Source: Marchantia polymorpha subsp. ruderalis (taxonomy: Eukaryota; Streptophyta; Marchantiopsida; Marchantiales; Marchantiaceae). From it: 64,000 bases of DNA. The notes under the pieces are model-generated. The model saw only the letters and a list, made by a program, of their open reading frames with translations. It was not told the origin of the DNA and searched no databases. The position numbers were made by a program, and so were the translations under genes. The DNA is taken from assembly GCA_037833965.1 (NCBI GenBank), contig AP031355.1, positions 23,771,501-23,835,500 of the forward strand, in the 5' to 3' direction. Positions 1 through 64,000 of this stretch are shown piece after piece; the first letter of the stretch is position 1; every line of letters begins with the position of its first letter.

Positions 1-3000
1 GCTCAATCCTGAACGTGGTAAATCAAATTTGCAAGAGGTATAACATAAAGTTGTTAGATTAATATTAAGTGTACTCTAGTTTCTATGTTAAGAAAACCTT
101 ATTATGCACACCTACACATCGAGTTCTATTGATCTCTTTGAAGCATCAAGAATTCCCAAACACATTGCTCGAAACAAATTACACGCCTTTGTTTGAATGC
201 TAGATTATATATACTTCACTGTGCATCATACTCGTCATTTTTGGAAGTTGAATTAAACCAGGACTCCTAAGACTCGGCGGAAGCAATTAACGAATATATT
301 TAGCTTAGATTCTACGTCCAAAAATCTCAGATATCTGCACCCGAATAAAAGTAGCAAATAGTGTATTTTTCCTTGAGTTTATTCAATATCACAATAAACA
401 CGACAGCATATTTGGCATCTTCTCACTAGAACTTGTGATGAATTTTCATTTCCATCACTATACCGCGCTGCTTCGTTTGAAAAATGCTTTCCAATGTAAG
501 GTTCATCATGCACTGTCGCAAGTCGTATTTCTCCAGTTTCAAAATGCTGAAATCAAATTCAATGTTGGTTGTACCAACAACGATAATTCATAATCAGTAT
601 CATAATTGATTAAGTTTTTGATTTTTTAATAACATCAGTTTTATTAAAAAACTTTCAATCTTGATTTTTTATGACAAAATAAGACTCGGAGACTGCAAAA
701 TGATCTAGTGACGTTGACAAGCTCAAGTAATGATTAAACTGTGGCCACCATCAATCATCATTCATCCTTCCGTGCAAAGGTGGTATTCTACATATTTTGA
801 TGCTTTCTTGTATTGCTTTCATGATACGAAATACTGGGTTGAGTTGTAGTTCTCTGAGCCGAAAGTAAGCAATATAATACTTGGTGATTTCAATGCGCTA
901 ATGTTTTGCGTCTTCCTCTTGATTGATTTAAAACTGATGTGAAAACGCCACGTCACAAACATCAATTGAGATTTGATGTGCGAGGTAAAGTTTCACGTTT
1001 GCAATCCAAACACTTGGACTCTTGGATGCTGAGAAGACATTTGTGAGACTTATCCTTGTCGGACATAGTGATCGATTGTTAGCGATCATAACCAATGGTC
1101 AGAAGGATAAAATTCACTGTCAGATCTGGGTTGGTGAAGATGAGTGTTTTATTCGATGTGTGCATTTTTTGAATTTTTGACGTTGCTCCAACTTAAGAAT
1201 GTGTAAATGTGACGTCTATAATATAAAATGCCACATCTTATGAGGACGGAGTTAAACTATTTTTTACTTCAAGCATGCTCATTTGCGAGTGCAATCTAGA
1301 CTTAATCCATCTTGTGCACACTATAGTTACACATGAAGATGGTTCATTTATGTCATCACAAGGATAAATACATATATTTTGTTTAGTAATAGTATCCATA
1401 CACTTCACAACTACTGCCATCAAGCACGCTCTTCGCGTCATGTTCATTATGATGATTGAACATGCAATGCACTATTGAGATGTATAGTCTTAAAATCAAT
1501 ATGAGTGTGTTATATAAAAATGACAGATTATCCTTACATAGCTTTTATAGTAATAAGTTATGTCTTTTATGTAAAATAAATAAGTAAGTCAATAATCCAT
1601 GTGTTCTTCAAAACATATCTTTAATGTGTTATATATTAATTAATAGTTTTTTTTAATTCCTAGTTTTATTCAGTTCCACTCCTAAAGACTATTTGGATGA
1701 TACTTTTTTTGATATTCTAGCTTTGAAAAAATGCAACATTATATGGAAAAAAATTATTGAATTACTTTCAACCTCAACATTTTTATTAGCGGTTCAAGTA
1801 ATATTTCATCACTTTACTAGTAGAACAATCATATTATAACAAAAGTAATTCATTTTTTATGATGAATTATCACTCTTGGAATAACCACACATTGATTTTG
1901 AGTTAAATCATTGAAAGTTGATATAAAACTAATCTATGTTATAAATCTCTAAAAAATGTCTACACACAAGAAAAATGTTTAACAAAAATGTCTACATTTC
2001 TCAGTACTAGTGCTTGACATTCAAATTTATTTACCTAATGTCTATTAACTTAGGCTGAATTATATAAAAAATGCGTTTTCAAATTTCAATTTAATTGAAG
2101 CTAAAAAATTGATAATCTAGTTCATACATCATAATTTAAAAAAACTTGTATCAAAATTCACACAATTCATTTTAACTCACTTCTAAACTTTATACATTAT
2201 GATTATGAAGAGTATGAGAAAATTTCAAATTTTATTTTATTTTCTTAGATTGATTGATTGATTTTCTTATGAAATAAAATTCATTTAAGTTCTAATACAC
2301 ATGAATTGATTGTAATATAAAAAAATTATTCATTCACATTTAATTCTTTCAAAGTTTGAATTTTGTGAAACACAAATCTGAAAACTTGAGTCTTTATGTT
2401 TGAATTTCTTATCAAAATAATGAAATTTTATTAGATTTTTTTTGTCTTTTTTGAAATTATTGATTTTTTTTTAAAATATTGAATACATTGATTCATTTCA
2501 TCAAGTTTTTTCATACATTAATTGAAAATACACAGGCAATTTCTGATCCAAAATTGATGTTAAGCATTATACTGATGCATAAGAATTGAATTTGATTATA
2601 TTTGTTTTTTGGTGTTCACATCAAAATATGAATGAAAATATATATTTTTCTTATCATATTCTATTTATATTATAATTTTTCATAATTACATATATATATA
2701 TATTTGATATAACCAATATATTTCAACATATTTTAAAGTTATACAAGTTAAAATTTATCAATCATATTACACGTATTATGGAAGAATTCAAATTATATTC
2801 AAATCAGATTTTGATAGATACATTGAACTTTAATTACTTATATTGTTATTATAATTTAAATATCACAATTTTTTATACAAGTAAATTTTTTTTAATTCAT
2901 ATATATTCATCATGAAAATTATTACAAACATGTTTTTCATTATTTTTAATTCAAAGATATTATTTACAATTTTAAAGCAGAGAATTATTTTCTACGTATC

Positions 3001-4000
3001 ATAAGAAAGAAAAAGCATCCTTTTGCAAAAATGTTAATTTTGATTTGTTTTATAGTTTAAATTTTCAAAGTGCAATCACTACAAGCTTTTTAAATCAAAA
3101 CGCTTTGACTTGAAAGTCTTATACATACTATAACATTCATGATTTGCATGGATAATACCATACTGAAACAAAGAAAGTTTGGAATTTGAGAATTCAAAAG
3201 TGATATATTAAATTTTTTCTTTACAGAAATTAAATTATTTTATTTCTATTTTGCTTTCATGAAAAAATTATAATTGAAATCAAATTTATTCAATAACGAA
3301 AAAATTTCATTTACTATTATAAATTTTGACATGCAATGCAATAGATCAATAAATGCAAGTAGACTTTGTAGTCAAACATCCAAAACTGAATAATGAAACA
3401 TTTTCTTTCGGTTCTAATTTGAAACCTACTATAAATCTTCGTGAATAAAACGTGATTAATTCTCCAAATCATATCTTACAAGTTTAACATGTGTTATTAT
3501 TGAAAATCAATGAGATTGTGACTCTAGTTTTGTATTCTACTCTTCTTACCTCACTTATAATATACACTACACATATTTAGCAGATTGATATCAAGAGCAA
3601 ATCAATGAACATGAAATTAGAAAAATTCATCCAGAATCCAGAGAGAAACTTGTGGATCACTTACATGAAAATCTAGTCTTGATAAACCTCAGATGAACTT
3701 ATCATTGAGATGAAAATCTTTCTCTCACCATATAATTGATGAATTGAGAATGCTATGGATTCAAATTGTTCTAGAGTGATGCACATGCCACTTGCACAAT
3801 CTTAATCTTTGCATATATTTTTCATGTGAATTCTTATCCGCCACGAAGAAATAAATCAGTGATATACCATGCGTATTGTACACAATCTCATGAGAAAGAA
3901 AGAAACCAACACTAGTAACGAAGAATAGTTACACATATGTTTTCAGTCCAACCTTAAAACGGAAAATTCATCAAAACTTACATCAGATGAATAAACACAG
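1..4000. other. AT-rich stretch without a recognisable gene
   Basis: This stretch is strongly AT-rich, with many A and T runs and no open frame longer than about 70 codons on either strand. I see no transposase, reverse transcriptase, tRNA or rRNA motif in it. It reads as intergenic DNA, possibly very old decayed repeats. The boundary near 4000, where base composition shifts towards balance, precedes the ABA4-like gene on the minus strand. Confidence 0.6.
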
Positions 4001-4830
4001 ATTTTCGAACACTTGAATCTGTTCCTGGCTTGTACGGTCTAAACTGAGGCACTCAGGTCATAAATTTGGGTTCGACGTTTCCAACTGCAGTACAGTGAAG
4101 GTACACGATGGCTTAAAGGTTTGTGAAAGTGCCGTGCAGTGGCACACAGTGCAAGTCCCACGATGAGAACAAGCCTTTCGTTATGCTGTCCGTCTGCATT
4201 GCGACCTGGTGGAGTGGGTTCTTCTACCTAGCTCTCCTCTCAGCACACTCAAGACAGTAAGCCGAAAATTCATCTACAGGTTGCTGTGACATAGCAACAA
4301 CCTGATTTTGCTTTGGTTCGTGACCATGAGTCCAGCTCTGGAATCGATGTATGGCTTCGAGTGATATGTATGCCTAGGTGATGATGTAAATTACCTGTGA
4401 GGTGTGATTTAGAAAAAACAGCCCTCGGGGGTTTTGGAAATGTTGATAAGCACACCTTCTGGTCTGGTCTGGTTCTAACACGAGTTTGAGCTTCTAGACC
4501 GAGTTCACACTAGAATACTTGATGGTTTGTAGAGTATTGCAATTATGTAATCTCGCTGCTTACTTCTGTCCGAGCAGACCGTGATCGACAATTGTTGGAT
4601 ATCAGTGCATCGGTCTCGATCAGGAGACAGAAGCATGTGAAGTACACTGTGATACAGAAAGGAGGCGACACCAGAATCGTACTCACCACAAGACGCAAGT
4701 CCATGCTGAATGGCTAAAGTACTCTTTCTCTGTAGAGTCATTAAAAATACATGCTTTGTGTACAAATACAACTCGTGCTTTCGTTGTGACACGATGTGCG
4801 AGTTGAAAAGATTGATGAAAAAATGTCAGC

Positions 4831-6208
4831 CTAGTATGGAGGAATCTGCTTCACTTTCTTCACGTTCTCACCTTCGTTCCTTCTTCGCATGAAGAGTGTT
4901 AAGTTCTGCAAGCATAATAATTGTGCAAGGCAGTTTCATCAGCCGCAGACGACCATACCCCTAAGCAAGATCATACTCCCTTTAGACCGGACCAGACTGT
5001 GTCACAGCTCCCACCTTCGCAATCCTTCACACCACTTGAGAACACACACTTTGGGCAGGAACGGAAAAGTTGGACATTGTAAGCAGGTGAAGAGAGTGCC
5101 TTACCTTCGTGATTAGATGAGAGAAAATGCCAATGGGGCACATCATCAAACACAGAACCAAAGAATGTCGCGTCTCAACGTTATGTTTCGCTCCGTCGAG
5201 GAAAACTTGTCTGGCAAAGACACACTCCACTCAGAATTCAGGCAGTTTCATACAAATCCAGGCGTTATCTACGTTTTGAATGAATTACCAGGGCATGAGC
5301 ATTTCAACAAGTTAAGCTAAAAACGTGATGATTTGAACAAGAGGTGAGTCCAGTCATACCTGCCAGCAAAAAGGTCTGCTGCTAGTAAGTGTAGCCAAGC
5401 AGATGCCACCGTTATGGTGCTGGAGAACATCCGAGTAATGCCGGGAAGCTGAAAGACGCCCAGAAGGCAAGGCAGGTCTATGATTATCGTCTGTTAAATC
5501 TGATCCTGATCACCTTCTTCAGATCTTTCAACCGAGTGGCTCACGTGATAAGAAAGCAAACCCAGTCGCGTGGACTATATGCAAGTCCTATACTCTACCT
5601 CATACCTCACGGCATCACAATCATGCTCAGGTGAATTTCTTACCTCAGGGAGCCAGTACTTGCTGGAGAACATTAGTCCCAGAGTTTCCGGGGTCCAGGA
5701 TAAAGCCAGAAGGTAAATGTAACCAGCTCCGAGAATCAAATACGGTATCTCACTTCGCATCAACCTGTCGGTCTGAGGCATCACGGAAGGTAAAAGCAAT
5801 CAGATCACCGAGAGAGAGCATGCAGACGAAGTGTAAGCATTACGTGATCTGTCCAAGCTGCCAGGACTAGAGCAAACTCTCATGGTCCTCCCTCCCTGTC
5901 AGCAACTGATCCAGGATATGGGATAGGCTGACAAAGTGGGGAACATGCGCTCGCTCCTGAATCGGGAAGAGCAACAATTTTCAACGAATGAGGAGGGAAA
6001 GCAGTGATTGACGGACCGCTTACCCATTCCCACTTGGGAGCAAGAATCATGACCGTGTAGAACGGCACGACGATCGCAGTTGCTAGTGTGAACAGGTTGG
6101 CGGCTAGCTCCACTGACGCTGGTCCTGGCACTGGCACTATTGTGGACAAGTAGCATAAGTCAGATTGAGTGACTAGCTCCACCGAGATCGGACCTGGCAC
6201 GGGCACTT
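4831..6208 (-). CDS. ABA4: ABA4-like neoxanthin-synthesis membrane protein, multi-exon
   Basis: ABA4 is a chloroplast membrane protein needed to make neoxanthin from violaxanthin, a precursor of abscisic acid. Exons read on the minus strand: about 6208/6143..6024 ([21 protein letters not shown]), 5772..5644 ([37 protein letters not shown]), 5448..5360 ([25 protein letters not shown]), 5210..5105 ([27 protein letters not shown]) and possibly 4905..4831 (24 codons ending at a stop). All junctions from 6024 downwards are GT-AG and keep frame. The order and motifs match the ABA4 family core of about four hydrophobic segments. The first exon, expected to hold the chloroplast transit peptide, is not resolved. 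An open segment with an ATG at about 6591 and a GTAAGT donor at 6458 is a candidate, but its phase does not fit the next exon. The last exon is the least certain. Confidence 0.87.
6094..6208 (-). repeat. 69-bp in-frame tandem duplication at the start of the ABA4 core exon
   Basis: On the minus strand the peptide [11 protein letters not shown] (about 6206 to 6170) is followed 23 codons later by [11 protein letters not shown] (about 6139 to 6105). At DNA level the shared block around ctagctcca recurs 69 bp apart, at 6104 and 6173. The second peptide copy runs straight into the conserved ABA4 core. The duplication offers two equivalent AG sites, which makes the true acceptor for this exon ambiguous. 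Confidence 0.7.
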
Positions 6209-6599
6209 TTTATAAACAAGAAACGGTAAGGCTCATGAAAGTCCCCAGGAACCACAATTTGAAGTAGTGATTCAAGTTAGACCGAGAGGGTGACTGGCAC
6301 CGACGAGACTGGACTCGAAAAGAAACATTTCTCAAGAATCAGTGGCGAGTTGCAAAACGACTTTCTCGAGCTCAAATTGGCTATCATCTCTCCAGTCGAT
6401 CGAGGGAATCATCAAAGGCCAGTACAAGGGAGGAATTTCATTCCTTCACCCCACTTACATGAAGCGGAAACCTGCCCTCTCGAAGCTTGCTTCAAGGGTG
6501 ACGAGACGGTGGTGAGTTTCCGAAGCTCTGGTAGACCCGAGTTTCCGTCGAGGAACAGCGTCTTCGGCAGCTTCTCGATTCGATTCCTCCATAACCTCG

Positions 6600-9350
6600 G
6601 AGCAGAATTGCGTGACCTCGTACTGCACTGAACTACTGACGGCAGAACAGAGGTCGAAGCTTGCGTGTCCCCTCTGACGCTCCTAATGGCCTAGGGAACA
6701 CAATCACCAAAGCAAGAAGGGAACCAACGACATGAATTAGACCTCCGGAGAAGGATTTGGGGTCTTCCCGTGAGCACTGACAGCATGCACAACTGCGAGG
6801 CCTAACCCGAAATTGCAATCGCTCATAAACCGGACCAACACCGAAGACGTCGTCGCCAGGATATGGACCTGCATCTTCGCCTGATTCGTGGTCACTAATG
6901 CATTCGACAACTGGAGGGCTCTGGAGCAGAGGGTGTTCATAATCGTCATCGAACTCGCATTCCCTGAATTCAAGTTCGAACGCGCAAACCCAACCCTTCC
7001 CGCCAACAAAAAATGCGCTCGAACGAACGAAGGCCTCGGCGCTGGCGCATGCGCTTTTGCGCTTTGAGCGAGCTACGTGCACACGAAACTTTTCCTCGCA
7101 AAAGTGCAGACGAAGCGCAGCGTAAAGCGCAAGCAGGTGTGGACAGAGCGAGCGCAGCGCGCGAATTTATGCGGGGGGGCGAGAAAAAGCGGAGCCGGAT
7201 TTCCTGTCGTGAGGATCATCGACATCGACATCCAGAGGCGAGGAGGGGCGAGCTCCCGTCCCTGGTTTGCACCGAGTGGCAGGATTTGTGAATCCGGGAG
7301 GACCAAAGACGAGGCGACAGATCACCCCCTCGGTCGTCACGGCACTGTGAGCGACAGCCGACTCTCGCAGCATGCGACCCACATACTCCATCGTCGACGA
7401 CGACGAAGAGAAGGCCCGGGGCCGACGTGCATGCAAGCGTGAGCCGATGATGCAATCAGTCGATCACTCGCTCGCTCGCTCACAGGACCTAACAGCAGAT
7501 GAGGGGCCCCCAGATAATCGGTACCTGAGTCGCCACAGGAGCACTCGCGATGCACAGAGACTGCGCCATGGAAATATCGCATCCACAGGACCGTCGACTG
7601 TTGCAATTCTGCAACGAGCAGCTGCCTCCTGGCCTCTGCACAGTTCCCAGCTGCTTGTCCGATGCTCGCGACCGACCGGGCCAATGTGGGCTCCTCAGCT
7701 GTCAGCAGCAGCAGCAGCAGCAGCAGCGATTGAACTCACTCGGCCTCGCTCGGCCATCTTCTGCCTATTTATACTCCTCCTCCTCCTGCGAAACAGAATT
7801 CTCGAGCTCCCGCGCACGAGCCTATCAAAGGCCACTCTCGATTTGGCGTCTCGGTTCGGTCTTCCTCTCTGTCCGACACTGTCACTGTACTTGTTGACTT
7901 CTCTCTCTCTCTATGCTCCTCCGCTGTCACATCGTGAGCTAGAACATTTAGAATGTCGAATCCTCGACGACGACGACGACCACTCGGTGCCGCTAAAATG
8001 AAAGAGCCGAGGTCGAGGACAAAAGAATTGTCCGTGCGAGCGCAGCTGATAAATTTAGAAGAGAGGCCCGTGCATCATCTCGACCACCATCAGGATTGTG
8101 GTCCTGCTGCTGCTGCTGCTGCCGCCGCCTCCTGCCTGCCTTGCTGCCTGCGCAAGACGAGCACCACAGCGACGAGCAATTCCCCCTCTCGCCCCGTCCC
8201 GTCCCGTCCGGTGGCCGGTCACTGAGTCAGCGGGTGAGTCGGTCACCGGGCAGTGGAGTGCAGTGGAGTGGAGTGTCGCGGATAGAGGCACATTGCCGGC
8301 GCCCATTGGTCCGGCCGGGGGCTGCCCAGTGGAACACGGCTCCCGTGGATCTTGTGGGCCCCACCTCCGGGCCCACGCCCCTGCCGCCTGCCGCCTGCCG
8401 CCTTCCGTCACCTCACCTCACGCCTCCTCCTCGGGTCCATAGTACCCGTGTCCCACATGTTGCATCCTCCTCTGCCCTCGAACCTCCTTCTTCTTCTTCT
8501 CGCTCGAGGAATTAATTCTGCTGCTCAAAAGAGTGCAGCACACAAATTGCTCGACCCAATTGCCGGCCCATGAATCTTGTGCTTTCTTCGTGGGTGGTGG
8601 CGGAACTGGCCTTCTCTCTCTCTCTCTCTCTCTGCGCATTCGCTGAGTGCTGTGAAGGAGACAGTGCCCCAATCCGGTGGAGAGAGAAGTTTGCACAATC
8701 GGAGGTCGATCGATCGATCGTCGATGCTCATAGAGTCGGACGGAGCGAGAGTGCGGCATGTGGAGTCGTGACGTGCTCCATCATCTTCCGAAACTGATCC
8801 TCTCGATCCTCTCGACGACGGCACCGTCGAGAGGCAGAGGGCGGTTGGGCCGGCAGTAGCGCACACACGGCTCTCAACCAACCCGATGAAGAAAGAGCAC
8901 GACACCGGTCTACCTCCCCCTGCTGCCCTCTGCCCTCCCTCACTGACTACGAAAAGTACACAAGGGAGAGAGTTCATGTGCATGTGCATGGTTGACTAAT
9001 CAATCTCTCGCGCACATGCTTCCTCACGCAAATATTCCGCTCTCGTATGATGGATCACTCATTCGACGGACGCCTGGTTCAGCTCTGCTTCAGGGCACGA
9101 GAAGGGATGAGATGAGACGAAGCTTCAATCTCTCTCCCTCCTCGGATTCCTTCTTCGCTTCCCGAAGATGCCGATTCCTTCGCTGTAGCAGAAATTGACA
9201 GTCATAATGATTTGGGATGATTCCCACTTTGGCCTCGAGATTTTGCAAAGAATCCATTCTGCACTTTGATCTTTTCGATGCGCGACGCGGTTACGAGCCA
9301 CAGGGACACGTAATCCCAAGAAAATGAATCTTTGGAGTGGTTTGTGATAA
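6600..9350. promoter_or_regulatory. GC-rich leader/promoter-like region with microsatellites
   Basis: This block is clearly richer in GC than its flanks and holds short tandem repeats: a CAG run near 7699-7727, TGC runs near 8103-8122, and a CT run near 8617-8636. A TATA-like ctatttatac lies at about 7767 on the plus strand, followed by a pyrimidine-rich leader. Many overlapping open frames exist on both strands but none shows a known domain; their residue make-up follows base composition. I read this as upstream or untranslated sequence, possibly of the ABA4-like gene on the minus strand and of an unidentified plus-strand transcript. No coding gene can be supported. Confidence 0.4.
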
Positions 9351-10559
9351 AACTATTCAGTAAGTTTCTAAAGATGGAGATTATGTTTTTCCATATATTT
9401 GAACCAATAACTATTTGTCATTTATACACATCTTTATATATTACAATTAGAAATGCATGTAAATATTTAGCATACAATGATATGGATGATTAAAACATGT
9501 AAAAAGTGTTTGAATTTAGCTACATTTTGTTGAAAAGCCTTCTTAAGCAATGAATAAGCTCAGTTAAAAAACCACTTACAATATTTAAGAAACCTATATA
9601 TACAATTTATATGAAGAGAAGTTCCGCTCCAAAGATGAATCAACGATAATCCATAGGTGATACTCAATTCATCAAGTAGAATATTGTGATTATGTTTGGT
9701 ATAAATCTGAGTGCAAGATTTTACCTCGAATTTCTTTTCTTTATGTTTAAAAAAGGGAGCAATCATTCCATGATCATAGTTGAATCTTGGTTTAAAATTA
9801 GTGTAATAATATCATATACGCAAACTTGGAACGTGGCTTCTATATTCACGTTCCAGATGTAAGAGCATCATCCTTAACGGCACTTCATCAAAATGTGGTG
9901 TAGAGTTCAAAGAAGGACTAAAGGATCCTAGGTCACGTCATTTATGATTGCTGAGATTCAATATTATGATTCAATTCTGCATCACGATATGCTCTAATTT
10001 AATGGGATAGGGAATATTATCATCTAAGAACCGAGACTGCGATTTTCAAAGACTATTCTCTCCATCTTGATAAGTCGGAAAGAAGATATTCCAATATCAC
10101 GGTAGAAATCTGCAGTACTTTCCTCGCTCTGCGAAACGAGCAGTTTAAGCCCGTGCACGTGAATTGTTGACCATATCTAGGAAAAGAGATTATGTTGGAT
10201 GTGTCATTATACCCAACCGCACAGATTTTTTTAAAAGACTGATCCGATACTTTCCGTATTTTCGTATTATTTTTGTTCATTTTCCGTATCATTTTCTCTT
10301 CGAGAGGAACAGTCCGGAAGGCCCTTTTGTATTCTTAGCTCTGAGAAGGGACATCGAGTCTTACGGTTTCGAGGAAAAGAGGATTGAAAACCTGGAGATT
10401 TTAACTCCGAGAAGGATTCACTCTGAAAGGAAATTTATGAAATATTAATATATAGTGAATAAAAGCGAGTGAAATTAGATTCCAAAGTGTATGATGTCAA
10501 TACTTAGTTATTTTTAGATAACAATTAGTTATCAATATGTTTAGGTTAATTATTTCTCA
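9351..10559. other. AT-rich spacer, nothing recognised
   Basis: Between the GC-rich block and the decayed MULE the sequence returns to AT-rich spacer. Open frames are short (under 95 codons) and show no family motif. No tRNA or repeat of note is visible. Confidence 0.5.
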
Positions 10560-10599
10560 CTATACTCTACATAAGAGAGTTTTGTGATTAGTAAACTAG

Positions 10600-12660
10600 A
10601 AAAAAAAAGTGTGGATGTATGCTTCTTCTAAAATTGGAATGTTTTGGTGAATTGGCGGAGAAATACTGAGAATAGGAACAACATCAAGAGTACAACGTGC
10701 ACAAGCATTAACTTGAACTTCATATAGTTCAAAATTGTAGTATCTAACATTATGTCCGAATTGCTCATAGAAACCATGCCGTTGTTGTTGTCGCTGTCGA
10801 TACTCAGCTTGCTCAAACTCGAAAGGCATTATGCATGTTGAACCTGTCGATCGATAGCAGGTTGGTGAGTTCACATGCCCTCGTATCTCAATCACATATC
10901 CTGCTTTGACATGTGAAGCACCACGCCTTGACATTGTGAAGCTGCGTGGACATATTCATCAACTATCGTCCGCAGCGCAGCATCCAGAGTCGGCGCTGCC
11001 TCAAATTGTGGAACACGCGTAGGCTTCACCAACTATCACTACTGATCAAATTTATACACCAACAAAGTCATCGTACTACCCTTGAATGCATGCTCATAGG
11101 AAATGTCTATGTTGTTGAGAAAATGCGCTAACATTCATGTTGCTCAACTGATGGTGGATTGATCATTTTTTACGCTTGTTTCAGTACTTCTACTGAAATT
11201 TTGCCAAGAACATCACAAAACATAGACACAAGTTGCATCTACGCGAAGACACGCTTTCTTGTGTTTTGCCGGATAATCATTGCAAGTTGGTCGCTGCAAG
11301 CAAGCTATAGCACAGTATCTAAAGACAGAAGATCAAGATGTAAAGAAAGTCATCAATTTTTTAGCGCAGCATGCACACTCTCCATGCGCAAGGTGGACGA
11401 ATGTCCATAATGCTTTTTACCACGCAAAAACACAATGACAAGCATGTAAAAATCATCAAAAGAGCGTTAATACATCAAAAATTGTGTCAAAACGATGACT
11501 ATTGAATCAATAAATCAAAAGTTGCATCGATGCCTATTTTTACTTCAAAAGGAGCCAAATATTTTTGATATAATTCATGGAAACTTTCAAAAAGATGTCG
11601 CGCATAGGAGGAAGTTGTGCGTCATATGCTTCGATGTTCATCAAATTGACCATCAAATTCCAAGCATCCAAAAACTATTACCAATCTTCTTCAATCGCAA
11701 AGTTCTTATCTTGTTTTGCAAGTATGTTTTTGCTGATATGCCAATAGCACAACATCATGTCCGCATTTGAAAACAACACGTTCAACTTGTTTATTAACGC
11801 AAAACTCCAATCATGACAAAAGTTGTTGGAGAAACACTAAAATCGTTAAAAACCATGTATTTTACTCTTGTTGAGTGCTCACATGTATTTTTTCTCCTTC
11901 TCTTGTTGTACAAAGGAGTAGACAAAGATAAAGGTGTTGGCGATAGCGGTCATAGAAACAAGGTGGAGCAAGGAAAGTTCACACTTGTTGATTTTGTAGG
12001 TTGCATCTATTAAAAAGACGTGATTGGCAGCAAATCAACTTTTCCGATTACGATATGATCGGCGGGTGCGTAAATTTTTTCTCATCGTTCACTTGGGTGA
12101 AATGCTACATGCCTCTGGAAGCGGTCAAATTGTCAATCAACGCAAAAAAATGGAGACCTCTCTACAAGTATTTGAAGGGGCTTCTTTTGACGTAAGTTCC
12201 GGATGTCTCTTTCCGTTGCAAGTATCTCTTTGTTCTGTTGTAATGTCGTAACAATTCTGCTGGCCGTAACACTAGCACGATTAAGAGTAAATGTTGTCTC
12301 TCGATAGCCTCCTAGGACGCAGCCTTGTGGATGGGCGGTGAAAAGAACAAGGACATCATGGTTATGTTGGGCAGATTGGACTTGAATCTCTCATACAAAT
12401 TCGACTTGTATTTCTTCTTTGCCGACTACTTTGCTTTTGATCTTTGCTTTGAATTCACAACTAGTGCTAGAGCTAAATGTGTTGCGCCTGAGAGTATTTT
12501 CATGAACAACCGGTTTATTCTAGTGAAAACACACAAGATCAAATTCCTTGATAGCTTCATCTTTTTTGTTACCAACCCTACGTCTGCGCTTAATCTCGAC
12601 AGCGTAGCTCTGACTCAACAAGTAAGCTTTCACAACTGATAGCAAAGCATGTAATGTTGT
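10600..12660 (-). mobile_element. Decayed Mutator-like (MULE) DNA transposon
   Basis: Reading the minus strand gives scattered blocks of a MULE transposase in the right order. An N-terminal block near 12556-12524 reads AIKEFDLVC, followed by ENTLRRNT and HNHD-type text to about 12300. The catalytic-domain start LIDATYKINK, then LSLLHLVSMTA and FVQQEKEKKYM, lies at about 12010-11880. WSFALINKLN, then LFSNADMMLCYWHISKNILAK, lies at about 11815-11715. HSSTLRMESVHAALKN lies near 11400-11355. The blocks sit in different frames with in-frame stops, for instance TGA where tryptophan is expected after KKYM. The transposase is therefore dead. I did not find terminal inverted repeats or target duplications, so the outer limits are approximate. 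Related families include FAR1-like MULEs. Confidence 0.8.
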
Positions 12661-12699
12661 GTGGAAGAACTCTAGCGATGGAACGAGCTGGAACATGAA

Positions 12700-15600
12700 T
12701 TTGCATCAGCGATTGTATCATGGGTGTGAGTTAAGTTGTGTATTGAACTTCCATCGCGCATCATAAGTTCTTCCTGCCCTTTGCTTCACTTTAGCGCAAA
12801 AGTGGATTTCACACTCAAGCTTAATTTGATTAATCTTACATTTAATACAGCCGTGCGCTCTGATTGCAATCGAGTCAATTCTAACCATATATTATAACCC
12901 AATAGATTCCTTTATGTCAAGAATCAAAGTGTCATAGTTTCGTTGCCATATGCTTCCATGCAGTGCACTACTTCCAATTTTTTCCCTTTGTCCTGTCCCT
13001 ACAAAAATTGTATCTCGGTCTTGTCTCGTTATCATATGTTTTCATGTTGTGCACTACTTCTCATTCTTCTTATTCCCACGAAAACTATATTCATGTTCAT
13101 GTCCTTGCATGGTATTGAAAGCATTTTTGTGTCTCTATGATCCATTATGGAATTCTTTTATGTAGAGTTATTAGGATGAAGGATAATTAGTCTGAACTAC
13201 ATGAAAACTAGCCGCTTGTTTTTGTTGGAATGTACTATTATGGTCAACGTATATGGTTTGACACTATTTTTGAGCTGGCCCCAAAGCTTTTATCTTTAAG
13301 CTATATATTCAAATAGAATTTGCAAAAATAGCTTGTAGTAAGTTTAACTCAATACGTTAATTAATAACATTTATCAAGTCCAATCAATCTTATACATTTT
13401 TGAGTCTTTCATATTAGCCTACTTACAATCAAGATAGAACTTTGAGTTGTAAATTTTAACAAGTTCGTTAACTTCACTTTCACTTTTGTACTTTACAATT
13501 CATCTCCTCATGTTATGAAAGCTAAAGTTATATTAAGCCCATTTCATGGGTAGTACTTCAATATATTGGTAAAAATTACAATCAAATTACATTGTTGATA
13601 CACACAAGAAATAAACTTGAAGACGCTAGAAAAGTATTCGAATGTCATACATCATGGAATTTTTTGATTCAATTTTTTATTCTTCATCAAATTTTTGAAA
13701 ATAATCTGCACTTAGTAATTGAAATAATATATATATTGAGTAAATATACAGTTTAAATATAATACTCTTCATTTTTATGATAAAAAAATACATATCATCA
13801 CATGAGATTTAGAAAAGCAAGACAAAACTTCAAGCAGCATTTGTTCATATTTCAAAAACAACCTGACATGCTCCATTGAATTGACTGTTTAAATGATACT
13901 TTCAAGCTGAATATCAGAAAATTTCAAATATGAAAATATTAAAAAAATCTATTTCCAAATACAAAATCTTTAACAAGCCATACGAATGTTTGTGAGAGTC
14001 ATTAAAAAAAATTTGAAACCATTTGTTGGATAAACATGATATGTTTGATTCCATGAATTTTTTTATCATCGTGTCAAATATAAGCAATAGAATTTATATT
14101 CTAGGAAAAACTATGATAATGATAAACTTTCCATTACAAACTGAGCTCAAATCATTGTTTATAAATGTCTATTTGATCCGTTTAACTTCATTCTAATGCA
14201 AAATAACTAAAAACAGTTATTCATGATAAAATATAAATTATTATGATTTGTATCTAGTGTGTAAAATCATAGTCAATGATATAAAAATAAAATATACACA
14301 GTAAGGTCTTTTCATCAAGGTTAAAAAATCAATCATAAGCATCAGTGATGAGTAACACTAAAATCTTTTTTTTTAATTAGGTTTTGAAAAAAATAACACA
14401 TATAATCTTGAATTTTTAATTTTATCATAGAAATGTCATGAAAAAATTAAAATTGATTTACAATAATTTTTCCATCAAAATCCTTTATAGCTTTGCAAAG
14501 GGTTCGGCCCGAAACTTAAAGGAAGACTGATCCTCTATCATAGGTCTGAAATTGCAAAGAGAGTAAAAAATGCAAAGAAAATAATATACCAGTGATTAGG
14601 GTTTACCAATTTTATAATTATAATCTGAATGTATTCATGTATCAAATTACTAAAAATTACGAACATTAAAATTCATATAATTTTTGGAAAAGCCTTGTTT
14701 GTAGACATTGTAGAATGTGTACAAACAAGGTTTTTCCAAAAAAATGGACATAAGATCATAATGACTCCTGGTTTGCACATAAAAATAAACATTTTCGAAA
14801 TAGCAGCCAGTATTACTTTTAAGTGTCAATTTTGATTATGATCATTTATACAAATTTTAAAACATATGTGACATTAACTTTTTCTGTTAGTTTTATTTTT
14901 CATCAATAATATATATATACACATGTTCTATCACATTCTTTCAAAGATCTTGGACATCAATATCAAGCATAAAAAAGATTCATTTTTATTTCAATAGTAT
15001 GAAAAAAGAGTACCACTTGTAGCATCATAAAATGTGCATTAATTACAAACTATTATAGTGTTTATCTACCAACAAGAATATTTTTTTCAAAAAAAATTGG
15101 AAAGTAAAGCCAAATATCATGTAACACAACTCACATTATTTTTATCAAAGTTTTATTTTGACATGGTGTATTTTTTTTAATGTTTTATTTAGATATTCAG
15201 CATAAAAAACGTGTTATCATTAAATTCTGCTGGTTTTTATTAGCATGAGAAAAATTTCAAAATAGATTTCACATTTTTTTAGAGCAAGATATTTTTTGAG
15301 TCTTTGATTTTCATTTTATTCATTCATTCATCTTAATAATTCTAAGAAAAGCTTATATTGTTTCAAAAAATTTCTATGACAACTTTCAATATAATAGACA
15401 TTCATACCTTGAAATAATATTTTTGCAAATGATTGCAAAAAATATCTTGCTCAAATTACATAATAATTTCATATGTATATTTTATCAATTATTTGATCAA
15501 ATAAATCATTACAGAAGAATTAAAAATGAAGACGTTGATCTTTTACACTTGAAAATTTTCCTATCATTATACTGCTTCAAGTATTTAAGGAGTGTTTAAG

Positions 15601-16077
15601 GAAGCTCATTCACTTATACAAAATAAAAATACATTTATAAAAGGGAAAAAATTAATATATTACCTGAAGATTTTAAAGTTCAAAGTGTTATTTCACATAT
15701 AAAGATATGCATGGATGCATCCATTAAAATCTATAAAAAAAGTCTAGAATATATTACAAAATTAGAATCAATTAACTGTGCATGATATAAATTTTATCAA
15801 AAAATGGTATATTTTAAATATTCATACATTGAAATTAAATTTTAAATTTAATTGACATACATTTTATTTCAAAGGAATTAGAAATATTTATAAGTATGAG
15901 AATTTAAGAATATATATATAAAATACCACAGGTTTTTCCATCAGTTTTAAAAAGGATATTAAAAAATAATCTCAGGATAAATTTGAAATCTAAATAATAT
16001 TTAAATATGATTTATCATTCAGCTCTTATGAAGCACTATATTTGTATGATTTTTCAATCTATGATGACATTATATGA

Positions 16078-16080
<3 letters not shown>
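12700..16080. other. AT-rich stretch without a gene
   Basis: This is a long AT-rich region with only short chance open frames. It contains the hairpin listed at 14681-14742. It also holds a pair of 16-bp inverted copies of gagcaagatatttttt, about 140 bp apart at roughly 15282 and 15437, and a TA dinucleotide run at 16084-16112 that abuts the retroelement end. No coding gene or RNA gene is recognised. Confidence 0.55.
14681..14742. repeat. Near-perfect 23-bp inverted repeat (hairpin) with 16-nt loop
   Basis: The left arm at 14681-14703 and the right arm at 14720-14742 are reverse complements except at one position. In plus-strand RNA that position would be a G-U pair, so the stem would be unbroken over 23 bp. 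The loop is 16 nt. It stands alone in AT-rich DNA. It could be a tiny foldback element, a transcription-end structure or a small-RNA source; sequence alone does not decide. Confidence 0.75.

Positions 16081-16083
<3 letters not shown>

Positions 16084-16112
<29 letters not shown>
16084..16112. repeat. (TA)n microsatellite at the edge of the retroelement
   Basis: A pure TA dinucleotide run of about 29 bp directly precedes the partial LTR copy starting at 16116. It marks the outer boundary of the element on this side. Any target-site duplication here would be obscured by it. Confidence 0.9.
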
Positions 16113-16114
<2 letters not shown>

Positions 16115-16115
16115 C

Positions 16116-16229
16116 TGTCGTGCGAATACATATCGCCATACACTCTACATCGCTGACATGCTACTCACATACACATATGCACACATACACACATATAAGG
16201 CGCGAGAGAGTACACACTCAAATGTCACA
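16116..16229 (-). repeat. Partial extra LTR copy outside the 3' LTR
   Basis: This 114-bp block repeats the first 114 bp (in element orientation) of the neighbouring LTR. The pair differs at only two positions over about 118 bp. It begins TGTGACA on the minus strand, directly after the end of the full LTR with a 2-nt spacer, and stops at the TA run. The element's 3' side thus carries about 1.3 LTRs in direct orientation. Confidence 0.85.
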
Positions 16230-16231
16230 AC

Positions 16232-16640
16232 TGAAATAAAAGGGAGATTCCTCATTGGAATTCCCGTCGATCAATTACCCTACTGGCAACAAACCGTCAC
16301 CGTCACAAACATGAGTCAAGCCCAACCCACTCCACACTCAGAGAATCCAGGTCGACGCAAAGGGAAAAGTCGCTCTACGCTCCCAACGCTTTCAGGCTCG
16401 ACTCGAAGAACTAACGTTCTTCGAGCCGTCCCCGACTGTATACCCCTCGTGACCCGAACCCTATTTCCACGTATAAATATAGTAAGTGCCCAAACTGCGT
16501 GAGCCGACTCGTAACTACATGACAGCTGTCGTGTGAATACATATCGCCATACACTCTACATCGCTGACATGCTACTCACATACACATACGCACACATACA
16601 CACATATAAGGCGCGAGAGAGTACACACTCAAATGTCACA
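16232..16640 (-). repeat. 3' LTR, about 409 bp, TG...CA ends
   Basis: On the minus strand the LTR opens TGTGACA at 16640 and closes TTATTTCA at 16232, the usual TG...CA ends. A purine run, AGAGGGGCGAG, lies just upstream (16653-16643) as a polypurine tract. A TATA box, TATATTTATA, at 16481-16472 places the RNA start near 16450. The 37-nt segment at 16438-16402, complementary to the primer site, comes just after that point. The copy at the other end of the element matches 288 bp of this LTR. Confidence 0.85.
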
Positions 16641-16761
16641 ACTCGCCCCTCTAGCTGGTGGTCAGGTCCCTCTGACTCCTAGGTAGCCCTATCTACAACT
16701 ACATGCTATACACCTTCGTGGGTATGCGAACCAGTAGGCCGGGTGTTATGTCGCCCCATCG

Positions 16762-18368
16762 TTAGTCGCCTATCTGCAATTCATAACATGTGAAGATCAA
16801 GTCATCTAGCCCTTCTGAAGTACATTGAGGACAAACCCATCGTCCAGCCGGAATAACATCGATAGGCGGAGTCAGGCACGACATGTGCCATCCCCTAAAG
16901 CACCTATCACACACCAACATACGGGCCGCCTGACCAGCTGACCCACACAGCATGCATCTCAAGCCAGCACGTACTATCGCTAAGCTTGGGTCCATAGTGC
17001 CATCTACGTTTGGGAGGTGGCATGGCGCACAATTGCGCACATGATCCTTCCAAACAACGCCGTCACGACCCTCCAACCTGAGAGCTCCAAAAGGTAACAC
17101 CTCCCGCACTCGCAAGATTGAGCGTCCCTCCGTCACATCCAATGTCGTCGGTGCAGTCTGCTGTAGATAGACGTAGTCTCCCACATGGAATCTACGAATC
17201 GATGGTCGATAAACTCCTCCCCCAATGGTTGCATATCGCAACGTATCTCTATGTTGAGCAATCGCAATATTCTCAAACGCTGCAAGCATAACTCTCCGAA
17301 AGAGCTCTACACGCTGAGAACATACTCTCACCCACATATTCGGGTCATCAATGTTCACCACCTCGCTAGACTTACGACGAATCGATGTTGGCAAGTCTGG
17401 ATCTCGGCCGTACAATTGAAAAAAATTTGGTGAGAAGGAAGCCAAGGATGCTTGACGACTGAACCGGTATCCCATGGCCAACCACGGTAACTGGATATCC
17501 CAGTCCCCAAGATGACCTTTTTGCAGGCCATACTTGCGCAACGCCCTCTTCACCGTCTGTACAACACGTTCAGTCACATCATCCGCCTCTGGATGATCTC
17601 GCGACGTGGTCCGATGATCAATCAGTGCCTTGTCGCACAAGACCTGAAACTCACCCTGAAACTCCGTCCCATGATCGGTCAACACCTCAGCTGGTGCATC
17701 ATAGTGACTAAGCACTCTGTCAATGAAAGCATACGCTACTCCTTCACTTGCCTTGTCAGGTAATGCCACCAACTCAATCCACTTGGAGAAATGCTCCACC
17801 ATCACCAACACATACCGATGATGTCGTACAGTCAAAGGTAGTGGTCCAGCAAAGTCCAAACTTCAACGGTAACCCAACCCCATGATGGATAATGGATGTG
17901 ACACTAGTGTCTGGGCATTGAATGATGCACTCACCCGATCACAAACCATGTATCGTGATACCAACTGCTGTACCTGAGTATGCATACCACGCCACCAATA
18001 CTGACCAAGGAGTAAGCTATATGTATGCTTCACTTCAAAATGTCCCAACTCCTCATGAGCATGCCTCACAATGCGTGCTCTCTGAGCTGGATGTGGTACT
18101 ACTCGTACCCTACCGTCCTTCCAGACTCGGATCCCTCCAATCGGTATCTCTTCGCCCGTTGGAGAACACGATCTCGCTCCTTGGCATCCACTGTGCCTGG
18201 CATCATGCTGGTTCGTAGGAACTCCAACATCAATGCATCATCGTGAACATCACGCTGATCCACACCACCATCCTCAACCTCATGATCTGAATATCGACCA
18301 TTTACTTTCTGACTAGAATAAGATGTTAGATGATTCTCTCTGCTGGAGTTTCCACATAACCAACACAT
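16762..18368 (-). pseudogene. Retroelement integrase region with C-terminal PHD finger
   Basis: This is the integrase part of the gypsy fossil. An H2C2-type zinc-binding region (HEELGHFEVKHT, YWWRGM) lies at about 18070-17900. The catalytic core (MDFAGPLPL, then VLTDHGTEF, then TERVVQTVKRAL) lies at about 17859-17520. A basic C-terminal region follows. The last 70 residues form a PHD-type zinc finger at about 16960-16800: CMLCG, then MLVCDRC, then GWHMSC, then RWVCPQC. These give the C4-H-C3 ligand order of PHD fingers, which bind histone H3 tails. In chromoviruses a chromodomain holds this position. The PHD here probably plays a similar targeting role, which is inference. Confidence 0.93.
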
Positions 18369-18383
18369 GAAGGCAGATGCATG

Positions 18384-19906
18384 TCAACCAGGCACCATCT
18401 CCTTGTCAACCTCACCATGCCATCTAGCTCCAGTATCATCCTCCTGGCTAGTGCATGGATTTTGACTCAAACCATCGGCATTTAGGTTCGCAACTCCAGG
18501 TCTATGCACTACCTGAAAATCGTACTCCTGTAAGATCAGAGCCCACCGTGCAAGCTTCCCTGTGAGCTTGTCAAACTCCATCAACCACTTGAGCGGCTGA
18601 TGATCAGTGACAAGGATGAACTGTGTACCAAACAAGTAACACCTGAAGTGTGCCACAACCCACACTACTGCCAAGCACTCTCCCTCGTACGAACTATATC
18701 GCGACTCCGCTGCATTGTTCGAACGACTAGCGTACGCAACCACAAACTCCTTGCTCTCATCATCACGCTGCGTCAACACCGCTCCAAGTCCCAACATACT
18801 CCAATCAGTGTGCAACTGGTATGGACGACCTCTGATAGGTCTCCTCAAGATGGGAGCAGCCACCAACCTGGCCTTGAGCTCAACAAAAGCTCTCTTTTGC
18901 TCATCTCCCCATTGCCAGTCCTGATCTGACTTCAGCAACTGGTTCAAAGGTTTGGCTATAGCACTGAACCCCTTCACATACCTCCGGTAGTAGTTCGCCA
19001 AACCCATGAATGCACGAACTCTACTCATATCCGTGGGACGAGGTATGCGTGCAATAGCTTCCACCTTTGCTTGCTGAACTCCTAAATCACCTGGGTATAT
19101 CACATGACCCAAGTACTCAACCTTCTCCTGGAAGAACTTACACTTCCCAGGATGTAACCTCAAACCATGAGCCCTCAATCGCTCAAACATAATCTGTAAA
19201 TGTATCTGGTGTTGCTCCACAGTGTCACTAAACACCAAGATATCATCAATGTAACATCTGACAAAATCCAGCCCCGCCAGGATTTTGGGGCTGGATTTTG
19301 TCCATAACTCTCTGAAACTCAGCAGGTGCATTCTTCAACCCAAAGGGTAAGAATCGCCACTGACACAAACAATCCTTGCCGTGGGAGTTGACGCCCAAAA
19401 ACGTTATCTTGGTTTTGTCCTCCTCCCGAATTGGCAACTGATGGTATCCTGCCCGAAGATCCAAAGTACTGAAAATCCTCGCATGTCCCACCACATCGAA
19501 GATCTACTCAGGTGTAGGCATGGCATACTTATCGGACTTCTTCTGCCGATTGATAGGACGGTAGTCTCCACACATGCGCCACACATCTCCACATTGACGC
19601 ATACTCACCATGCGATAACTCCACTAATCCAGCCTCCAGTAGGTCCAACGTCCTACTCCGAATCAAATCTCTCTCCATCTCACTGTATCGATAAGGACGA
19701 CGGAAGATTCGCGTATCACTAACCAATTCTATCCGTATACCGAGTCCAATCAACGCACCCAACTCCTTCATACTGAAGGCAAAACAACTCCTATAGTCTC
19801 GTAGGAATTGTGTCAATCGTCGCCTTTCTCCTCTTGAGATCTGGGAACCAATCAATGGCTCCCATTCCTCCTCCATATACACACTAGAGGGAGGCGACAC
19901 TGTCAA
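18384..19906 (-). pseudogene. Retroelement reverse transcriptase and RNase H region
   Basis: RT motifs on the minus strand include FSTLDLRAGYHQLPI, FLPFGLKNAPAEFQRVMD and the catalytic box YIDDILVFSD (about 19240). VEYLGHVIYPG and FMGLANYYRRYVKGFS follow. RNase H follows directly, with LHTDWSMLGLGAVLTQRD, SRYSSYEGECLAVVW and LVTDHQPLKWLM giving the expected acidic residues. The region ends near 18384. These motifs are standard for Ty3/gypsy. It is part of the broken element and not an independent gene. Confidence 0.95.
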
Positions 19907-20149
19907 TGGTTGCTACTCTACACACTGCAAAGAAGGATTCTCTATACCCTCCTTCGTAGCCACCTCCACATGAGACTCCTCTCCAACTGCATGGGCTGCA
20001 ACTCTAGTAAGTCCTTTCGTCACGTCCCATAAACTTTAAGGATGACAAATATCTCGCATGTCGCCCCCAGCCATTGCCTCTACCGTCTCGGTAGGCAATG
20101 AGCTAACAAGTGGTGTACTAACCACCAAATCAACGCGCAAACGGCGTTG

Positions 20150-21435
20150 CTCCGCCAAACCCAAGCTCACAATTCACGTCAAGTAGTTCAAGTCCATAGC
20201 TTCACCCAAAACCTGACGACGCGAAGCCTCTGAAACTGTAGCAGCTGCGGTGACACCAGTCATAAATCCCATTGCACGCTCTCTCTCATCAGCGTTGGGC
20301 TCCACCGACTGATGTACTGTACTGTACTGTCCCACAGTAGTCCAAGTCCACCATTACGATATGCATGTGATGTCGGATAACTGACAAATGTAGGTAAAGC
20401 CATCCGAGGTTGACCTACGCGGTTCACCTTCGCCATATGTGTCATATCAGCAACTCTCACTATTTGAGAGTGTCGGAAAACATCCAAGATACAGTCAACG
20501 GTGAGTGTAGGATCACGCTGCACAGAATCATAGGCATGACGCAATATCTCACGTGGCAAAAGATTGGTCCACCATAAACGTGCACGATGAGCACGTGATC
20601 CAACCCTCGCAGCATCCAACAGTACTGCTGATCCAATCCATGCTCGGACTTGATGGACACTCGCCATCAACTGGGCCCGAATGTCACTCAACAATGGTAC
20701 GTTCTCCAGAATGTATGCTGGAGAACGTGTCTGGTGCACCTGAAGATGACGTAACACTCGCGTCATCTCCCAAAACATCCGAGATCTGGGATCATGCAAT
20801 CCGGTCCCATGTCCAGCGCGTGTGTGTCCCTGACATGGCCAGCCCGCAATCACCATATCAATATGGCCAACGTGGTCAAGGTCCGGCGCCCCCAGCAACG
20901 AAATGTCTGAAGGCAACGCCTTCTGGTATCCTCGAACAGCTGATTGCGGCAACAACAAAGGAAATCGCTGCATCAATTGTGCAACATGTCGTGAAGAAAC
21001 TCGACGTGCGGTCTCGTCCTTCTCCACATACAAGTATCTCCGTACGAGAATACCTGACTGCAACACTGCTGCCAAACCAGTGCTGATCCCACCTAAAAGA
21101 TCTAGCAAACAAACACCCTCTGGGGAATACTCCCATGCAATAGGTGTAGTAACTAATGGAGACAATGCGCTAGAACCACCAACTAGCCGATCAATTGAAG
21201 CTTTCTCTGGCTCTACTGGTAAAGAGGCTTCACTCCAAGACTTTTTCACCAACCTATCAGTCTCCAACTGTAGTGCCTGGCACGAACCCCATAGTGGATT
21301 ATCTAAGGGTGAAGTCACCGCCGCTGTGAAACTCATAACCTCCTCCACATCCTCGTAGACTGAGGTATCGTCGGCAGACATGTTCCTCTCCAACAAGTCA
21401 TCGGGCCAGGTAAGCATTCCCCTAAAAATCCGCAA
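20150..21435 (-). pseudogene. Retroelement-encoded DNMT3-like cytosine-5 DNA methyltransferase domain
   Basis: A 391-codon open segment (21435..20260) carries the ordered motifs of a C5 cytosine methyltransferase. Motif I is LLDLLGGISTG (residues about 110-120, AdoMet binding). Motif IV is DMVIAGWPCQG, with the catalytic Pro-Cys at about 200-201. Motif VI is YILENV (about 241-246). Motif VIII reads LLDAARVGSRAHRARLWW (about 272-289). The spacing and the AHRAR block resemble DNMT3/DRM enzymes more than DNMT1 or bacterial ones. Motif X-like sequence follows down to about 20150. It lies between protease and RT, so it is inside the element's pol region and not a host gene. DNMT-bearing gypsy elements were reported from charophyte algae and DNMT-bearing retrotransposons from dinoflagellates (de Mendoza and colleagues, 2018). 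Confidence 0.93.
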
Positions 21436-22300
21436 CAGATGCCAAGACCGTTGATGAAGATCTAGAAGGTCGATCCCGAGAAATACATCTCACTGGCAGC
21501 TCGCTCAGGCGTCCATCTCCGGACTGCCAACCAGGACGATATGCGGCAGTCTCCGTCCAATAGTCCATCCGAAAGCCCATCGGGTATAACACAACTCCAC
21601 CAACAAGCACATCATATGACTTTGCTGATGTAACCACAACACGAACTCCAAACTGCGAGCTATCATGAGGGTGATCATGCCTCAACTACACCGCTATGCT
21701 CTTGCTGGTCATAAAGTAAGACCTATCGCTGGCGCCACCAAGAGATGTCTGGATGTGGAATGGGCAAGGTTCAAACTCTGACCTCCGAATACCCAAACTA
21801 ATGCATGCAGCCTTGCCCAACATCAAGGGCTGTGCACCAGAATCCAACAAAACTCTGGCTGGGACATACACCTGTCCCGTAGAACTCACTAACCGAAATA
21901 GACCACTTCGGTTGTCCACCATACATACACCAGGAACAATACTCTCGCGATCAATGGCTGGGCGAGCTGGTAAGGACTCCATCCTCGCCGCTGCGGCCTG
22001 CCAAGTCTTCTCCTCGAACAATGTAGACGTTGAGGATGTGTCCTCAACCGTATCCTCACGTATCTCGGCACTCGTAGCAGCGACTCATTCACGTTCACAC
22101 GACGTGGCTGCTACCCGAAATACTAGAGCCAAATCAATACCAGAGTCTATCAACTCCGTGGCTGAAAACAATGGAGATCGCAAGACTGAAGTGGCCATCT
22201 GCATCACTGCACTAGATGGCACGTCTGCGTCCACAACAGATGATGTAAGAACCTCAGTTCTCACTCTAGTGTCACTAGGCGGTGCAGGTCTCATAGATGA
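21420..22300 (-). pseudogene. Retroelement leader and aspartic protease region
   Basis: Just inside the 5' LTR lie about 100-120 codons without a recognised domain. A retropepsin-like aspartic protease follows. RVLLDSGAQPLMLG, at about 21860-21825, holds the DSGA active-site signature preceded by VYVPARV. SYDVLVGGVVLYPMGF further on resembles the C-terminal half of gypsy proteases, followed by DYWTETAAYRPGW. No capsid or CCHC zinc knuckle is visible between LTR and protease. It belongs to the broken gypsy element. Confidence 0.8.
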
Positions 22301-22309
22301 ACTGCTACC

Positions 22310-22346
22310 CAGTCAAGGACGACTCGAAGAACGTTAGTTCTTCGAG
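22310..22346 (-). promoter_or_regulatory. Putative self-complementary primer-binding site of the gypsy element
   Basis: These 37 nt sit immediately inside the 5' LTR, where a tRNA primer-binding site normally lies. They do not resemble the complement of initiator tRNA-Met. They are the reverse complement of LTR positions 22517-22553 at 35 of 37 bases, and both differences would be G-U pairs in RNA. The LTR segment lies about 15-35 nt after the expected RNA start. This arrangement resembles the self-primed Tf1/sushi group. That it primes this family is inference. Confidence 0.7.
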
Positions 22347-22634
22347 TGAAATAAACGGGAGATTCCCCACTGGAATTCCCGTCGGTCAATTACCCTACTG
22401 GCAACAAACCGTCACCGTCACAAACATGAGTCAAGCCCAACCCACTCCACACTCGGAAAATCCAGGTCGACGCAAAGGGGAAAGTCGCTCTACGCTCCCA
22501 ACGCTTTCAGGCTCGACTCGAAGAACTAACGTTCTTCGAGCCGTCCCTGACTGTATACCCCTCGTGACCCGAACCCTATTTACATGTCTAAATATAGTAA
22601 GTGCCCAAACTGCGTGAGCCGACTCGTAACTACA
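22347..22634 (-). repeat. 5' LTR copy of the gypsy element (288 bp of homology)
   Basis: It aligns base for base with 16232-16519, with 11 differences in 288 bp. On the minus strand it contains the TATA-like tactatatttag (22599-22588) and ends TTATTTCA at 22347. Homology to the longer 3' LTR stops about 3 bp beyond 22634. There the sequence passes into a CT-rich 36-bp tandem repeat. Confidence 0.92.
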
Positions 22635-22640
22635 TGATAA

Positions 22641-22712
22641 ATCTCTCTCTTCTTCATTAGTTTTAGTCTTCGTAACATCTCTCTCTTCTTCATTAGTTTT
22701 AGTATTCGTAAC
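22641..22712. repeat. 36-bp tandem duplication next to the gypsy 5' LTR
   Basis: Two adjacent 36-bp units (22641-22676 and 22677-22712) begin atctctctcttcttcattag and differ at one base. They lie directly outside the 5' LTR copy, where its homology to the other LTR ends. They may be flanking host DNA or a product of rearrangement at the junction. Confidence 0.85.
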
Positions 22713-25700
22713 ATCTGTATAACTATCATATACATTTTGTTTATATTCAACATGTACACAAGACCTTAAACAATTATACATGATACAGAACTTAAAGCTA
22801 AAAGCACCCAACCCAAATTGATAAAAATAGCATAATGTTTTCTTAAACAACAGTGTTCACATTTAGGTAAACACAGTGCTCAAAATATTTTTTTTTGTGA
22901 GTAGGTCACATGGCTCGATCTTAGCAGTTGAGTATTCGAATCTAAGGTGTACAATGACACGACGATTCCGTTCATTTCAGAATATCGGGTGAAAAATTCT
23001 CTGGGTAGTAACCATACAACTTTTACAAACTTAGTTTGCACACGGTATGATAAGTGTTTGGGCAGTTCTTATGCACAATGAAGCTGTAAAATGAATGGTT
23101 CAGAAAAGTCTTCTTTAGCGTGTTTCGTTGATAGTACTGGTGTTGCTTGAGATTCCCGAAGTTTCATAGGGCTAATGCTAAACTGCTCTATGCGGTCAAT
23201 TGTACCAATTTGAATGGGCACGCGGGAGTACAATTATTCTCCTTACGGACCTTAGACTCGACATCCCCAAATTAGATTATCTCAGGACATGGATTTCGCA
23301 TCACAATTGAAAGACGAGCACATTCCGGCCCATGGAGAATGAGGTGCGAAACTTTGTCTGTGCCAGATCTGTTAGATGATAGTAGATGGGCTCTTAGTGT
23401 AGACAACTAAAACAAAGAGTGCCCCTCTGAGGATCTACATAAAGTCCTTTATACGCATTACGTTTAATTTCCACTCAGCAGTACAGAAAGTGAATCTGGA
23501 CACTTCACGATCACATTTTCCAGTATCGGGGGCATCTTATCCGGCTGACAAGTAACATATGGAAAGCAAAAATTTGTAATCACGAATTTCAAACGAGGAC
23601 AAGAAAAACTATGAGCAGAACCACGCGTGATGAGGCATTTTGACATGCAAAGGCGACACCGAAATTTATCCAGTATTGTTATCAACATATCATCGACTAT
23701 CCTACTCAAAACCTTCTTGCAAACCAAAGCGTATCGAATAGCGATTAATGTTTGTCACGAAATGTCAACAACTGTCAACATATCTGCTCTGAATGCTCAG
23801 CAGCTCATACCTTCGGTGGTAACTACGCACGTATTATACAACTCTTGAAACCGATATATCCACAGTTGTAAATCAACCACGACGCTACCTTGCTGAAAAG
23901 GTTCAACGCTGCCAAACAAAACTTGTTTACTACATGCCGAAAAGAATGTACCAATAGCAAAGTCGCGCAGAATAGACTCTGCAGGACTTCTGCTTTGGTT
24001 GTGATTTTCCCCAAGAATTACCTAAGTGTTAATATTGAGATCTCTCTACCTTTCAGACTGCCTGCGATATGCCTCCTGCAGAAAATGCTCATATGCAGCC
24101 CAAAGAAATTACGGATAAAACCAAAGCGCGTGATTAGCTTTCAAAACTATTGAACATATCCTCTAGACTACAACTGTAACACTGGTAACGACCCAGCACC
24201 TCGGGGTCATCGAGCTGGATGAACCGAAGCTCGAATTTTCACCCATCAATTAATGCCAGGTAGAGAGGCCCGCCCACATTGAGCCAAACTATATCATGAA
24301 AGGGCTGTATGAGTGCTCGTCATAGACGATGCGACCGACCGCAGATTGTACACCACAAAGGATATAATTCCTAATTCTACCTCTCCAACTAATGATTTAC
24401 AGCCTAACTACCAACACGAGCCAGCTAGCCAAGGTACACTTCCTGGTTGTTGGGATTTGGTCTGGGTCGATAATTTTCCATCGTTTGTTGCGCCGGTGCT
24501 CTCACGCTTTGTTTGTACATATTCAAACCTGTAGCAGGCATAACATCGGAAAATGGGTTACCAGAAAGATCAATTAAGAACTTGTTACCGACGCTTGTCA
24601 TCCTTCTTTTAAATCTTGCTCGAGAATTGATGAGTTCCATAACCTGGCCTCTAAGACAAAGTTTATCGCCTCGCGCAGAACTTAATGTGTGAGTTGCAAT
24701 TTCTGGCGGAAAGCTTACACTTGCCTTCATTGAATCTTCCAAAGTCAGTGAGCCATCGAGAGCGAAGACTTCTTCATTAAACCGTTCTTTGTTCACTAAT
24801 GTAATGTTTCAAATAATAGAAGCTATAAGTTAACATGAGTCCCAAGTTGCTGCATGTTTCTTTCCTGGGATACCCAAAGTCGCTGAAAAACTTGAACCAC
24901 GTCACTCATCAAAGTGTAATGCTTCAACCACTTAGTCTGGACTTAGCGTAATACACCAAAATGTGTCAGGAACACGACCGTTGGACGCTAGCTATTACCG
25001 TCCGTATTGTAAATGTTCAAATCAAGTGAGTCTGTGAAAAGAAATAGAAATCTAAGGCCTGTTTAGGTGACTTCATTCCTTTCCATATTTCTTTGTCCAA
25101 TAACAGAACCAGTTCTAATGTTTGCAAAACTAGCCTCACACCAACCTCCTCCTTGCGTGCACACTGCCCTTACTACCAAAAATATTCGATCATCCACTTG
25201 AGAAAGCCTAACACGCTACAAAAGAGGAGTTGTATGCAGTCCTAGCTACATCCAGTAAACCAGATTAGAGCATAGTTTACGCTTAGTATCGCAAGTTCCG
25301 TGCCATCTACTGATTTGACACCTAACTGATAACACGCAAACTGTAGGCCACTTATGGACATGTGCTCATCAATATGCTACAAGAGCTACCTCAGCTACCA
25401 CTGTCTGGAATCGTGACTCGTTAGTATCTACTATTACAAGCCAGTTTGAATACGGCATCACCCCGCAGCATTGCCGCTAGGAAGGAAGTAGACAAAAGTG
25501 TGCCGACCTTTTGCTTCAACTGCTCCATGAAAACTACTTAGCGGCTCGCAGAGTCTGGGCTCCCATAACCGAGATTTATGGCAATTTATGCAGTACCCAT
25601 AACGCCTGGACGGTCAAGGCGAGTTACGATAGAAGCAAGGTCTGGTGAGCTCTTATATACAAAGCCTACTGAGAAGTCCTGTATATACTTGACGCAGCCG

Positions 25701-26176
25701 TAACTTTAACAGCACATTCAGGAGTTCTCAGATAGTATCTGGAGCTGCGTGTTTTCCCGCTCACACGAAGTGTGAACGTGATCAGGGAGTAAATGTGAGC
25801 GACGAGAAACAATTTTGCGTACACATATTACAATATCCTACCATCGTTCGACGCCTTCAGCCATGCGAGGAATTTGAAAACACCACATTTAATCCACAGT
25901 AAGTTTTGCGCCACTTCGGGGTTATAAGAAGAAATCCTCCTCCTCTGGTCTAACACGGAAACTTCATAGACAGGCTGGGAAACGGCGAGATTCGCTTTAG
26001 CCACAGGGAAAATGGTTGAAGTCCTAAGCGAAAGCAAATTAGGCTGAATTGTTATACACAACATTTGTGCATCATCAAGGCAATTATGCTGGACGGGCGG
26101 ACGCAGGTACGGAAGGTCATGGCTTAGTTCTGAGTGTTACGTATAAATTATACAATACATCCCTCTCATATGTGAA
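22713..26176. other. Intergenic stretch, no gene recognised
   Basis: Base composition is balanced and open frames are short. The longest is a 123-codon frame on the minus strand at 24425-24796. It has a Ser/Arg-rich, non-repetitive peptide including LSSARGDKLCLRGQV, which I do not recognise. It could be a fragment of an unidentified gene or exon. No transposon motif was found. Confidence 0.4.
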
Positions 26177-26249
26177 TCCGTTGTAGTCTAGTTGGTTAGG
26201 ATACTCGGCTCTCACCCGAGCGACCCGGGTTCAAGTCCCGGCAACGGAA
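26177..26249 (+). tRNA. tRNA-Glu (anticodon CTC)
   Basis: This is a 73-nt cloverleaf. The acceptor stem TCCGTTG (26177-26183) pairs with CAACGGA (26242-26248), and the discriminator is A. The D arm includes the A box TAGTCTAGTTGG. The anticodon stem CTCGG/CCGAG encloses loop CTCTCAC with anticodon CTC at 26211-26213, reading GAG. The T arm CCGGGTTCAAGTCCCGG contains the B box (about 26228-26238). No intron is present and CCA is not encoded, as expected in eukaryotes. A TTTT run at 26256-26259 serves as the RNA polymerase III terminator. It lies in the 3' flank of the MCA gene, on the opposite strand. Confidence 0.97.
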
Positions 26250-26627
26250 AGAAAGTTTTGGGAAATTTAAAATCACAATTTTGCAGGCCAGCCTTGAAAG
26301 AATCTGCTTACATGATGATCCCCACAAGTAAGGCGGCATGTGATTTCAATGCACCCTTGGCCCGGATTCCAATCCCCGCGATGAGAAAATGCTCCTGGCT
26401 GATATTGCTGCCATTTTGCAGTATCCACCCCCTGGATTGGTGGATTCTAGTAACGCGGTATATTGGGTTCACAACCTTATAATACGGGAATCCATCGAGA
26501 CTTCTGATGACAGATAATAGAAATCATTCTACAAAGATAAAGAAAGGAATTACAGTTTCTTACAAATGAACCTCATCAGACTCATATGCTTTTTAATCAT
26601 GAATAAGCATAGACATTAAATCAAAGA

Positions 26628-29595
26628 TCATAAAACTGAGGTGCATAGGAGGAGGAAGTCGAACAAGTCGTTACCTTCTTCCTCACAAGCTTGAATTTCA
26701 CGCCACTCTTGCACCAGCGAGCAGCAGCAGCACAAAATGTGCGCCCACATATCATCGCACGTTCCTCCCTGCATACATGTAGAGTGAAAACTCAATATTG
26801 TCGTTGCGTTGCCCACTGTGACATAGTTACGAAACACTGACTGAATCCTGACGGCATTCGCCAGCAAGATAATGGCTACATGTTGTTGACATCGCTAATA
26901 CTACAACTTTGGCTCCCAAAACATACCATTTCATATCATACATAGAACCAAAGATTCATACATAATGCACTCAGGTTTCTCTTTCCATTTTTCAAGTTCT
27001 AATAGTTTCGAAGTTCTGATGTATTACTTCGCATCGAGATGGCTAATCTCAAAGCGTGAAGGTAAGTATGCCTCAAACGAATCAACCTTCAAAATCCTCC
27101 TTCTTAAATAACAATACACGGCCTTCTTGCAGACAATAAAACCGAGAGAAAGAGCGAGAGCAGTACAGGTATATTGAAGCGCTTCCGCAGTTTCCGTCTG
27201 AAGCAGCAGGTGTACAAGCAGCAGCCTAGATAAAGCGTATGAAAGGCTAGATCATGGCAAGCAGTCTCTTGGGCTGTTGACAAGCACGACAGGAGGTCAG
27301 ATTCTGACAAATAAAGATTTTCGCCAGTGAGGAAGATAATGTTCAACGTCCTAAACATGAGAATTCGCTTATTAAAGACGTACAGTAGCTCGAGCATAAA
27401 CTTCGATTAAAAGTGAATGGTTCAGAGACGAAAATGTATATCAGATTGGCAGAAGTGTCATGCGCTTGTACAACTGTCAGGTTCGACAAATCAATTGCTC
27501 ATGTCTTTGTCCGTACACTCAATAAACAGATTCCGCAATCGAGTGAAGTGTTTTGGGCTTACAGATCTCTCCGTCAGTGACAACAGCAGCGATATTTGTG
27601 AACGTGCCACAAGGATAAAGAAATGTAGATATGCCTGTACCATGAAAACAAAAGTCAAACTTCACCATGAAATAATGATATCAGAAAAAAAACTGAGCCT
27701 TTGCGTATGTAGACCGCTGACTATCCATCTGTAAAGTCGCCTAGAGCTCGTACTAAGCACCTGGAAGCCTCCATTCTCACTACATTTCTCAGAGGAGAGA
27801 AGGCTAGGAATTCAGATGGATTTAACCCCAAAACAACGAAACTGCCCTGTCTATTTGATGATCATTAGAGCAGTCATGCCTGAAAAAAAACAAAAAAAAA
27901 AAAACGTAATAACAGAAACGTTGAGATGAGACAGGCGATAATCAAGGACACAGCCAGATATAGAAGCCATAGAGATCAGCAATGATTCAGAACCGTACAT
28001 AGAAAGGGGTCGAACCAGCAATCATAAAGTGAATTGTGCCACTGTCTGGGCAGTCTAGACCTGTCAAACCTTCGAGCCCCATTGTTATTTTCACTAGTCT
28101 CCACCGCTCTAGTTTCGACAGCATCCGACAAGGGCAATTGGGCCACCTGCGAGCTGGTAACCTCGTTCCGTACAACGGGTGAAGGTGGTTTCCGATGTGG
28201 AGGAGGATGAGGAGGTCTGGTTCTTCTGTGTCTGCACAGAAAACTCGACTAAGTCATTCTAATCTCTACTCTGAAGAAAACAATAGGTATTAGACGAACT
28301 GCTCTTTTCGCTGAGGAGAAGGGTTCATCGCAGGTGAGAAAAATCAAGAACTTTTGGGAAGTTCTGCTGTACAATGTCCTTGATCTGGATGCTGAAAAAA
28401 AATTTAATTACAAGATTCCAACAAAATCAATGAATCTGTCTGCTCTCAATATCAGGAAACGTACGCAGGGTCTGGTAGTTCCGAATTGTTCACATGGGCA
28501 TGAATTGCATGATGTCCATGATTTGCATGAGCATGGTTGGACACATGTGGAACAATGGCGGTGTTGGGATCTATGTGCTCGAGGTTATCATTTCCTGACG
28601 GTTGATCTTCGGTCGGAATGACGCTCACTTCCTCCGTAATTTCAATAAGATGCTCTATGACATCACACTGATCCAACTCCATTCTTGCTTGCATCTGCTG
28701 CAGCTCAAGACGCAGCTTCTCGTTCTCTTCTCGGAGAGCTCTTTCTAAGCCCAAACCCGGATAACTCCTAGACAGAGACCTCTGTAAGATAGCAGAATCT
28801 GCTATCGTCCTGTCATCTTTCAGAAGAGTCGTGTATATTGTCTTTTCCTCGTCATCCATCGTGTACTCACGCCGATCCTTCTCAATAGCTCGCAGTTTTT
28901 CCTGAAACCCGCTCGACATTCAAGTATCAGACCCCGTGTACTAGGCTTCCCATGAGCACAGCGAGCTCTCCTGCTACGGTACCCATATCGCTGCTACACG
29001 CCCGAGCATGCGGACCAGCATTGGTAATGCTGCACCAGAGCAGTCACCAATGCACTGTCGGGCCGAACAGATGAAAAGCATTCACAGACATACAGCATGG
29101 AAGTGAATGTGGTCGATCTCTGATCTGAGACAGCTGAGTATCACAAGACTGCACAAATGGAGGAGAGGAGTGGGAGAGAATGAGGGTACTTACTCGATGA
29201 TTTTCCACCAGACTGATGAGAGGAATGAGTCGCAGATATCTGTCAATCTCATACTGATAGTCCTTGAACTGATTAACGATGTGCCAACCCATGGCAATCA
29301 AGTACAAGTAGCTCTTATCTCGGCAGTTCTCAACCAAAGTCAAGGCCCTCTTCAAGCAGCGCTCGAGGTGGTCCAGGGGCTCCCGCGTGTCCCTGTACTC
29401 CGGATACTCGTCCACATCCTGAGGTTTCAGCTGCTCCAGCAAGTTCGCAATGAGCTTCAAATGCTGCGCGAACTGGCGACAGTTCCGCTTGTGCATTCGA
29501 GCATTGCTGGCAGCTGCCACTATGGAGTATATGAGCTTCAAAGAAGCCGAGATCTGAACAACATTGGCTATCTCTCCGATCACCACCCATTCCAT
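26628..29595 (-). CDS. MCA: MCA (MID1-complementing activity) mechanosensitive Ca2+ channel protein, six exons
   Basis: MCA proteins are plant-specific plasma-membrane proteins that let calcium in on membrane stretch. Exons on the minus strand: 29595..29194, 28901..28465, 28231..27999, 27634..27563, 27273..27167, 26768..26628 (stop). Every GT-AG junction keeps phase, giving about 463 residues; Arabidopsis MCA1/2 have about 420. Exon 1 holds the N-terminal block (GEIANV, MHKRNCRQFAQHLKLIANLL, CRDKSYLYLIAMGW). Exon 2 holds the ARPK/EF-hand-like part (EKDRREYTMDDEE) and a coiled coil (LREENEKLRLELQQMQ). It ends in a His-rich insert (about residues 253-270). Exons 3-6 encode the Cys-rich PLAC8 domain (LYDCWFDPFLC, FLYPCGTFTNIA, GCCLYTCCFRRKLRKRFNI, HILCCCCSLVQEWREIQ). 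A GTAACG donor at 26674 could lead to another last exon. Confidence 0.93.
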
Positions 29596-31000
29596 GACTA
29601 CGACTGGCTCAACTGATGAAACTGAGCAACTCCAAACTTAACCTGCGCTTCCCTTCACCAATAATGCTCGGCTCAACTCCGCATCGATGAAAACGTCTAT
29701 ACTAAATAAGGCCACCCGAACTATCATTATCTAGGCTGCTGTGAACGAAGCAATTGGCCTGATCCCGAACGCAAGTCCTCTCCCTCTCCCCGGCGCTCGG
29801 ACGACGAAGTTGGCACAAAGGAGCGTCATGCACAAGCAAGTCAGTCAGTACGCACGACGGACTCTCAAAAGGGACGCAAGCTATCTCCCGAGGCATTGTG
29901 TGGCAGCACATCATAATCGAAGCCCGCAGGCTTAGAGCCGGAGTCAGATTGCAGCTCAAGGCACTGGCACCTCCGGGCGGCTCGATTCTCGTCCCAGCAG
30001 GCCATCATCCCAGCGCGTCGTCGTCGTCGTCGTCGTCGGTCCAAGAAAGTGTCTCTCCGCCACCCAAAAACACCTCGCCGCACTGTCAGTCCCTTCGACC
30101 CACCAAGGCCCCTTTCACGCCCCCACTCGGCCGCACCTCCATGAACGCTCCTCGCCCTCGACCATGAAATTGCCTCCCCTCCCCTCCCCTCCCGGAGCTC
30201 AATCACTCGCCCTCGTTCCTCGACGAGACGCAGCGAGTCCCCGCACCAAAATCTGAGCCGAGCCGCAATGCAGCGCAATGCAATGCAACGCAATGCCGGA
30301 GGGAGATGGTCAGACGCGCCAACAACGGGCGACAACAGCTCGCGCTGCCACCGACGCTCGAATTACTACGACCGCTGCATTGCCTGCGTCACATGGCAAT
30401 CCGGTTCGACCCCCGACCCCGGAACGGAACGGAACGCCTCGGTCCCGCAGTCCACCTCGTCCCTTAACTCTCTCGCTCTCCTCTCCTCTCTCTCTCGTCG
30501 ACGAGAGCCCCGTCGTCCCCTGCCTCGTCCCCTGTCCCAATCCCGGCGCTCACTCACTCCACGAAAACTGGACCGAACGGCGATGGGCGGCGGCAGCTGC
30601 CGGCGTGGGGCCACGACGACCGGAATCTGTAGCTTCGAGATTACGAGCAGAGGAAGAAGAAGAAGAAGAAGAAGAAGCGGCTGGTGCTGGCGGGAGCTTT
30701 GGAGCTGGGGCCCACGGCGGCACCTTTCGTTATTTCCAGCGACGTCGAGCGAGCGAGCGAGCTCACTCACGAGCTCCGTCGCGATTCTCGTGAGATTTCT
30801 CGACCTCAGGCTGCTCTCGCTGCCTGTCCCCGTGATCGATCCACTGTCCGCCTTTTCCGTCTTTTCGTCGACGAATCCACTCCCTCCCTTCTCCCCGGGA
30901 TTCGACTCGGACGGAGGCGGAGGCGGGCGACCCTTTGGCGGCGCTCGTTGGCTCTAGCTTTATCCTCCTTCCGATTTAGCGGAGAGTAAACGGACCGTAC
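29596..31000. promoter_or_regulatory. GC-rich upstream/leader region of the MCA gene
   Basis: This block rises to high GC content directly upstream of the MCA start codon. It carries TCG trinucleotide repeats near 30018-30040 and a GAA run near 30652-30677. Long overlapping open frames on both strands have low-complexity Arg/Ser/Pro-rich translations without domains, as expected of GC-rich non-coding DNA. It resembles the GC-rich block upstream of the ABA4-like gene, so I read it as promoter plus 5' untranslated sequence. Confidence 0.45.
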
Positions 31001-34000
31001 TCGACTTCGTGACTGTTACATTCCGATGTGGTCGAGCCGGACCTCCCGACAAATGTGAGGAGGAATCATGTGAGTCTTACCATGGTTCGGACCTTGCCCC
31101 CCTACGCAGTACGAACGCGTACTGCGTCATCTGTTGCGTCTTAGTCTTGGGAGTTTCAAGCTACCAACCTGTAGATATAGGCAACCCACGGAAAAATGTG
31201 GAACGGTGGATAAAGCATCGATGACGATCTCAACACAAGATCTATGATAAGTCATCATTGCAGTAAATTTCTGGGGTTAAAGTACATGTCGATAATTTGT
31301 GCCACACGATTGGGCTAAATCAAATCTTGACTTTACGTGTGGGTTTATTTTGATTTGACCATTCCTCGGGTATTATACGAAGAATGTTTCGAGATCTTTT
31401 ACGAGGTCGTTGATTTTATAACTTTGGGATCTTTGGAAAGCACTTAGCTCGTGCTTAGGAAAAGGTATGGCCTTTTGTTTGTTGCTTATTGTGCTGAAAG
31501 TGCACCCATAGCACGTTTTTGAGAGATGCCGAGAAGCGCCACTGGATTAATAGTTGAATACGATAGTGGACACTTCTGTTATCGAACTTGAACCTTTTGT
31601 AATTCTATTTTTAGCGCATACAATGCACATGTAGACTTGAATTGCAAGAATTTCAAGTCATGGCAAGTCACTTCACGTGATCACCATAGGTTTTCAGAAA
31701 TGACTGGATGGGGCCAAGCTGATAACAAAAAAGGAGGGGAAGATATCGGACAGAGGGATTAACGAAATGTCATTAAACATACAACCTATCACCTTGGAGC
31801 TCGAATTTCGAGTATATAATCTTCTGCTTTGTAAGGTTCCCCAACCGTATCTTCCGAAAATCTGCTGTGAAACATCTATTCGATTATTATTCTTCTTCTC
31901 TTGATCCATACCATGAAAAAGATCTCAGCGATTGGACTGACCTCAAGTTGAAATTGATCCAGATTAGCCAACGACAGTGAGCTGAAAACTTTTTAATCTC
32001 ATCTCTAGTCACATCTCCCGTGGATATTCACTTCTTAAACTCCTTCCAAATTAAATCCCATTTTACTATTATGTAGATTTTTTTTATTCTTCAGCATCTT
32101 ATTCCTAGTCATTTTGCAGCCAGGATCCTGAGGTTTGAGTGGTAGACCGCGAGATACTTACCAAATTGTATCAGACGTCGTTGAAAAGAGGACTAATGGG
32201 GCGAAGAGGAAATGAGAAGAAAGAAAGACTTAGTTGTCTTGACTCCGATAAATTGCTCTCTACGGCACCTCAGCGCATCTTCGCTATTTTCTTTCTGACT
32301 GCCATTAAACGTGCTCAGGCCTTGTGAATTTAATATTCATGAAACGATACAGTATACGAAATCCCTCGGTTTTAAAATACGACGCACGCAACACAACGGA
32401 GCTAGGGTTTCGGGCCAACACTTGGTTGAAAATTTCTCATTTTAGTGGGTGCAAACCTTGCTCGGCTGTCCGCTGCCTCTTGCGCGTGTCCCTCCATGGG
32501 TTAGGACGATGACTCTGTCATATTAATATAAATGCTTATTGTATACTGTAACCGCCCAGGGAAGAGAACTATACGGATCTTTCTCGTATCCGAGGAATCA
32601 GGCCAATGAGACCCCGGTTCTTTTCGCAGACCCAGGTTGGCACTGACACTGTATTTATTGAACTTTCTACTGGAACATTGGCCATCGCCGATCACCGGTA
32701 AAGCGTCCACGTGGCGCGGCACCGAAGGCGAGAGATTCTTCCGAGCGTCGGAAGAAATCCGGCGGGCAGCGGACTACATGGATAACAAAAGCGTCGTAAA
32801 ATAGCTCTCCTCATTTACCCGGATCTGTTGTCGTCTACGTGTCGTCAAGGAGGATGTCAGCCACGGGAGGACGTATGGGGGAGTAGATGCCCAATTCATT
32901 CAGCACTCTTTGCGGCACCGGACATCAGCCGAGGCCTTGTCTCTTCCTGCCGGCGGCCGCAAAGGCTTCCCTGCATGCTATGCTCGTAGTCTATCCATGA
33001 TCTGTATTAGTTATGTCTAACCTTTATACAATCTGCCACTTGAATCATCTGATTGCCCCTTCGATGAACGAGTAAATGAGCTTGTAAAACTGCAGGCTAA
33101 AGCAATCCTCGGCGGGCCCCCTAGTAAGCACACCTTTGGCGCCTCACCCTTGTGGAAATTGTCAATTGTGTCAATTGTTTAACTAGTGAGGTTGTGTGGC
33201 AAACTGGATCTAACCAGGTATGTACGCAGTTTTGACAAAGTGTTCCCGGATGTGTAGTTGTTTACGTGAGTAGCACTCTCTAGTTTCTTATTCTTGCACT
33301 TGATATATTTTGGCTGCTGCTGTTCTTCAATACGAGGGGCTTGTTCTACTGTTCGTGATCTTTTTCCATTGGCAAATTTTGATATTGTTGTCGACGAAGA
33401 CAAAGGAACATGGATGATCGGCTGATTACGTGAATATCTCTCTAGATTCTTAATTTTTGCACGTTGTGTATTTTTCTCGTTGTTGCTCTTCTTGACGACG
33501 AGGAGTTTGTTACATGTTCGTGATTTTGGAATGTTTGAGGATTTTCTTACTGCTTCTGATGAAGGGTTACATGATTATCGAATGTTAATGTAGCTTTTTC
33601 TTTACTCTTGATTCTTCTATGTCTGGCATTCCTACAGCTATTCTTGCTTCGTATGTCTTTCTTGACTGTCACAATTTTGACGAGTATTCTTGTTACAACC
33701 TCTTCAAGGTGCAATATGTCGACTGAAATTAAAGACAAAAATTCTTAAGTGTTCGAGAACAATTACCTCGGGCCACAAACCGCCACAAGTGATTGCAATG
33801 GACACACTGACTAGATACAACAACAAGTAATCCAACATTCATATTGCGTTGGTGGAGATGGATTTTGCGTCCACGTCAAATAGAAGACCTAAGAATTAGT
33901 ACTCCACACATACATGCAATAGCAATTACACAATGAATTTGCACTCAGATAATTCTGAATGCATTAAGTTAGAAATCATCCCAAGCAATATGTCACTCAT

Positions 34001-34200
34001 AACACATTATAGCACATCAGTTGATGCTCTTTGCTCCAATTGGAATGTGAAATCCAATTCCTCCATGAAACGAGCGGAAAAGCTGATCAAACAATGCGTA
34101 ATTCAAGCTTCAAGATTCAAAGATTTGAGCGCTGGATTGTGTAGAACAAGGAATAGAATGAACAAGAAGATGTATCAAAGATTATTTTGCCTCAAATGTA
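31001..34200. other. Intergenic stretch, no gene recognised
   Basis: Composition is mixed and open frames are below about 95 codons. The 33933-34211 plus-strand frame is Ser/Lys/Asn-rich and shows no family motif. I see no tRNA, transposase or reverse transcriptase signal. Confidence 0.45.
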
Positions 34201-37200
34201 CGACATGTTAAATTCAATCCAATCTCGCTGAATCAACCCCTTCTCTTCATAACCTCTACTCTTCAAAATCCAAATACAAGTCAATGCTAATTCGAACATC
34301 TCCACATAAGCAAACCTAAACACAAGTCAAGATTATTATGAAAATCTCCACATGAGCAGACCTACGATGGTAGCTAATTCAATTCACACCTCTGTCAAGG
34401 ATTTTGTCTCCATACATCGTACTTTCACGTCCAAATCTATGTCATGTTTTGTCGACAATCCAATACCTCAAAATTTTCAAAGTCATCACAAATTCTCCTT
34501 GAAATAAAACTTGGAGAAAGTAGTCAAAAGAACAGAGTAACTAGATTATTACCTTGACAACCGAGTATATAATGAAATACAACAATATGAAGTAGTTTGT
34601 GACAAATCTAGACAAATGTGTTACTCAAATTCTCATGGCCAGAAGAGTCGGCAAGCAGCATTTTGCATTACAATTATGATCTTGCAATATGAAATAAAAA
34701 TATGGAGTATTGCAAGCCAAATCTTAATGCAAGCTTTGATTTTATGATTGAAAATCCACCTTTTATCACAAAGTCAACAATTTTGTTTCTTTCTTCCAAC
34801 AACTTGACATCTTATGAATTCATTTCTACAATTAAGTCCATACAAAGAAGAAAATAGATAAATAATTTATATCTTGAGTCTAGATACTTAAGTATGAAAG
34901 AATCTCACAAAATCTCAACCGAATGTTTTTTAATGTTCATATTTTTAAAATACACATCTATGTACTCATTCCACCTTATTCCAGCAACAATCTCACACGC
35001 TGAAATCGATCAACTTATAGAGGGAACATTTTATGGACAATCACATAAACATAACTTAGAATAATCCAAAAATTCACTCTTTGCATTCATCTTATTGTGA
35101 TAAAAATTTTCAATATAAAATTTCCATTTTTTTGAAATAAATTATCTCTCCATGCTTTACACAAATACATAATGTGTCTTAGATTTGAAGATGCAAATAT
35201 TGATAAGTTGCACACACAAATATATATCAAAAATACCTCAAAGTATGTTTATTACTTCTAATATATAAAGTATGAAATTTGCATAAATTTTTCAATGCTT
35301 AGAAATACAATTTTCAATGCAGTCAAATCTTGAGTGCAACAATCAATTATGAAGCAATTAGATTTTTAGTTATGCTCTAATTTAATTTTTGCATCTTTAA
35401 CTTCTTGCACAATATTCACAATTTTTTCTATTTTTTTTTTCTTCAAGCAATCAATAACATCATTAGATGACACAAAAGAAACAAAATTAAAAATGAAGAT
35501 TGCATAATGATTAAAAAAATAATTTCATTAACTATTAGCAAATGAATATAATGTGATTTGTATAAATTTATCAATGAGAGTAATAAAGATGATATTTTAT
35601 GCTACACAAATAGACAAATATTCTAAGATACAATTATAACGAAATCTATATCATATTTGATTGTCATAAATATCTCGTCTATCTCAAAAAATTTATTGTG
35701 AGAAAAATATATTATCATGACCAGTTGTCATTTGGATTTAAGTACAAACATAAAATCTTGGTATGATGAATCAATAATGTTTTGTTGGTGTATATACACA
35801 AAATAAAGATTGACATGACTCCAAATCTGCATAGATTGTTGGTGGTATGGATGAAATGTATATGATTATTTGGCCATTTTTGCTTGTATGTAATGCACAA
35901 TTTTAAATTGAAATGTGTCATCTTTTGCTCTTCTATTAAATAGAACATCAAAGTGTAGTAGCAAGAGTATTAAAAGTATAATTTGGTCATCTTGTTTATA
36001 TCAATTACTTCAAATGAATTTACAAAATCTATAAAAATATTTTTATAAATCATCTAACCTCGTTTGTAAATCTTGAAGCATATGAATATTTTGGACTTCA
36101 AAAAAATAATTTCATCTTCTATAACAGTATCGTGTCATCTTTCATCATTGTCATTACAATAATATCTGCAACACATATATTTATGAATCTAATCAATATT
36201 GATATACATCTACACAAACTAACAATTGCATAAATGCAACATGCCCGTCGAAGAATAGATATTAGAATAAAATTTGACAAAATGAACTAACCTTTTTTTT
36301 AAATATAGTATTAAAATATCATTTTTGGATTTATAATAAATCACAATCAAAATACATACATATAGTTTTTGTAGATGATCATTATAATTCATATTTTTTT
36401 GACCTGATCTTATTTTTTATCATATACCAAGAGGTGAATATAAGACTTTTACATAAATTATCGTGAAATCTGATAAAAACTATTCTAAGGTCTAAAAACA
36501 CATCAGTAAGTGAAGGTTTTTATACAAATTTGTTTTATGTTGTTTTTTGTTATTGCTTTTTCTACTACATAATTAGTTACCATAGACATCCTAGATAGAC
36601 ACATAGTTCACTTAAAAATAACATGCACAAGACACTACAAACGTCCTACAAACAATCTTAAGAAAGATCTAATTCACAAGACACAAGATTATCAAGTTCT
36701 GTAAAGAGCATAAACATTCATCGAGATAAAAAACACATAAAATATCAAAAATTAAAATTATCGATCATCAATCCGCACATCGCTCCTTTGGTCATTGATC
36801 ACGCTCACACACACCATTGTTTCGCCTCTTACATCTTCACGACTTGTTATAATTCAAGCCACTGGCATCATTTTTTGCAACCGTTTGTACAAGAGCTTTT
36901 TACTTGGAATAGATTGCTTTCATATTTCACTTTAGAGCTTATTACCAATAGAATCTAGACCTAAAGCACATGCTCTAGTCTCTAAAATGGTTACTTGCTG
37001 ACTACCTTGTCTCGACATCACACATTCATTGAACAATTAGTTTGGTTTAATCAATTTCATGTGTGTAAATAATAAATTAGTTGTGAGTCTTGATTTACAA
37101 CTGTAATTTATGATGAATAGTGTGGATGTGAGTATGAAGTGTTGTAGACAATAAGCACGGAATCATACATTTGGGATGACTTTAGCTTGTTGTCTTGTAA

Positions 37201-37700
37201 TGCTAGATGTCACTTTCTTTTCAAGACTAGTAATGAAATCTTCCATAAATCATTGAATCAATTTGATTTTTCTTACTCTTTAAATACTTTCAACATAGTA
37301 ATTGGAATTATTGATTATTCTCTTCAAAATTTACAACAATTTACTTGATAATTTACTATAATTATTGATCACTTAAACTAAAAAATGGATTATATATTAT
37401 TTATTAATAAAAAATTAAATAGAAGAAAAAAGATGAAAAATGTGTGTACTAATTGCATAAAAATGTATCATGTTATTATAACAAGTGTGATTATGTGTCA
37501 ATCTCAATAATGTAGAAAAATAATTATCTATAAATTTTTTATAATTTATTGATATTAAATGTAATAAAAATTTATATTTTTAATTTTCCAAAAGAACCAA
37601 AAGAAAATCAACAGATATTGATTTTTAAAATATTTCAGTAATATACGTTTTCATTTATATAATAATTATCAATATGTGTATGATCATGTTATATTTTGAG
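34201..37700. other. AT-rich stretch without a gene
   Basis: This is the third long AT-rich tract of the window, similar in texture to 1-4000 and 12700-16080. It has short chance frames only and no recognised motif or repeat family. Confidence 0.55.
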
Positions 37701-39560
37701 TTATGTATCATGATCTTTAATCTCAATAAAGATATAAAGACAAATCAATAACGACAAAGACGAAGATGCGAAAAAAGTCGTTCTTTGCTCCCGTATGCAG
37801 AGAATAATATAGCAAGTAATATATAGCCAAAAGGGGTTGCTCTTCTCTGCTGATATCAGAGAAGGCAGAAAAAGTGACACAGGACTCAACCTCCTCAACT
37901 TTCAAGTTCATCAATTCCGAGCAGGCGGAGAAGAACTTTACACTCAAGGGACCAAAGCCATTGATTCGCAATTTATGGCCGAAACAAAGGACTTGGTCTG
38001 TGGAACCACGCACGAGGGATTGGGCTGCTCTGTGCAACTAGCGAAAACAGTATAAGCTCGACTGTACTGCGTGAGTCTAGTCACTTCACGTCACTGCGCA
38101 GTGACCAGTCTCGACAACTGTATGGCTTCTTGTCGGCTACTTGTTCCTCGGACGCGATTACCGTTAACAGGTTCTTCCCCTACCACGTACGGAGTCGGTA
38201 TTGTACGCAGTTCTTTTGTCTGCTTCTGCCTATTGTCCCTAGGCTCCAATTTCCCCTCTAAGACACCTCGGCTTCAGGTCGTAGTACCCTCGGTTTGCAA
38301 CCAAAAATTATAATTATAACTAAAATATTAAGTGGAGAGAAGAAAAGAAAAAAGCCGTGCAATTATGAAAGAAGGGGCTAGGTCTCGTGGTATAGCAATG
38401 AAAAATATATCATACAACGCCAAAATATATTCAAAATGTCATGGTTGAAGGGTTACAAGCAACATAAGTTACGCGTACATATAGAATTAGTCTCTTATGT
38501 AAAGATCAAGATACTATTATACATTATAGAAAAATGTAATACGTTGAAGAAGAAATACTATAAAGTAAGAAAAAATAATGATATCCACATTAGAAGTATG
38601 ATAGTTTCTCACGGACTCTCACACTACTATGTGAAAGTTTGATTTTTTAATTTCATATAACTTCACTGAACAATAAAAGAGTTCTATGCATGACCTTGAA
38701 AACATTGGTTGCTCTGGTACCTCTCGACCAGAATCTAGGATGATGGTTATCAACTAAAATTGCGTCAAGTGTAAGATCTAAACTACCATGTCTACAGTAG
38801 TGACTTGATCCTAGGAGGAAACAAGTATAGATGTGTATTGATACTGGTTGACGGCAAGCCATACAAACAAAAAATCCATGCGAAGTAGATATGCTCTTGG
38901 ACCTTGGTAAACACACAATCTATGAGGAATCAGGTGTTCTATGACTGCCAAATATATATAGAGTCACGGGAATACCTCTTACATTCGAAACAATTCCACA
39001 CGCATTCTCGAAAAATAAAAATACGCCTCCCAAGATAACGAGGACTCTCGCACCCAGAAAAAAGTGACTGATGAGAGGAAAAAGGCTATAAAATGCATGG
39101 TCGATGTATCAAATATTACCACCAGGTAATCGGCCATGGACAACACCAGGGGGGCACTTATTCATCAGTCTCCATTCATGGCACGTATTCCTCGTCCTCC
39201 GTTCCAGGAACGGACCCGTGACGGGTCGTTACAGTCGAAGGCCTACGGGGACCTACGGAAAATCACGTTCCGTGGACGCACCTTCCTCTTCTCCGTCGGA
39301 CGTCCATGCACGTACAGACCATTGGGCGTTAGGCCCTCTTGCACGCAAGGACCGCCAGGATAGATACGAAGACGACGAGAAGACCTTCGATCCGTATAAA
39401 GAGAGTGGCGTATGTCTACGGCGTAGCGCCTTCCGGAATAATAGAGAATAAAGGTTGGGAGTGCCCATCAAGTGGTCCATGGGATGCGATGTGCCTAGGT
39501 TCCCATAGCGTTTCCATGAAAATAATTGTCATACTTCACTCAACATATTTACTTTAATCA
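37701..39560. other. Two GC-richer islands in AT-rich DNA, possibly old repeats
   Basis: Islands at about 37835-38310 and 39060-39500 contrast sharply with AT-rich flanks. The second holds good TATA boxes on the plus strand (ggctataaaatgc at about 39085 and cgtataaagag near 39396). The first ends ggtttgcaacc before an AT-rich run. Their shape suggests solo LTRs or other decayed repeats. No coding domain and no matched pair of repeats was found, so the call stays open. Confidence 0.3.
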
Positions 39561-39862
39561 AATCCAAATATCTAACTTATTACATGAATAATGAACTAAC
39601 GTCTTTTTTAAAAAATTCGAAATTTTACGTCATATATATATATATAATTAAATTAGATTCCATAAAATGTTTAGCAAACTAGTTGTTCATAAAAGAATGA
39701 TATTTCTGAGAATGAGTCCGACGCGGTTTGAGGAGATTTCATTGTAGGCCTTTAGCCGTGTGGCCGGGAATGGTACATTTTCTAAATATGATTTACTTGA
39801 TGGATGAATTTCAATGTCCATACAATATTACCAAAAAGGTTCAATATTGAGGAAGACTATGA

Positions 39863-41105
39863 CTAGACTGGCACTTCGACGATAAAAGGCAGGGATGGCC
39901 GATTCTTCATCCCGTCAGATCCTACTCGGGACTGCCATAAATCTGTAAAGGGGGCTCTGCTCGAAACACTGTCACACTCAGCAGGCTCTGACAGATTCGA
40001 TGCTCCCTGACGCTGCAAAGCTCTGGGTTCACATCTCTCCAAAGACATCTCACAATTTGGCCCAGAAGCCTTTTGCGTTTTCGTCATGCGATACCACTTA
40101 CTCCCTTTGATTGATAATTAAATGAAAATCAGTTGATTGTTTGATAATTCGTACTCTGTAAAAATAAAATCAAAACACATCATTCTGATTAGAAAGGAAG
40201 AATGGAATGGTCGTTGGTTTGATTTATGTCGACAAACTTCATTCTGATAAACTCGTGACCGTGATCATGATGTCGAGACCTTCGTAGTGCAAATGACTGC
40301 AGCAATAATGTGGACATCTGACTCCCCTTCAGATATTCTCTTGAAGCCTGAAATCTGCATGACCACGAACATGAATGCCCATTCTGTCCTTCCTCCATCA
40401 CGACTGACTCTCTGTCGCGAGCTCTGCTCAGCCTCTTCACTGATGAGCCTCGATGGGCAGTTATCAGCTACACACCAACAGCATTGGGAAATTGGGAGGC
40501 AGACGAGCCAAAGCTTCACACCTGCCCCAACGAGAGGTGATATCTCCATGCCTCGGTAGCAGAGACGCACTGTAGGATCGTGCTTCTGGATAGAAAGAAT
40601 GATCGAGAGAGTCATGGACTACTAAGGATGCAAAATTGGTGAGAATGTTTGTCGATTATGGAAACCAGATCGTGCCTGTCGATAAGCACTAGCCACCACC
40701 ATCGTGAACTAAAATTCTCCCTTCTTGCTTTCCATTGCTTTGCTCAAAAAACGAATCAGTCGATGGAGGTTCCATTGAACGACGAAACCCCTGGATGCCC
40801 CTCATCGAATCATCCCCTCCTACAGAGCAACACATACAGATATCAACTCCCTCTTGGAATCAGTGTGTCGGCTTTCTCCTCGACCAGAACTGCAGTTCCA
40901 ATTTTCAGTGGCTTGCTCCAACATGGGCATAGGCTCTGATGCTTGGACTAGACAGTCTACAACAATGACTGACTGATTCGCTGGCTGCTCCGCTGGCCAG
41001 GCCTGTTCCTGTTCCTGTTTTCCTTTCCAAGTTTCTACACCACCACCCGTTCCCCCTCTTGGATGGTTGATCTAGATTGCTATTGCCAGACCAAATGAGA
41101 TTCAC
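39863..41105 (-). other. Possible unrecognised multi-exon gene or gene fragment
   Basis: On the minus strand an open segment of about 78 codons, from about 41072 down, includes the text QEQEQAWPAEQP and SVIVVDCLVQASEP. It runs into a good donor (GTATGT) near 40835. Open segments near 40600-40190 and a 74-codon frame with ATG at 40087 and stop at 39863 follow downstream. Composition is more gene-like than the AT-rich spacer to the left. I do not recognise the family and could not settle the splice sites. It may be a real lineage-specific gene or chance. Confidence 0.22.
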
Positions 41106-43762
41106 GGATCAGGAAGAGCAACATTACGAACGGAAAATACAAGTTTGAACTTCCGACGTGATCCACACGAGAGGAATCTGGTGGTGTATATATCAGCATG
41201 ACCGAGCTGAGTCGAAGTGGAGAATCTGATGCATTAATTTGTGTGACTCATAAGTCACAGCAACAGGAACTTAGGATACGCATCAAAGCCACTGAGAGGA
41301 TCAAGCAATGTACGACGGAGGACATTGGCATCCTCACTCCGTGGTGTGTGAAATCAGCCTAGTCAAGAAGAACATGCCTGGAACATGCAAAAGCTTTGGT
41401 TTTCATCCTCCCCAGGCATAAGGTTCTTACTTGCAACATGAGGGTTTATCTTGGTGGGGCACTCACTACCTGAGCTGCATAAGTGGGGTGCAGATTCTCG
41501 TGCTTTGTGTTCGTGCTGCCATCTGTTTCGATTGTGCATTATTTATATGCTATTCCCATCAGAAATTTTTCTGTTGAAAAGTACTTCATTCCTTTGGAGC
41601 AACTGTCTCTGCCGTGGTGACACACTTCGAGAGCTTGCAATCGGATAGTCAGTGATAGTGAAGTCACATCCTTCATTCAAGCATGCTCGGCAAGAAAAGA
41701 AATGTGTACGACTAAAGTACAGTAGAGTTATAGTCTTTGTTGAAGCGATGAGGGGCAAGTTTCATGCCCAAGCAAAGGAGCATAGCCGTCACACATCATA
41801 CCCTCCACGGTAAGTTATCATTTTTGCTGTCCGTACTTCGTGCAATCTCGGTCAGGTCGTTTCATTTTGTTCCATGGGACCTCCCCTTGTCTATTTCTCG
41901 TTAGATTCTGATAGGTTGGTTTTTATTTCTCAGGGAGCAAAAGCAAGGAACGTCTCTATTGAAGTTAAAACCATGGAAAGTCATTTGAGCAGAAGTTTGC
42001 CAAAAGTCACAAGAGGGGTATAAAGCCTACGATCGCAGTGAAGGATCATGGAACCAGAAAGGCTAAGAAAAGAGACGAAAATCTAGAAATGAGGAAATCT
42101 TTGAGATTTCGTTCAAGATGCGCTAGTTTAAATCGAGAAGATCATCTATAGATTTTCTCAAGAGACAATATTCCGACTTTTCTATTTATGCGGAGATAAG
42201 ATCATTATGGCCCCGGGATCCGTAGTAAGGGGTCTGGAGTGCAGGAAAGCGAAAGGAGGACGAGGAGGAAATGTGGATTGCTTTTGTTGGCATGTATCGT
42301 CAGAGCCGTATGTTGGCTCTGACGATTCATGCATGCACAACACCATACAGTGGAGTGAGATATTGCATCGGCTGTATCAACTGTTTCACCAAAAGCATGG
42401 TACACGGGTGCCTGTTCGATTCTCATGTCTGACTCCTCTTGACGTGATGTGCCAGTCTTTTCGCAGAGTTTTCTAACAAAAAGGCTTATTTCAGAGGGGA
42501 CTGTCACAAGGCGACTGATTCCTGACCGGCACGCGAAGCCTACCTGCACAGCAGAGTACGAAAGTGAAGGAACAAATCATGTCTGGATGATGCTTGCCGT
42601 CAGGTACGGAAGAATGTGAGTGAGCGTCTTGCTCCTCGGACACTTTGAAGTGACTGAATGCTCGCTTCTACCTCCTCACTGCGAAAACGATCTCTGCGCT
42701 GTTCATGGAGTTCAGCGTGGTAAATGCGCCTTAATACGTACACCTTAGTGCGTTAATATCCGCTGCAAATACTACGATGATGGGATTAACTTCCACTTCA
42801 AGAGTGTGCACATTTTACTGCCAGGTTCCGATAACGTTCTCGTCACATTCTGCTCGCAGAGATTCCAAGAAGGTTAACAACGGGGACAATGCAAGAGGTT
42901 CGGTACAAAGTGAAGGAAGAGCATGGACTTGATTCGGTCCGACAGAGGAACATCAGCTAAGAGAACTTCTAGTGGAAAAGTATTCGTCATTCGTGCAAAG
43001 CCGTTAATCGTGTGTTCGCCTCACAGGGGAAGCAAGGAATTTGGTGGGATTCGATCTAACAATAGCAATCTATGATGTGGATCAAGAGCAGATGAGGGGA
43101 GGTTACCCAGATCCCTGTGAGTTTGTTTCAGTGCTGTTACCGGCACATCTGTAGTCGAGCAGCTGACTCCTGTCCTGAGATGTCCCAGTCCAGAGGGTCC
43201 TTGAAATATCACCAAAATACGCATTTTCAAAAACACGTTATTCGTACTTTACGGAAACTTGAATCATCATCGAACTCAAACGTACCGAGTGAGATAACTC
43301 GGAATAGTCAAGGAAACAGAAAAATCACGGCCCCAACTCCAGAACAAAGAATGAAGACAAGCATTCCACGGAAGTATGACAAAGATTCAAGCATGCAGGG
43401 ACTTACATACCGCTGATAGCTTCTTTCCTGGTTTCCTTCTTTGATCCGTGGTACAGAAAACCCCGGACGAATGGATCTAAGAGGCGAGCTTCTCTCTATT
43501 GTACACTCCCAACTGTTTGGCAGTTCCACAAAAAATATCTCCTACAATGAATCACACTACGAAATGGAACCTGACCATGAAAGGACTCTAGACTACAACT
43601 AAGTATATACCTCTAACAAAATTTTTGCAGTGTGAAGAACCTTTCCACACAGCTGACTTGTTTCTGTCGAAAAAAGTGTCTAGGCGTTCCAGACCCATGC
43701 GTAACGGCGCATGTGTCTGGAATGTCTCAATAATGTTTCGACAACCGACCAAACGAATGTAC
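41106..43762. other. 3' flank of the SEN1-like gene, no gene recognised
   Basis: Between the stop of the helicase gene at 43763 and the uncertain segment near 41000 only short frames exist on either strand. The first few hundred bases next to 43763 are probably the 3' untranslated region of the helicase transcript. Confidence 0.4.
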
Positions 43763-46700
43763 TCATGGGTGTTTAGAGGCCCTACTAGGGTCACCGGTTT
43801 GTTCTTTAGATTTCGAAGGAGAGTAACCCCCTTTAGCTTGAGCACGAGTTACACTCGACAAACCTGAAAGTATACTATCTAATGCTGAAGTTGTATTTGC
43901 TGGAGGAGACCTGCCAACGTTGCTGGCAGAATTAGCTTTTGAACACGGAGCTGAAGACGAATGCGACGTTGGATAGGCCTGGGGAACACCGTTAGAAGAA
44001 CCGGATTTTGAAGCTCTTTGAGCTCTCTGGAATTGCTCCCATTCAACAGCCCTCTCTGCGGCGGTGAGCTGACCAGCTCGATCTTCATTACCTGACATAA
44101 GAGGAGAGGGCTGAGCTGATGATGAAGACTGCCTTTTAGAAGGCGGCAACGAACCCGAGGACATGATGGCCGACGCCTCTTCTCGCTGTCTCTTCCGTGC
44201 AGCAAGCATGTCTTCTCTGCTCGTACGCCTGTCTTGAGAAACACTCCTTTGGTCAGACCGCCTACTCTGGAAATCTGCTTGTTGCTGCATAGGACGCTGA
44301 GCGTCTACTGCAGCTCGAGTATCACCCGTTCTCCTTTCTCTGGCAAACTCACTAGAAATGACCCCGTCTTCTACCCGCTTCTCTTCTCCGCGATTGGTCA
44401 CTACACTGTCCGGCCTACATCTGTCTCCCCGGCTGTCCTCTGAACTTCTTCTGTGCATATCATTGCGACGATCTTTGTGTCTGTCTACACCCACCTCTGG
44501 CATCTTTCCACTCTTAGACTGACTAAGGTCAGACTTAGACTTCTCCATGTACTTCTGAGCTTGACGCAATCTCTCCTGTGTCTTTTCATCCAATGAAGCT
44601 TGAGAGTTTGTAGACTTTCGCCTCTCATAATCAGCTCTAGCCTTCGCATCATCTGCTCTAATTCTTCCCTGTGACTTCTCACCAATCGGACCGTGGGCGC
44701 CTTGTCTAGACTTGCGCATCTCATAATCAGCTCTCGCCTTCTCGTCATCCACTCTGCTTCTTTCGCGTGACTTCCCATCCATCGAAGCTTGGCCTAGACT
44801 AGATTTCCGTTTCTGATGGTCAGCTCTAGACTTCTCCTCATCTGTTCTACTTCTATCACTGGGTCCACGTGAGGCCACTAAAACCTTGCCAGCCTCACTG
44901 CTCGTAGATTCTCCAGGGTACTTCCTGTCGTTCAGAAACCTCCCTTGCGGGTTATCGGCTACTGGTGTAGGAGAGTGCTCCAAAACTAGTTTTCTACGGT
45001 CCAAACCCGATCTTGCCTCGGTGCTGATGACTTTCTTGGCTGGACGTACTTCACTGGCATCACCACCGTGTCTTTGTGAGGGCTCTGATGTCCCATGGCC
45101 GACCGTCTGTCCCTCCACTCTTACTAGATGTCTTTTCCTTTCTTCTCTTGCTCTGTCCTCCTGCCCTCCGTTCAGCCTCTCTTCCTTTGGAGACTTGAGC
45201 TCTCCCTTAACACTACGGCTATCAGAGTCTCTTGAATTTACCTCCCTAATCTCGCCAGCAGCTCCACGAGGTTGTAGCTGCCGACTGTTTCCATCCAAAG
45301 GATGCTTCTCGGAAATTCCTGACTTCAGGAGTTCCTTGCTTCGAACATCAGGTTTCCCACCCCTCACTTCTATTCTGTCTACAGAGGGTTGCTTTCCACC
45401 ATCCTCGACGGATCCCGACAACAAGGTGGAAACGGCTGGGGGTCTCGTTTCGGGCTCCGAAAAACTTTTCTCAGAATCCTCCCGCCTCCTATTATTAACT
45501 GGGCGAAATTCCCTTGTACCATGGGTACTTGCCCTCCTTCCAGAGGTTTCTTCATCTGCTAACCTCTTGGCACTTTCTGGCTTAAGATTATCTGGAACAG
45601 GTACTGGAGGAGAACCTTTCTTTTGAAAGAAAGATGAATATGGTTTCTGAATGGGGAAGAAAAGAGCCCTCTTCTTGGCATTTCTCAACAATGCGTCCCA
45701 CGATGCATTTGCTTGCAGAGTGGCGGCGTTCCCCACAACCCAACAAGAAAAACGAGCCCTCGTGAGAGCAACATTCATACGTCGAACATCAGCTACAAAC
45801 CCGATCCCTCCCGACTTTTGGTTCGAATTAGGCGATGCACGCACAGTGGATAAGATAATAATATCCACCTCTCTACCCTGAAACCCATCGACGGTATTGA
45901 ACTCCACATCTGCAGCTGCTTTGGAACCCACCGTTCTTGTAAATTGCTCCTGAAGCAATCTGAGTTGTTGCTTGTAGGGGGTGATGACACCAACCCGCCC
46001 TTCCCAAAGTTCAGCCGAGTATCTCTTCTTCAGTGTCAGGTACAGTTGCAGAACAACTTCCACTTCGGCCTCGTTGCTGATAGACTGGGAAGCAGAGTTA
46101 CCCCTTCCACCTTCCTTACCGTCTACCACATCGAAAAATACATAGGGTCCGAGATACGACTCTCTGTGGAAAATTGCTTTCCTACTTCCCTTCAGACCTG
46201 GCCCATCTGTGATCAGGTTATTATAGAAATGAGCTGAAGGAAACTCACGGATCTCTGGATGCATTCGATACTGTGTACTGAGCATGGTCACAGGATAGCC
46301 AGCCCGCTGTAACCGCTCAAACATACTACGCTCGTATGCCATCTTGCTGACATTTTGAGACAAAACTGTGGCAGGCAACTGCTTCGGATCTCCAACCATT
46401 ACACACCTAGCATTGACTTGTGTAAGCAGTTGAAAAGGGATGAGAGTGGCAGGCTCTAGTGCCTGACCTGCTTCATCAATAACTACTGCATCAAAGAAAC
46501 ACTCCTGCGCAGGCTTGTGTTTCTTTGCCCCGACTATGGACTCCATACAGACTGTGTAAATGTCTCCTCCACACCCACTCAGCGTGGTCACGACAACATC
46601 CGCTTGTCTGATGATCTGCTTCCTGATGGCTTTCCGTTTGTTCTGAGACTCCTCCCATGATTTCCTACCTTCTTTCTCTGCCGTGGCTAGCTCTGCTGAG

Positions 46701-49700
46701 ATCTCCCTACGCTGCTTGTACAGCAGGTTCAGCTTCCCTGTGGTCGCTGATGGACCTTGGGCGACGATCTTGGCAGCCTTGCTTGCTAGGTCGGACTCCA
46801 AATTGACAGGCTTCTGTCCTGTCTTTTCGTTCTCTTCGAAGCCTTTGGCCTGAGACAGCAACGCTTCCAGCACTTGAATGAACTCAATAATGTCCTCAAG
46901 CTTTGCTCTTGATTCCATCAACTTCGCTTGCGCTTTCTCCTCAGCTGCATCTTCGTCGTCGTCTTTTTCAGCTCCGAGTCTCTGATTGACGAGCGTGTCG
47001 ATGAAAACTGGCAGCGAGTTCGGGTGCACCGACTTCACAGCCCCTATCCTAACAATAGACGGTCTGAAGAATGCTCCATTTGCTCCATACAGACCATTCT
47101 TCAATATTCTGGCGACAATCTCGTCTACGGCAGCATTGGACTGGGCGCAAACAAGAACTCTCTGTTTGGGACCGTCTCCAAACCCGGAATCACTGTCCTT
47201 CATCATCTGTTTAGCTATAGCGGCATCCTGCCATGACTTGCTTATTGCAAAGGAAGTCCTGGCTGCAGCGCTCATATTAGTCGATCGACCAGTGGGGACG
47301 TGAGAGTTCTCCTTCCCTGTTCTCGGGTTTCGCCGTGGAGATTTGACCGCAAGTAGGGCACTGATCACCGCCACGATGGTCCTGGTCTTCCCGGTTCCCG
47401 GGGGACCCTGCACCAGGGTGAGCTGATGAGTATTTGTCATGGTTTCCTTCCCACCAATGGCGAATGCAATTGCACGAATCTGGCTCTCGTTGTACTCCGC
47501 TGTGATTTTCTCCTGCAGTGCTTCTGGCAAACCACGCAAGTCAAGTGATGGCTTACTGTGCTCTGTGCTCTTCGCTTCTTGGGCAGGGATGGAAGTGTCG
47601 GGAGTGAGCAGAATAGGCAACAGTGGGAGACAAGGAACTGAAGACAGCGCTTGGCATTCTCGAAGTTGTGGAGACATGTTCATCACTTTGGTGAGATGCC
47701 ACTTACTGCGGTCCACCAGCAGGCGTTTGGCTTTTGTGAGACGAGGATCACTCATGTTAATGTAAATCTTCATCAGAAGAATCGTGGCTCGACTCTTGCT
47801 CTCTCGTTCCCTGCTTTCAACTTTGGCTAGCAAGTGACAAGTCTGCTGTCCGACACTCATAGGTTGCCGGCTAAGCAAAATCAGATCGTTCTCTGCACAC
47901 GATCTTGGTGCAGCATCGGAACCTGCTTCGGCCATGAAGCGACCGAGGTTAAAATCATCCACTCTCTCCAAGGACATTAATCTCACGACACCAGTTGTCG
48001 TGCTATCAGACAAGTTCAGCTCCTCATAAGAGCGCTGTAATTGGGCCTTGAACTCATCCATTAGTAATGGTCGGAAGATTTCCATGTATTGCTCTGAAGA
48101 CTTGAAAGTCAAGGGCACTTTCTCAAGTCGTTCTCCAAAGTTGGCTAGATCATCATCGTCCACTCCCACTAAAGATAAGTAATTTAGAGAGAGAATTCTC
48201 CTGTACCAGTCATCCATTCGAGGAATAACACGAGGTTTTATGACCAGTTCCGGTGTCTTCACCACATTCCCTACTCCTTTTCCACCTTCACCGGGTAATT
48301 CCAGCCGAACCAACTGCCGTCTTGGTTTAGAAATCATGTCTTTCAGTCCAGTGGTCTTTCTGACATTTTCCAGGGCCTGATCCAGAGGATCTACATCGTT
48401 GCCAATGACGAGCTGCCTCAAGATTGCGTCTGAAGACTTGGTTTTCAAGTCCGGATCGGCGGCTTTGGTAGATGCTTGCTCCACTGCCGGCGTTGGAACT
48501 TTCAGATCTTTCTTAACACTAGTGGCAGCTTCGGAAGCAGCTAATCTCTTGGCCCTTTCTTCTCTTTCAACTCTTTCTCTCACTTGCATTCGCACGACAT
48601 CTTCGACCCCAGCTCGCTGTTCGAGGCCTGTCCGATGCTCCGCCCTGAGTGAAGACAGTTTGCCTGCAGGCTTTTGAGGCTTGGCATTGTATTTCTTATA
48701 GCCAGGTGGTTTAAAAGGGGTGGACTTGCCCGAGGGCTGGATCACTCCTCCCTTGCTTGCTTGTCCGAGCAGCTGATCAATTCGAGCCTTTGTGAGGAAA
48801 TTGTCAAGAGTGGAGGAGGGTCTATGCCGAATTGAAGGTCGCTTAAACAGCGATTCCTCGTCCCTGTTTGTAGAACTGGTCGTTGTATCCAACCCAGCAT
48901 CGGCCTTGTAGTCACCCAAGGATTCTCCAGGTTGAGTCGACGCACCAGCTGCATTACTTGATATCGACATCTCTGAAAGCGATAAGGATGCTGAACCGTA
49001 GTTATCTTCATCCTCTGTGAGATCGATGATATCCCTGTATCCCTCTTGTTGCCTTACAGGTATACTACCGTCCTTCAGGAATCTCGAAGGTAGGGCCTGT
49101 GTGCTTGTAATCGACGGCCAGCTCAGCTGCCCGTTGGTGTCACTTGACTGAACCTTTGGAAGTCTCCGAGGTAGATTATCCAGAAATCCTTGACTCTCAA
49201 GTGTAGTTGATAAAGACTGCAGAAGTGTACCCAGCTGAAGTTTGCAACTCTCTCCCAGTGAGAATCCTGGCTTCCGAAACTCCACAATCACATCCTCCAC
49301 GATAGAAGAAGACACAAGTTGAGTTTTCCGCAGATCCTCGAGGATGGACACAACGGCCTCTTTCCACCACCTCTGTATGATGGCTGATGCAAGATCCCCC
49401 CATCTGACAAGAGCTTGAAACCATGTCAAATCACTGCTCTCTTCGGCAGACGAGCACTGCTTCAGGCTAGGAACTGTAAATACTCGTTTCTTGTGAGCAG
49501 GATCTAGATGGCGACAGACCAATGGTAAGAGTTGCAACATTCTCGTGAAAGTCATCAACTGACCTGCACCATCAACGTACTGTCTTCCCTCAAATAAGGT
49601 CTTTTCCAACAAGGGCCATATATGGCTCGCAACAACTCTGCAGAGACGACTCCAAACTTCCTCGTCTCTCCGTATCTTATGGGTTGCAGGTATTATCTCG

Positions 49701-52108
49701 GTGGAGGTACTCAAACTTGGGAACGTTGGCTGGCTAAGAAATCCTCCATCTTGAGAGACCTGTGAAAGGCTTGTGAGCTTCTCCTTCTCGGGTGTCTCTC
49801 CCAGTACTAGCAGCTTCCAGACGTGGAAGAAGAGCTGTTGAAGTCCTCTTGCGCACTGCGTCAATGGCCAGCGCAGAAAAAGTTTTGACGCATAATGCAG
49901 TCCTCGACTTACAGCGGCAGCAGAAGCTTCGCTAGTGCAAAGCAATTCAAGCCCACTCTCCAAGGTGCTAGCATTTGCAGTGCGACGAAGTATCTCCTTC
50001 CCAAAGTCCTTGAAAACTGAATTTGCATCCAATAACAACAGCACTACTGGCTCGGCCATTCTTGGCTCCCAAACCCAGGCCTCCTGCTGCTCAAAACCAC
50101 CATCCCCCAAACGGTTTACGTAGCTCTCTGCTTGCCTTTTCAGAATTCCAACCAGTTCCTTGAGATGTGCCTTGGACTTGACTGCATTCGCACAACCTTC
50201 CCCACCAGCACCGTCATCATATCCTTTTGGCTTTACCCACTGTAAGGCGGCCAAAATGACATCGGAGCAGGCTATGACATCACTACCCACCTTCCCACTG
50301 TTTAGACTTGACACTGCTTCCAGGTCAACCAGTGAAAGACGACTTAGAGCCCACATGATGGATTTGGTAAATGAACGAGGGACACTTACCGGAAAAGTTG
50401 CACTGAGAACCTCAATCCAGATAAGAGGGAGGCAGGACCATTCTTCACAAGCTTCCACGGATCGGGTAACAGACAGAAAGGACATCGAGTACTTGATGTC
50501 TGCCACGACCTCCGCTTCTCCGTTGGGCATCTCCTCTTCAAATACAGAGTCGAAATCGTCGTCTCCTATATCAAGCATGTACCTCCTCGCACTTGGTGTA
50601 CTCGCTTGCTGAATTGTAACAGCAGCCAACGCCGCTGCGTCAGCTACAAAAATGGACTGCATCAAATCAATTGCCGACTGCCGGACAGCCTTCATGAGGG
50701 ACGTATCCTTCAGGGTCGCTACCAAAGGCGGTCCCCAAACATGCACGCATTCCACCGGAGGCGAGGGTGGATCCATGGTATACCCACGCCCTACTATAGA
50801 GAAAGCAACCTGCCGAGCTTTCTTATTCACAAGCGGTTTGAAGTTGCTGCTACATGGAACTTGCATCAGAAGAAAATAAATCAGCCTTCTGCGCTGATTC
50901 TCGAATTCTCCATCCTGAAGAGCCTCGAGGGACTGGAGAAAGGGCTGAAACAAGTCGAAGATATGCACATGCATGCGTTCCTCGTGCGAGTGGAAGCACT
51001 GGCTGAGAAGTGTGTTCCGCATCACACCAGGCGAGAAGTTCATGCCCAGCCACAGCTTGTATCCTAATACCTCCAAGAGCAGTTTCAGACATCGCAGGGC
51101 GTTCCAGAAGACGGATGTTGCTTCACTGACATGATTGAGTACAATGCTAACGAACACTGGATAGCGCTCCAAAACACCCTTCAAAAATGCTGGGGCTTCC
51201 AAAAGACCTAAGATGGTTGTCAGTCCTATCCACAGAGCCTCCTTTGAGAAACCAACCCTCGGACGACCCAGACTCCTTTGAGATGGTTGGAGGGCACTAT
51301 CCGTCCGTGGAGAACTTGAGTCAAATGCATCAGATTCTAGGCAGTGCAGGCACCTTTGTAGAAATGGCTGAATTGACTCCAATTCCTGCTCATCTTTGAA
51401 ACTAGGGAGAGAATGAGCAAGCTTGAGGGCAATCCTCCTTACGCCTTGGTCTGCATGACACAGCAAACTGTATACACCTGGGTACCGCTGACCCGATGCA
51501 AGAGACAGGTCATGGGATTCCTCGACATGGATGAGAAATGGTTTCAAAATGTCATTTATTTCAGCATCCTCTAACAAGAGAGGAAACATGAGCACCTCAA
51601 ACATAACACAGATAACACTTGCCGAGTCTTCATTTGGATCTAGTGAATTTGCATCAAACTTGGCCAATAGATCCTTCATCTGTCCCGCCACTCGCTCCTC
51701 GTCAAGAGCTCGTATTATATCAAGCAAAGGCTTTACAACATCTTCCATAAATTCTGAAATGTAAAACTCCTTTGCCTTGTGATGTTTGACCACACAGCTT
51801 GTACAACTCCTCAGCTCTTTGCACAGACGTTTCCATAGGACTCTCAGAGAAGAGTTGGACGACGTTTCTTCGTAAAAGAGATAAAAGGGTTCCAAGAGCG
51901 GAAGCATGATCTCCCTATGCCCACACCAGCAATGCGAGTCCTCTGGCAGATCTCTAAGAAAGGCGAATGCCTGGAGAAACCATTGTTCTTTAGTAACTTT
52001 GAACCGGTCATCATCTACGTTACTGCCTTCATCTGCTTCTAGCTCTTCAATCTCTTTCCACTGCTGAATAAGACGATCCTCCAGAGCTGCTCTCTTCTGG
52101 TCGTCCAT
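43763..52108 (-). CDS. SEN1: SEN1/senataxin-type superfamily 1B helicase, uninterrupted 2781 codons
   Basis: It probably unwinds RNA and RNA:DNA hybrids (R-loops) in transcription termination and RNA processing in the nucleus, as Sen1/senataxin does. The start MDDQKRAALEDRLIQQWKEI resembles plant SEN1-like N-termini. Residues 1 to about 850 are a helical SEN1-type N-terminal region with an early Cys/His cluster (CWCGHRE, CTSCVVKHH). About 950-1350 is a low-complexity linker. The helicase core spans about 1540-2135: Walker A GPPGTGKT (about 1568), CAQSNAAVDE (about 1650), DEAGQ (about 1878), STQYRMHPEIREFPS (about 1941), TVDGFQGREVDIIILS (about 2070), and RRMNVALTRAR (about 2106). The last 640 residues are charged and disordered, with internal repeats. 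No intron interrupts 8.3 kb, which is unusual for this family. Arabidopsis relatives include At1g16800 and At4g30100 and the shorter MAA3. Confidence 0.94.
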   Translation of the reverse strand: MDDQKRAALEDRLIQQWKEIEELEADEGSNVDDDRFKVTKEQWFLQAFAFLRDLPEDSHCWCGHREIMLPLLEPFYLFYEETSSNSSLRVLWKRLCKELRSCTSCVVKHHKAKEFYISEFMEDVVKPLLDIIRALDEERVAGQMKDLLAKFDANSLDPNEDSASVICVMFEVLMFPLLLEDAEINDILKPFLIHVEESHDLSLASGQRYPGVYSLLCHADQGVRRIALKLAHSLPSFKDEQELESIQPFLQRCLHCLESDAFDSSSPRTDSALQPSQRSLGRPRVGFSKEALWIGLTTILGLLEAPAFLKGVLERYPVFVSIVLNHVSEATSVFWNALRCLKLLLEVLGYKLWLGMNFSPGVMRNTLLSQCFHSHEERMHVHIFDLFQPFLQSLEALQDGEFENQRRRLIYFLLMQVPCSSNFKPLVNKKARQVAFSIVGRGYTMDPPSPPVECVHVWGPPLVATLKDTSLMKAVRQSAIDLMQSIFVADAAALAAVTIQQASTPSARRYMLDIGDDDFDSVFEEEMPNGEAEVVADIKYSMSFLSVTRSVEACEEWSCLPLIWIEVLSATFPVSVPRSFTKSIMWALSRLSLVDLEAVSSLNSGKVGSDVIACSDVILAALQWVKPKGYDDGAGGEGCANAVKSKAHLKELVGILKRQAESYVNRLGDGGFEQQEAWVWEPRMAEPVVLLLLDANSVFKDFGKEILRRTANASTLESGLELLCTSEASAAAVSRGLHYASKLFLRWPLTQCARGLQQLFFHVWKLLVLGETPEKEKLTSLSQVSQDGGFLSQPTFPSLSTSTEIIPATHKIRRDEEVWSRLCRVVASHIWPLLEKTLFEGRQYVDGAGQLMTFTRMLQLLPLVCRHLDPAHKKRVFTVPSLKQCSSAEESSDLTWFQALVRWGDLASAIIQRWWKEAVVSILEDLRKTQLVSSSIVEDVIVEFRKPGFSLGESCKLQLGTLLQSLSTTLESQGFLDNLPRRLPKVQSSDTNGQLSWPSITSTQALPSRFLKDGSIPVRQQEGYRDIIDLTEDEDNYGSASLSLSEMSISSNAAGASTQPGESLGDYKADAGLDTTTSSTNRDEESLFKRPSIRHRPSSTLDNFLTKARIDQLLGQASKGGVIQPSGKSTPFKPPGYKKYNAKPQKPAGKLSSLRAEHRTGLEQRAGVEDVVRMQVRERVEREERAKRLAASEAATSVKKDLKVPTPAVEQASTKAADPDLKTKSSDAILRQLVIGNDVDPLDQALENVRKTTGLKDMISKPRRQLVRLELPGEGGKGVGNVVKTPELVIKPRVIPRMDDWYRRILSLNYLSLVGVDDDDLANFGERLEKVPLTFKSSEQYMEIFRPLLMDEFKAQLQRSYEELNLSDSTTTGVVRLMSLERVDDFNLGRFMAEAGSDAAPRSCAENDLILLSRQPMSVGQQTCHLLAKVESRERESKSRATILLMKIYINMSDPRLTKAKRLLVDRSKWHLTKVMNMSPQLRECQALSSVPCLPLLPILLTPDTSIPAQEAKSTEHSKPSLDLRGLPEALQEKITAEYNESQIRAIAFAIGGKETMTNTHQLTLVQGPPGTGKTRTIVAVISALLAVKSPRRNPRTGKENSHVPTGRSTNMSAAARTSFAISKSWQDAAIAKQMMKDSDSGFGDGPKQRVLVCAQSNAAVDEIVARILKNGLYGANGAFFRPSIVRIGAVKSVHPNSLPVFIDTLVNQRLGAEKDDDEDAAEEKAQAKLMESRAKLEDIIEFIQVLEALLSQAKGFEENEKTGQKPVNLESDLASKAAKIVAQGPSATTGKLNLLYKQRREISAELATAEKEGRKSWEESQNKRKAIRKQIIRQADVVVTTLSGCGGDIYTVCMESIVGAKKHKPAQECFFDAVVIDEAGQALEPATLIPFQLLTQVNARCVMVGDPKQLPATVLSQNVSKMAYERSMFERLQRAGYPVTMLSTQYRMHPEIREFPSAHFYNNLITDGPGLKGSRKAIFHRESYLGPYVFFDVVDGKEGGRGNSASQSISNEAEVEVVLQLYLTLKKRYSAELWEGRVGVITPYKQQLRLLQEQFTRTVGSKAAADVEFNTVDGFQGREVDIIILSTVRASPNSNQKSGGIGFVADVRRMNVALTRARFSCWVVGNAATLQANASWDALLRNAKKRALFFPIQKPYSSFFQKKGSPPVPVPDNLKPESAKRLADEETSGRRASTHGTREFRPVNNRRREDSEKSFSEPETRPPAVSTLLSGSVEDGGKQPSVDRIEVRGGKPDVRSKELLKSGISEKHPLDGNSRQLQPRGAAGEIREVNSRDSDSRSVKGELKSPKEERLNGGQEDRAREERKRHLVRVEGQTVGHGTSEPSQRHGGDASEVRPAKKVISTEARSGLDRRKLVLEHSPTPVADNPQGRFLNDRKYPGESTSSEAGKVLVASRGPSDRSRTDEEKSRADHQKRKSSLGQASMDGKSRERSRVDDEKARADYEMRKSRQGAHGPIGEKSQGRIRADDAKARADYERRKSTNSQASLDEKTQERLRQAQKYMEKSKSDLSQSKSGKMPEVGVDRHKDRRNDMHRRSSEDSRGDRCRPDSVVTNRGEEKRVEDGVISSEFARERRTGDTRAAVDAQRPMQQQADFQSRRSDQRSVSQDRRTSREDMLAARKRQREEASAIMSSGSLPPSKRQSSSSAQPSPLMSGNEDRAGQLTAAERAVEWEQFQRAQRASKSGSSNGVPQAYPTSHSSSAPCSKANSASNVGRSPPANTTSALDSILSGLSSVTRAQAKGGYSPSKSKEQTGDPSRASKHP
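44580..44865 (-). repeat. Three tandem 31-32-residue repeats in the SEN1-like C-terminal tail
   Basis: At about residues 2415-2508 of the helicase the tail repeats a unit of about 96 bp three times. The unit reads like RADDEKARADYERRKS followed by a short Ser/Gln/Gly linker (variants RTDEEKSRADHQKRKS, RVDDEKARADYEMRKS, RADDAKARADYERRKS). The shared DNA block tcagctct recurs at about 44631, 44727 and 44820. The units are charged, probably helical, and sit in an otherwise disordered tail. Confidence 0.85.
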
Positions 52109-52186
52109 CTTCTCGACTCACTGCCCCTTAGGGCCCAGCGGTCTAAGGGTCACATGCCAGGTCCCATGCCAGGCCAAACTCCCCTT

Positions 52187-52510
52187 TCAGGACGAGAAAA
52201 TGGAGGAACCGACATGATGTTTCGATCTATATTCGCAGATAGTCTCGGTCAGCTCTGTGCCTTGGACCGCCATACTTTCACAATCTTCAATGCATTCGGG
52301 AAGATAAGAGCGAATGTGACTCTCTAAGCTGAATGTTTTCAGGCTGGAGAGAGAGATACGACAAGTGATCGCTAGCCATTTCGCAACTTCAGAAAGAACT
52401 GAAGAGTACCCTGTGGAACAAACCATCACTGCACGATCTCCAGCAGAGTCTTCATCCCAGCGAATCAAAAAGTTGCCCCAAATGCAGCTCAAAGGATTCA
52501 CAGAGCTCAT
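52187..52510 (-). CDS. Short open frame just upstream of the SEN1-like gene, unrecognised
   Basis: This is a 107-codon frame with ATG at 52510 and a stop at 52187, 78 bp before the helicase start codon on the same strand. The peptide contains SVLSEVAKWLAITCRISLSS and SHIRSYLPECIED and shows no known domain to me. It could be an upstream open frame in the helicase leader, part of an alternative first exon, or chance. Its composition is coding-like, but nothing more supports it. Confidence 0.25.
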   Translation of the reverse strand: MSSVNPLSCIWGNFLIRWDEDSAGDRAVMVCSTGYSSVLSEVAKWLAITCRISLSSLKTFSLESHIRSYLPECIEDCESMAVQGTELTETICEYRSKHHVGSSIFSS

Positions 52511-55500
52511 ACAGCTCAGACAAAGACACTCATGATGCAGTCTCGTTTTTTGACAGATGATTTCAAAATCTGCTCACAACAATAAAAAATGTTGTCAAAC
52601 TCCGAGAATGTGGCCAAACGTAAGCAAAATATACACAGCACAAACTATACAACAGTAGCTGGTTCACTGATGCAGTCAGCTTTGACAGCAGTCCCAAAAG
52701 TACAACACTTGTAGCAAGTGGCATCGCAAGTGTCCACATGAGGTCTACTTGATCGTATTGTTGTGAATGTTACTGTAATTGATATTTCGCTAGCTGACCG
52801 AAAATATGATTGATCATTAATTGAAACATGATTGAAGATTTGATCAAGAGAAGCAACGAATGGCCTTGGTCGACTTTATCATGTAGGTATTTACGTGTTT
52901 CTTAGGTTACGAAGCCTTACATTCAAGTACGAAAAGAAACCTTACGGGTGTCTGACAGCTCCAAGTGAAGTGAATTGAAGTTTCCATCCGTTTTAGCATT
53001 TGGCGTTTTAGTAGACATGCCAACGCATGTCTACTAACAACCCCATCTGCTTATAACTTTCTCTACATTGTAAGTTCAAGCTGGCGAATGTTATTGCCAC
53101 TGGTTCGCAGCCATTTTAATGAAAAGGATTTCGTATGAGACTTTTTCTCGAGATTGGACCTGCCTTGGACAAGCCCTTTTAAGCATGAATTCGAATACAC
53201 TGAAAGTTTCAGAACATCTTAGCATCCAGTTTCTGTCGGCTCGGCGAAGCACTAAAGAGTCTAGATGTAGTCCCAGTTAAACTGTATTGGTTTCTAGGGT
53301 ATTCCTTCAAGCCGCAGATGAAAGAACTGGTTTTCAGTTACTGAATTGGTTCAAATCCAGTTTTTAAGGTCGGGAGTAAACAGAGGATACTATAAAACAA
53401 GTTGACCTGTTGATTGGCCTCTTTCCAGTCATACGAAGGACCAGGCATGACAGAACCTGGAGAAACTCATCAGACCTGCGCAATTCGGAACATTGGTCAA
53501 CAATTTTGACAAAGTCTTAGGATCTGTCAAGGCTTGTAAAAGATGTACCTGGTGGGAAACGAAGCAAGATGAAATTTCTGGTGGAGAAATTTGCCTTCCC
53601 TGTTCCACTCTTTCGCATACACAATCTGGGTGTTATCGAACGAATTTCTCGAGTATTCAGAGGTACGTCCCGCTTCCATTCCAAAACCCCAAATTGTGGC
53701 AATGAACACTCGAACTAAACCTCTCCCGCACACATCCCAAACAGCTCCTACCTGCACTCAATTGACACAACTCATAATGGCCGAGTTAGAACAGGGAAAT
53801 CCTACAAAGTACCCAAAACATGTCCAGAAGGTGGGTGGATAGTTCATTAGGATCATCCTCGTAAATTAGCAAAACCCCATGCTCGATTAACTGACCGGCT
53901 TTTGGCTTTCTCAGTGAAAATGAGTTCCAATTACTTTGTACGCTAACAGTACCATCAACAGCATAAGGTGAGAAGGGGAAACGTGATGGTGACAGGAAAG
54001 AGGCTGCTGCTTGGCTGCTAAAGTAGTTTTAGACTGGAAAGCAGACAATTGACAGGAGAATCACGACTCCTACGTGGAGAAGGAAATTGGAGGTTGATAG
54101 TTGGGGACCTAGATGAATGAGCCGTCCGTGGACATACAAAATGTACCATGCATATTTCCGTGAACGTAATTGTTGGCAATTCACATTTAGAAAAGTGGAT
54201 CTTTACTGAATTGAGCGGCAGGTGTGTTACAGTTTGAGGTTGACTACAAGATGGCATGAATATAGTTCTAGGAGAGATTCTAATGTACAGATACTCGCGA
54301 ACTCCGTACTTCCTCTACCAGCACAGCATTGAGTCAATCAATTTGATCGGAATCTCAGCGGAGGTATAACAGTGGTAAGCAGATGCACTGCCCTCAAGAA
54401 GAAAGCAATATATCAGGATAGAGGAACCCAAACCTTGAGCAAAATGAGCCCTCAATCGTTCGTCCCCATCCAACCCATCGACTCCCATTCCGACACTATA
54501 TGATTGCGACATCCGCCTCTATCCCTCCCGTATCACCGTAGCGCCCAGCTTGGCTTGCCGACAATGGATACAGAGATCCAAGTCGGAATTGGGGAAGAAT
54601 CCGCGACTTGACGAATCGTCATGAAGACACGGGGCATTGTGGTGACATGAACCTCCTCGGGACTCCCGCCCGCAAACCCTCTCGTCGGCCGCACGAGAAC
54701 CAAAAGGCGTCCGGCTAAAGCCCCCACCCCTAAAAGTCCATCATTCAATTTCATGTGATGCATCAGGCTCAAATCTGCAGCTCTTTTGCCACGAAGAGCA
54801 CAGTGGAACAGTCCTGACGGAGCCGGACACCAAACGGGGGAGGTTCATTAGAAAGGGTCCAAGAACCAATGGCCGAAGCCAATGAAGTCCTGCAAATGGT
54901 GTGGCAATTGTCGCAAGGTAAAGAACTGTCGACGTTTGGAATAGAATAAACCCTCGCTGCCGAATTCCACCCTAGTTCCCGGCACGAACGCAGGCAGGAA
55001 TATCTGATTCGAATTTTCGAGCACGGCAAGCAAACTTTGGATACTTCTACCTTGCTCTAGGCTTCATCCGATCGATCCGAAAGCTCGGACAAGGCCGCGG
55101 AAGATTCTTCCGATTCCATGGAAAGGGCACAGCAGCAGCTAGCTACCCGTGGCTCATCCAATCCGCACCCATGATGACGGTGTCGTCAACGCCTGCCGTC
55201 TTGAGGGCCACATTTAGCTCCCGGAGAAGGAGGCGAGCCTGGGGGAGGGTGAGGGTGAGGGTGAGAGACTCACCCAGTTGTGAAGGAAAGTTCAGCAGAT
55301 TTGGCTCTTCACGCCCCACCTGCAACCAAACGCACAGTCTGGTTGGGCCAGCGACACCCGAGAGCACAGTTGTAGGCCCATAGCGTTGCGTTGCAGGTTG
55401 CAGTAAATGCAGCGCAGCCGCAGCTGCTGCTGCTGCAGCAGCAGCATCAAGTGGTCTACGTCCCTTCCCGCTAAACCTCAAGCTAAAAGCTTATAGATTG

Positions 55501-56711
55501 GATAGCCCACGGCGCTGGGAGTGATTAGCACCTCAAGGGGCCGATTCGTTGACCACGCAGCACAGGAATTTCTGCAATATTTATGTCATGAAAAGATTCT
55601 CCGACGAGGGAATGAATGAATGAATGAAAGCGAGAGAGAGAGAGAGAGAGAGAGCCGTCGTCTTGGAGGAGGAGGAAGATTGATTGGCAGTAGTAAAGAA
55701 GAAATGCGAGCTTCATCAAACTGCCGTCGTCGTCATCGTCGTACGACGGAGTACCGAACAGTCGGGGTCGTACACCCTTCTATCTTTAGAGACCATCGCT
55801 GCTGTGACGGAGATTGTGTGTCTTTCTCTCGGGCCACGATAGAGAAAGCGAGTCATCGCCGTGGAAGGATTGTGTTCTTTTCGTTGACATGGTGCTGAAG
55901 TTAGAGCCGAGAGAGACACAGAGAGAGCTCAGAGCTGTGATGATCTCAGGAGTTGATGGGGTTTATGAACCATGCCATGAGCAATTTTTACCCTTCCCTT
56001 TGCTCTGCTTTGCTCTGAGGTTTGACCCACTGTGCCACTGACATCACTGGCATCACAGTACGCACTGCTTTTCGAGCTTTGACCAACTGAAGAGGATGGA
56101 ACGAACAGCCCAGCAGCCCAGCCTAGCCCAGCCCGGCCAGGCCAGGCCAGCATTTCAGTGTCATCTTTCCAATCGCAGTCTCGGATCTTGCATGCAACGA
56201 GGGACCTGCTAGAATGTCAACCCTCACGCTTGCCTCGCTCAACCCTGGCCCTGTTCTCCGCTGATCATGATTGTGAGCATGCACCAGGATTCGAATCCCT
56301 CTTCAGCAAACCGGCTCGGCTGAGCTCGCCCTGAATACGGTCCCAGCATACAAAAGGCACATTTGTATAGTTCCCCGCTTCCCCCGTGAGCCAGTTAAAG
56401 GTAGCGCACCTCTTGAGATTGAGCTTGCGTGTTGCTGTTAGCTGGCTGGCTGACTGCTAAAGCTCAAAGATTCTGCAGGCTCCAGGATGTGGGGCGAGTT
56501 TGGGGTGCATTATGGTGCTGGTGCACCGGAGCTCATGGTGATGGCCACAGTGACGGCAACGAAACAGAGAAACCCAAGGAGAGAGTGTCATTGCAGCATT
56601 AGAATACTGAAATCAACTCTCGGTCAACTTCTATTTTAGATTTTGTGCACAAGTAAGTTACAATGAGATGGCTAGCGCCCGGGCCCGAGCTGACGGGCTC
56701 ACAGGACTCAA

Positions 56712-56780
<69 letters not shown>

Positions 56781-57307
56781 GACACAAAGCTGCCCATTAT
56801 ACTATATTCCAGTTACAAGAGACAACCAGCAATCATTGTTCGAACGAGTGCAGCTAAACCCTCGTATCCGTCCCTAGCTGTAGGTTTACACGAACGCACA
56901 GAGGGCCGGGCAGGGCAGCTCAGACACCTACAGACAATTCGTCCTCTTCTTCTTCCCCACGGGCAGCAATCGTCTCGAATCGATCATCTTGCTTGATGAG
57001 CTCTGCTGCCTTGCTTGAACACATTGCACGTTGCTAGGGTCTAATTCCCGGGGAAGAAATCCTGTCATCCTGCCGTCGTCCTCGTCGCTGACTGGCGACA
57101 CGGCGTTTAGCTGCAGCTGGTTGTCGGGTTGAACAAGAAGGTTCCTGAAAATCCTGGAGAGGGAAGGGCCGATGGCGATCGCTCTTCTGATGAATACGAA
57201 GGTCGTGGGGAACCGGGTATCGGTAGATGCTACGGTGAACGTGCAGAATACGGAGATTGCTCGATTGACAGAGAGCGAGCGATTGATAGAGTGGTGCGTA
57301 TGCATGA
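52511..57307. other. Intergenic region between the SEN1-like and F-box genes
   Basis: No gene is recognised here. Minus-strand frames at 53527-53757 and 54533-54772 have mixed, non-repetitive residues but no family match. From about 55100 the DNA becomes richer in GC and microsatellites: a perfect 22-bp CTG/CAG palindrome at 55425-55446, an AG run at 55631-55654 and a CT run at 56716-56776. Part of this may be promoter of unidentified transcripts. Confidence 0.4.
56716..56776. repeat. (CT)n microsatellite, about 30 units
   Basis: An uninterrupted CT dinucleotide run of about 61 bp. It creates low-complexity Ser/Leu and Arg/Glu frames on the two strands, which are not genes. Confidence 0.97.
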
Positions 57308-58681
57308 CTAGAGCTGCATGTCCAATCTCGGCTCGAGCATGAAAAGTTTCCGACCGGCAGAAAGCGCCGGCAGCGTCTGACAGGTTCCGGACGAGAGATT
57401 GCAGACGAAATACTCACTGCGGCGGACGAGCTCGACGGAGACGCAGGCGAAGTCCTGGCCGAAGTCGCCCTTGAGATTCCAGCAGGCTTTGGCGATGTCG
57501 CCCAGGAAGGACATGACGGGGATCCAGCGGCAGTCGGCCGAATCGTACTCCCAGAGGCGGATGGAGAAGTCGTACTGGTTCATGTCGAAGCTCTGGCCCA
57601 GGAGCACGAGGCGGCCCTGGCGCTCGTACACCGAAGGCTTGTAGACATTGAGCACGGGGATGTCGGCCAATCGAGAGGGGAAGAGCGAGCCGGCGTCGGG
57701 GCAGAAGCGCCAGGCGCTGAAGAGCGAGTCGGAGTGGCAGGTGACGAAGAAGAGCGCGTCGCGGACGATGGTGGCGTCGTAGACGAAGCCGACGTCGACG
57801 AGCTGCTGCGACGCGCCCTCGCCGACGGTCATGGTACGGCCGAGGTGGAACTGGAACTGCGACCAGGCGTCGCGCCCGACGTCGTAGGCGTCGAGCGTCC
57901 ACACGTCGCAGCGCTCGTGCTTGGCGCACTTCTCGAACCAGGGCCCGAGCAGGACCTGGAAGGCGTCGCGCGGCCGGTTGTCGACGAGCTTCTTGACCTT
58001 GGCCCAGAACAGCGCGGGGCCTTTCTCCTTGAGGTGCAGCGGCAGATTGAGCAGGCGGTGCGACTGCGTGAACGGGTTCACCAGGTAGATGATCTCGCTC
58101 TTCTGCTTGGACGGGCAGGCCGGGCAGGTGGCGCGCCCGCGGTGCTCCGAGCTGCGGCAGCGCTCGGTGCCCAGCGAGGGCTTGGGCTGCTGCCGCCGGA
58201 AGAAGATCATGAACACGCCGCCCTTGACTGCGACCACGCGCACGAACCGAGTGCATGTGCTCCCCAGCCCGCCATGCAGGAACATATTGAACCACGTCCG
58301 CGGGAAGATGCTCCAGCGGTCGCCCTGCGGGCTGAAGAACTGGAAGTCGCAGTCGGAGCAGAACTTGCCCTCGAGCATGCACTTGTGCGCGCCGGGGCGC
58401 AGGTAGAGCGTCAGGTCCGATTCGGGGAACGCCGACGAGAGGAAGAGCGGGACGCCGCTCGAGGGCGAGCTCAGGCGCAGGAAATTCGCGTCGCGCAGGA
58501 TCGCGCTCCACCGCCTGCACACGGCGCGCAGGCGGAATTTGTCCTGCCACGGCAGCCGCGCCAGCACCAGCATCAGCAGCTCCTCCGGCAGCTGCTTGAC
58601 GAGGGGCGGCTCCATGGCGCTGCAATCCTTGTGCTGCAATCCTGCGGGCGAATTCGCGAGGGCGAGACTTCGCGATGGCAT
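57308..58681 (-). CDS. F-box protein with kelch-like C-terminal region
   Basis: F-box proteins are the substrate receptors of SCF ubiquitin ligases; the F-box binds SKP1. The single-exon frame has 457 codons with an F-box at residues about 28-68 (VKQLPEELLMLVLARLPW, FRLRAVCRRWSAIL, FLRL). The rest has spaced aromatic and Gly positions such as LDAYDVGRDAWSQFQ and IRLWEYDSADCRWIPV, typical of plant kelch-type F-box proteins. Two short Cys clusters (CSDCDF and CPACPSKQ) are noteworthy. Met1 and Met23 (MEPPLVKQ) are both possible starts; Met23 lies close to the F-box, as in many homologs. Codons are extremely GC-rich at third positions, unlike the helicase and MCA genes. As a result long frames also stay open in two other readings of the same DNA. 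The substrate is unknown. Confidence 0.9.
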   Translation of the reverse strand: MPSRSLALANSPAGLQHKDCSAMEPPLVKQLPEELLMLVLARLPWQDKFRLRAVCRRWSAILRDANFLRLSSPSSGVPLFLSSAFPESDLTLYLRPGAHKCMLEGKFCSDCDFQFFSPQGDRWSIFPRTWFNMFLHGGLGSTCTRFVRVVAVKGGVFMIFFRRQQPKPSLGTERCRSSEHRGRATCPACPSKQKSEIIYLVNPFTQSHRLLNLPLHLKEKGPALFWAKVKKLVDNRPRDAFQVLLGPWFEKCAKHERCDVWTLDAYDVGRDAWSQFQFHLGRTMTVGEGASQQLVDVGFVYDATIVRDALFFVTCHSDSLFSAWRFCPDAGSLFPSRLADIPVLNVYKPSVYERQGRLVLLGQSFDMNQYDFSIRLWEYDSADCRWIPVMSFLGDIAKACWNLKGDFGQDFACVSVELVRRSEYFVCNLSSGTCQTLPALSAGRKLFMLEPRLDMQL

Positions 58682-59400
58682 CGCTCGCCTCGTCGTCGTC
58701 CTCGAACGCTTGCGCAGCAGCCTCTATCAGTCGGCAAGGGAAGGGAATGGAATGGAATGGAAGAAAGTCAGCGCGCCCGCCCTGTCTCCTCTCGCCTCGC
58801 CTCGTCTCGTCTCGTCTTCTCCCGCAAAATCTCCTCGAGATCTCAGAAAGCTGCTGCTGCTGCTGTAGGCAGATAGATCTCTGCTTGTTCTGCTGCTCTC
58901 GGTCGCAGTTGACTTGTGGGTTTTTCAACTGGTCGAGGCCGCCATCTCTGGATGCACTGCACTGGCACTCCGCAAGCTCTACAGGCTGCAAACGCGTTTA
59001 CTTGCTGCTGCCTCCACAGTGGCGAATTGTGCTCTGCTCATGAGGCTCCGCAGCAGCACCCCCTTTGACTCTTCTACCCCCGCCCGTCACCTGAGAAGCC
59101 GGAAACTGTTATGGCGACTGCGCCTGCTCAGCCTCTTCTCCCTCATCCCGGAGCCCACAGTCAAGATTCCGTCGACCAACGCTACAGGCGAAGCAGCTCT
59201 CGCTCCTACCGCCATCCCTCCCCTCTCCTCCCCTGCCTCCGTTTCCTTTTCCTTCTCCCTCTCCTTCTAATGCTTGATCGCAAATACCTTCCGTGCCACC
59301 AAATTCTCCGTGCCACGAATTCTCCTACAGCGATCGGTGCGGAAGTGCCCCGATCTCTTTATAGACTCCCCCTCCCCTGCCTTGCCTGGCCTGGACTGGC
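58682..59400. promoter_or_regulatory. GC-rich 5' region of the F-box gene and divergent TATA-bearing promoter
   Basis: Immediately upstream of the F-box start lie a CTG run (58853-58866), GGAAT repeats near 58740 and many TCTCG units, typical of an untranslated leader. A TATA-like ctctttatagac at about 59356 faces the plus strand and suggests a divergent transcript starting near 59385, whose product I cannot identify. Confidence 0.35.
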
Positions 59401-62400
59401 CTGCACACTCAGCTAGCTCTCACCGCACCGCCATGATTAACGAATGACGAGGCCAGATGCATGCTCAAGCAACCGCGATGTCACACTCCCAGTGCCTCCC
59501 GGCCTGCCGCACCGAACTGTACGGGCTGGTCGGGTCGGTGTCTGGTGTCTGGTCAAGACAGAAAGGAGAAGAGGCAGAGGCAGAGGGCGAGGGAGAGGGC
59601 GAGCAGGTTCTCAGTCACCATCGCAGCGGGCGGGCTTGCTCTTGTCCAGCTCTGGTGCTCACGGTAATGCCGTGCATGCCCGGCTCGCTCACTGCTCCGT
59701 CGATTTAATCTCGAATTGGAGCGCCGTCCTTGTAGTACTGCCAATTCCAGCTCTGGCGATCGCGGCCACAATGCATGCTGCAAGCTGCCGGTGACGCTGA
59801 TCGGCGGTCGTACATCCAATGCCTCCGGCTCGCGAGTGTTTGATCCAGTCAAGCAAGCAGTGAACGAAGACAGAATCGAGTTGGGCAGTGAGTAGTCACC
59901 ATCCCACCATCACCACTACCACCACCTTCCCACTGTACCGTCCCACTGTTTCGCAATCTCGTGCTCACGGGACGGCACCAGCTTCGTGTCAAGTCCGCTT
60001 GCCTGCCTGTCTGGCTAGCTGGCCGCCTGTCGCTCTCTGCGAATTGCCCTGCAGCCGAAGCATTTCATGCTTTCTCCTTCCTCCCTCGGCCTGAATCCGA
60101 CCCCAACAGAGGCGTCTCGTTCGCTCTCTCCGTCTGGCAGAAGACTCGAACCGACTCGCAGTTATATAATTTTATCAACGGAAATGAAATGCGATCGTGA
60201 CCGATCGGTCAAGGAGGAAAGAATCGAGCAGAACTGGATTCGGGAGGGAGAGAGGGAGAGAGGGAGGGGAGGAGAGTGTTCGCTGTGCTTGTCGTGAATA
60301 TGTTTGTCAGGGGTTTAAGTCGACACAAGGAGAGAGTGTCGTATGTGCGATCCGAGCCTGTGCACGACGATGGCAGACTCGCGAATTACGTACGGGGAAA
60401 AATCTCCCGACCAGATGTCAAAGGGCGGCAACGATCTACTGTAGGGATCCTGTGGTATTAAATCATCTATCCTCCTGTTTGTTCCGAGACACAGCTGGCT
60501 TTGGTGGAATGCTTATCCTGGAGCTCAATTCGCGATGGGCGTCAGATCGCGATGTTTAACTCGCCTCGCAGCAGTCCAAAGCCCACCTCGCCACGTGCTG
60601 AATTGCCATTGCTCGCCCGCCTTGGTCAAATGGAGAGCCTTAGGCGCATTTCACGTCGGTCTCATAACGACCATTGTCACGAGCTCGCTCCCAACCGTTT
60701 TTAGAAATCATGTATAAGTGGAAGACCCCTCTGACAGTCTGTGCCAACTTTGTCAATTCCTTTCTTTTCGTTCCACAAGCCGACGTCTCCCTCACTCCCT
60801 CGCTCGTCTCAGTCCTCCCTCCTGAAGGACTCGACGGCTCAGAGTAGGAGTTTGTCTCCACCACCGCCGCTGCAGATCCGCCCGAGTACAACTCCTCCTC
60901 TCTGCGGGTGAGGCAGAGACTGTCCTTGCGCTGAAATCCTAGGACCGAATTCGGTGGAGACGAGCAGAGGAGGACGAAAATCGAATGAGAGAGCTGGCAC
61001 GAGTTTGAGGCTGAGAGTGAGTCCGGAGCAGTGCAGGCCAGTCACGTCGCGGGCCGTCCCATCATCAAGGACGTTTCACCGATTGGTCTCCACGTCGCAG
61101 AGTTGGTCGACGACGATGGGGACTACTGAGCTAGCTGGCCGGCCTCACACATAGATAGATCGTCGCTCGTCGTCGAATGATCCATCCGGGGCATCTATCT
61201 ATATATATGACACAGAGGTGAGCAGTGCATTGACTTGACCTGTCAGACGGTCGACTCTTTGCTCCTCGAGTCATCGACAGTCTACGTGAAGAATGAAGGA
61301 ACAGAGAGAACTTTTATCTTAATTATATTGCGCCTCGAGGCAGTCACGCAGCCAGGCCTCAGACAATCATTAATGAATTCTGCAAACAGGATGAAGCATC
61401 AGTTGGAGTATCAAACCGTACACAAATGAAGATCGGCCCACATTTCGAAGTTGTTGCTCACAGTACTGCCTCGTGGCATGTGCAGGTTGGTGGTAGGTGA
61501 CGTCATGATCTACCTGAAAGGGCAAACACACGCTCTGTTTGGCAGAAACTGTGTTATGACCATATCTAACTCGAAATGGACAACGAATGATCGAAAAGTA
61601 GAGTACCGTCACGAGGGAGCTCATGTGACGAGAGAATCATCAACAGACCTCCATAGCAGTAATCTGATAACGTCTGGCAGGGCAGGGAAGCCTATGCCTC
61701 GGGAATGGTCTAACAGTGCGAGGGAAGCGACAATCTCTACCATTTGTTTTAGTCGCAGGTATCGAGCGCTATTCTTGATTATGGTATGTTCCCCATCCGC
61801 CTGGTGAAGCAGCTGCAGCAGCAGCAGCACGAAGCTTGCTGGAAGCTTCTGATTTTCTCAAATCCTGCCAACGTAACGTGATCTTTATCTGGTTGGTGTA
61901 CGACCTTCACGGAGCCCCATGAGGCCCGGTTGAAATCCCGCAACATGTTCAAAACAAACTAAAAATCTGATCACCGAGCGCCGCATCGAGGCAGCGAGGC
62001 AGAATGAACTGTTTTGCGCTTCATTACACACACTAAAATCTCCAAGGACCGTGTCTCTTCTTACGGTTTATGAACGAGATGACGACAGCGGTTGGCAGCC
62101 TTAGCATCGACTCTCACCGACTTGGATCAGCGAAAGTGACAGCCAGGTGGTGAATGCCTTTCGACAATGCAGCTCTACAGACTGCCCTGCACCCAATTGT
62201 GATATTCCAGCGACCATGTGACTGAAGTACCACGACACGGCGCAGAAGAACCGAAGGCTTTGGGTCACCAGAACTGATCGTACCAAGTTTGCAGTTCCGA
62301 ACAGGTCAGGAGCTGAGCTCACCGCAGCCTGAGGAAACCCGAGGCAACTTGTCTAAAAGCACCTGAGGCCATCAGAGCAGATGCTGCTGGAAGTGTTACC

Positions 62401-64000
62401 AAGTCCAGATGCATAGCTCATCTACAGGGGAACCGAGTTCTTGGTATTACTTAGTGTGACGATTTCCACGTGCCTGACTTCATACAAGTCGTTGGACACC
62501 AAGCAGCTCCTGCTGCAGTAGTCCCACGACTCTCGAGTGGTGGAGACCGAGCGACTGAAAGGTTGTGAATTTGCCCTTCAAGGCGACTTGTGTAGCTTAG
62601 ACATCATTCCGACCTCATTGTCATGCTCATTCAATCGACCCGAGGACATTGCAGCCCACATTCACATCGAGCCTGCAACTCTCGAGAACACGAGTGGAAC
62701 TCGAAAACGAAGAGACATCAGCTGGAAGATCGACAACAGTGAATCTCAGCAGTGATCACTCACAGATCCCTCCCCCCCACCCCTTGATTCCCCGAGACCC
62801 CACAGAAAAAGGGAAAAAAAAAAACAATCTCCCAGATAGAACCTGTCACGGTGTAAGATAACACATGGACAAGCCATGACTGGTCTCTCCTGTCACTCGT
62901 GTATCGTGCGCACCACCCGTCTACGTGTGCTGGCTGGCTCGCTGGCTCGCTGGGGTCTACGGCAGGCACTGAAACCAGAACCAAACTCCCACACAAACAC
63001 TCACGCTCACACACAGACACAAATTCGGCAGCTGCGAACCCCGTCCCTAAAACCCCACCCTACCTCTACCTCTAACGAACGTGCAGGACGGACGAATTCG
63101 TCGCAGCAGTCAACGCACTGTCGAGCGAGAGAGCGTCGAAGGACCGGGCGCGTCCATGCTACCGGTCGGTAGCCAGAAGCCCATCCCGGAAAACTGCACG
63201 GCTATGGCTTTGGCGCGAAGCCCCCCTACGGGAAAGGAAAGGGGGGGGGGGGTCGGAAAGTGCACTCACTCGGTGTCCGAGAACGCTTTCGGAACAGGTG
63301 TCATTCCTGAGGCTCGTGGCCCTTCGGTTCTCGGTCTGGGGGGCGGGGAGGCGGGGGGCTCGACCCATGCATGCATGGGCGCGCACCTCACCTCACCCAT
63401 GCTGCCATGCTGCCATCCATGGATCGACTCCACCCGTTGGAGCGTTGCCGATGTGGACCCGCGGCGCGGAGCGGGGCAGCGCAAGGCGTCAAACGGTTTC
63501 TTTCGCTTTTTGGTCCCTCGCGCGCGCGGGGGGCGCCCGCGGACCGACCCGCGCGACGTTGGTTGGCGCCATGCGTTGGCGTTACGGAGGGAGGGAGAGA
63601 GAGAGAGAGAGAGAGGTTCGCCGCCGACTCGCGCCTTGCGCGCGATCTCCCCATTCCTGCACCGCAGTCCGTGGCGCTCGCGGTCCTCGAGGTGCAGCAG
63701 GCCACTGCAGACGAGCGATGGAATGGAAGGTCAGGTCGTTCAGCTCTGCTCTGCTGGGGCCGTCGTGCATCGAGTGCCTGGGTCTCGCATTCTCGCGTTC
63801 CGACGGAATTCTCTCGACTTTGCGCTTTCCCGCTCGGTGATAAAAATCCACAGAATGTTTCTTCGTGGTGCGGGCGAATATTCATTCTGGCGAGATTTTT
63901 TTTTAAAGCGTGATGTCGACCCGGCCTCATGAAACTCGCGGCCGGTCGGATCGCAGTTCTAGGCCTGAGCTCTTGCAGAATCCAGACTATACCTCGACAT
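59401..64000. other. GC-rich region with microsatellites, no gene recognised
   Basis: Many overlapping frames occur on both strands, including up to 283 codons at 63081-63932. They coincide in several readings, are Arg/Ser/Pro-rich and show no domain, so base composition explains them. Simple repeats include a G run near 63240-63253 and a GA run near 63588-63615. The block beyond 63000 may be the leader of a plus-strand gene continuing past the window. Confidence 0.4.

Follow-up and report, generated by a model that had tools for sequence, protein, structure and literature searches.

The locus

The window, a stretch of 64,000 nucleotides of the Marchantia polymorpha subsp. ruderalis genome, carries on its minus strand a retroelement whose coding pieces are ordered protease (PR), DNA methyltransferase (DNMT), reverse transcriptase (RT), RNase H (RH), integrase (INT) and PHD finger. 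Elsewhere the window holds a tRNA-Glu (26177-26249), an MCAfunc-domain frame (29044-29637), an unbroken 2784-residue frame for a SEN1-type helicase (43763-52117) and an F-box frame (57308-58723). The features of the element, from its 5' end, were as follows.

16116..22639, minus strand: whole element, decayed and gag-deleted, with split direct repeats; ends judged by eye from the flanking sequence
22640..22643, no strand: target-site duplication GATT on the 5' side of the element, from flank reading
22347..22639, minus strand: terminal repeat A1, with 11 differences in 291 positions from A2
22336..22346, minus strand: candidate priming site of 11 nt, CTCGAAGAACT, the complement of an internal stretch of A; predicted to serve self-priming
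22310..22347, minus strand: 38 nt from within A, copied in inverted orientation, where the leader/gag deletion has its breakpoint
21419..22312, minus strand: C-terminal rest of gag and protease (LLDSGA), interrupted by stops and a frameshift
20260..21489, minus strand: open reading frame for a DNMT3-type cytosine methyltransferase, motifs I-VIII (PF00145 4.7e-10; DNMT3A 4.6e-7)
20123..20323, minus strand: C-terminal part of the DNMT with motif X, frame shifted relative to the main DNMT frame
19913..19915, minus strand: stop codon TAG of ORF1, with CAA CCA as the next in-frame codons; predicted to be leaky
18384..19912, minus strand: reverse transcriptase and RNase H, fragmented (RVT_1 6e-15, RT_RNaseH 3.1e-36)
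17863..18132, minus strand: integrase zinc-binding domain (PF17921 3.2e-13)
16762..17859, minus strand: integrase core (rve 4.5e-11) and C-terminal part with a CAPCHLP motif, then the PHD finger
16822..16956, minus strand: PHD finger closing the integrase frame (PF00628 3.8e-10)
16527..16643, minus strand: repeat B1, a 118-nt repeat with 2 differences from B2
16232..16524, minus strand: terminal repeat A2, linked to B1 through GC
16116..16232, minus strand: repeat B2, the 3' end of the element, from repeat comparison
16112..16115, no strand: target-site duplication GATT on the 3' side of the element, from flank reading

The PR-RT-RNase H-INT order and the gypsy-type profiles, of which that of the protease-like piece is weak (Pfam RVP_2 at an E value of only 0.054), indicate that the element is of the Ty3/gypsy type. 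The region 22312-21419 was 77-78% identical to the Marchantia proteins P0088 and P0089. Homology to ORF1 begins at position 22312 with residue 491 of P0088, which means that this copy has lost its leader and, up to about residue 490, most of gag. The copy is frameshifted at several places and is dead, and the 11 differences between A1 and A2 indicate that the insertion is old. GATT stands at both ends, provided that the initial TG was mutated to TA in the window copy. The outer side of A1 lacks B, as in the seven other copies in which that side was seen, and A2 and B1 meet in a perfect palindrome of 10 nt, GACAGCTGTC. A 36-nt tandem duplication (22641-22712) lies immediately outside the 5' end. 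The observed to expected CpG ratio was 0.80 in the element and 0.86 in the window, without a clear footprint.

The methyltransferase domain

The segment 20260-21435 matched the DNA methylase profile PF00145 at 4.7e-10, with 39.9 bits against a cut-off of 22. As a sequence-only reading of this DNA had described, motifs I (LLDLLGG), IV (AGWPCQ), VI (ILENV) and VIII (SRAHRAR) lie in one frame, between the protease-like piece and the reverse transcriptase and on the same strand. Motif I departs from the family DLFGG at a single residue, and the order from motif I to X is the natural one, though motif X is frame-shifted in the window copy. The structures nearest to the domain, by sequence and by fold, were those of DNMT3, the fold comparison being based on a structure model of the relative P0004 with a mean pLDDT of 61. 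The profile check proposed in that reading thus came out in favor of DNMT3 and not of another Rossmann family. The rearranged plant DNMT3, DRM, was rejected, for a circular permutation would be expected and the motifs here run from I to X. Judged by its motifs and the modelled fold, the window enzyme is a DNMT3-type C5 methyltransferase in all of the features tested.

The catalytic cysteine was present in 146 of 154 DNMT rows and the glutamate in 142 of 151, across deep divergence. An unusual change, the replacement of the motif IV proline by glutamate to give Glu-Cys, directly beside the catalytic cysteine, was seen in 49 of 155 rows, mostly of the order in which the DNMT follows RNase H. One integrase clade has lost both the catalytic cysteine and the ENV glutamate in each of its seven rows (P0138, P0146 from Volvox, P0148 from Pleodorina, P0150, P0169, P0170 and P0195 from Tetrabaena), which indicates that catalysis is dispensable in some cases. 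The same seven rows retain much of the DAA..SxAHR..W segment. Chlamydomonas eustigma P0192 retains both catalytic residues.

The family in the host genome

A search of the host genome (241.5 Mb, nine contigs) with the DNMT frame gave at least 107 matches, a lower bound with 106 of 860 candidates scored. Among the 107 matches listed, at least 23 rows have an open frame of at least 1355 residues without a stop. The survey of other copies that the sequence-only reading had called for therefore established the DNMT as a family trait and not a pick-up by one copy. That reading was borne out in recognizing a gypsy element with a DNMT3-like enzyme, the pol profiles being gypsy-type and DNMT3 the nearest relative by sequence and fold, but it did not notice the PHD finger, the predicted leaky stop, the split-repeat structure or the leaders.

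Twenty of the 107 genomic places were retrieved, picked for an open ORF1, a choice that biases both the dN/dS values and the frame counts. In copies with an open ORF1 this frame is 1355-1365 residues long and has the layout gag-PR-DNMT. It ended in TAG CAA CCA in 19 of the 20 retrieved copies and in TAG CAA CAA in the other, and past the TAG the reading frame continued for 1042-1045 residues as RT-RNase H-INT-PHD in 16 of the 20. P0088 and P0089 terminate at the position of this TAG. CAR-YYA after UAG is the leaky stop of the tobacco mosaic virus type. Since ORF1 ends at a conserved TAG downstream of the DNMT, the DNMT is encoded ahead of the stop, together with Gag.

The DNMT of the host copies evolves under constraint, with dN/dS of 0.13-0.21. 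In the open-ORF1 copies, and for pairs that are not independent, the ratio was 0.209 in subfamily 1 (91 pairs), 0.166 in subfamily 2 (15 pairs) and 0.132 between the subfamilies (84 pairs, dS 0.26). The between-subfamily values for the other parts were 0.084 for RT-RNase H, 0.077 for the integrase, 0.149 for the protease, 0.226 for gag and 0.203 for the PHD finger; within the subfamilies the PHD values were 0.46 and undefined, the 49 codons being too short to judge.

Repeats and insertion

The repeat order of the family is that of split direct repeats, A1 - ORFs - B1 - A2 - B2. With the window repeats as queries, B1-A2-B2 was present in 11 of the 20 retrieved copies and partial or absent in L010, L013, L019, L023 and L024, while in L017, L018, L026 and L027, of the second subfamily, B1 and B2 flank a diverged A. 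A1 was found at the 5' end in 8 of 12 copies inspected; the 5' pieces of the other four (L034-L037) were short and gave no A1. The 5' piece of L028 begins within A1. No B occurred outside A1 in any of the seven copies in which the outer side was seen, and none of the 12 5' pieces contains B. Ordinary LTRs are ruled out by these seven copies; the window copy alone had left them possible, because its leader and gag are lost.

The ends of the family element are TGTCATG and CGCACGACA, giving TG..CA termini. The 4-bp target duplications were exact in six of the seven other copies with both ends read and off by one base in the seventh (L021). With such ends and duplications, insertion looks like the work of a DDE integrase. 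Integration by a tyrosine recombinase is ruled out by the target duplications, and an rve integrase was matched instead. In seven of eight other copies A1 is directly followed by CTCGAAGAACT. This sequence is complementary to an internal stretch of A and is predicted to be a Tf1-like self-priming site; the 11-nt site was absent after A1 in L017, of the second subfamily.

The 5' leaders

In five copies the open frame of ORF1 lay about 2.7-3.8 kb from A1. The outer leader parts of these five were unrelated, except for 239 nt common to one pair, and the last ~700 nt of the leader were collinear in many copies and different in others. The leaders L030, L032, L029 and L031, those of copies L014, L022, L009 and L017, respectively, were searched against the genome. 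All four hold blocks 97-100% identical to other genome places, plus blocks of lower identity; some of the matching places are sister copies or repeats, and the whole L009 leader recurs twice.

The L014 leader comprises five collinear blocks of one C7 locus, 97.5-100% identical, from which four intervening stretches are absent. Three of the four have CT..AC borders, as do introns of a gene lying antisense, and the fourth has neither GT-AG nor CT-AC. The single gap in the L022 leader has GT..AG borders, that in the L009 leader has neither type of border, and the L017 block is contiguous. Pfam identified one frame in the L014 leader as an AAA ATPase and found no match for one in the L017 leader. 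The absence of canonical introns from the leader blocks of L014 and L022, two of the four searched, points to the capture of spliced host RNA. Capture of these copy-specific fragments took place at a constant position next to the putative priming site.

Relatives and domain orders

Marchantia polymorpha proteins made up 22 of the 86 matches of one search for relatives and 15 of the 32 matches of a search with the DNMT alone. The other named matches were Calypogeia fissa (3), Sphagnum (4) and Riccia sorocarpa (1) in the former and Sphagnum fallax (1) in the latter; these searches require shared five-residue words, and the taxon list does not mean absence from other plants. The nearest named relatives being from liverworts and Sphagnum, the phenomenon is extended to land plants, as the sequence-only reading had surmised. 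Scans of viral contigs with the DNMT reading frame and with alignments of the post-type DNMT and of the PHD finger found no relatives, nor did a scan of genome contigs.

A query with the integrase C-terminus and PHD finger gave 108 matches, of which 84 also have a DNMT; they included proteins from Volvox reticuliferus, Pleodorina starrii, Tetrabaena socialis (2), Chlamydomonas eustigma and Klebsormidium nitens. Nine of the 32 DNMT-alone matches include an integrase and six of those nine a PHD finger, the exceptions being P0095 (an integrase scrap), P0111 and P0116. Among the 95 proteins of at least 900 residues with an RT, a set gathered through DNMT or PHD queries so that the shares are biased by search origin, 79 had a DNMT, 87 a PHD finger and 72 both. 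The 16 with an RT and no DNMT comprise 13 of a two-ORF type, which cannot show a DNMT because they start near the RT, and the DNMT-less relatives P0194, P0224 and P0227. The last, from K. nitens, has an integrase that groups with the clade in which the DNMT precedes the RT, and represents a loss or a gene-model artefact.

The DNMT lies before the RT in one clade (pre) and between RNase H and the integrase in another (post). Where RT-RNase H and DNMT could both be placed, 66 proteins had the order RT-RH-DNMT and 10 the order DNMT-RT, three of the latter being Marchantia gene models that possibly bridge the stop. Both orders were borne out by Pfam among the proteins scanned. Many post-type polyproteins (P0136, P0145, P0147, P0210, P0211 and others) continue for ~300-400 residues beyond the PHD finger, and PF01585 was reported in five post-type polyproteins. 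The repeats and dN/dS values of the family come from host DNA only.

The eight zinc ligands of the PHD finger (C4HC3) were invariant in all eight aligned relatives, and the CAPCH of the integrase C-terminal part was unchanged across eight aligned relatives. The closest solved structures include the fingers of CHD4, MLL3/4, KDM5A/B, DPF2/3, PHF21A and ATXR5, several of which read histone H3 without K4 methylation.

Origin of the methyltransferase

All trees were quick trees. In a DNMT tree of 107 rows the pre rows formed one side of a branch with support 88; after removal of 11 long or divergent rows, 27 pre rows lay on one side with support 99.9. The free integrase tree placed the pre and two-ORF rows in a set of 24 that included one long post row, P0119 (support 96), and a tree constrained to the 23 without P0119 had a likelihood better by 50.8 (p-AU 0.938). 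A rooted tree contained the host DNMT3 and human DNMT3A as the only two cellular DNMT3s, 13 long or divergent rows being dropped and the remainder halved. The 60 sampled retroelement DNMTs were beyond one branch of length 2.4 (support 99), as sister clades of pre (92) and post (91) type. The host DNMT3, located through a DNMT3A fragment that covers half the columns and with exons chosen by eye, paired with human DNMT3A (41% identity) on the opposite side of that branch. This phylogeny, along the lines of a check suggested in the sequence-only reading, set the retroelement enzymes apart from both cellular DNMT3s. Since the host's own DNMT3 is distant from that of the element, the capture is old, and a recent capture of the host's own gene is ruled out by its grouping with DNMT3A.

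The simplest reading of these trees would be a single old capture followed by a move inside the polyprotein; horizontal spread is possible. The two domain orders could instead reflect separate captures of related DNMT3s, as the different positions of the domain, a pre-post DNMT identity of 27% on average and the extreme divergence of the pre-type P0172/P0196 and P0222/P0223 DNMTs, which were excluded from the 27-pre-row and rooted trees, might suggest. We consider this unlikely, given that the rooted tree puts the 60 retroelement DNMTs beyond one branch with pre and post as sisters, that the integrases divide in the same way as the DNMTs and that DNMT and integrase distances correlate (r 0.67, 67 rows). 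Acquisition of a host DNMT gene fragment by the window copy alone has a probability close to nil. Leaders of the family do carry copied genome fragments, but at least 107 genomic matches, at least 23 of them in intact long frames, and the conservation of the DNMT in other bryophytes argue against it, and the family-wide DNMT and the distance of the host DNMT3 refute it.

Proposed function

On our interpretation the window element, now dead, belongs to a large family of gypsy-type elements whose coding capacity includes a DNMT3-type methyltransferase and a PHD finger; taken together with the mechanism that follows, this reading has about an even chance. Ribosomes would mostly halt at the UAG, so that the DNMT would be made in Gag-like amounts and packaged. 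We infer that the packaged enzyme methylates the new double-stranded cDNA, possibly in the CG context by analogy with the SymbioDIRS-Dnmt3 enzymes in yeast. The PHD finger of the integrase would read histone H3, probably without K4 methylation, as suggested by the CHD4, KDM5 and PHF21A fingers, and may steer insertion to chromatin so read. A new copy would then arrive pre-marked like host heterochromatin, which could lower harm and help the family to persist. The catalytic loss in the volvocine clade, the motif IV glutamate, the DNMT-less relatives, the lack of a clear CpG footprint and the failure of KnitGypsy-Dnmt3, the nearest enzyme in the literature, to methylate in yeast, which its authors call inconclusive, count against this explanation.

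DNMT3L serves DNMT3A as a structural or DNA-binding partner. The element's DNMT domain might likewise contribute to assembly or reverse transcription mainly through structure or DNA binding, with methylation secondary, as could be argued from the seven rows that lack the cysteine and the ENV glutamate and keep much of DAA..SxAHR..W, from the motif IV glutamate in 49 of 155 rows and from the KnitGypsy-Dnmt3 enzyme of K. nitens, which gave no methylation in yeast, a result that its authors regard as inconclusive because human DNMT3B failed as well (text of PMC5890265). The retention of the two catalytic residues elsewhere over deep divergence, the purifying selection on the DNMT in the host and the CG methylation obtained in yeast with SymbioDIRS-Dnmt3 enzymes (PMC5890265) make this rather improbable. 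More doubtful is the idea that the enzyme leaves the element's own cDNA aside and works in trans as a decoy or counter-measure, its target being the host genome or RNA: more than 100 genomic copies could yield a diffuse activity, and host-wide effects and RNA methylation are discussed by de Mendoza et al. (PMC5890265), but in both domain orders the enzyme shares a polyprotein with gag-PR or pol, which favors action inside the particle. Self-methylation is a proposed function.

A broader synthesis is offered tentatively, at somewhat less than an even chance. There may have been one ancient green-plant gypsy lineage that combined a DNMT3-type writer with a PHD reader since before the domain orders parted, with split repeats, DDE integration, self-priming, packaging of the DNMT at Gag level through a leaky UAG, self-methylation of cDNA and repeated uptake of spliced transcripts into the leader; in the volvocine clade the writer would be dead and DNMT3L-like.

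With a high-copy family, intact frames and an enzyme under selection, the question why a transposon methylates DNA becomes approachable in a land plant open to experiment. Natural contrasts for the roles of writer and reader are provided by the linked PHD finger, by the two DNMT positions and by the dead volvocine versions. The leaders, for their part, point to a retroelement that takes up spliced host transcripts.

Comparison with known systems

PAT, Ngaro and DIRS elements have the order A1 - ORFs - B1 - A2 - B2 and a tyrosine recombinase, and are not known to make a target duplication. The liverwort family shares their split-repeat order and differs in having an rve integrase and target duplications. 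Tf1/sushi-type elements self-prime. They share with the liverwort family 11 nt that follow the 5' repeat and can pair with an internal stretch of it; self-priming is predicted here, and the other coding content is different.

A chromatin reader behind a gypsy integrase is also found in chromoviruses and in the Tudor-bearing Gypsy-10 of Ectocarpus (text of PMC12477816), but the liverwort element has a PHD finger as its reader and a DNMT besides; Pfam to an E value of 1 found the PHD finger and no chromodomain behind the integrase, so the element is not a chromovirus. A Ginger1 DNA transposon has a PHD finger behind a gypsy-like integrase (PMC2836005). The term PHD is absent from the main text of PMC6317226, PMC2864245 and PMC3350952. 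A literature survey by title and start of abstract, in which subscription journals were mostly uncovered, gave no other DNMT- or PHD-bearing gypsy element of bryophytes or green algae.

DNMT-bearing retroelements, equipped with the class of enzyme by which they are silenced, were known before from dinoflagellates and one charophyte alga, and retroelement DNMT3s from streptophytes and dinoflagellates are cited in PMC12344493; the liverwort family extends the phenomenon to land plants. SymbioDIRS-Dnmt3 and SymbioLINE-Dnmt of dinoflagellates (PMC5890265) resemble it in carrying a DNMT on a retroelement, SymbioDIRS also in its DIRS-type repeat order, but belong to other retroelement classes, whereas the liverwort family has a DDE integrase and 4-bp duplications.

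The published precedent is KnitGypsy-Dnmt3 of K. nitens, said to be an independent acquisition in that lineage (de Mendoza et al. 2018, PMC5890265). It was compared by its published description; the integrase of K. nitens P0227, a protein without a DNMT, groups with the pre and two-ORF rows. Both are Gypsy retrotransposons with a DNMT3-type enzyme in the coding region, that of KnitGypsy-Dnmt3 being non-rearranged and in the Pol ORF; both have a DNMT under purifying selection, here in open-ORF1 copies; and the DIRS-like repeat order given in the Fig. 4 legend of that paper is that of the liverwort family. The words PHD, Marchantia, Volvox and Chlamydomonas are absent from its main text. To this precedent the liverwort family and its relatives add land plants and chlorophytes, the PHD finger, two domain orders, the leaky-stop context, target duplications and leaders with copied fragments.
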